From positions 1 to 36,178 of IMG/VR virus record IMGVR_UViG_3300042691_001351: a DNA stretch of 36,178 bases; one strand, written 5' to 3'. Made by a program: the position numbers and the translations under genes. The DNA comes from a virus. A model generated the notes under the pieces. That model was not told the origin of the DNA, did no database searches, and saw nothing but the letters and a program-made list of their open reading frames with translations. This document shows, one piece after another, positions 1-36,178 of this stretch. Position 1 is the first letter of the stretch. Every line of letters begins with the position of its first letter.

Positions 1-1993
1 GAGCATTAGCAGTTTGATCTATAATATCCATTGGCATTGCTTCTTGTAGATCAGTTGCCATTTTAGCCACTACATCATCAAAGTTAGCACCAAACTCATC
101 AAACGATTTTTCAAATGGTTTTGCTAGTTCTGCCATGTCTGGACCTTTAACTGTAGTAGCAGTGCCGCCGCTAACTGTAGTTTTAATATCTTGAGATATT
201 TTGTTAAGGTCTAAACTAGGAATTTTAGGCATTTCAAACTTGGGCATTTCCAATTTAGGCATTTCTAATTTGCTAGGCATGCCTGCTGTTATTTTGCTAA
301 AATCTAAATTCTTTGATAAGTTACTAAATGCACTAGCAGCACCTTTGTCCATCATACCTTTAGCAAGATTCATCTGTTGCTCGCCATTTAGAACAACTTC
401 ACCTGGTTTAGTAATTTCTAATATTGCACCAACATCTTCAAACATCTTGCCAGCACCATAGGTACCGCCTGAACGTTTTGCAGGAGTTACTGCATCTACT
501 AATTTTTCAGCACCTTTGCCCACATTACCAGATATTGCTGCTGCTTGATAGCCAACAGCATTCATTGCACTGCCTCTGGGTGCTTCATTATTTTCGTACT
601 GCGCTCTGCCTTTGTTTAACTCTCCTTCTGTTGCACCAATATTTCCTTTTTCTCTAGCGCCTGGAATAAATGCTGATCTTGCACCTAATACTGTATCAGC
701 TAGTTTGTTTAGTGCAGGATTTAAATCTTTCTGGATGGGAACAACTAGGCTATTTTGAATAACACTACCGGCATCTTTAAATCTCTGTTCAGCATTGACC
801 ATGGCTTTAGTTGCGCCAGTTGATGCATCTTGTTCTTTAGTGGCTTTCTCAATAGCCATTTTTCTTATTTCTGCATCGGACTTACCTTTATTCTCAGGAT
901 CTTTCTTTAACAATTCAATGTTATCAGCTAGTGCCTTGTTAGCCATGTACAATCTAGCACCAGTTTCTCCAGCGGCACCTCCAAACGTATTCAACATGGC
1001 TACATTTTGAAAACTAGCATCTTTATTGTTTTTAGCAGATTCATCCATGGCCCTTGCATTGTGCTCAGCAGCTTTTTCAAAATTACCAGACGCTGCTGCT
1101 TGTGCAGCTTTTGCGCTTTCAATACCTGCTCGGCCAGCCATTACCTGTTCATTGGCTGCTTGTTTGCTCATCACCTGACCATAGGTAAATGTTTCTTTAA
1201 ATGACTGCCCTAATCCTAAAGCTTCAGCTTTGGTATATTCTGCAGTAATCTTTGTTTTGTACTCTGCGGCTTCTTTCTCGCCCATGTTACGAGTAGCCTG
1301 CTCTAACTTAATTTGAAAGGCTGCATCTGCTTGCAATTTCTTAGCGCCTTCCATCTGTTCCTGACGACTCTTACCGGTTAACTTGGCAGTTAGGTCCATT
1401 TCATTAGCCAAGGCAGTTGCTGATTCAATTGCAATTTTATCTCGTGCTTCGCCTTTTCGCATGCTGTTACCAATCATGCCAGCTTGCAATGCCAGTGTTT
1501 CATTTAGATCTTTATTAGTAAGACCCATTTGTCTTAGTCTGTCAGTAGTTTCCCCGTACTGGTCAAACATAACCTTACTGGTTTTAGCAAATTCTACAGC
1601 ACCTTGATTAATAGTTCCGCCGAATCCTGCTAGGAAGGTTGAGTTCTTGCCAACTATATCAGCAAGCTCTCCCATTTCCATGCGGGTACCAGCTGCAGCG
1701 GCGCCCATACCAATAATATCATTTCCAAAAGTAATTCCAGAATTTGACAGCTGCCTCCAGGTACCTATGCCTGCAGCCATTTCTTTTTCTATTCGTTCGT
1801 ATGCTTTGCCCAGTGAATCTAGACCTTTTCCTGCTGCTGTTATAGTTCCAGTAAACGCTGTGGTAGGACTTTTCATCAGGTCAAATAATGATCCTGCTTT
1901 TTCTCCCATAGCAGCATTTGACCCACTACCTTTACTGGTTAGCTTGTTTAATGCTTCGGCTATGAGTTTTGCATCTTCTTTTTCTAGTGCCAT
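1..1993 (-). CDS. Tape-measure-like tail protein, C-terminus beyond the left edge
   Basis: An open leftward frame runs from ATG 1993 to the window edge (about 664 codons with no stop). The start is supported by an AGGAAA Shine-Dalgarno 6 nt upstream and a late promoter at 2037-2044. The protein is rich in Ala, Lys, Glu and Met, mostly predicted helical, with Gly/Ala stretches near residues 75-125 and a low-complexity helical core (residues about 200-400), as in phage tape measures. The phrase PGEVVLNGEQ near residue 545 resembles the segment often found close to tape-measure C-termini. A K(L/F)EMP pentapeptide repeat follows. The protein would span the tail tube lumen, set tail length and be ejected on infection. 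It sits divergently beside a gp26-family gene with a frameshift signal, which fits a tail-assembly locus. No sequence match to T4 gp29 is visible, so the assignment rests on composition and context. Another large internal virion protein is the alternative. Confidence 0.6.
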   Translation of the reverse strand, partial: MALEKEDAKLIAEALNKLTSKGSGSNAAMGEKAGSLFDLMKSPTTAFTGTITAAGKGLDSLGKAYERIEKEMAAGIGTWRQLSNSGITFGNDIIGMGAAAAGTRMEMGELADIVGKNSTFLAGFGGTINQGAVEFAKTSKVMFDQYGETTDRLRQMGLTNKDLNETLALQAGMIGNSMRKGEARDKIAIESATALANEMDLTAKLTGKSRQEQMEGAKKLQADAAFQIKLEQATRNMGEKEAAEYKTKITAEYTKAEALGLGQSFKETFTYGQVMSKQAANEQVMAGRAGIESAKAAQAAASGNFEKAAEHNARAMDESAKNNKDASFQNVAMLNTFGGAAGETGARLYMANKALADNIELLKKDPENKGKSDAEIRKMAIEKATKEQDASTGATKAMVNAEQRFKDAGSVIQNSLVVPIQKDLNPALNKLADTVLGARSAFIPGAREKGNIGATEGELNKGRAQYENNEAPRGSAMNAVGYQAAAISGNVGKGAEKLVDAVTPAKRSGGTYGAGKMFEDVGAILEITKPGEVVLNGEQQMNLAKGMMDKGAASAFSNLSKNLDFSKITAGMPSKLEMPKLEMPKFEMPKIPSLDLNKISQDIKTTVSGGTATTVKGPDMAELAKPFEKSFDEFGANFDDVVAKMATDLQEAMPMDIIDQTANA
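227..271 (-). repeat. Three 15-bp tandem units encoding K(L/F)EMP
   Basis: Three adjacent 15-bp units (227-241, 242-256, 257-271) differ at only a few bases and encode a five-residue period of Lys, Leu/Phe, Glu, Met and Pro in the tape-measure-like protein. A fourth, degenerate Met-Pro occurs 18 bp further on. The proline every fifth residue would break helix, giving a short extended linker between the helical body and the C-terminal part. Confidence 0.8.
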
Positions 1994-2019
1994 TATTGTT
2001 TCCTGGGGTAATCTGCGTA

Positions 2020-2027
2020 TATAAATA
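2020..2027 (+). promoter_or_regulatory. T4-type late promoter TATAAATA for the gp26-family gene
   Basis: This is an exact match to the T4 late promoter octamer. By T4 spacing, transcription would start near 2033. That leaves a 22-nt leader containing GGAACT before ATG 2055. It interlocks with the oppositely oriented late promoter at 2037-2044. Confidence 0.75.
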
Positions 2028-2036
2028 CGGATAATA

Positions 2037-2044
2037 TATTTATC
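2037..2044 (-). promoter_or_regulatory. Late promoter GATAAATA for the tape-measure-like gene
   Basis: The leftward strand reads GATAAATA, one base from the T4 octamer. The predicted start is near 2031, giving a 38-nt leader that carries the AGGAAA ribosome site of the gene starting at 1993. Confidence 0.65.
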
Positions 2045-2054
2045 GGAACTAAAA

Positions 2055-2876
2055 ATGAATCATAATCCATTACAGAAGTTTTTTAGACAACCAAAGATCT
2101 ACATCAGTCTTCCTAGTAAAGGGCTGTACTATGAACCAGGAACACTAGTAGGCGACTATAATAATGTTCCTATTTTTGCAATGAGCGGCATGGACGAAAT
2201 CATAATGAAGACTCCAGATGCACTGTTTACTGGTGATGCTACTTCAAAAGTAATAGAAAGTTGCTGCCCGTACATTAAGAATGCTAAACTAATGCCAGCT
2301 GTTGATATTGATGCGTTGCTAGTAGCTATTCGTATTGCTACATTTGGCGATAAAATGAATGTTACTAAAAAATGCGATAACTGTAGCGAAGAAAGTGACT
2401 ATGAAATTGAATTAGGTCGTATTCTTGAATACTTTAGTAACTTAAAGTTTGTTAATAACATTAGTATACTTGAAAATTTAACTATTAAAATTCGTCCCTT
2501 ACAGTACGAAGAAATGAATTATTTTAGTATTGAGAATTTTAAATTACAAAAAACATTATTTCAAACTTCTGACCTGCCCGTAGATGAGCAACAGCAACAA
2601 ATAGATCAACTCTATAAAAATTTATCAGAATTACAGTTGCAGTTATTTCTAACAGCAATTGAATCAGTTCAAGTAGAAAACGAAGTAGTTACTGATAAAG
2701 CATTTATTGAAGAATGGCTTAAAAATGCTGACCGTGAATCATATCAATTGATTAAGAAAAAGCTAGAAGAAAATAAAGAAGTATGGGATATGCCTGTACA
2801 AAAAGTTATTTGTGGTAACTGTAATACAGAAAACACTATTGCTGTTACATTGGATCAATCAAGTTTTTTCGTCTAA
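2055..2876 (+). CDS. 26: gp26-family baseplate hub assembly protein (T4_baseplate family)
   Basis: The 273-aa product has the pattern of the T4 gp26 family (Pfam T4_baseplate): an N-terminal LPSKGLYY motif (residues 19-26), an MDEIIMKTPDALF block (46-58), a paired Cys at 70-71, and the LLVAIRIATFG block (88-98). Two CxxC pairs (C107/C110 and C253/C256) probably bind one zinc ion between the middle and the C-terminus. T4 gp26 is 208 aa, so this is a longer member. The family acts in hub assembly and is not proven to be a major virion part. Its last codons contain a T TTT TTC slippery heptamer in the correct phase and a downstream stem. The gene therefore probably makes two products: the 273-aa form and a 349-aa -1 frameshift fusion. 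It starts 61 bp from, and divergent to, the tape-measure-like gene, a position that recalls the frameshifted tail chaperones of other tailed phages. Confidence 0.82.
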   Translation: MNHNPLQKFFRQPKIYISLPSKGLYYEPGTLVGDYNNVPIFAMSGMDEIIMKTPDALFTGDATSKVIESCCPYIKNAKLMPAVDIDALLVAIRIATFGDKMNVTKKCDNCSEESDYEIELGRILEYFSNLKFVNNISILENLTIKIRPLQYEEMNYFSIENFKLQKTLFQTSDLPVDEQQQQIDQLYKNLSELQLQLFLTAIESVQVENEVVTDKAFIEEWLKNADRESYQLIKKKLEENKEVWDMPVQKVICGNCNTENTIAVTLDQSSFFV

Positions 2877-2944
2877 GGCTCTTGAGACTCACTAACTCTG
2901 AAATTGAAGATTATGTTAGACAGCTTGAAGGTGAGACCAAGAGC
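2864..2944 (+). promoter_or_regulatory. Predicted programmed -1 ribosomal frameshift signal
   Basis: The heptamer T TTT TTC (2864-2870) fits X XXY YYZ exactly in the zero frame of the gp26-family gene, two codons before its stop (taa at 2874-2876). After a 7-nt spacer, GCTCTTG (2878-2884) pairs with CAAGAGC (2938-2944), and CTCAC (2888-2892) pairs with GTGAG (2931-2935). This gives 12 bp with a 3x2 internal loop. The -1 frame is open from 2825 through the junction and continues into the downstream frame to 3103. All three parts of a classical signal (heptamer, spacer, structure) are therefore present. Efficiency cannot be judged from sequence. Confidence 0.8.
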
Positions 2945-3103
2945 ATCAAAGATGATATATTTAGAATCAGTTGGTATATGCGAGGCGGAGTAAACAGTGT
3001 TGATCTATTTCACATGTACTCGTACGAAGATCGCATGATCATGAATGATATTATCAAAGATAATATAGATGCTACGAAGAAAAGCGGTTTAAACTTGGTG
3101 TAA
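2882..3103 (+). CDS. -1 frame extension of the gp26-family protein (73 codons)
   Basis: This short frame encodes a predicted helical peptide with the motif WYMRGG and a C-terminal run ending in KKSGLNLV. It has no good start of its own: the first possible codon is TTG at 2882, it lies inside the predicted frameshift stem, and it has only AAGG at 3-nt spacing upstream. Read through the -1 slip, the junction is S270-F-F-R-L-R-L followed by this segment, giving a 349-aa fusion. It is therefore best annotated as the C-terminal domain of the frameshift product, analogous in layout to the T domain of lambda gpGT. I do not recognise the segment by name; a gp51-like hub-assembly role is possible. Its last 32 bp overlap the end of the convergent 367-aa gene. 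Confidence 0.72.
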   Translation: MRLTNSEIEDYVRQLEGETKSIKDDIFRISWYMRGGVNSVDLFHMYSYEDRMIMNDIIKDNIDATKKSGLNLV

Positions 3104-4175
3104 ATGTTGGGTAAGTAGCACCAGGTTTTTTAGGAATTGCATCTAAAGGATTAGCTTTTCCATTTCGTAATGCACTACCAACTGCATTTACAACTCCTGG
3201 ATTAGCAAAGAAGTCACCGTCTGTTCTAAGAAATCCATCTTTATCAGTGGCTCTAACTGGTCCTATGGTTATAGAATTTGCGGCATCTTTAGCATCGGCT
3301 GCTGCATCAGCCGCAGCACTAGGTGCAATCTTTGATCTAGCAGCATCTGGAACTCCAGGTATATCTTTTCCTGTTTTTTTCTCTAGCCATGCTTCTGCAT
3401 CGTCAATTAATCCTACACCAAATGTTATTGCTGTAGAGACACCCTTGCCTAATAGTATAATGCTGCCGGCAAACTCTTTTAAAAATGCCTTGCCACTATC
3501 AGTTTCAAACCAAAGTAATAATCCAGCGGCGCCTAAACGTCCAAGTGGTTCAACAATTTTACTACCAAATGCTGTAATAATTTTTCCAGGAACACCTAAC
3601 ATAGGCATCATGCTTACTATCTTTCCAAAATTCTTTACTAGTCCTGCGCCAAAGCCTGCAGATAACGCAATACTCAGAGTGGCCATGCCTAGCAATTCTT
3701 CTCTAATAGCAATAGCTTCTGCTCTAGCTTCTTCTTCTGACTTAAATCCTTTGAACTGATTTTCTTCTGGAACCGCAGTGCCTGCTTTAATTGCAGCAGC
3801 AAATGATTCGAGGTCATCTTCAACTACTGTTATTTTAGTCCAGTAATCATATACATAATATCCAATACCTAATAATGAAATTATGTCAAGTAGTTTAGCA
3901 GGAAAACTTTTTACAAGAGCTTGTCCACGTGCTGCCGCATTGCCTACTTCTGCACGTTTAGCAATCATAGCTAGACGTTCTTTTCCTTTAAGACCTTTAA
4001 GAGAATACTTGCCCATACCAAATATATTAGTAGCCTGACGGGCTTTCCTAGCAGCTTGTGTAGCTTTTAATGCTTTTCCTCTTTGATAGGCTTTATATGC
4101 ACCTGTAGCTGCCCCTAAGAATTCTAGAGTAACCTCATTGTTATCAGAACTAGCAGTAATTTCAGTAATCTTCAT
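3072..4175 (-). CDS. Hydrophobic, probable virion or ejected protein of unknown function (367 aa)
   Basis: No family is recognised. After a short N-terminus comes a strongly basic segment (residues about 25-75, many Lys/Arg). Several hydrophobic stretches follow (about 92-110, 165-185, 190-225 and 233-255), then an Ala/Asp-rich linker (about 285-300) and a polar, Pro-rich C-terminus. There is no signal peptide. The mix of a basic DNA-binding-like region and glycine-rich hydrophobic helices suits an internal virion protein that enters membranes during DNA delivery, but this is inference. It has its own late promoter (TATAAATA at 4183-4190) so close to the ATG that the transcript would be nearly leaderless, and no Shine-Dalgarno is visible. 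Its 3' end overlaps the convergent frameshift extension by 32 bp. A rightward antisense frame inside it (3247-3759) is shorter and composition-driven, so this strand is preferred. Confidence 0.7.
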   Translation of the reverse strand: MKITEITASSDNNEVTLEFLGAATGAYKAYQRGKALKATQAARKARQATNIFGMGKYSLKGLKGKERLAMIAKRAEVGNAAARGQALVKSFPAKLLDIISLLGIGYYVYDYWTKITVVEDDLESFAAAIKAGTAVPEENQFKGFKSEEEARAEAIAIREELLGMATLSIALSAGFGAGLVKNFGKIVSMMPMLGVPGKIITAFGSKIVEPLGRLGAAGLLLWFETDSGKAFLKEFAGSIILLGKGVSTAITFGVGLIDDAEAWLEKKTGKDIPGVPDAARSKIAPSAAADAAADAKDAANSITIGPVRATDKDGFLRTDGDFFANPGVVNAVGSALRNGKANPLDAIPKKPGATYPTFTPSLNRFSS

Positions 4176-4182
4176 AGTAGTA

Positions 4183-4190
4183 TATTTATA
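4183..4190 (-). promoter_or_regulatory. T4-type late promoter TATAAATA for the 367-aa gene
   Basis: The leftward strand carries an exact T4 late octamer. With T4 spacing the start would be at about 4177, only 2 nt before ATG 4175. Confidence 0.65.
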
Positions 4191-4213
4191 TTATGATGTA
4201 CTTGCGTACATCT

Positions 4214-4250
4214 GTTCTTCGCTTTGCTCGAACTATTTTTCTTTTTATTT
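4214..4250 (+). terminator. Possible rightward terminator: weak hairpin plus T-rich tract
   Basis: GTTC (4214-4217) pairs with GAAC (4230-4233) around a partly pairing loop. The tract TATTTTTCTTTTTATTT follows at 4234-4250. A stronger 7-bp hairpin (4195-4212) lies just upstream. It would stop rightward transcription that has passed the gp26-family gene before it opposes the early operon. The stem itself is weak. Confidence 0.35.
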
Positions 4251-4639
4251 AATAATGATTAATGCGAAGCATTTAAATATTATCTAGATTGTTCAGTCAC
4301 ACTTTGCCCTTGCGGGCAAAGAAATAAAATCAACATTATCTGAGTTGCACATTTATCACTTAGCGTTACAGCGTTACAGAGGCGGTCATCCGGTACCTCG
4401 AGCTGTGTCTTTATTATGACGGCGGCCCGCATGTATACGCTAACATACATGCAAACGTAGGGTATTTCTCCCTTCTTTTTGCCTTTAATTCCTTGAAACA
4501 ATCAAACCGCGGCAGCTTTGCGATCTTGGTCCTGTAAAGGATACTGATTGAGTGCTCTTAACGGCGAGAGACTACGGATTCCTGCGACCCTGGGTCCAGG
4601 TTTCTTCTGTTCGGCACACGAAATTAGCCTGTGCGAGCT

Positions 4640-5077
4640 TTAACCGTTTAATTGTTTGCCTTTGATATGACTTCCGTGTACACGAACAGCAATGTGTCCA
4701 TTGTAGTAGTCGTCACTTTCGAGAACACGTCTTGTAAATTGTTCTCTTGCCTCTATGTATGAGCATTCAGCCTTTGATGTGCAGTAGTAAAGTATTTCTC
4801 TTTTGAAATTCTCTGCGCCTAGAGTTTCTATATCTTTTGTTAGATGGTCGCTTGAGCCATAGTATTCACGCCAGTCAGAATCAATTTTAGAACGAATCTT
4901 CTTTTTCTTCTTTATGCCGTTTTTTTGTTTTACTGTTTTGTAAGTTGTTTTAGAGAATTTTGCTAATTTCTTGCCTATATATTTGCGACCAGTTATGTTA
5001 TTAGTGATGCAATAAACGAATCCAATACACTCTTCGGGTAGGGTTTCAACTAACGCATTTTGATAATACCATGACAT
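4640..5077 (-). CDS. GIY-YIG-type putative endonuclease
   Basis: The 145-aa product contains the GIY-YIG core: GFVYCIT (residues 19-25) stands for the GIY strand, KYIGKK (32-37) for YIG, and YYGSS lies at 72-76. The expected metal-binding Glu is in YIEAREQF (E109) and the terminal Asn in YYNGH (N126). A Lys-rich insertion (about 50-62) lies between the two core parts. Small free-standing GIY-YIG proteins of this shape are common in T4-like phages and are often labelled Seg-like homing endonucleases. There is no separate DNA-recognition domain, so a housekeeping nuclease role is equally possible. ATG 5077 is chosen over an in-frame TTG at 5080. It is the last gene of the leftward early operon, 3 bp after the preceding gene, with no clear ribosome site of its own, which suggests translational coupling. 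Confidence 0.75.
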   Translation of the reverse strand: MSWYYQNALVETLPEECIGFVYCITNNITGRKYIGKKLAKFSKTTYKTVKQKNGIKKKKKIRSKIDSDWREYYGSSDHLTKDIETLGAENFKREILYYCTSKAECSYIEAREQFTRRVLESDDYYNGHIAVRVHGSHIKGKQLNG

Positions 5078-5080
5078 CAA

Positions 5081-5344
5081 CTAGTTAGTATCTGTGCCTT
5101 TATCTGCCTGTTGTTTTTGAGCGAGCTGTTGTGCTCTGTATGCGGGTGATTTAATTTTTGGTTTAAGCCTACGTGTTTCTAATATTTCTACTCTAAGTTT
5201 GCTGGCAATTCGTCTAATTTCTGACAAATGTGCGCGAGATCGCATACCACTGGCATGCGACTCTGTAGTTGCCCACGTTTGATAGTCTTCAAAGTAAGCT
5301 CTAAATTCTTTCAACAGTTGATCGTGCAACTCATCATACTTCAT
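5081..5344 (-). CDS. Small basic Hc1-like protein (87 aa), function unknown
   Basis: A small helical protein with an acidic first helix, then the segment SGMRSRAHLSEIRRIASKLR (residues about 32-51) and a Lys/Arg/Gln-rich tail. The middle segment resembles the short histone-H1-like (Hc1) helical motif that occurs in many T4-like phages of aquatic bacteria, in which an alternating Arg/Ala helix is followed by a basic tail. Nucleic-acid binding is therefore plausible but unproven. Its start codon overlaps the stop of gene 46 by one base (TAATG), so it is translationally coupled to the recombination genes and would be made early. It may modulate DNA handling by gp46/47, but that is only inferred from position. 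Confidence 0.65.
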   Translation of the reverse strand: MKYDELHDQLLKEFRAYFEDYQTWATTESHASGMRSRAHLSEIRRIASKLRVEILETRRLKPKIKSPAYRAQQLAQKQQADKGTDTN

Positions 5345-7119
5345 TAATCAATCTCTAAATCATTTGCGTAGCTGGTAAAGCCGTTTTCTTTAATAACCTT
5401 AAGCACGTTATTAACACGACCTATTAGTTCATCTTTGTGACTGATTAGATAAATGTTCTTTTTGCGTTCACGTGCCATCTTCTTTAGAACACCTAATGCG
5501 TTTTCTACACCGTTTGCGTCTAATCCGTTGTCAATAAGTTCGTCAACAAACAATAAGTTAATGCTTTGATACAGACTTTCCCACACATCACGGAATGCCC
5601 AGCTTAATCCTAAGATTAAACGATTACGTTCACCACGAGACAAGTTGTCAAAGTCTAGATCCTGTCCTAATTGTGTGATCTCAACGTTTAAGTCGTTCAA
5701 GAAACTTACTTGATGCGGCAACCCCATCTTATCAAGATAGTAGGTTAATCTATTGTTCAAGTAAGCAAGGTTTTGATCTATAATCTTCTTACGAATAAAC
5801 GAATCCTTATTTGTCAGTAACTTTAACAAGAACTCCTGATGATCCTTCATTGTATTCAACAGATTAACATTATCCCAAGATATTTCTTGAATAGCTGTGT
5901 GTCTAAGATCGTCAATTTGTTCTTGATAAGGATCTGTTTCTTGTTGTCTTGTGGCTAATGCAGTTTCTAAACTAGCAAGATTGTTTTGATGCTTCAGTGC
6001 TTCTTCAATAGTGTCATAATAAGTCTGCGGTCTACCATTGATATCACCAATGGTTTCTAACTCTTGCATGACACTGGCATAGCTGTCGCTAACACCCTGC
6101 AGATAAATCATAGCATCTGCTAGATTCTTCTCAGCTGTTGCAGACATTTCTTCGTGCTTATGTGTATGCAAACCTTGTTCACAAGCAGGACAGGTCTTGT
6201 TTTTTAACTGTTCTAGTTCTTTTGTGTATTTGGTTACTGATTTGTCTGCTTGTATTACAGCAGTTTCAAGTGTTGACTTTTCTTTATTAAGACTTTTAAT
6301 CTTGGCAGCATGTTCTTCATACTGTTTTAACTTGGCATGTTGCGTTAACTCTCGTTCAATGTCTACACTTTGAAGTTCTGTAATTGATTCTGCAATCTTT
6401 ACACAGTCTGTCTTTTGTTGTGCATACCAAGCTGACTGCCTAGTTTCTAATCCAGTAATGCTAATTTGAATCTTGTCGTTAGATTTCTTAGCAGCCTCAA
6501 TATCTGCAGATTCTTGAAAGATATTTTCTTTTGTCAGTCTAATCTGTTCTTTAAGCGTATCTGCTTTCTCTGATAACAGAGTAATACCCAGTAACTGTTC
6601 AATAATTTCACGTTGCTCATTGGCTTTTAAACTGAGAAACGGTTCTGTATAGGTGTTAAGAGCTACAATATGTTTAAACATATCGTGGCTCATGCCTAAC
6701 AATTCGTCAATATCCTTCTGCGTCTCACGCATGTCTCCTTGACTATCGTCAGTTGTCTCTGCGCTCTGCTCTTGATTATTAACATAGAACTTCATGATTG
6801 TAGGTTTGCGCCCACGTTCAATCTTATAATTGTTACCGTCCTTATCAAAGGTTAAGGTAACCAGCATGTTCCTGTTGTTTATCTTATTAATTAAGTTATC
6901 TTTCTTAATATTAGTAAGAGCAGTGCCGTATAGAGCAAAACTTAGCGCATTAACAATGGTAGTTTTACCTGTACCATTGCGGCTACCACTGTCATCACCA
7001 CCTTGATCTAAGTTTTCACCTAGTACCAGTGTTAGTTGTTCTCTGCAAAAGTTCACAGCCTGGGTCTGATTACCCACGCTCATAAAGTTCTTAACTGTTA
7101 AATCTTTAATTTTAATCAT
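5344..7119 (-). CDS. 46: gp46 recombination endonuclease subunit, Rad50/SbcC-like ATPase
   Basis: This is the ATP-binding half of the gp46/gp47 nuclease, which resects DNA ends for recombination-dependent replication. The 591-aa sequence (T4 gp46 is 560 aa) shows Walker A in GSRNGTGKTT (residues 45-54), a long heptad-like coiled coil with a zinc hook C310-P-A-C313, a second coil, the ABC signature LSRGERN (about 492), Walker B NLLFVDEL with catalytic Glu (about 517) and an H-loop LISHKDE (about 557). All key residues are intact. Its start overlaps the end of gene 47 by 4 bp (ATGA) and its stop overlaps the next start by one base. It belongs to the leftward early operon 55-47-46. Confidence 0.97.
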   Translation of the reverse strand: MIKIKDLTVKNFMSVGNQTQAVNFCREQLTLVLGENLDQGGDDSGSRNGTGKTTIVNALSFALYGTALTNIKKDNLINKINNRNMLVTLTFDKDGNNYKIERGRKPTIMKFYVNNQEQSAETTDDSQGDMRETQKDIDELLGMSHDMFKHIVALNTYTEPFLSLKANEQREIIEQLLGITLLSEKADTLKEQIRLTKENIFQESADIEAAKKSNDKIQISITGLETRQSAWYAQQKTDCVKIAESITELQSVDIERELTQHAKLKQYEEHAAKIKSLNKEKSTLETAVIQADKSVTKYTKELEQLKNKTCPACEQGLHTHKHEEMSATAEKNLADAMIYLQGVSDSYASVMQELETIGDINGRPQTYYDTIEEALKHQNNLASLETALATRQQETDPYQEQIDDLRHTAIQEISWDNVNLLNTMKDHQEFLLKLLTNKDSFIRKKIIDQNLAYLNNRLTYYLDKMGLPHQVSFLNDLNVEITQLGQDLDFDNLSRGERNRLILGLSWAFRDVWESLYQSINLLFVDELIDNGLDANGVENALGVLKKMARERKKNIYLISHKDELIGRVNNVLKVIKENGFTSYANDLEID

Positions 7120-8129
7120 AGGCTATTATAAATCTCCAACAGGATCTTTTTATCAAAAGTATCGCTTTCAATATTAACGAGCTGATTGGAGACAATCTGA
7201 TCTACACTTTCAAATGCCTGTATGTCAATATCTGTGTTGATCTCAATATCTTTCTTTTCTGGAATTAATGTAAGTTCACGGATATCATAATCCGTCATAA
7301 ACTTCTCTTTGATAAAACTAGCTTCTTCATAGCTAATATCAATATCTAAACTAACACGCAGATGTTGATTAGGTTTAATAATTGTATCTGCGTTGTCAAT
7401 TAATTCGCTTAGTTTAACCGTACGGAATGTAGGTTGCATAGGCCAGGTGTGATATTCTGGTTCTCCACCCCATTCTAAAATCATCATTCCTCGATCATCG
7501 TCCCAGTTATCTGCGTAATTATGAGGGAATGCATTGCCAATATAGATCATATTGCGCTGTTGCTGACGTTTATGGAAGTGTCCACTAAAGCCAAGTTCAT
7601 AACCTTTAAAGCTGTCAAGGTTAATTTCGCCATGATCTGGCATCTGTATCATTGCGTTCATAAAGAAGCTAGGTAGTTCAAAGTGACCAAAGATATATTT
7701 GCCGCCTTGCTTGCCCACAGTCTTCCATTCGTCGCCTACAAGCCACGGACAAAGAGTTACGTCGCCAACAGTCATAGGTTTATGCACTACGGTGATGCCT
7801 GGAATATACTTGCCAAACTCTACTGAGTGGATGTCACGCTTGTCTTTGTAGTAAAGATCATGATTACCTGGAAAAAAGAAAAATTGATCAAACGCCGCAC
7901 CAAGTTTTTCTAAAGCCCTAAGGCTATAGTCCATGGTAGTAATGTTAAGACTGTTACGGTTATGGTGCCAATCGCCCATAAAAATACCTGTGTCACATCC
8001 TTGCTCTTTAGCTTTGGTAATATACCAGTCAACAAAGTCTTCGCAGTCTTGATTGTGTACTTGGCTGTTAGACTTTAATCCAAAGTGAATGTCCGTGAAA
8101 CAGGCTACTCGTTTAAAAAGGTTACTCAA
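7116..8129 (-). CDS. 47: gp47 recombination endonuclease subunit, Mre11/SbcD-like nuclease
   Basis: This is the nuclease half of the gp46/gp47 complex. The 337-aa product (T4 gp47 is 339 aa) has the calcineurin-like phosphoesterase motifs in order: DIHFG (13-17), GDWHHNR (52-58), GNHD (88-91), FGHFE (147-151) and SGHFHK (182-187). The metal ligands D13, H15, D53, N89, H90, H149, H184 and H186 are all present. The start is TTG at 8129: an in-frame TAG lies five codons upstream of it, no ATG fits, and GGAG lies 8 nt before it. A weak start codon may hold gp47 below gp46. It follows gene 55 after 45 bp and overlaps gene 46. Confidence 0.97.
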   Translation of the reverse strand: MSNLFKRVACFTDIHFGLKSNSQVHNQDCEDFVDWYITKAKEQGCDTGIFMGDWHHNRNSLNITTMDYSLRALEKLGAAFDQFFFFPGNHDLYYKDKRDIHSVEFGKYIPGITVVHKPMTVGDVTLCPWLVGDEWKTVGKQGGKYIFGHFELPSFFMNAMIQMPDHGEINLDSFKGYELGFSGHFHKRQQQRNMIYIGNAFPHNYADNWDDDRGMMILEWGGEPEYHTWPMQPTFRTVKLSELIDNADTIIKPNQHLRVSLDIDISYEEASFIKEKFMTDYDIRELTLIPEKKDIEINTDIDIQAFESVDQIVSNQLVNIESDTFDKKILLEIYNSL

Positions 8130-8174
8130 TATAGTATCTCCATTAGACTATTATAGTTGTTTTACGCCTACAGG

Positions 8175-8996
8175 TCAATCAGTAGTTTCGTCGAATCGTT
8201 TGACAGCGGCAGCATGTTCGCCTTGTCCAGTTCTCGAGTAACTTGGGTTCATACCGTTGATCTCTAATAGGTCATCACGGATGTTTTGATTACGCTTTTC
8301 TAAGTTGATAATACGAACAAAGCTGTTAGTAACTGCGGCTGTAAAGTAGGCAAACGGGTTATCTGATTTTGATTCATCAAACTGTAGACCAATCTGAGTT
8401 AACTGTAGAATAGCCTGTCCACGCATTTCATCGTTGTAGGTATAGCCACGGACGTTACCACGGGTAGCATAGCGTTCACATAGTTTAATATACATGCGAG
8501 CCAATGTATTAGTAATCTGTCCGTGGTCTTTATTAAACTTGCCAGTTTCTAAATCACCCTTCCAATGGCTTTTTCCAACACATACTAAGATGTCGTTTTC
8601 GTCAAACTTCCAATGTTGGAACGGCGGAAAGTTTACTTTGTCTCTATGGTCAGCAAGTGTTTTAGGATTCTTTTTACGAGTATTGTTAAGCGGAATATGA
8701 TCAAATGTCATAATACGGAATACAACATCCGTTTTTGCAATTTTCTTATAGTCGACTTCTGTGTCTGCTTGTTTAACTTTTTCACCAAGCGCCTTGCGCC
8801 TTTGGTATTCTTCGTTACCTTGACGTTTGGCCTGCGCTCGTTTAGCTTCTGCTATAGTGCGAATATTGACTTTATCAATGTTGGGCAAGATAAGATCGTA
8901 TCTATGATATTCTGGCAGTAAGAAACTAGAAAATGTGTTCTTACTTTTATGTATTTCTTCTAATAGATCTTTGTTATTGAGATAATTAACTTTCAT
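8175..8996 (-). CDS. 55: gp55-like late-transcription sigma factor with a large insertion
   Basis: It redirects host RNA polymerase to late promoters. The N-terminus VNYLNNKDLLEEI matches the T4 gp55 start (YNYVNNKELLQAI). Residues about 158-240 match the gp55 sigma-2-like core, including GYT, QFDESKSDNPFAYFT and the basic helix after it. Total length is 273 aa against 185 in T4. The excess is a lysine-rich segment of roughly 130 residues (about 22-155) between the two conserved parts. The C-terminus ends KRFDETTD and lacks the hydrophobic LDFLYE-type motif by which T4 gp55 binds the sliding clamp. ATG 8996 has AGGA 5 nt upstream and a perfect sigma70 promoter before it. It is the first gene of the early operon. 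The identity is firm; how it couples to replication is uncertain. Confidence 0.9.
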   Translation of the reverse strand: MKVNYLNNKDLLEEIHKSKNTFSSFLLPEYHRYDLILPNIDKVNIRTIAEAKRAQAKRQGNEEYQRRKALGEKVKQADTEVDYKKIAKTDVVFRIMTFDHIPLNNTRKKNPKTLADHRDKVNFPPFQHWKFDENDILVCVGKSHWKGDLETGKFNKDHGQITNTLARMYIKLCERYATRGNVRGYTYNDEMRGQAILQLTQIGLQFDESKSDNPFAYFTAAVTNSFVRIINLEKRNQNIRDDLLEINGMNPSYSRTGQGEHAAAVKRFDETTD

Positions 8997-9015
8997 GTTA
9001 GTCCTGTGTTAAGCT

Positions 9016-9044
9016 ATTATAAACTATGTACTTAATTTTGTCAA
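9016..9044 (-). promoter_or_regulatory. Consensus sigma70 promoter for the 55-47-46 operon
   Basis: Read leftward, TTGACA (9044-9039) and TATAAT (9021-9016) are both perfect and are separated by 17 bp. Transcription would start near 9009, leaving a short leader with AGGA before ATG 8996. This is a host-polymerase, early-type promoter. Confidence 0.9.
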
Positions 9045-9051
9045 CTAAATA
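9044..9051 (+). promoter_or_regulatory. Late promoter ACTAAATA for the baseplate operon
   Basis: ACTAAATA is followed, after the predicted start near 9057, by a 15-nt leader containing AAAGGAG, 7 nt before ATG 9072. The same CTAAATA core occurs before gene 6 and before the third fibre gene. It abuts the divergent sigma70 promoter. Confidence 0.7.
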
Positions 9052-9071
9052 CACTATCAAAGGAGTCCAAA

Positions 9072-9890
9072 ATGGGATTTGATTTAGGTAGCGGTTTACG
9101 CACAATCACTGGCGCTGCAGCTTCTATTGGCTCTGGTGCTGTGCAAGCAATGGGCACACTAAACACCATTACAGGAACTGCAAGTAGGATTTCAGATGCA
9201 ATCAATAATGTATCTAGTTCAGTGGACGCAGTATCAAACCTTAGAAGTTTTAACTTACCTGCCGGAGGAGATCCCATAAGTCAATTTGCCTCTGGCGCAG
9301 CACTATTTACTAATGCCGTCGGCACAGTAGGCAATCTTGCGGGCGCAATTGGTGGCCTAGCCAGTGCGTTAGGCGGAAATGGAGGCGGAGAATGGCGAGC
9401 AAGACTAACAGGTAGAATTGGCAATTTGGTATTTCCATATACACCTACTATTGGTATCAGCGGTGGAGCCAGTTATGATGAGCAACCAATAACACACAGC
9501 AACTATGCGTTTTATGCGTGGCAAAACAGCAAAGCAGAACAAATTTCAATCAATGCGCCTTTCTATGTAACAGATTCTGTAGAAGGACAAGCATGGATTA
9601 AGGCAGTAACCTTCTTAAGAGCCAGCGTTAAGATGTTTCCAGATGGCAACCCGCCGATTATTTTAAAATTTAATGCCTACGGAGATCACGTATTCAAAGA
9701 TATTCCAGTTATTGTAAAAAGTTATAGCGTTGATTTACCTAACGGAGTTGATTATATTGCCTCAGGTGCAAGCCACGTACCTATTAAAAGTTCATTTAAC
9801 GTGACACTACAGCCAATTTACAGCAGAGAAAAAGTTAAAAACTTTAATTTATATTCGTTCGTCAATGGCGGCTCAGCAGGATTTGTATAA
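9072..9890 (+). CDS. gp48/gp54-like baseplate-to-tail-tube protein
   Basis: The N-terminal 110 residues are Gly/Ala/Ser-rich and helical. The C-terminal part (about 112-265) is beta-rich, beginning RLTGRIGNLVFPYTPTIG and carrying strands spaced as in tail-tube-fold proteins. T4 gp48 and gp54 have this tube fold and cap the hub so that the tube and tape measure can attach. Position supports that role, since it precedes gp53 and gp5 in the baseplate operon. Length is 272 aa against 364 (gp48) and 320 (gp54) in T4, and I cannot decide between them. The ATG is fixed by AAAGGAG 7 nt upstream and the late promoter at 9044. Its stop overlaps the gp53 start (TAATG). Confidence 0.65.
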   Translation: MGFDLGSGLRTITGAAASIGSGAVQAMGTLNTITGTASRISDAINNVSSSVDAVSNLRSFNLPAGGDPISQFASGAALFTNAVGTVGNLAGAIGGLASALGGNGGGEWRARLTGRIGNLVFPYTPTIGISGGASYDEQPITHSNYAFYAWQNSKAEQISINAPFYVTDSVEGQAWIKAVTFLRASVKMFPDGNPPIILKFNAYGDHVFKDIPVIVKSYSVDLPNGVDYIASGASHVPIKSSFNVTLQPIYSREKVKNFNLYSFVNGGSAGFV

Positions 9891-10189
9891 TGGCAACTTA
9901 TTCAGAAAACAGTCCTTGGAAAGACACTCCTATTGTAGAAAACTATCTAAGTTTTTTATCTATTCGTCCAGTGCCAGCAGAGCCTGATGATTTTTTATAC
10001 ACAATCGAATCACAATACACACATCGTCCTGATCTATTAGCTTACGATCTTTACAAAGATGCTAAACTATGGTGGGTGTTTATACAACGCAATCTAGATA
10101 CACTTAATGATCCAATTTATGATTTCATCCCAGGAGTACAGATATACATACCTAAAGGAAGTCGCCTAACTAAATTGCTAGGATTATAA
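9890..10189 (+). CDS. 53: gp53-like baseplate wedge protein, short form
   Basis: The 99-aa protein has the gp53 signature: an N-terminal SPWKDT segment, Y-L-S-F-L near 20-24, then LAYDLYKDAKLWWVF (residues about 50-64), NDPIYDF and a final LysM-like strand GVQIYIPKGSRL. T4 gp53 is 196 aa, so this is about half length and consists mainly of the conserved core. In T4 gp53 joins wedges to the central hub and is needed for wedge association. It is translationally coupled to the preceding gene and lies one base before the next start region. The family call is good for aquatic T4-like phages; the short length is typical of a reduced version and not a sign of damage. Confidence 0.82.
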   Translation: MATYSENSPWKDTPIVENYLSFLSIRPVPAEPDDFLYTIESQYTHRPDLLAYDLYKDAKLWWVFIQRNLDTLNDPIYDFIPGVQIYIPKGSRLTKLLGL

Positions 10190-10190
10190 A

Positions 10191-12368
10191 ATGGGATATT
10201 TTGATAAGGTTTCTAAAGCAGCAACCAATGTAGTTTCAAAAACAAATCAAGTAGTTGGCGGAGTTAATCAAGCAACTACTAGTTTGTCTGCAATTACACA
10301 AAGTGCATCAGCTATAAGAAGTTCTGCATTAAACGGAATTACCAATGTTGGTACTGGAGTAACAGGCGCACTGGCAGGAGTAGCAAGCACCGCCGCAGGT
10401 ATTGCCGCAGGAGTAGCAGGGTTATCTTCAGGCCTTCAAGGAGCTATAAGAGCTGCAGGAACTCTCGCAGGATTATTTGGTGCTGGGGATATTAGCGGAA
10501 ACACTACAGGTACTACTGAAGCAAATCCATTGCACAAATATGCATCTTACACTTACATGTTTGGATTGTATGCGCTCACCGACGGAGAAGTCAACGGAGG
10601 AGTTAGAGGAGGCGGCCTTCCTATTATTCAAATGCCTACAGGAGCTCCTGATCAAGTTGGCGCAACTGTTTTTATAGACCAGGTAAGAATGTCAGGAGTA
10701 GTTGGCCTAGACCAAATGCAAGGTAACTCAAACTCCACTGAAATAAATTTCAAAGTAATTGAGCCATATAGTATGGGACAGTTTTGGGAAACACTACAGG
10801 CTGCCGCATTTCGAGCAGGCCACGAAAACTATACTGATGCTCCTTTCATGTTAAAATTAGAATTTAAAGGACACTTTGGTCCAGACGAACTCCTAAAGAC
10901 TATTCCTAAAACAACCAAGTACTTTCATATTAAACTAAGAGAGCTGAGTATGCGTGTTACTGCCAAGGGCTCAGAATATGAGGTATCTGCATTTCCGTGG
11001 AGTGAACAAGGGCACTCAAATAGCTTTGCAGAAATTAAAACAGATGCAAATATTTCTTGTAATCAAGGCGGCCCCTATACAGTTGCTGACCTTTTACAAA
11101 AAGGCGAAAAAAGTCTAAAAGAAATTATCAATAAAAAACTCAAAGACGACAAAGATAGAAAGAAAGATGTAGAGTACGCTCACGAAATTGATATTGTATT
11201 CCCTGTTGCACCCTACACAGGTAATGACACGGGCAATGCAATTGGAACTGCAGATCTAGGCTTTGGAGTGTTTAACAAAGCAGGTACTCCTATGGCAAAA
11301 GACAATGCAACTTATGATTCCACAACTGGAATTTATAAACGCGGCGAAATTACTATTGATACTAAGAATGCAGATTTTAAATTTGCACAAGGTTCTAAAG
11401 TACAAGATATTATCAATCAAGTTATTCTAGTCAGTGACTATGGAAGAAAAGCTCTAGAAGAAGCTAATCAAACACCAGACGGAAAAATTATTTGGTGGCG
11501 TGTTGAAACACACGTACATAATATTTCTCCTACTGATACTCAAACAGGCGAAAAAGCTAAAAAAGTAATCTTCCGTGTGGTGCCTTATCAAATAGATGCA
11601 GCAATCTTTTTTCCAGCTAATACAAAATCTAACGCTGAATTAGTAGTTCCTAAACGAGAATTTAATTATATCTACACTGGACAAAATCATGATATCTTAG
11701 ATTTTCAAATAGAATATAAGTTAGGATTCTATAGACAGATGTTATCTGGTAGTTATGAAGCTGAAGATAAAGAGCTAGCCAGTGCAGTTAGCAGTGCATA
11801 TCCTTCACCCGCAGGAGCAACTACAGGTGAATCGCAACCTAAAGGCGGTTACGGACAAGAAAAAGTTCGTAGAGATGGCACAGAATCAACTACAGGTAAA
11901 CGTGGTGGTGCAATGGCTCCTGACGACGCTGCTACTAGAGCTGCCCGCCAGTTTATGGATTTAGCCACACAAGGCAAAGACATGCTAAATTTAGATTTAA
12001 AAATTCTAGGCGATCCATATTTTATTGGTGACAGCGGCATGGGTAATTTTACACTTGAATCAGCAGGAAATGGAATAAACAAAGAAGGGTCAATAGATTG
12101 GCAAAAAGGACAAGTAATGGTACGAGTTACATTTAGAACTCCAAACGATATAAACACTGATACTGGTATGTATGATTTTAAAAATTCTAAAGCAGTGAGA
12201 CAATTTTCTGGAATATTTAAAGTGCAAGGTATAAGCAGCGAATTCAACAAAGGTAAGTTCACACAAGTATTAGGATTAGTTAGACAACCTGGACAAGATA
12301 GTGAAACACCGGGCAAGTATCCTAAGAAAGAACCTATGCCGTATGATGCAGCAATAGGCGGAGCATAA
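10191..12368 (+). CDS. Large baseplate hub-like structural protein (725 aa)
   Basis: No exact family name is certain. Residues 1-100 are Ala/Gly/Ser/Thr-rich and helical. A conserved block follows: YASYTYMFGLYALTDGE (about 115-131), NFKVIEPYSMGQFWETLQAA (about 185-204), then APFMLKLEFKGHFG and FHIKLRELSMRV. The pattern (F.VIEPYS.G.F...LQ.AA) recurs in baseplate hub or tube-associated proteins of T4-like phages of aquatic bacteria. A long middle and C-terminal beta-rich half follows, including QIEYKLGFYR near 510. Lying between gp53 and gp5, it could be the functional gp27, or a hub protein joining tube and spike. It shares the helical low-complexity N-terminus with the 272-aa tube-cap-like protein. 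The start ATG is 2 nt after the gp53 stop, with AGGA upstream. Confidence 0.6.
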   Translation: MGYFDKVSKAATNVVSKTNQVVGGVNQATTSLSAITQSASAIRSSALNGITNVGTGVTGALAGVASTAAGIAAGVAGLSSGLQGAIRAAGTLAGLFGAGDISGNTTGTTEANPLHKYASYTYMFGLYALTDGEVNGGVRGGGLPIIQMPTGAPDQVGATVFIDQVRMSGVVGLDQMQGNSNSTEINFKVIEPYSMGQFWETLQAAAFRAGHENYTDAPFMLKLEFKGHFGPDELLKTIPKTTKYFHIKLRELSMRVTAKGSEYEVSAFPWSEQGHSNSFAEIKTDANISCNQGGPYTVADLLQKGEKSLKEIINKKLKDDKDRKKDVEYAHEIDIVFPVAPYTGNDTGNAIGTADLGFGVFNKAGTPMAKDNATYDSTTGIYKRGEITIDTKNADFKFAQGSKVQDIINQVILVSDYGRKALEEANQTPDGKIIWWRVETHVHNISPTDTQTGEKAKKVIFRVVPYQIDAAIFFPANTKSNAELVVPKREFNYIYTGQNHDILDFQIEYKLGFYRQMLSGSYEAEDKELASAVSSAYPSPAGATTGESQPKGGYGQEKVRRDGTESTTGKRGGAMAPDDAATRAARQFMDLATQGKDMLNLDLKILGDPYFIGDSGMGNFTLESAGNGINKEGSIDWQKGQVMVRVTFRTPNDINTDTGMYDFKNSKAVRQFSGIFKVQGISSEFNKGKFTQVLGLVRQPGQDSETPGKYPKKEPMPYDAAIGGA

Positions 12369-12371
12369 CAC

Positions 12372-14423
12372 ATGGCAGAAGAATTTAGATCTGGAGTAAA
12401 CTCCTCAGAATTATCACCTGGTCCTTTTATAGCTAAGATTATTAGCCACCTTGACCCTAGCTATATGGGCAGCTTAGAAGTACAAATACTTCATGAGTCA
12501 GGTAATGACGACTCACGTGAAGGACAGCTTAGAACTGTAAAATACTTAAACCCTTTTTACGGATCAACACATATTGACTATGTCTCAGACGATCCTGACA
12601 CTCACGACAATACACAAAAAGCCTATGGCATGTGGATGGTACCACCGGATGTCGGCACTCTAGTAGTTGTTATTTTTATTGGCGGCGATCCACGTAAGGG
12701 ATTCTGGATGGGGTGTGTTCAAAATGAAGATATGAACTTTAGCTTACCAGGTTATGCTGCTACAGAATATGTTGTTGATGACAGCAGAGAAACAGACACT
12801 GTTAAGACTAGAGTTCCTGTTGGTGAATATAATAAAATTATTCATCCTGAAACTCAAAGTGATACTACAAAAAAATTAAAACCAGAACATCCCAGTGCTC
12901 TTGCTTTAGAAAAACAAGGGTTGCTACAAGATGACATTAGAGGTATAACAACTTCTAGTGCTCGTCGTGAAGTACCTAGCATGGTATTTGGGATTAGCAC
13001 ACCTGGACCTGTAGATAAAGCAGGTAAACAAGGTAAAGTAGGTAAACACGAGCATAAGATTCCTAATGCTTTTGTTAGTCGACTTGGCGGCTCTAGTTTT
13101 GTAATGGATGATGGTGATGATAAGTTCCTGCGTAAAACGCCAGCTAGTGAAGGTCCTCCAGAGTATGCTGCAGTAGAACAGGATGAAACTGACGGCCAGA
13201 AAGACCTATTGCATAACGAATTAATTCGCCTGCGTACTCGCACTGGCCATCAAATTCTAATGCACAACACAGAAGATTTAATCTACATTGGTAATGCCCG
13301 CGGCACTGCTTGGATTGAATTAACCAGCGACGGAAAGATTGAAGTCTATGCCGAAGACAGTATCAGCTTTAGAACCAAACAAGATTTTAATTTCTATGCA
13401 GACCGTGACATTAACATGGAAGCTGGACGTAATTTTAATACTAAAGTTAACGGTGAAATGCACACTAATGTTGTTAAAGATCAAGTATTAATTGTTGATA
13501 GAGATCAGAAAATTCACATCAAACGTCGTCGTGATGAAACTATTGATGAACAACTTAGACAAACAGTTAATGATGATGTTAAGAAGTTTTATGCAAAAAC
13601 TTACACGCATAATGTTGCTCAACGTATGGATTGGCGAGTTGGCTCACTGAGCCTAACAGGCGGTGCCCCTGGGTCTGCTCCGAGTTTTGCACCGTTTGAT
13701 TCATCTCAATCATCGGGCGATGACCCTGTTTCAAATAACCCAGATGACACATCTCCAGTAGAAGATGTTAACGGAGCAACTCCTGACAGGATTGATATTA
13801 AAATATATCAAGACATGCGTATTGAACATATTGGCGTCAATGTTGATCACACTATTCGTGGCTACTTAAAGACTAAGATTACAGGTGCAGTTGATGTTAA
13901 TACAGACTCAACTTGGAAGCATACTTCTTCTGGAAATATAGATATAAAATCCGGAGCGCATATTTTTAATACTTCAGCCGGAAGCAATGAAACTAATGCA
14001 GGCGGAAATATAATTGAGACTGCTCCGCAGATACATATGAATGGCCCAACTGCAGGGTCTGCACCGACTGCACAAATAGCAGTATTACCGGAAGAAGCTA
14101 GAACCACTGCCAAAGCTACTATTCCTCTAAATCTAAAAACTCATGAAGTTGCTGATATGGCAACTCCTGATGCAGAAAGTCCAGTTAGCAAGACTGTAAT
14201 TGTACGTAGAATGCCCACAGCTGAACCGTATCCGTTACATGAAAATTTAGATCCCATGCGATTTAAACCTGACAAATTAGATAGAGATCAAGATGGTCGT
14301 TATTCTGATTCTACTAGTGACATGGCTGAACCTGCTACAGTATGGAAAGAATACACCACTAAAACGGATACATTTGCTAAAGTAGCCCCTCCTGATCAAG
14401 GAGAGGGCGAGGGCGAAGGTTAA
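12372..14423 (+). CDS. 5: gp5-like central spike protein without lysozyme domain
   Basis: The 683-aa protein carries the gp5 N-terminal OB-fold (about residues 16-125: PGPFIAKIISHLDP, PPDVGTLVVVIFIGGDPRKG, GFWMGCV). A conserved RGITTSSARRE...FGISTPG segment (190-212) follows, then an SRLGGSSFVMDDGD strand (236-249), and from about 315 the beta-helix repeats of the spike (DGKIEVYAEDSISF, DFNFYADRDINMEAG). A second repetitive beta region lies at about 480-560. T4 gp5 has a lysozyme domain between these parts; here no lysozyme-like sequence is present. The C-terminus ends in a short Gly-Glu repeat. The protein would form the trimeric membrane-piercing needle. The ATG lies 3 nt after the upstream stop with GGCGGAG nearby. 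The identity is good; the missing enzyme domain is a direct observation. Confidence 0.88.
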   Translation: MAEEFRSGVNSSELSPGPFIAKIISHLDPSYMGSLEVQILHESGNDDSREGQLRTVKYLNPFYGSTHIDYVSDDPDTHDNTQKAYGMWMVPPDVGTLVVVIFIGGDPRKGFWMGCVQNEDMNFSLPGYAATEYVVDDSRETDTVKTRVPVGEYNKIIHPETQSDTTKKLKPEHPSALALEKQGLLQDDIRGITTSSARREVPSMVFGISTPGPVDKAGKQGKVGKHEHKIPNAFVSRLGGSSFVMDDGDDKFLRKTPASEGPPEYAAVEQDETDGQKDLLHNELIRLRTRTGHQILMHNTEDLIYIGNARGTAWIELTSDGKIEVYAEDSISFRTKQDFNFYADRDINMEAGRNFNTKVNGEMHTNVVKDQVLIVDRDQKIHIKRRRDETIDEQLRQTVNDDVKKFYAKTYTHNVAQRMDWRVGSLSLTGGAPGSAPSFAPFDSSQSSGDDPVSNNPDDTSPVEDVNGATPDRIDIKIYQDMRIEHIGVNVDHTIRGYLKTKITGAVDVNTDSTWKHTSSGNIDIKSGAHIFNTSAGSNETNAGGNIIETAPQIHMNGPTAGSAPTAQIAVLPEEARTTAKATIPLNLKTHEVADMATPDAESPVSKTVIVRRMPTAEPYPLHENLDPMRFKPDKLDRDQDGRYSDSTSDMAEPATVWKEYTTKTDTFAKVAPPDQGEGEGEG

Positions 14424-14426
14424 ATA
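14419..14426 (+). promoter_or_regulatory. Weak late-promoter-like motif GTTAAATA before gene 25
   Basis: The motif ends in TAAATA, but T4 spacing would start the transcript exactly at ATG 14432. The sequence context TAAATACTACTATG resembles that of the 367-aa gene. It may be fortuitous, since gene 25 can be read from the upstream promoter. Confidence 0.25.
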
Positions 14427-14431
14427 CTACT

Positions 14432-14875
14432 ATGGCAGCATCTAGATTATATGACAAGATTGTCCTAAAAGGCACATCACAAGGACAGGTTATTCCTGGT
14501 ACTAAGACCTACAAAGGCTTTAGTACAATTTCTGCTGCCTCTGAGAGTTTTGCACTCTATGATTTGAATCTAATTAAACAAGACATGTTGAATCATTTTC
14601 ATATTAGACTAGGCGAAAGGCTTGAACAACCTGAGTTTGGCACTGTTATTTGGGACGTATTATTTGAACCATTAACAGATCAAATTCGTGATATAATCAT
14701 TAAAGATGTTGAAACAATTGTCAATTATGATCCTAGAATCCGTGCAGAACAGATAACAGTTACGCCTTATGAAACAGGCATACAGATTGAATGCACCGTG
14801 GTTTACTATCCCTACAACATACAAGAAGCTATACAGTTAAAGTTTGACAAAGCCAACGGCTTGTCTGGTATGTAA
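14432..14875 (+). CDS. 25: gp25-like baseplate wedge protein
   Basis: The 147-aa product (T4 gp25 is 132 aa) has the gp25/GPW family core: FHIRLGERLEQPEFGTVIWD (about 52-71), LFEPLTDQ (73-80), the conserved YDPRI (106-110) and a C-terminal strand pair ending FDKANG. This small protein joins the sheath initiator position to the gp6 ring in contractile tails and is the most conserved baseplate part. It sits 8 bp after gp5 and before gp6, the usual partner order. No strong ribosome site precedes the ATG, so coupling to gene 5 or an unusual leader is likely. Confidence 0.93.
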   Translation: MAASRLYDKIVLKGTSQGQVIPGTKTYKGFSTISAASESFALYDLNLIKQDMLNHFHIRLGERLEQPEFGTVIWDVLFEPLTDQIRDIIIKDVETIVNYDPRIRAEQITVTPYETGIQIECTVVYYPYNIQEAIQLKFDKANGLSGM

Positions 14876-14899
14876 TTAACTACACACATAATAATATAC

Positions 14900-14907
14900 G
14901 CTAAATA
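14900..14907 (+). promoter_or_regulatory. Late promoter GCTAAATA for gene 6 and the giant gene
   Basis: The CTAAATAC core lies in a 52-bp gap. The predicted start near 14913 gives a 15-nt leader to ATG 14928, the same leader length as at 9057-9072. This spacing supports ATG 14928 over TTG 14916. Confidence 0.6.
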
Positions 14908-14927
14908 CTCAATAATTGGGAAAGCGT

Positions 14928-17900
14928 ATGTCAACAACTGATAGACAAAATAGATTACTAGTAGCGGAAGATTGGAAACGCATATACCAGAGCTTCCGTA
15001 ACGCAGACTTTCAAAGCTATGACTTTGAAAATCTACGTAGAGTTATGGTTAATTATATTAGGGAAAATTATCCTGAAGATTTTAATGACTATATTGAAAG
15101 CAGTGAATACCTAGCACTTATTGATCTAATTGCTTTTTTAGGTCAAAGCATTGCCTTTCGTATTGATCTAAATGCTCGTGATAACTTTTTAGAGCTAGCA
15201 GAACGCCGTGAGTCAGTACTACGCCTTGCTCAGTTACTAAGTTACAATCCTAAAAGAAACATTGCAGGCAGCGGATTATTAAAATTTACCACAGTTTCTA
15301 CTAGTCAAAACGTCTACGACTCAAACGGCCGTAATCTTTCTGGACAAGTGATCAGTTGGAATGATCCTGCAAACGCCAACTGGTATGATCAGTTTATCAA
15401 AGTAATCAACGCATCCTTACCAGTTAATCGTCAGTTTGGAAATCCAGACGATAAGAATGAAATTTATGGTATTCCTACAGAACAATACCGCTTTCAAGCC
15501 AGCAATACAGATGTTCCAGTTTACGGATTTACAAAAGCAGTAGACGGCCGTGTATTACCTTTTGAAGTAGTTAGTACTACCTTTAAAGACAAAACAGAAA
15601 TATATGAAGAGCCTCCAGCAGTAGGTAACAGACTGGCATTTATCTATCGTAATGATGGCCGCGGCAACGGTAGTGCTAATACTGGTTTCTTTATACACTT
15701 CCGTCAGGGCATTTTAAATCAAGGTACATTTACGATCAATCAACCTAGCACAAACGAAACAGTTGATATTGATGCTACTAACATTAACAATGATGACGTA
15801 TGGTTGTATAAGTTAAATTCTGCAGGATTAGAATCAGAATATTGGGCAAAAATTCCTGCGCTTGAAGGTAATAACGCTATCTATAATAGTTTAAAGAAAT
15901 CTATTAGAAATATCTATAGTGTTGTTACTCGCACTGATGATCGTGTCAGCTTATCTTTCAGCGATGGAACTTTTGGTAATTTACCACAAGGCTCGTTCCG
16001 TGTCTACTATAGACAAAGTAATGGCATTAGCTACACTATTAATCCAAAAGATATTAGAAATATTGCAATTGAAATTCCGTATGTTTCTAATTTAAATCAA
16101 ATGGAAACATTGTCAGTGACTATGAATCTACAAAGTTCAGTAGCCAATGCTTCTGAAACAGAATCTAATACTAGTATCAAGTCTAATGCTCCTGCAACAT
16201 ATTATACACAAAATCGTATGATTACGGGAGAAGATTACAACATCAGTCCGCTGGCCGTAAATCAACAGGTAGTTAAAGTTAAAGCAGTAAATCGCAGCTC
16301 GAGCGGTATTAGTCGTTATTTTGATCTAGTAGATCCTACTGGCAAATATTCTAAGACTAACTTGTTTGCAGATGATGGTGCTCTGTATAAACAAGAATAT
16401 ACTGATAGTTTTAGATTTAGTTACACAACTCAAACAGACATTGAAGCTGTAATTTATAATCAACTTTTAGAAACTCTTAAGTCAAAACAATTACGAGACT
16501 ATTATTATTCTAAGTTTACTGCAAAGACAGTAGGCGATGAAAATGTATCTTGGTTTAACAAGACTACTGATGTTAATCAAAGTACTGGCTATATTAAAAA
16601 TGAATCTAACGTGCCTTTTAAATTAGGATCTTATACCAGTACTTCGTTAAGATTTGTCACAGCAGGCGCACTAGTTAAATTTGTAGCACCTACCGGCAAG
16701 TATTTTAATAAAGCTAATAACAATGCATTAGTAACAGGCACGGCAACAGTATCGCATGCGACTACTAATCTATGGTGCAAAATTGTATCAGTTAGTGGTG
16801 ACGGTTCAAACAATAATACTGGTACACTAGTAGACGGTTCTGGCACAGTTGTACTAAACGATGTCATACCAACTGGTGCAATATTAAGTCAAATTATTCC
16901 AGCATGGAGAACCACGCTTGATACTAACACGATTAACACCATGGTAGATTTAGTATTTTCTAATAAACCTTTTGGTCTAAGATACGATGTTGAAACACGT
17001 ACTTGGAAAATTGTATTCGAAGTAAATCTAAATACTGCTGCTGATTTTAGTTTGGGTAATCAAGGAAATAATAGTAATCAACAATTAGACGCTAGTTGGT
17101 TATTATTGTTCACTACTGACTCAGAATTTTACACAGTTACATCTAGACTATTGAGATTTATATTTGAAAGTGATCAACAACTGCGTTTTTACTTTGATGC
17201 TAGCGATAAAATTTATGACACTAGATCTAATACCATTGTCAAAGACAAAATTAAAGTATTAAGTATTAATACAGATCCTGCAACGTCAGGCGGAACAAGT
17301 CCCTACACTTATGATCGTGATTGGGAAATTTCAGAAGAGTATAGAGGGCTTGATGGCTACGTTGATACTAAGAAGATTCAAGTCACTTTTAGCGATTCAG
17401 ACGATGACAGTGTGGTAGATGATCCGTCTATATTTGATGAGATTGTCGATCCTACTACTAATCAGTATGTTGTACTTGAGTTGTACACTATTGCACAAGG
17501 GCAAGAAGACTATCGTTGGGTTGACAACTCTAATAATACTGTTGTTATTTTAAGTACAGAACCTATTAGCGGTGTTAATGGCCAATACTATTATTTTATT
17601 GATACTGATGTAGTTAAACAATATAGCTCTACTGATGGATTTATTGTAAGTTTAAATTATCGAGTATACGTTGGTCGTTCTAACATTAAGTTTCAATATA
17701 TCCATAACGCAGACTACGAGTCTAGAATTGATCCAGGACTAACCAATTTAGTTGACGTATTCATATTAACTAAAGATTACGACAAAACATTTAGAGAATG
17801 GCTAGACGGATCGCGAACAGTCGAGCCACTTGCTCCTAGTTCAGATTTCTTATACAATTTATTGTCTACTGAACTAAACAAAATTAAATCTATCAGCGAT

Positions 17901-18359
17901 GAAATTATCTACCATCCTGTAAAATACAAAGTATTATTTGGAGATAAGGCATCTTCAGATGTACAAGCAACATTTAAAATTGTAAAAAATTCTGAAGTTG
18001 TTATTAGCGACAATGATGTTAAATCAAAAGTATTATCTGCAATTAACGAATTTTTTGCTTTAGAAAATTGGGACTTCGGCGGAGACTTTTATTTTACAGA
18101 ACTATCAGCATATGTAATGAATAGGCTAACACCTAATATTGTTAATTTTATTATTGTACCTAAACAATCATTATTGACGTTTGGAAGTCTATATGAAATA
18201 CGTGCAGAAAAAGATCAAATATTCATCAACGGTGCAACAGTGAGCAATATTGAAATTATCTCAGCAATAACTGCAAGCAAGATTAGAAGCTCAGGCATAA
18301 TCACTGTATCTTCAACTACTGCTAGCCAACAAACTATAACTAGTGCAGGAACTAACTAA
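14928..18359 (+). CDS. 6: gp6-like baseplate wedge protein, enlarged (1143 aa)
   Basis: The N-terminal 120 residues match the gp6 family of T4-like phages: a TDRQNRL start, FENLRRVMVNYIRENYPEDF, SSEYLALIDLIAFLGQSIAF and a RDNFLELAERRESVLRLA helix, followed by a GSGLLKFTT strand. A baseplate-J-like core continues to about 450 (DRVSLSFSDGTFGNLPQGSF; then SNAPATYYTQNRMITGEDYN). T4 gp6 is 660 aa; the extra length appears as a beta-rich region between about 560 and 960. The C-terminal segment (about 1000-1110, PVKYKVLFGDKASSDVQATF then NEFFALENWDFGGDFYFTEL) again looks like the gp6/J-like end. gp6 dimers form the continuous ring of the inner baseplate. ATG 14928 is preferred over TTG 14916 because of the leader spacing and the better start codon. 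The stop overlaps the next start (TAATG). Confidence 0.9.
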   Translation: MSTTDRQNRLLVAEDWKRIYQSFRNADFQSYDFENLRRVMVNYIRENYPEDFNDYIESSEYLALIDLIAFLGQSIAFRIDLNARDNFLELAERRESVLRLAQLLSYNPKRNIAGSGLLKFTTVSTSQNVYDSNGRNLSGQVISWNDPANANWYDQFIKVINASLPVNRQFGNPDDKNEIYGIPTEQYRFQASNTDVPVYGFTKAVDGRVLPFEVVSTTFKDKTEIYEEPPAVGNRLAFIYRNDGRGNGSANTGFFIHFRQGILNQGTFTINQPSTNETVDIDATNINNDDVWLYKLNSAGLESEYWAKIPALEGNNAIYNSLKKSIRNIYSVVTRTDDRVSLSFSDGTFGNLPQGSFRVYYRQSNGISYTINPKDIRNIAIEIPYVSNLNQMETLSVTMNLQSSVANASETESNTSIKSNAPATYYTQNRMITGEDYNISPLAVNQQVVKVKAVNRSSSGISRYFDLVDPTGKYSKTNLFADDGALYKQEYTDSFRFSYTTQTDIEAVIYNQLLETLKSKQLRDYYYSKFTAKTVGDENVSWFNKTTDVNQSTGYIKNESNVPFKLGSYTSTSLRFVTAGALVKFVAPTGKYFNKANNNALVTGTATVSHATTNLWCKIVSVSGDGSNNNTGTLVDGSGTVVLNDVIPTGAILSQIIPAWRTTLDTNTINTMVDLVFSNKPFGLRYDVETRTWKIVFEVNLNTAADFSLGNQGNNSNQQLDASWLLLFTTDSEFYTVTSRLLRFIFESDQQLRFYFDASDKIYDTRSNTIVKDKIKVLSINTDPATSGGTSPYTYDRDWEISEEYRGLDGYVDTKKIQVTFSDSDDDSVVDDPSIFDEIVDPTTNQYVVLELYTIAQGQEDYRWVDNSNNTVVILSTEPISGVNGQYYYFIDTDVVKQYSSTDGFIVSLNYRVYVGRSNIKFQYIHNADYESRIDPGLTNLVDVFILTKDYDKTFREWLDGSRTVEPLAPSSDFLYNLLSTELNKIKSISDEIIYHPVKYKVLFGDKASSDVQATFKIVKNSEVVISDNDVKSKVLSAINEFFALENWDFGGDFYFTELSAYVMNRLTPNIVNFIIVPKQSLLTFGSLYEIRAEKDQIFINGATVSNIEIISAITASKIRSSGIITVSSTTASQQTITSAGTN

Positions 18360-21300
18360 TGGCTAATCAAAACGAATCAAGTCTACCATTGTCTAATAGT
18401 GAAGGCAGGAAGACTGCTGACTTACTTCCTCGTTTTTACAGAACTGACAGCAACAAAAAGTTTTTGTCAGCTACACTGGATCAACTAACACAGCCAGGAA
18501 CAGTTAAAAAACTAACAGGATACATTGGAAGAAAGAACGCCAAAGCCGTTAAATCTTCTGACGTATTCATTGCAGCCACGGATGCTGATAGACAAAATTA
18601 TCAATTAGAGCCAGCAGCAGTTATTCAGGATTATTTAGGCAACACTAGTTTTTATAAAGACTATATTGATCATATCAATCATGTAGAGACTAATGGCGGC
18701 AATGTTACTAACCATGAAAGACTAAACAAGCAAGAATTTTATGCATGGAATCCACATATTAACTGGGACAAATTTGTAAACTTTCAACAGTATTACTGGC
18801 TACCTTACGGGCCCACACCAATTGAGGTTCAAGGCCAACAACAAGCTATTTCTAGCACATATACTGTTACTACAGAAGACGAAGGTGACAACTATGTTTA
18901 TATCTTCACACCAGACGGACTTACTCGTAATCCTGCACTGACATTGTACAGAGGACAGACCTACAGTTTTGATATCACTGCTCCTAATAATCCGTTTTCA
19001 ATTAAAACAGTTAGAGTAGCGGGACCATTAGAACGTTATACTGACGGAGTATCTGCAAGCGCAGTTCAATCTGGAACAATTACATTCACTGTTCCTAGTG
19101 ATTCTCCTGATGTGTTATTTTATGTCAGCGAAGTTGATGCAAACACAGGTGGTGTGTTTTCTATAAAAGATATCGATGAAAATACATTTTTAGATCTCAC
19201 AACTGATATAATTGGCAAGAAAACATACACTATGAGCAACGGTATTCCGTTATCTAATGGTATGAAATTATTCTTCACAGGCAATGTTACCCCGTCAATT
19301 TATTCTTCAGGCTATTGGTATGTTGAAGGTGTAGGTACAGCCATTAACCTAGTCTCTGATAGCGACCTTGAAATTATAAGTTCATATTCGCAAGAAACGG
19401 CTTTATTATTTGATGATGAACCATTTGATCAATCTCCATTTAGTACACTAACTTCTTTCCCTAGAGACAAAGATTATATTGTTATTAATCGTGCTAGCCC
19501 TGACAGGAACCAGTGGAGTCGTTATAACAGATGGTACCATCAAGATGTTATTATAGCGGCAGCAGCAGCAGACGGACAAGTTCCAGATATTGATCAAGCA
19601 CAACGTGCTACTAGACCAATTATTGAATTTGAAGCTGGTTTAAAATTATTTAATTTTGGTCACCAATCAAAGAAAAATGTTGATGTTGTTGATACGTTTA
19701 CTACTGATGTATTTTCTACGATTGAAGGTAGCTTAGGATATAACATTGACGGAATTGATCTAGCAAATGGCATGCGAGTGTTATTTACTGCAGATCCTGA
19801 TAGATTTGTAAACGGTAAAATTTTTAAAGTTAATTTTATTGACATAACTGAGCCCGGCCGTCGAATAGATTTCTTAGGTAACACAGGAGTTGACATTGTA
19901 GATAATATTATAACTTCTACAACTGCTCACGGATTAGCAACAGGAAATCAAATTATATATTTGAATAATGCTAATTCTAACATAGAAGGATTAATTAACA
20001 GGCAAGTATATTATGTAATGGTTATAGATGCTACACACATTAGACTTTACACTGATAAAATTTTGCTCACCCAAGCTAATATAATTAATACAGGAGATGG
20101 AATTCATACTGTAGAAACATTTAACGGGTATCGTCATCAGATCAATCTAACAGAAGACATTGACACTACTCCGATAGAAAATGAAACAGTGTTAGTAAAA
20201 ACAGGAGCACAGTATCAAGGGTCAATGTTTTGGTATAACGGAACTGTATGGAAATTAGGACAGCAAAAGACAACTATCAACCAGTCTCCACTATTTGATA
20301 TATTTGACGAAAATGGTGTTAGCTATGGTGATGTCAGTGTATATGACGGATCTAACTTTCACGGTACTAAGGTATTTTCCTACAAAGTTGGAACAGGAAA
20401 TAATGATACCGCTCTAGGATTTCCATTAAGTTATCAAAATATCAGTAACATAGGTGATATTGTTTTTGAATTCAATCTGTTAAAAGATTCATTTAATTAC
20501 AAACAAGTAATATCTGTACTAAGCAAAACTACAGATATTGGCTATTTAAAAGTTATTACAGATCTTACTACAGTAGATTATCAAAATGGATGGACTCTTT
20601 CAAAGATTGCCAATGTGCAACCTATTGTTAGAACGTTTAAAGAAAGTGAATTAATTAATAATTTTCCTATAGATGTTTACGATTTTAAAGATAAACTAGA
20701 TGATCTAGAAGTAAATGTCTACATTAATGGACTTAGACAAAATAAAGATTCATACACTGTTGTAGACGGCACTATTAGAAAATTACTAGTGTTAAACAAA
20801 GATGTGAATATAACAGATGTAGTAACATTGAAATGTTTTGCGGCACAGGCTAAAAATGAAAACGGTTATTACGAGATGCCGCTTAGTTTACAAAATAATC
20901 CATTAAATGATAACGTAACACAATTTACGTTGGGGCAAGTAATTGACCATGTTGACACGATTGTTGAACACATCACTACGTTCAGTGGAGCATATCCAGG
21001 TTATAGTAATTTACGAGATATTGGAAACATAACACCATATGGTACCCGCTTTGTACAACATAGTGGGCCTATGAATCTAAGTTTGTATCATCTAGGATCG
21101 CAGACCGCAAATATCATCAAAGCTCTTGAAAAATCTAGAAACGATTATGGAAAATTTAAACGAGCATTTATAACCTTTGCTAGCGAGTCTGGCATTGACA
21201 CGGAAACAAAACAACACGTTGATTTTATTCTACAAGAGTTAGCAAAAGATAAAACAAAAACGCAATCATACTACCTATCTGATATGTTTGCATATGCAGG

Positions 21301-24300
21301 AGGAACTAGATCTGAATACACTGTATTGGATCCTAGGGTTACTACCTATCCGTTGACAACTGCATTTAATCTTAACAGCTTGTCAAACCAAGCAGCAAAC
21401 ATTTATTTAAATGGTGAACAGCTAGTGCATGGCCGAGATTACATATTTGGCACAGATGTGTTTTTTGAAATTTTAACTACCCTAACAGAAGGCGACGTAA
21501 TTGAAGCTTATGAATACACTAGTACTGATGGATCGTACTGTCCAGCTACTCCTAGTAAGCTAGGATTATATCCGTTATTTGAACCAAAAATTTATATTGA
21601 CGATACATACCTTGAAACAACAGAAGTAATACAAGGTCATGACGGTAGCATAACAATTGCTTTCGGTGATTACCGTGATGCACTAATTCTTGAATTAGAA
21701 AAAAGAATTTTTAACAATGTAAAAGTTAATTACAATACGCAGATATTTGATATCTACAATATTATTCCTGGATACAGTAGAACTACAGCATATTCAAAAG
21801 TAGAAGTGGATAGTGTAATGAGTCAATATTTTTTCCAATGGGCTACAAATATTGCACAAGATTATACACAGCAAAATAATGCCTTATGGGATAGACTAGA
21901 TTCGTTTACTTGGAATTACAGAAATAATTCTTTACCAGATAATTCAATTTCTCCCGCATTCTGGAGAGGAATATATCGTTGGACTTTAGATACTGATCGT
22001 CCGCATACTCACCCATGGGAGTGTTTAGGATTTAGTATAGAGCCAAAATGGTGGCAAGAAGTCTACGGACCGCTCCCATACACTAATAACAACTATGTTC
22101 TATGGGACGACATTAAACATGGTATTGTAAGAGAACCTGGCGTTCCTATTAGAACCTTGTCTAAGTTTGCTAGAACTGTATTAGAAAACGGGTACCCCGT
22201 TGATGAAGATGGAAATTTAGTTTCTCCGTACAATGCAGGACACGTCAGTGGGTATATCAATCCAACAGCTGAAGGGTATTATGTATTTGGAGATGTGGGG
22301 CCAGTAGAGTCAGCATGGCGCCGAAGCTCTTATTATGCGTTCTCAGTAATACAAACAGCACTACTGTTGCAGCCTAATCATGTATTAGGTACTTGTTTAG
22401 ATCGTAGTAGAATTGTACGTAATCTAAACGATCAACTAGTTTATGCAGACACAAGTTTAAGAATTCAATTAAGTGATCTAGTATTGCCTTCTACCGCATC
22501 TAGTACGGTTAGAACAAACACTGCTGGATTAATTAACTATATTGTTGACTATATTACCAGTGATGTAACACTACTAGTGTCACAGTATGCTAATGATTTA
22601 TCAGCATTAACAAATAAAATTAGTTCTAAATTAGGCGGATTTACTAGTAAGTCCAAATTTAGATTACTATTAGACAGCAAGAGTTTGTCAAGCTCTGGTG
22701 GTGTATTTGTACCTGAAGAAAATTACGAAATAATTTTTAATGTAAGTTCTCCTATTAAAAAATTAGTCTATAGTGGAATTGTTATTACAAAATATGCAGA
22801 TGGTTACGAAGTAAGAGGCTACAATAATGATCATCCTTACTTCACATACTATCCTTATACTCTAAGTGGCAGAACAATTAACGTAGGCGGCATTAGTGAA
22901 AGCTATATTGAATGGACAGAAGGAAAATACTATGTTGCTGGTAAATTAATAAGAGCTAACAATCAGTATTACCGAGTAAAAACAACACACCAAAGCGGTG
23001 AAAAGTTTGATGTTAGTTACTATACTAGACTTGCAGAATTGCCAGTGACCGGCGGCCGTAGTGCAGAATTAAGAAAAGCATGGGACACTAGTAAAGAACA
23101 AACGGTTAGCTACGGTACTAAATTTTCTTCTATACAATCTATAGTAGATTTTATACAAGGATACGGCGTATACTTAGAAGCACAAGGATTTGTTTTTGAC
23201 GAGTTCAACGTAGATTTAAAAAATGTTAATAATTGGGAAACTTCTATTAAAGAATTTTTATTCTGGTCTACACAAAACTGGGCAGAAGGAAGTGTGATTT
23301 CTCTAAGTCCTGCAGCGAATACCTTAGTATTAAACAGCACTAACTCGGTTGTTAATAATGTAGTAGACACATTTTTTGAATATAAGATATTTAGAGTTGA
23401 TGGACAAAAATTACCAGCAGACAATATAAATTCATTTAGAGAAGGCAATCAGTTTGTACTAAAACCTGAAAACACTAATCACGGAATTTACGGTGCAACC
23501 TTATATCTAGTACAAAAAGAACATGTATTGCTGTTAGATAATACAACATTGTTTAACGATGTAATATACGACCAAGCTCCGGGTTATCGTCAAGAAAGAA
23601 TTAAAGTTTCTGGGTACTTGTCAACAAACTGGAATGGCGGATTTAATATTCCTGGATTTATCTACGACCAAGCAATTATAACTAATTGGACAGTTTGGAC
23701 TGATTATAATCTAGGAGACATTGTAAAGTATAAAGAGTTTTATTATTCAGCTAGAGCATTCCTACCTGGCGTTGAATTATTTGATAGCGACAGTTGGATC
23801 AAGCTAGACGAAAAACCTGTATCTCAAATGTTACCTAACTGGAATTACAAAGCAGATCAATTTAGTGACTTCTACAGCCTAGATAGCGACAACTTTGATA
23901 TTGGCCAACAGAAAATGGCACAGCACTTAATTGGTTATCAGAAACGTCAATATCTTGAAAACATTATTCAAGACGATGTTAGTCAGTACAAGTTCTATCA
24001 AGGAATGATTATTGAGAAAGGCACACAAAATGTCTTTAACAAGCTATTTGATGTGCTAAGTGCGGATAGTCAAGACAGTCTAACGTTCAACGAAGAATGG
24101 GCAGTTCGTGTGGGCAACTATGGCGCAAGCGACTCATTTAAAGAAGTAGAATTTAAATTAGACGAAAGCAAATTCAAACTAAATCCTCAGCCGTTTGAAC
24201 TAACATCAACAATTGATCCTACTGTTGTAGATTTTGTCTATAGACAAACTCCTGCAGATGTTTATATTAAACCAGTCGGATATACTAACAATATTTGGCC

Positions 24301-27300
24301 ACTTGCAAATACTAATGATTATTTAAGAACACCTGGATATGTTAGATATGAGGATGTTAAACTACATGTTGATACATTAACAGATCTAATTACAGAAGAT
24401 ATTTCAACTTTTATTGAAGGTGATTATGTATGGTGCGCATTTGAAGGTAGAGATTGGAACGTTTATAGATTTACACATTCTAATTTTGATATTGAGAATG
24501 TTGAATACACTGCAGGCACATTGACTATTACATGTTCTAAAATTCCTAGCATAGCTGCTGGCGATGTTTTAGGAATAGAAAACGCAAATAAAATTAAAGG
24601 CTTCCACGTTGTATCTTCAGTACAAGGCCGTAAGATTTATATTACTACAACTGTTGCGGGGTGGACTAATCCATTTGCCGACTTGGCAGAAGTGTTAGTA
24701 TACCAGTTTGATTCAGTTAGAACAGGCAGTATTGACAGTCTTAATGAAATTATTCCTACAAACTTAAAAGTTAATGAACAAGTATGGGTCGATGATAACG
24801 GCCAAGGATTGTACTCTGTTTACAATAATAATCCTGTGTTTAGCGAACAAACTCTAAGTAATTTTGCTCCTGTTTCTAATTTAAACTTTGGAAAAGCTGT
24901 AGCAATTTCTCCAAATAGATACGTAACAGCAGTGGCTACAAATAATGATTCTATTATTATATACACAAAAAGTTCATCTACTAGCCTATGGGTAGCACAC
25001 GACGAGTACCTTCCTAATCTTAATCTAGCTGACCCTGCTAACTTAAATTTTGGAAAAGAACTTGCATTTTCAACTGATGGCGAGTGGTTAGCAATCGCCG
25101 CCACTACTGCTAGTGAGGTTAACGGAAGTACATTTGCCGAACAAGGCTATGTTGCTTTATATCGTAAATCTAGCGAAAGCAATTATAATTTTGAACAGTT
25201 GTTAGTTAGCCAGGCTCCCGTAGCTTACGAGCAGTTTGGATCTAAATTAGCATTTACTAAAAACGGATCTCAGTATATCCTTGCAGTGTCTGCTCCGGGC
25301 CTACTGCAAACAGGCAAAGTATATTTTTATGAATTTACTAGCAATTCTTGGACTACGTATGCAAGTCCTAAGACTGCTGGCACAAGGAATTTGTTTGGAT
25401 ACGATATTGCGTTTTCCGAGTCAGCAGATATTTTTGTAGCATCTGCTCCTGTAGATTTAGCTAATACAGAATCATCTTATGAAGGGAAAGTTTATGTGTA
25501 TAGATTAGCTAACAATTTATATACTTTAGAAACTACCCTAGATAGTACTACAGTTGATTTAACAGCAAGAGCCAAGTTTGGGCAATCAATATCGCTATCT
25601 ACAAACGGAAAGTACCTAGCAGTTGGTGCTCCATTTACAGATGCCGATAGTGTAGATGCTGGAAAAGTTTTTGTATTCGATGTAGCTGATAATTTTAATC
25701 TGCATCAAACAATAGTTAGTAGTAAAAAAGAACTCAATGCAAAATTTGGATACACTGTTAATTTTATGAACACCGATGAGTCGTTAGTAATATTTTCAGC
25801 TAGCGGTGACATTGAAAAATTAACAACATTCATCGAAGGTGGCTTAACTACGTTTGATAATAACACATTAAGAATTGTTGATTATCAAGTAGACTCTGGT
25901 AGAGTTGATATATTTGATAGATACGCTACTAAATTTATATTTGGCGAAAGTCTTACTTCTGATTCTACTAGCATCGATCTATATGGAACATCTATAGCAA
26001 TAGCTACCGATTATATTCTAATTAGTGCTCCAGAAGATTCATTAACTTATGATCGTCAAGGTTCAGTATACGCTTATACAAGACCGCTAACTGCTAGATC
26101 GTGGATTGCAGAATATACAGAAACTAGTAGACCTGATGTTTATAAAATTAAAAAAGCATTTATTTATAATAGAACTAAAAATGTTTTAACGTCTTACATA
26201 GACGTAGTAGATGCAAGCCAAGGAAAGATTCCAGGACCTGCTGATCAAGAAATTAGTTATAAAACATATTTTGACCCAGCTACTTATTCTGTAGGTAATA
26301 GTACAGTTAATGTTGATGACGGAATGAATTGGACTAAAGATCAAGTTGGCATGTTATGGTGGGATTTGACCCGTGCTAGATTTTTAGACAATCGTGCAGG
26401 CGGAGTTGTTTACCGATCAACTACATGGAATACTTTATATGATACTGCTAGCATTGATATTTACGAATGGGTAGAAACAAAATACTTACCTTCGGAGTGG
26501 GACAAGTTATCGCCTACCGATAAAGGAAACTCTTTAGGTATAAGCGGAACTAGTCGTTATGGCGATGCGGTATACAGCGTTAAAAAGAGATATGATGCAG
26601 TATCTAAAACATTCCAAAATACCTATTACTATTGGGTAAAGAATCCAACTGTTGCTCCTAATGTTATTGGAAGATCACTGTCAGCATACAATGTTTCTAA
26701 ATTAATTTCTGATCCTATCTCAGAAGGATACTCATGTCTTGCACTAACAGGTGCTGACTCTTTTAGTCTAGTAAATGTTACTGGTCTAATAGACAGTACT
26801 GATTTTAATTTAACAGTTCAATATTGGACAGTGTCGTTAGATTATATAGGCACCAACGCACACAGCCAGTGGAAGATAATTAGTGAGCATCCTAATACTA
26901 TACTTCCTGTTGAGCTTGAAAATAAATGGATTCATAGTCTAGTTGGTAAAGATGAAAACGATAGACTAGTACCTGATATTAAATTACCATTTAAGCAACA
27001 ATATGGTATTAATTTTAGACCTCGTCAAAGTATGTTTATCAATCGTGTGGAAGCACTAAAACAATACATTGAACGTGTTAATGCAGTTTTAGCTACAAAT
27101 TTAATTGTTGATGACTACGACTTAACTGATCTAGAAGGTTATAATTCTCCTCCTAGTACAGTAACTGGCCAGTGGGATATAACAATTGACACTAATGCTG
27201 AATTACGTTTTGTGGGAGTAGCAACATTAGAACAAGCCCGCTTAACGCCAGTTATTGAAAATGGTAGAATTATTGGAGCAGACATTGTGTCAGCAGGTCG

Positions 27301-30300
27301 CGGCTACGTTAATGCTCCATATGTAATTATTTCTTCAACCGGTAAGAACGCAGTAGTTAAAACCAAAATAAATGCGGCTGGCCAAGTGACGGGAGTTGAA
27401 ATAATCAATAAGGGAGAAGGCTACCAACCCAACACTACATTTACAGTTCGTCCGTTTGCTGTACTGGTATTAAGCGACTCTAACACTTTTGATAAGTGGA
27501 CTACTTATACATGGAATAGTACAGAATTAATTTGGGATAGAGAAAAAGGACAAGCCTTTGATGTAACAAAATATTGGGACTACATGGACTGGTATGCTAC
27601 AGGATATAATCAATTTACAAAAATTGATCATCTAGTAGACAACACATATCAATTGGCACTATTAGAATCTAATGTCGGTAGTATTGTACGAGTTAAAAAT
27701 ATTGGATCAGGCGGCTGGCTGCTACTAGAAAAATATAATAATATAGCCACTATTGATTATACGCAAAACTATTCTGTTGTTGGCCGTGAAAACGGAACGA
27801 TACAGTTCTCTAGCAACCTCTACAACTATTCGGCTATAGGATACGATAGTGTGTTATTTGATTCAGCACAATATGACGATCTAGCAACCATTGAATTAAA
27901 AATAATTATTGATACAATTAAAAATAAAATTCTTATTGACGAATTTAAAGTTGAATATTTGAAGTTATTCTTTGCATCTTTAAGATATGCACTACATGAA
28001 CAAACTTTTATTGACTGGGCATTTAAAACTAGTTTTGTAAAAGCAACTCACAATGTAGGAAACTTATCTCAGAAAGTAACGTATAACAATGACAATTTAG
28101 AAAATTTTGAAGATTATATCAAAGAGGTTAAGCCTTATAAGACACAAATTCGTGAGTATGTAAGTTCATACACTGGAATAGAATATTCACAAAGTTCAGT
28201 TACTGATTTTGATTTAATTCCAACTATCAATTCTAAATTTGAAGTTGCACCAGTGACTGTGACAGTTTCTTCTACAGGTGAAATTGAAACATCTTCACCA
28301 GAAATTACATCGTATCCATGGAAACATTGGTACGATCATGTTGGCTTCACTGTACAAAGCATTGCACTTGTTGACGGTGGCTCTGGATATATAAGTAATC
28401 CAGTTGTTAGAATTGAAGGCGGGTACGGGACAGGCGCGACAGCTAAAGCCTATATTGCTAATGGTCGTGTTAATAGACTTGTATTAATATCAAAAGGTAC
28501 AGGTTATCTTAAAGCACCAACAATTATAATAGATGGTGGACTATCAGTTAATGGCGTTGCTGCCCGTGCAGCAGTGGTAATTGAAAGCGAAGTAGTTAGA
28601 TCTAATAAAATTGCAATTAAATTTGATAGAATTTCAAGAACATATGTAGTTACTGAGCTTGAAGAAACAGAAACATTTACTGGAACTGGTTCACAATTGC
28701 AATTTGTTTTAAAATTTAGTCCTAATGGAGATCGTAGTACAAGTTCTGTAACAGTTAATAACATTGATGTGTTAAGAAACGAATATACTCTGCAGACTAA
28801 AACAACTGCTAGTAGAGGATTTACTAGTTATTACGGAGTGTTAATATTAGAAACCGCTCCTGCTCAAGGCGAAATTGTTAGTGTTACGTACACTAAGAAT
28901 TTTAATCACTTATCAGCAACTGATAGAATTAATTTTTATTACAACCCAACTAGTGGTATGTACGGTAAAGACCTTGCGCAGTTAATGACAGGTATTGATT
29001 ACGGTGGTACACAGATAACTGGATTAGGATTTAATGTTAGAGGCGGTTGGATGGTAGGCACAAACGGAGAAGACATTGCGCCAGACGCATGGGAATCGTT
29101 TGATGCTACATTTGATGATAAAATCTTTTCAGCAGGTGCATCACAATATACATACGATTTAGATTATTCTCCTACAGACGGAGAAGAAATAAACGTGTAT
29201 GTAAACGGACAAAGAATTGACGATTCTGAGTTTGTAACGTACCCGATGCCAGGTAAGCCATATGTAGTAATGACGCCAATTATCGGTGATGGCACCACAC
29301 AGGTCTTTACTTTACCTAACTTAAATTTAACAATTAATGTAAATGACAAAGTTATCTTCCGTAAGAGTACCAGCGATGGCAGTTATACTCCGCTTGAGAA
29401 TGAGTACGATACGCAGTTAAGTGGCGGAGCATTTGAAGGAACAGCACTGACATCTGCAACAGGTATAGCACCTGATGACATTATTTTAGAAGGGTCTGGC
29501 TTAGTTACTCCGTTGACCAGTGCTGCTCCTGAAGAAATTGTTCCAGGACATATTTCAGATGCTGTAGCAATTAAAGTTTATCAGTTACCAACTGCTGGTT
29601 CTGCTAAGATAATGTTTAAGAATTTTATCTGTGATGGAGCAACAAATGAATTTAACATGGGTCAAATTCCTGGCAATCTTGCATCTATATTTGTTAAGGT
29701 GGATAGTAATATTCTGAGACAAGGTATCGATTACACAGTAAACTGGCAAGATAGTACAGTTACTCTATTAACAGCACCACCGCCTGCAGATAAAGAAATT
29801 TTAAGTGTAATTACATTTAGTGTAGCCAGTGAATCATTATTAGATTCTGACTATTTTATATCAGATGGCGCAACATTAGAGTACGTAACTAATGCGCCGT
29901 GGATTGAAGGAATAGGATCAGTAGTGTTAGTTGACGGGCTAGCTGTTGATTACGAGCTATTTCAGACTACAGACGCATACGCATCATTAGATAAAGTTGG
30001 TATTAGATTTGCAGCAGCTCGACCTGTTAACGAATTAATCACTTATATGATAACTGCTGATGAAAATCAAACAGCATCTATTATTAAAATTGAAACACTG
30101 CCAACAGATGGTGTGCTAGACACCTTTACACTAGCAAATCCAATAGGCACTACCGAACCATATGCAAATAATGTTTTAGTAAGTGCTGGAAATTTTATAT
30201 ATAGAACAACTGTAAATGAATATTTTGTTTTAGAAAATAATACATTAGATTATACATTAGCTGCCTATAAGTCACCTCCTTATGTTCCAACACCTACAGA

Positions 30301-31555
30301 TTTTGCAATCTTTGTAAACGGAGCCCAGTTAACATATGGATCTGGTTATGTAATTGATTACTCTGGAGTTACAATTAATCTAAGAGCAGAAGCATATGTA
30401 GAAGGAGCAACCTTAACTGTAGCTAAGTTAGCATATGAAAACTATACAATAAATGGTAATCAAATAAATTTTACAACTCCACCAACGGGCACTGTAGAAG
30501 TAATATCTTTTTACAATCATTCTGTTGAAGCTATTCAACGTGAAACAGAGTATACTAGTCTAAGCGGGTCATTAGTTAGCGGAACATACGATTATTTTAG
30601 AGCTAAACACTTAGTTGGCGGTAAATTTAAATTAAGTAGATCAGTTGTTACTGACGATTACGTTTGGGTTATTAAGAATGGTAAAATTTTAACACATAGC
30701 GTTGACTATTATTTAGATGCAGATCATGTTACAGTGAAATTAGCAGCTCCTATGGAAACTACAGATTATTTAGACATAGTTTGTTTTAGTGACCAACATA
30801 TTAAATCTAGTTATGGTTACATGCAGTTTAAAGATATATTAAATCGCACACACTATAAGAGAATTTCTAAAGCTAAGTCTACACGATTAGCTAGAGATTT
30901 ACTGCAGAAAGATGCAGAAATTCTACTAGTCGACGGATCAAAACTAAGCTCACCTAATCCTGTATTGAATTTGCCTGGCATTATTGAAATTAATGGCGAG
31001 CGTATTGAGTATTTTACGAAAGTAGGCAATACTTTAGGGCAATTACGCCGTGCTACATTAGGTACAGGAGCACCTACTGTACATTTAGAGCACACATTAG
31101 TGTTAGACATTGGACCAACAGAAACTATTCCGTATGCTGACACTCATGTTATTGAAACTTCTATAAGCAATGGTAGTACATCTAATGTAGCATTACGATA
31201 TATACCAACTAGTGTAAATGAAATTGACGTATTTGTAGGCGGATATAAATTAAAGAAAGTAGACTATACGTTATTTGAAGAGTCAAACGGCTATCCTTAC
31301 AGCCCGGAAGGCGACTCTAACTTTACTGCTGAGTTCTCAGTAAATGGAGTTGCCAGTAGTATTAGTTTAACAGATCAGGCAGCAGCAGACACACGAATTG
31401 TAGTGATTAAAAAGACAGGCACCCAGTGGGGCGAAACTGATCTACATAACTCTAACAGTGAGATTGCTAATTTTATTAAAAATTCAGAGGCAATATTTCC
31501 AGAATATTTGACAGATAAATATCAGTACACGCTGTCTAATAATCAAAATGACTAA
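18359..31555 (+). CDS. Giant 4398-aa baseplate/tail structural protein, possible gp7 equivalent
   Basis: One uninterrupted 13.2-kb frame is coupled to gene 6 by TAATG. The N-terminus (LLPRFYRTDSNKKFLSATLD, about 23-42, then NYQLEPAAVIQDYLGN and NWDKFVNFQQYYWLP) looks like a baseplate anchoring module. A central aromatic-rich block (PHTHPWECLGFSIEPKWW, about 1215-1232) is conserved in style with large proteins of other aquatic T4-like phages. Seven FG-GAP-like repeats lie at about 2170-2575. Two GxGY beta modules lie at about 2972-3030 and 3338-3395. At least six NG-x-DY tail-protein repeats occupy 3460-4300. By order (25, 6, this) it takes the place of T4 gene 7 (1032 aa) and perhaps parts of gp8 and gp10. 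No enzyme motif was seen. It is probably a peripheral wedge protein that carries fibres; the role is inferred, while the frame and repeats are seen directly. Confidence 0.8.
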   Translation: MANQNESSLPLSNSEGRKTADLLPRFYRTDSNKKFLSATLDQLTQPGTVKKLTGYIGRKNAKAVKSSDVFIAATDADRQNYQLEPAAVIQDYLGNTSFYKDYIDHINHVETNGGNVTNHERLNKQEFYAWNPHINWDKFVNFQQYYWLPYGPTPIEVQGQQQAISSTYTVTTEDEGDNYVYIFTPDGLTRNPALTLYRGQTYSFDITAPNNPFSIKTVRVAGPLERYTDGVSASAVQSGTITFTVPSDSPDVLFYVSEVDANTGGVFSIKDIDENTFLDLTTDIIGKKTYTMSNGIPLSNGMKLFFTGNVTPSIYSSGYWYVEGVGTAINLVSDSDLEIISSYSQETALLFDDEPFDQSPFSTLTSFPRDKDYIVINRASPDRNQWSRYNRWYHQDVIIAAAAADGQVPDIDQAQRATRPIIEFEAGLKLFNFGHQSKKNVDVVDTFTTDVFSTIEGSLGYNIDGIDLANGMRVLFTADPDRFVNGKIFKVNFIDITEPGRRIDFLGNTGVDIVDNIITSTTAHGLATGNQIIYLNNANSNIEGLINRQVYYVMVIDATHIRLYTDKILLTQANIINTGDGIHTVETFNGYRHQINLTEDIDTTPIENETVLVKTGAQYQGSMFWYNGTVWKLGQQKTTINQSPLFDIFDENGVSYGDVSVYDGSNFHGTKVFSYKVGTGNNDTALGFPLSYQNISNIGDIVFEFNLLKDSFNYKQVISVLSKTTDIGYLKVITDLTTVDYQNGWTLSKIANVQPIVRTFKESELINNFPIDVYDFKDKLDDLEVNVYINGLRQNKDSYTVVDGTIRKLLVLNKDVNITDVVTLKCFAAQAKNENGYYEMPLSLQNNPLNDNVTQFTLGQVIDHVDTIVEHITTFSGAYPGYSNLRDIGNITPYGTRFVQHSGPMNLSLYHLGSQTANIIKALEKSRNDYGKFKRAFITFASESGIDTETKQHVDFILQELAKDKTKTQSYYLSDMFAYAGGTRSEYTVLDPRVTTYPLTTAFNLNSLSNQAANIYLNGEQLVHGRDYIFGTDVFFEILTTLTEGDVIEAYEYTSTDGSYCPATPSKLGLYPLFEPKIYIDDTYLETTEVIQGHDGSITIAFGDYRDALILELEKRIFNNVKVNYNTQIFDIYNIIPGYSRTTAYSKVEVDSVMSQYFFQWATNIAQDYTQQNNALWDRLDSFTWNYRNNSLPDNSISPAFWRGIYRWTLDTDRPHTHPWECLGFSIEPKWWQEVYGPLPYTNNNYVLWDDIKHGIVREPGVPIRTLSKFARTVLENGYPVDEDGNLVSPYNAGHVSGYINPTAEGYYVFGDVGPVESAWRRSSYYAFSVIQTALLLQPNHVLGTCLDRSRIVRNLNDQLVYADTSLRIQLSDLVLPSTASSTVRTNTAGLINYIVDYITSDVTLLVSQYANDLSALTNKISSKLGGFTSKSKFRLLLDSKSLSSSGGVFVPEENYEIIFNVSSPIKKLVYSGIVITKYADGYEVRGYNNDHPYFTYYPYTLSGRTINVGGISESYIEWTEGKYYVAGKLIRANNQYYRVKTTHQSGEKFDVSYYTRLAELPVTGGRSAELRKAWDTSKEQTVSYGTKFSSIQSIVDFIQGYGVYLEAQGFVFDEFNVDLKNVNNWETSIKEFLFWSTQNWAEGSVISLSPAANTLVLNSTNSVVNNVVDTFFEYKIFRVDGQKLPADNINSFREGNQFVLKPENTNHGIYGATLYLVQKEHVLLLDNTTLFNDVIYDQAPGYRQERIKVSGYLSTNWNGGFNIPGFIYDQAIITNWTVWTDYNLGDIVKYKEFYYSARAFLPGVELFDSDSWIKLDEKPVSQMLPNWNYKADQFSDFYSLDSDNFDIGQQKMAQHLIGYQKRQYLENIIQDDVSQYKFYQGMIIEKGTQNVFNKLFDVLSADSQDSLTFNEEWAVRVGNYGASDSFKEVEFKLDESKFKLNPQPFELTSTIDPTVVDFVYRQTPADVYIKPVGYTNNIWPLANTNDYLRTPGYVRYEDVKLHVDTLTDLITEDISTFIEGDYVWCAFEGRDWNVYRFTHSNFDIENVEYTAGTLTITCSKIPSIAAGDVLGIENANKIKGFHVVSSVQGRKIYITTTVAGWTNPFADLAEVLVYQFDSVRTGSIDSLNEIIPTNLKVNEQVWVDDNGQGLYSVYNNNPVFSEQTLSNFAPVSNLNFGKAVAISPNRYVTAVATNNDSIIIYTKSSSTSLWVAHDEYLPNLNLADPANLNFGKELAFSTDGEWLAIAATTASEVNGSTFAEQGYVALYRKSSESNYNFEQLLVSQAPVAYEQFGSKLAFTKNGSQYILAVSAPGLLQTGKVYFYEFTSNSWTTYASPKTAGTRNLFGYDIAFSESADIFVASAPVDLANTESSYEGKVYVYRLANNLYTLETTLDSTTVDLTARAKFGQSISLSTNGKYLAVGAPFTDADSVDAGKVFVFDVADNFNLHQTIVSSKKELNAKFGYTVNFMNTDESLVIFSASGDIEKLTTFIEGGLTTFDNNTLRIVDYQVDSGRVDIFDRYATKFIFGESLTSDSTSIDLYGTSIAIATDYILISAPEDSLTYDRQGSVYAYTRPLTARSWIAEYTETSRPDVYKIKKAFIYNRTKNVLTSYIDVVDASQGKIPGPADQEISYKTYFDPATYSVGNSTVNVDDGMNWTKDQVGMLWWDLTRARFLDNRAGGVVYRSTTWNTLYDTASIDIYEWVETKYLPSEWDKLSPTDKGNSLGISGTSRYGDAVYSVKKRYDAVSKTFQNTYYYWVKNPTVAPNVIGRSLSAYNVSKLISDPISEGYSCLALTGADSFSLVNVTGLIDSTDFNLTVQYWTVSLDYIGTNAHSQWKIISEHPNTILPVELENKWIHSLVGKDENDRLVPDIKLPFKQQYGINFRPRQSMFINRVEALKQYIERVNAVLATNLIVDDYDLTDLEGYNSPPSTVTGQWDITIDTNAELRFVGVATLEQARLTPVIENGRIIGADIVSAGRGYVNAPYVIISSTGKNAVVKTKINAAGQVTGVEIINKGEGYQPNTTFTVRPFAVLVLSDSNTFDKWTTYTWNSTELIWDREKGQAFDVTKYWDYMDWYATGYNQFTKIDHLVDNTYQLALLESNVGSIVRVKNIGSGGWLLLEKYNNIATIDYTQNYSVVGRENGTIQFSSNLYNYSAIGYDSVLFDSAQYDDLATIELKIIIDTIKNKILIDEFKVEYLKLFFASLRYALHEQTFIDWAFKTSFVKATHNVGNLSQKVTYNNDNLENFEDYIKEVKPYKTQIREYVSSYTGIEYSQSSVTDFDLIPTINSKFEVAPVTVTVSSTGEIETSSPEITSYPWKHWYDHVGFTVQSIALVDGGSGYISNPVVRIEGGYGTGATAKAYIANGRVNRLVLISKGTGYLKAPTIIIDGGLSVNGVAARAAVVIESEVVRSNKIAIKFDRISRTYVVTELEETETFTGTGSQLQFVLKFSPNGDRSTSSVTVNNIDVLRNEYTLQTKTTASRGFTSYYGVLILETAPAQGEIVSVTYTKNFNHLSATDRINFYYNPTSGMYGKDLAQLMTGIDYGGTQITGLGFNVRGGWMVGTNGEDIAPDAWESFDATFDDKIFSAGASQYTYDLDYSPTDGEEINVYVNGQRIDDSEFVTYPMPGKPYVVMTPIIGDGTTQVFTLPNLNLTINVNDKVIFRKSTSDGSYTPLENEYDTQLSGGAFEGTALTSATGIAPDDIILEGSGLVTPLTSAAPEEIVPGHISDAVAIKVYQLPTAGSAKIMFKNFICDGATNEFNMGQIPGNLASIFVKVDSNILRQGIDYTVNWQDSTVTLLTAPPPADKEILSVITFSVASESLLDSDYFISDGATLEYVTNAPWIEGIGSVVLVDGLAVDYELFQTTDAYASLDKVGIRFAAARPVNELITYMITADENQTASIIKIETLPTDGVLDTFTLANPIGTTEPYANNVLVSAGNFIYRTTVNEYFVLENNTLDYTLAAYKSPPYVPTPTDFAIFVNGAQLTYGSGYVIDYSGVTINLRAEAYVEGATLTVAKLAYENYTINGNQINFTTPPTGTVEVISFYNHSVEAIQRETEYTSLSGSLVSGTYDYFRAKHLVGGKFKLSRSVVTDDYVWVIKNGKILTHSVDYYLDADHVTVKLAAPMETTDYLDIVCFSDQHIKSSYGYMQFKDILNRTHYKRISKAKSTRLARDLLQKDAEILLVDGSKLSSPNPVLNLPGIIEINGERIEYFTKVGNTLGQLRRATLGTGAPTVHLEHTLVLDIGPTETIPYADTHVIETSISNGSTSNVALRYIPTSVNEIDVFVGGYKLKKVDYTLFEESNGYPYSPEGDSNFTAEFSVNGVASSISLTDQAAADTRIVVIKKTGTQWGETDLHNSNSEIANFIKNSEAIFPEYLTDKYQYTLSNNQND
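24870..26090 (+). repeat. Seven FG-GAP-like repeats, predicted beta-propeller
   Basis: Within the giant protein, seven units each begin with an FG or YG pair followed by a strand, and each later shows a strand like FVASAP or YLAVGAP and a third like KVYVYRL. The starts are LNFGKAVAIS, LNFGKELAFS, EQFGSKLAFT, NLFGYDIAFS, AKFGQSISLS, AKFGYTVNFM and LYGTSIAIA, at about residues 2175, 2228, 2290, 2344, 2405, 2461 and 2541. Spacing is 53-80 residues. Seven units match a seven-bladed, integrin-alpha-like propeller. The calcium-binding DxDxDG signature of integrin repeats is not evident. Confidence 0.8.
27270..28545 (+). repeat. Two GxGY beta modules in the giant protein
   Basis: The modules lie at about 27270-27440 and 28365-28545. 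Both follow the plan GxGY, x2, (A/N)P, a V-I strand, a GTGATAKA-like or alternating strand, then a second GxGY and P. They are about 330 residues apart and look like duplications of a short repeated-strand adhesion or trimerisation element. Confidence 0.6.
28740..31270 (+). repeat. Array of NG-x-DY tail-protein repeats at the giant C-terminus
   Basis: Repeated units share the plan (strand)-NG or DG-x(2-6)-DY-strand-TAPP-x-(D/E)-x-(strand). Clear examples are INVYVNGQRIDD (about 29190), VKVDSNILRQGIDY (about 29690), VVLVDGLAVDYELF (about 29920), AIFVNGAQLTYGSGY (about 30305), WVIKNGKILTHSVDY (about 30665) and IDVFVGGYKLKKVDY (about 31225). Two earlier copies lie near 20710 and 21400. Such repeats are typical of fibre-bearing or receptor-facing phage proteins. 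Confidence 0.7.
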
Positions 31556-31559
31556 TATT

Positions 31560-31591
31560 TAAGTGGGTAGACGGTATAATCTACCCACTTA
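31560..31591 (+). terminator. Probable terminator after the giant gene
   Basis: An 11-bp perfect stem (T-AAGTGGGTAG with CTACCCACTT-A) closes a 10-nt loop, starting 5 bp after the giant gene's stop. The following tract is ATTAGTATTA, T-containing but not a strong U run. The stem strength and the position between a long operon and a new late promoter argue for transcription termination or 3'-end protection. Confidence 0.6.
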
Positions 31592-31600
31592 TTAGTATTA

Positions 31601-31608
31601 GGTAAATA
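31601..31608 (+). promoter_or_regulatory. Late promoter-like GGTAAATA for the fibre operon
   Basis: The motif keeps the TAAATA core but differs at the first positions. A start near 31614 gives a 12-nt leader with GAGAT before ATG 31626. Its place directly after a hairpin terminator supports it. Confidence 0.5.
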
Positions 31609-31625
31609 TAAAAAAGAGATCATTT

Positions 31626-32237
31626 ATGCAAGGTAAAGACTTATCAGGAATACACATTGAAGGGCATATTAAAATTCACAATCCAGAAACTGGTGAAGTG
31701 TTTATTAATAAGCGCAATGCTATCCACTACGAAAACATGAGCATCTCATTAGCAGAAAGTATTGCTAATGCAGGACAGGGATTCATCTATGAGATGGCAT
31801 TTGGTAACGGAGGAACTACTATAGATCCTACGGGCATTATTACCTATCTTACACCTAATAGCACAGGAACTAGTGCAAGTTTATACAATGAAACTTATTC
31901 TAAAGTGGTAGATGACCGTGCTAGTGTAAACACTGATCCTATTCGCAATAAAATTGAAACTAGACACGTAACCGGCACAAATTATACTGATGTGTTTATC
32001 ACTTGTTTATTGGACTACGGCGAGCCTAGCAGTCAAGAAGCATTTGACAATGCTACTAGTGCTGATGGTACATATGTATTTGATGAATTAGGATTAAAAT
32101 CTTATGCTACAGATGGCACTGGCCGACTATTAACTCATGTGATCTTTCATCCAGTACAAAAGTCTCTAAATAGATTAATTCAAGTTGATTACACAGTGCG
32201 TATTCAGAGTTTAACTGGCCTTAGTGAGGTAGCATAA
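31626..32237 (+). CDS. Putative baseplate or fibre-attachment structural protein (203 aa)
   Basis: The family is not recognised with certainty. The N-terminus (GHIKIHNPETGEVFINKRNA, about 12-31) and the following HYENMSISLAESIAN, MAFGNGG (about 58-64) and YLTP...ASLYNETY blocks form a beta-rich protein of a style seen near fibre genes in T4-like phages of aquatic bacteria. No enzyme motif, membrane segment or signal peptide is present. It is first in the distal-tail operon, after a terminator and its own late promoter, and is coupled to the first fibre gene (TAATG). A role as the connector between the baseplate periphery (T4 gp8/gp9/gp10 positions) and the fibres is inferred from this place only. 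Confidence 0.6.
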   Translation: MQGKDLSGIHIEGHIKIHNPETGEVFINKRNAIHYENMSISLAESIANAGQGFIYEMAFGNGGTTIDPTGIITYLTPNSTGTSASLYNETYSKVVDDRASVNTDPIRNKIETRHVTGTNYTDVFITCLLDYGEPSSQEAFDNATSADGTYVFDELGLKSYATDGTGRLLTHVIFHPVQKSLNRLIQVDYTVRIQSLTGLSEVA

Positions 32238-34381
32238 TGCCATATCAAATTGACCATTTTGACCAACCTAACAACGGAAGTATTACAGTTAACGATTTAG
32301 ACTTAAATCAAACAACTGATTTAAGTTTTGTAGGAAAGAATCTTCCAGGATATGCCCAAGCAATTGGAGAAAATTTCCTACATTTACTAGAAAATTTTGC
32401 TAGTTCTTTCATTGATCGTCCAACAAAACCTGTATTAGGACAACTATGGTATGACACTGGTACTACTTCGAGCCCACCTCAACCACAATTAAAAGTTTGG
32501 GATAGTACTAAATGGGTAGCTGCAGGCAATGTAACAAAAAGTATTGCCCGTCCCACAACAGCAGTCATTGGAGATCTATGGGTCGACACAAGTAATCAAC
32601 AATTATACTTATGGTCAGGATCTAACTGGTTACTAGTCGGACCTCAATTTAGTGAAGGAACGCAGTCAGGACCTAAAGTAGAGTCAATTTATGATACAGC
32701 AAACTTACCACGCATTATATTAAACTTTATCATTGCTGGTGAAGTTGTTGCAATTATTAGTAAAGATACATTTACACCAAAAATAACAATTGATGGATTT
32801 TCAGTAATCAATCAAGGTGTTAACATGTCAACTAAAGACTTTGATCTTAATGGAATTGTACTTAACAAGTTTTGGGGAACAGCTGATCGTGCAACAAAAC
32901 TTGTAGTATCAGGGTATGCTGATGGTCTTGATGCAAATAATTTCCTTAGAGGTGATGTTGCAAGTACTACTGACTACGGTCTTACTATTAAAAACAATGC
33001 CGGATTAATTGTAGGTGCCGATCTTAATACTACACTAACTAACACATTAAATGGTGCTACAGTTTTAACTAATAAAATTGAAGGTTCTAGTATATTCCTT
33101 AGAGTTAATCAAGCAGGAACTTCTAGTGATGTGTTGACAGTCACCGGAACAAGCGTAGGTATAAACAAAACAAATCCTGCAGAAGCATTAGATATTAATG
33201 GTAAACTACAAGTTAGTAATGATATAATTGTTACCAGCACAACAGATAGTACAACCTTAAGTAATGGCAGTATTAAAACTGCAGGTGGCGCAAGTATTGC
33301 AAAAACTCTGCGTGTAGGCACCGGTGCTCATATTACTGGCACACTAACTTCAAATTCTATCACTCCAGTAGCAAACAATGTACATAATATTGGTACTAAT
33401 TTGTTACGTTACAACACAATTTATGCTAATAACATTGGCAATCCAGACCTTAGTACAATTTTTACTGGATCTTTTAACGGTGCATTTAATGGTTCAGTTA
33501 CTGGAACAGCAACTCGACTAGTTAGCTCTACAGATTTTTCTTTAACTGGCGACGTTATTAGTACTAACACAATTAGTTTTGACGGTCAGCAAGTTGGCGG
33601 CACTGCAATTTTTACAACTGCATTAAGTTCAGACGTTATTGGTAATAAGATTGAATTGCTTGATTTTCTTTCTACAGATGAACTGCTAGTAAACAGACCA
33701 TTAACTGGCCTAAGAAAAATAACAAAAACAACGTTCCTATCTACAGTAGCGACAGTGCCTATTGGATCTCTTGTGTCATTTGCAGGAACAACATTACCCA
33801 ATGGTTACCTATTATGTGACGGTGCAGAGGTATCAATTAGTTCATACCCCGAACTGTTTGCAACCATAGGCACCAGTTATAATGGGTTAGTACCATTAGT
33901 AGGTATTGCAACATTTAGATTGCCTGATCTAAGAGGTAGGATGGCCATTGGTGCTGATAATATGAATAATGGTATATCAGTTCCTTTATTACCATCTGGC
34001 GCAACATCAGGAACAACTACGTTAGATAAAGACGGAATCCCTGGACCAGTAGCTAACAGAGTTACTGCAGTATCAGCGGATACTGTAGGGTTATCAAACG
34101 GTAATGAAGAACAATCAATTAATATTACAAACCTTCCTGATCACGTTCACGACTTTACCGGAGATACCGGCACCCAGTTTTACTCAGTCACTGATTCAAC
34201 AGATCCTGGATCTATTGCAGACTCTGAAGCGGTTGGCCGTTCAGTACAATTACAAACTGGGTACAGTAAGTTTATGGTAAACAGCGGCAGCGTAGATTCA
34301 ACAACTACTGATCTACCTTTGAATATTATGAATCCTTACTTAACAATAAACTACATAATTTATACTGGTAGGATTGTATAA
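32237..34381 (+). CDS. Tail fibre protein 1 with phage Collar domain (714 aa)
   Basis: Residues about 1-185 form the N-terminal module shared with the next two genes (GKNLPGYAQAIGENFLHLLE at 33-52, GQLWYDT at 68-74, GDLWVDTSNQQLYLW at 112-126). A beta-rich shaft follows (including GINKTNPAEALDING near 315). From about 507 comes a Collar domain: PIGSLVSFAGTTLPNGYLLC, SYPELFATIGTSY and FRLPDLRGRMAIG. The C-terminus ends in NPYLTINYIIYTG, which is standard for collar-type fibre tips. It should be a trimeric distal fibre or short tail fibre (compare T4 gp12) and contact the host surface. It is coupled to both neighbours by TAATG overlaps. It is the only one of the three paralogues in view with a complete collar tip. 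Confidence 0.87.
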   Translation: MPYQIDHFDQPNNGSITVNDLDLNQTTDLSFVGKNLPGYAQAIGENFLHLLENFASSFIDRPTKPVLGQLWYDTGTTSSPPQPQLKVWDSTKWVAAGNVTKSIARPTTAVIGDLWVDTSNQQLYLWSGSNWLLVGPQFSEGTQSGPKVESIYDTANLPRIILNFIIAGEVVAIISKDTFTPKITIDGFSVINQGVNMSTKDFDLNGIVLNKFWGTADRATKLVVSGYADGLDANNFLRGDVASTTDYGLTIKNNAGLIVGADLNTTLTNTLNGATVLTNKIEGSSIFLRVNQAGTSSDVLTVTGTSVGINKTNPAEALDINGKLQVSNDIIVTSTTDSTTLSNGSIKTAGGASIAKTLRVGTGAHITGTLTSNSITPVANNVHNIGTNLLRYNTIYANNIGNPDLSTIFTGSFNGAFNGSVTGTATRLVSSTDFSLTGDVISTNTISFDGQQVGGTAIFTTALSSDVIGNKIELLDFLSTDELLVNRPLTGLRKITKTTFLSTVATVPIGSLVSFAGTTLPNGYLLCDGAEVSISSYPELFATIGTSYNGLVPLVGIATFRLPDLRGRMAIGADNMNNGISVPLLPSGATSGTTTLDKDGIPGPVANRVTAVSADTVGLSNGNEEQSINITNLPDHVHDFTGDTGTQFYSVTDSTDPGSIADSEAVGRSVQLQTGYSKFMVNSGSVDSTTTDLPLNIMNPYLTINYIIYTGRIV

Positions 34382-35403
34382 TGACTTATAAAATTAATAA
34401 AACAGATGGAACCTTGCTAACAGAAATTGTTGACAGTACTGTTGACCAAACAGCCACAGACCTCACACTTATTGGTAAGAACGTTGCCGGTTACGGTGAA
34501 TTTTTTAATGAAAATTTAATAAAACTATTAGAAAACTTTGCAAATACTTCAGCTCCTAATAATCCAGTAACTGGTCAGATTTGGTATGACACTGCAACCA
34601 GCAGATTAAAAGTATATGACGGCAACGGGTTTAGAATAGGAAGCGGTCCTATCGTGCAACCTACTGCTCCTAGTATTGTAGCACAAGGTGATCTGTGGAT
34701 TGACAGTACAGAAAAGCGTTTGTATTTTTATTCATCTGCAAACAACAGATATGAAGCAAGTAAAATATGGGGCGACAGTCAACAAAAGTCTGGATTTGAA
34801 GTTGTATCATTATATGATACAAACAATGCACTACGAGTAATTGTTGAATTATGGGCGCAAGGTCAACTGTTAGGAATTTTTAGTAGTAGTACAATAGAAT
34901 TTACACCAAAGACTGCTATAACTAATTTTACAGGCACAATTAAGCCAGGATTTAATGCTAGTACACTTTCTGGAATGAAGTTTAATGTTACTGCTAGTAA
35001 AGCAGACACAATAACAGGACTTAGTGGAGCGACTCTAGACTATACTGATTTTATGAGTACTGGTGGTGATACTAGCACATCCGGCACAGTAGCAATTGCA
35101 AACAATCTACCGTTATTGTTGGGACCAAATCAGAATTTTGAAATAGCAACAAATGTAAGCACATTGGCAATTACTAGTAATTTTGGAAATGCTAAAGTAG
35201 GAATATTAACTAATACGCCGGAATATACATTAGATGTTGCAGGAGGAGTTAGGGCCACGACTCAACTCCAGCTGCCAAAATACACAACAAGTGCCCGTGA
35301 TCTTAGAGTAATGACTAGTGCAAATAACGGCGAGCTAATTTATAATACAACAACTGATAAAATCCAGGCTTATGCAGCAGGAGCATGGGTTGATTTAAAT
35401 TGA
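34381..35403 (+). CDS. Tail fibre protein 2, short paralogue (340 aa)
   Basis: The N-terminal module is the same as in the gene before (GKNVAGYGEFFNENLIKLLE at about 33-52, GQIWYDT, GDLWIDSTEKRLYFY, then a VVSLYDTNNALRVIVELW strand pair). After a short shaft the C-terminus has the VGILTNTPEYTLDVAGG segment and a final NGELIYNTTTDKIQAYAAGA motif, which is common at the ends or joints of phage fibre proteins. No Collar domain is present. It may form a hinge or half-fibre, with the tip supplied by another protein. The start overlaps the preceding stop (TAATG). The next gene has its own late promoter. Confidence 0.83.
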   Translation: MTYKINKTDGTLLTEIVDSTVDQTATDLTLIGKNVAGYGEFFNENLIKLLENFANTSAPNNPVTGQIWYDTATSRLKVYDGNGFRIGSGPIVQPTAPSIVAQGDLWIDSTEKRLYFYSSANNRYEASKIWGDSQQKSGFEVVSLYDTNNALRVIVELWAQGQLLGIFSSSTIEFTPKTAITNFTGTIKPGFNASTLSGMKFNVTASKADTITGLSGATLDYTDFMSTGGDTSTSGTVAIANNLPLLLGPNQNFEIATNVSTLAITSNFGNAKVGILTNTPEYTLDVAGGVRATTQLQLPKYTTSARDLRVMTSANNGELIYNTTTDKIQAYAAGAWVDLN

Positions 35404-35410
35404 TTTTGAA

Positions 35411-35418
35411 ACTAAATA
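35411..35418 (+). promoter_or_regulatory. Late promoter ACTAAATA for the third fibre gene
   Basis: The octamer is identical to the motif at 9044-9051. A start near 35424 gives a 19-nt leader with AAGGGG about 9 nt before ATG 35443. It lies 8 bp after the previous stop. Confidence 0.7.
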
Positions 35419-35442
35419 CATAAAGTTAAGGGGTAGAACTAA

Positions 35443-36178
35443 ATGCCATATAGTATTGATAGATATAGTGGTACAACACCAGTAGTAGTAGAAGATGGTA
35501 CAATTAATAGTACATTTGATATTAAGCTAATCGGCAAAAATTACGCTGGTTACGGTGAAGTACAAAACGAGAATTTCCTACATTTGTTGGAAAGCTTCTC
35601 TGGCGGAAGTCAACCCCCTCGTCCAATTAGCGGCCAAATTTGGTTTGATTCGACTCAGAGTAAACTAAAATTCTATGACGGTAGTAGATTTCGATCTACA
35701 GGCGGCGCAGAAATTGGTGGCGATGAACCTGTAGGATTAACAACAGGTGACTTTTGGTTTGATACTGATAATAATCAACTTTATGTTAAAAAACCGTCAA
35801 CCGGATATGTATTAATCGGCCCGCAAACTGCTGGTGGTATTGGTACTACACAGATGCGTTCTAGATCAGTAAAAGACGATCTAGGTGTATCTCATGCTAT
35901 TATTGAAGCTATTATTAATGATGAACCTTTATATGTAATTTCTGCAGATGAATTTACACTTGATGATGGTATTAATCCTATTTTAGGATTTAGCGACATT
36001 AAAAAAGGTCTTACACTAACAGGTACAGATTCAACAGGAGTTACGTCAACTGCTCACACATTCTGGGGAACTGCTAGTAATGCATTACAAACTGATGAAT
36101 TACTAGTGCAAGGCACATACAGACTTGCTACTACACTAGCAACTATAAACACTGTTGCTGCAAGAGATGCAAGCGGCG
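35443..36178 (+). CDS. Tail fibre protein 3, truncated by the right edge
   Basis: An open frame of 245 codons runs from ATG 35443 (AAGGGG ribosome site) to the window end. It repeats the N-terminal module of the two preceding genes: MPYSIDRYSGTTP, GKNYAGYGEVQNENFLHLLE (about 31-50), GQIWFDSTQSKLKFYDG, and GDFWFDTDNNQLYVK. A SADEFTL segment follows near 170, and an HTFWGTASNALQTDEL segment (about 205-220) parallels the FWGTADRA stretch of fibre 1. The C-terminal half and tip lie outside the window, so whether it has a collar or peptidase-type tip cannot be told. Unlike the second paralogue, it has an independent late promoter. Confidence 0.85.
   Translation, partial: MPYSIDRYSGTTPVVVEDGTINSTFDIKLIGKNYAGYGEVQNENFLHLLESFSGGSQPPRPISGQIWFDSTQSKLKFYDGSRFRSTGGAEIGGDEPVGLTTGDFWFDTDNNQLYVKKPSTGYVLIGPQTAGGIGTTQMRSRSVKDDLGVSHAIIEAIINDEPLYVISADEFTLDDGINPILGFSDIKKGLTLTGTDSTGVTSTAHTFWGTASNALQTDELLVQGTYRLATTLATINTVAARDASG

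Follow-up and report, generated by a model that had tools for sequence, protein, structure and literature searches.

A very likely programmed -1 ribosomal frameshift in the gp26-family gene of T4-like phages and related jumbo myoviruses, with products corresponding to T4 gp26 and gp51

The DNA analysed here, hereafter the window, is a 36,178-nt stretch of an IMG/VR virus contig (positions 1 to 36,178 of record IMGVR_UViG_3300042691_001351), and the features around its gp26-family gene are collected in Table 1. The product of the zero-frame ORF matched both the Pfam family PF12322 (T4_baseplate; E 2e-17, 64 bits against a gathering score of 24.5) and phrog_150 (baseplate hub; E 6e-20). The ORF ends in AGT TTT TTC GTC TAA, with a single sense codon between the heptamer and the stop, and the -1 frame contains no stop from 2825 onwards until that of the extension. 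A shifted ribosome would thus make a long form of 272 + 77 = 349 aa, and the predicted junction peptide is VICGNCNTENTIAVTLDQSSFFR if the shift occurs and VICGNCNTENTIAVTLDQSSFFV if it does not. The initial annotation had described a heptamer in exact zero-frame phase close to the stop, a 7-nt spacer and a -1 frame open from 2825 to 3103, and had read them as the source of a short and a 349-aa protein. All three elements lie where it had placed them, and the reading of two products, 273 and 349 aa long by sequence, is supported.

Table 1. Features of the gp26-family locus in the window
Feature	Position	Strand	Remarks
Divergent gene next door, may encode a tape-measure-like virion protein; continues past the window edge	2-1993	-	position next to gp26
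Zero-frame gp26-family gene, short form with two CxxC pairs	2055-2876	+	273 aa; PF12322, phrog_150
Putative slippery heptamer T TTT TTC, zero-frame phase	2864-2870	+	in-phase T6 common to 167/168 gp26-family loci
Predicted -1-frame extension after the shift	2870-3103	+	77 codons, CGT 2870-2872 to stop 3101-3103
7-nt spacer with GTC and zero-frame stop TAA (2874-2876)	2871-2877	+	read from the sequence
Proposed stimulatory stem, two parts	2878-2944	+	2878-2884 with 2938-2944; 2888-2892 with 2931-2935

Elsewhere in the window, a convergent ORF of 367 aa (3072-4175, minus strand) shares 32 nt with the 3' end of the -1 extension. An Rfam Polynucleobacter-1 RNA (4496-4639, minus strand; 86.6 bits, E 3e-17) lies directly 3' of ORF 4640-5080 (minus strand), whose product appears GIY-YIG-like by sequence reading. 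The baseplate/tail-fibre region holds a single ORF of 4398 aa (18359-31555, plus strand), an unusual length for a structural protein of a phage.

In-phase T6 runs occur five times in the 11,728 codons of the whole window, so that the site by itself is weak evidence; the window alone provides moderate evidence, and the case for frameshifting rests on conservation. We recovered 168 gp26-family loci, comprising the window's group (43-100% amino acid identity), cyanophages and jumbo phages, and an in-phase T6 was found at the same place in 167 of them. The one remaining locus (L164), in which an indel breaks the phase, was set aside. The heptamer is T TTT TTC in 161 loci and ends in T, A or G in two loci each, and the T run is exactly six long, save for a run of seven in 2 of the 167. 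Thus, the T6 is fixed and only the Z base varies, which is the pattern that a slippery heptamer permits. Close and moderate relatives (L002-L081) keep TTTTTTCG wherever the junction is present, and the T6 is also kept in the cyanophage relatives and in the jumbo phages RaK2, GAP32, 121Q, Munch, PA5oct, Atu_ph07, Phosso, SCTP-2, XacN1 and CM1.

Codon choice at fixed amino acids gave log10 P values of -20 (52 clusters at <70% amino acid identity) and -33 (92 clusters at <90%), which serve as guides only because the clusters are not fully independent. Moreover, three of the 257 codon columns scored in the window's group have an invariant third base, and these are the three heptamer codons; the first of them encodes N, S or T, yet its third base does not change. 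The initial annotation had proposed looking for the heptamer in relatives of the gene, and its conservation across these sequences is far beyond what chance would produce.

The downstream stem is convincing only across relatives, and not in the window by itself. There, GCTCTTG can pair with CAAGAGC and CTCAC with GTGAG, giving the two-part, 12-bp stem that had been claimed, with a predicted folding energy of -20 kcal/mol; compared with shuffles, this stem alone was not significant in either of two computations (z of -1.2 and -0.9). The 80 nt past the heptamer gave mean z values of -2.22 in the window's group, -1.34 in the cyanophages and -2.0 in the jumbo phages, and in all three groups the best stems begin 5-8 nt past the heptamer, inside the 5-9 nt expected of a canonical -1 signal, with background scores elsewhere. 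In a subgroup of 21 sequences, a 13-bp stem starting at the same place as that of the window has 90% of its cells paired and six pairs with two-sided changes; its covariation score is 0.338 against 0.244 in shuffled alignments (0/500), and at most 0.14 when the stem is slid along the sequence. The compensatory changes that the initial annotation had suggested looking for are therefore present in this subgroup, but no single helix extends through the family: the 3' arm shifts between subgroups, which indicates that position and stability are conserved rather than one helix. When loop complementarity was listed for a possible pseudoknot, the longest stretch was 8 nt.

The -1 tail, as judged from substitution patterns, evolves as a protein under purifying selection. 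Within the window's group, its pN/pS is 0.26 (omega 0.12) when read in the -1 frame, near the 0.20 of the gp26 body, whereas the other two frames give 1.07 and 1.41; in the cyanophages the corresponding values are 0.09 against 1.3 and 3.0. Of 83 tails from the window's group and the jumbo phages, 75 are 77 codons long; one of the outliers, SCTP-2, resulted from a mislocated site. Its consensus reads RxRLIxL...KDEIFRISWYMRGGV...YSYEDR...IIKENIE. The extension is helical in the predicted model, and a comparison of the tail fold with viral structure models returned no match.

Three other explanations of the open frame were weighed against frameshifting. The tail could belong to a small gene of its own, with translation either re-initiating past the gp26 stop or beginning at an independent start there. 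Such an arrangement is suggested by TAATG stop-start overlaps in three phages that have no slippery site (LIMEstone1, Vibrio D533 and Cygsa01), by the databases, in which gp51 is annotated on its own in P-SSM4, S-RSM4, nt-1 and phiM7, and by the window itself, where the 27 codons that open the tail offer a single start, a TTG at 2882 with a 4-nt AAGG. However, separate starts are not conserved among 40 representatives of the window's group, on which ground we rejected this explanation: in 20 of them, tail codons 1-27 contain no ATG, GTG or TTG, and a start accompanied by an SD-like match of 4 nt is present in only 8. Cyanophage tails often contain an ATG, mostly without such a match. The initial annotation's statement that the second frame has no credible start of its own thus held. 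Furthermore, the -1 frame is conserved right from the heptamer (FFR...), and an independent gene would have no need of the conserved T6, phase and stem, which makes this explanation highly unlikely.

Slippage of RNA polymerase on the T run, producing mixed mRNAs, would also make use of the homopolymer present at the site. Transcriptional slippage tracts are usually longer than six T, whereas the run here falls below this length, with seven T in just two loci, and it was rejected on this basis. Neither the conserved phase, nor the variation confined to the Z base, nor a stem at the canonical ribosomal spacing would be needed for slippage, and we regard it as extremely improbable. The chance that the open -1 frame is a functionless fossil or a fortuitous overlap is practically negligible; at 73 codons the frame is short, but its near-constant length, its occurrence in distant groups, its match to gp51 in the cyanophages and the purifying selection acting on it speak against such an origin, which was rejected on account of this selection. 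Programmed -1 ribosomal frameshifting at gp26 is very likely the explanation of the pattern.

PF12322 includes both gp26 and gp51 of T4. Of the 282 columns of phrog_150, T4 gp26 aligns to columns 14-235 and gp51 to 13-280. In profile-profile comparisons, the cyanophage short form matched T4 gp26 (prob 98.7), while the long form matched T4 gp51 over residues 6-246 of 249 (prob 98.7, E 5e-16), collinearly through the junction. The cyanophage -1 tail matched the C-terminus of gp51 (prob 96.4, E 1e-9) and phrog_634, a family of baseplate hub assembly catalysts (E 6e-31); by this sequence evidence, the protein that annotations call "gp51" is this tail. The long forms of the window's group and the jumbo phages matched each other with prob 100, those of the jumbo phages and cyanophages with prob 98.3, and the tails of the window's group matched jumbo tails with prob 99.0. 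Since a direct profile comparison of the window-group tail with the gp51 tail gave no match, the link of the window's tail to gp51 is transitive, running through relatives among the jumbo phages and cyanophages and through the body that the proteins share. Alignments by hhalign of the window-group and jumbo profiles to the single T4 gp26 and gp51 sequences were uninformative, whereas profile-profile comparison through the cyanophages worked. Against PHROG, the long form covered no columns beyond those of the short form. That T4 encodes a short and a long protein in two distinct genes, 26 and 51, lends further weight to the two-product reading.

The number of PF12322 genes per genome is two in T4 and RB43 and one in the other isolates checked (in SCTP-2 the gene fell below the HMM cut-off, and a single gene was found by tblastn). 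Gene 26 of both T4 and RB43 lacks the T6, that of T4 ending in TTC TTT. The T6 followed by a -1 tail is present in single-copy genomes of several genera, among them those of Aeh1, nt-1, LPCS28, Aeromonas G2, P-SSM4 and S-RSM4, as well as in pf16 and phiM7 (T TTT TTT) and in Moby and RHph_I1_9 (T TTT TTG). Copy number, read from these genomes, is a natural control: two-gene genomes are without the site and single-copy genomes almost all have it. The proposal that the T4-like gp26 family frameshifts in the same way is supported by the in-phase T6 in 167 of the 168 loci, but it does not extend to T4 itself, nor to LIMEstone1 (Ackermannviridae), Vibrio D533 and Cygsa01, which carry the TAATG overlap instead.

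In the relatives that have no T6, the TAATG overlap leads into a similar -1-frame tail, an alternative way of expressing the extension; in Vibrio phage nt-1, a TAATG occurs together with the heptamer. Phage S-SCSM1 has the heptamer (around position 3685), with a gp51-like tail in the +1 frame; a -2 shift, a +1 shift or a sequence error are possible explanations.

In T4, gp26 and gp51 are listed as hub assembly chaperones, gp51 being an essential protein whose function is not known and which the finished particle lacks, and it is in T4 only that a requirement of this family for hub assembly is known (PMC3004832). Cyanophage gp51 has been described as reaching about 20% of the length usual for this protein, with the first ~200 residues missing and similarity at the C-terminus, and gp51 as missing in Aeh1 only (Sullivan et al. 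2010, PMC3037559). Frameshifting would account for both observations: cyanophage gp51 seemed truncated because its N-terminal part would come from gp26, and gp51 seemed absent from Aeh1 because the -1 tail is unannotated there. The cyanophage gp51 of that study corresponds to the -1 tail; unlike the truncated gene described, it would be the C-terminal end of a gp26-gp51 protein made by frameshifting. Many deposited gp26/gp51 annotations would accordingly be incomplete.

Overall, it is highly probable, from comparative sequence evidence, that the gp26-family gene gives a short and a long protein by programmed -1 frameshifting and that these two forms correspond to T4 gp26 and gp51. Most ribosomes would terminate at the zero-frame stop and release the short form, while for a fraction the 3' stem would cause a pause as T TTT TTC occupies the P and A sites. 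The two tRNAs would then move back by one base and re-pair on TTT TTT, and the shifted ribosomes would read on to 3103, adding the helical C-terminal extension. We suggest that the two proteins may serve together as a chaperone of hub/tail assembly, in the manner of lambda G and GT, with the short form in excess, and that the extension may recruit a component of the hub, the tube or the tape measure. Frameshifting of this kind is a canonical mechanism; what appears to be new is the gene family, its range and the connection with genes 26 and 51. No report of this frameshift was found in a literature search that covered few subscription papers. From a single frameshift site, a junction peptide would also be predicted for cultured phages, P-SSM4, Aeh1 and RaK2 among them.

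The products of the gp26 locus are probably a chaperone pair of the lambda G/GT type, given their anatomy, the genetics of T4 and the tape-measure-like neighbour. The initial annotation had suggested that the family acts as a tape-measure chaperone, a role that the pair may have. In the 74 loci with upstream sequence, a homologue of this neighbour lies just upstream of gp26, mostly no more than 80 nt away. The neighbour in the window has no Pfam match, and no PHROG tape measure match was obtained in the window's group; phrog_167 (tape measure) matched weakly, only in the GAP32 relative. An AlphaFold model of the gp26 body (pLDDT 86.7) has gp26-family hub proteins as its best structural matches, and nothing clear was found in the PDB, where the best Foldseek E was 0.9 and VIA-align Z values reached at most 7.5 over short helical stretches. 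Sequence searches of the PDB with gp51 and the gp26 body returned no relative, and in sequence searches for homology to chaperones only PF12322 and phrog_150 were matched.

Compared with T4 gp26 and gp51, the products described here belong to the same family and have the same short/long anatomy, gp26 ending where the short form ends and gp51 carrying the extension; in T4, however, they are two divergent genes, without a slippery site and without a frameshift. We consider it likely that frameshifting at gp26 is old and widespread in T4-like and related jumbo myoviruses, that T4 gp51 is the long form fixed after duplication, and that genes 26 and 51 are the T4 counterpart of lambda G/GT. If so, a single family may use recoding and gene duplication interchangeably, and T4-like phages would gain a lambda-type chaperone pair.

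The tail assembly chaperones of lambda (G/GT), P2 (E/E') and Mu are made by frameshift. As in lambda G/GT, whose type of frameshift and its spread in phages are covered elsewhere (PMC10885494), the gp26 locus has a slippery site just ahead of the stop of the first ORF, an overlapping second frame that would supply a C-terminal extension, and an adjoining gene that possibly encodes a tape measure. Unlike lambda G/GT, it encodes a different protein family (PF12322, with two CxxC pairs), its neighbour is divergent and not downstream, and some gp26 lineages use gene duplication or TAATG instead of a shift.
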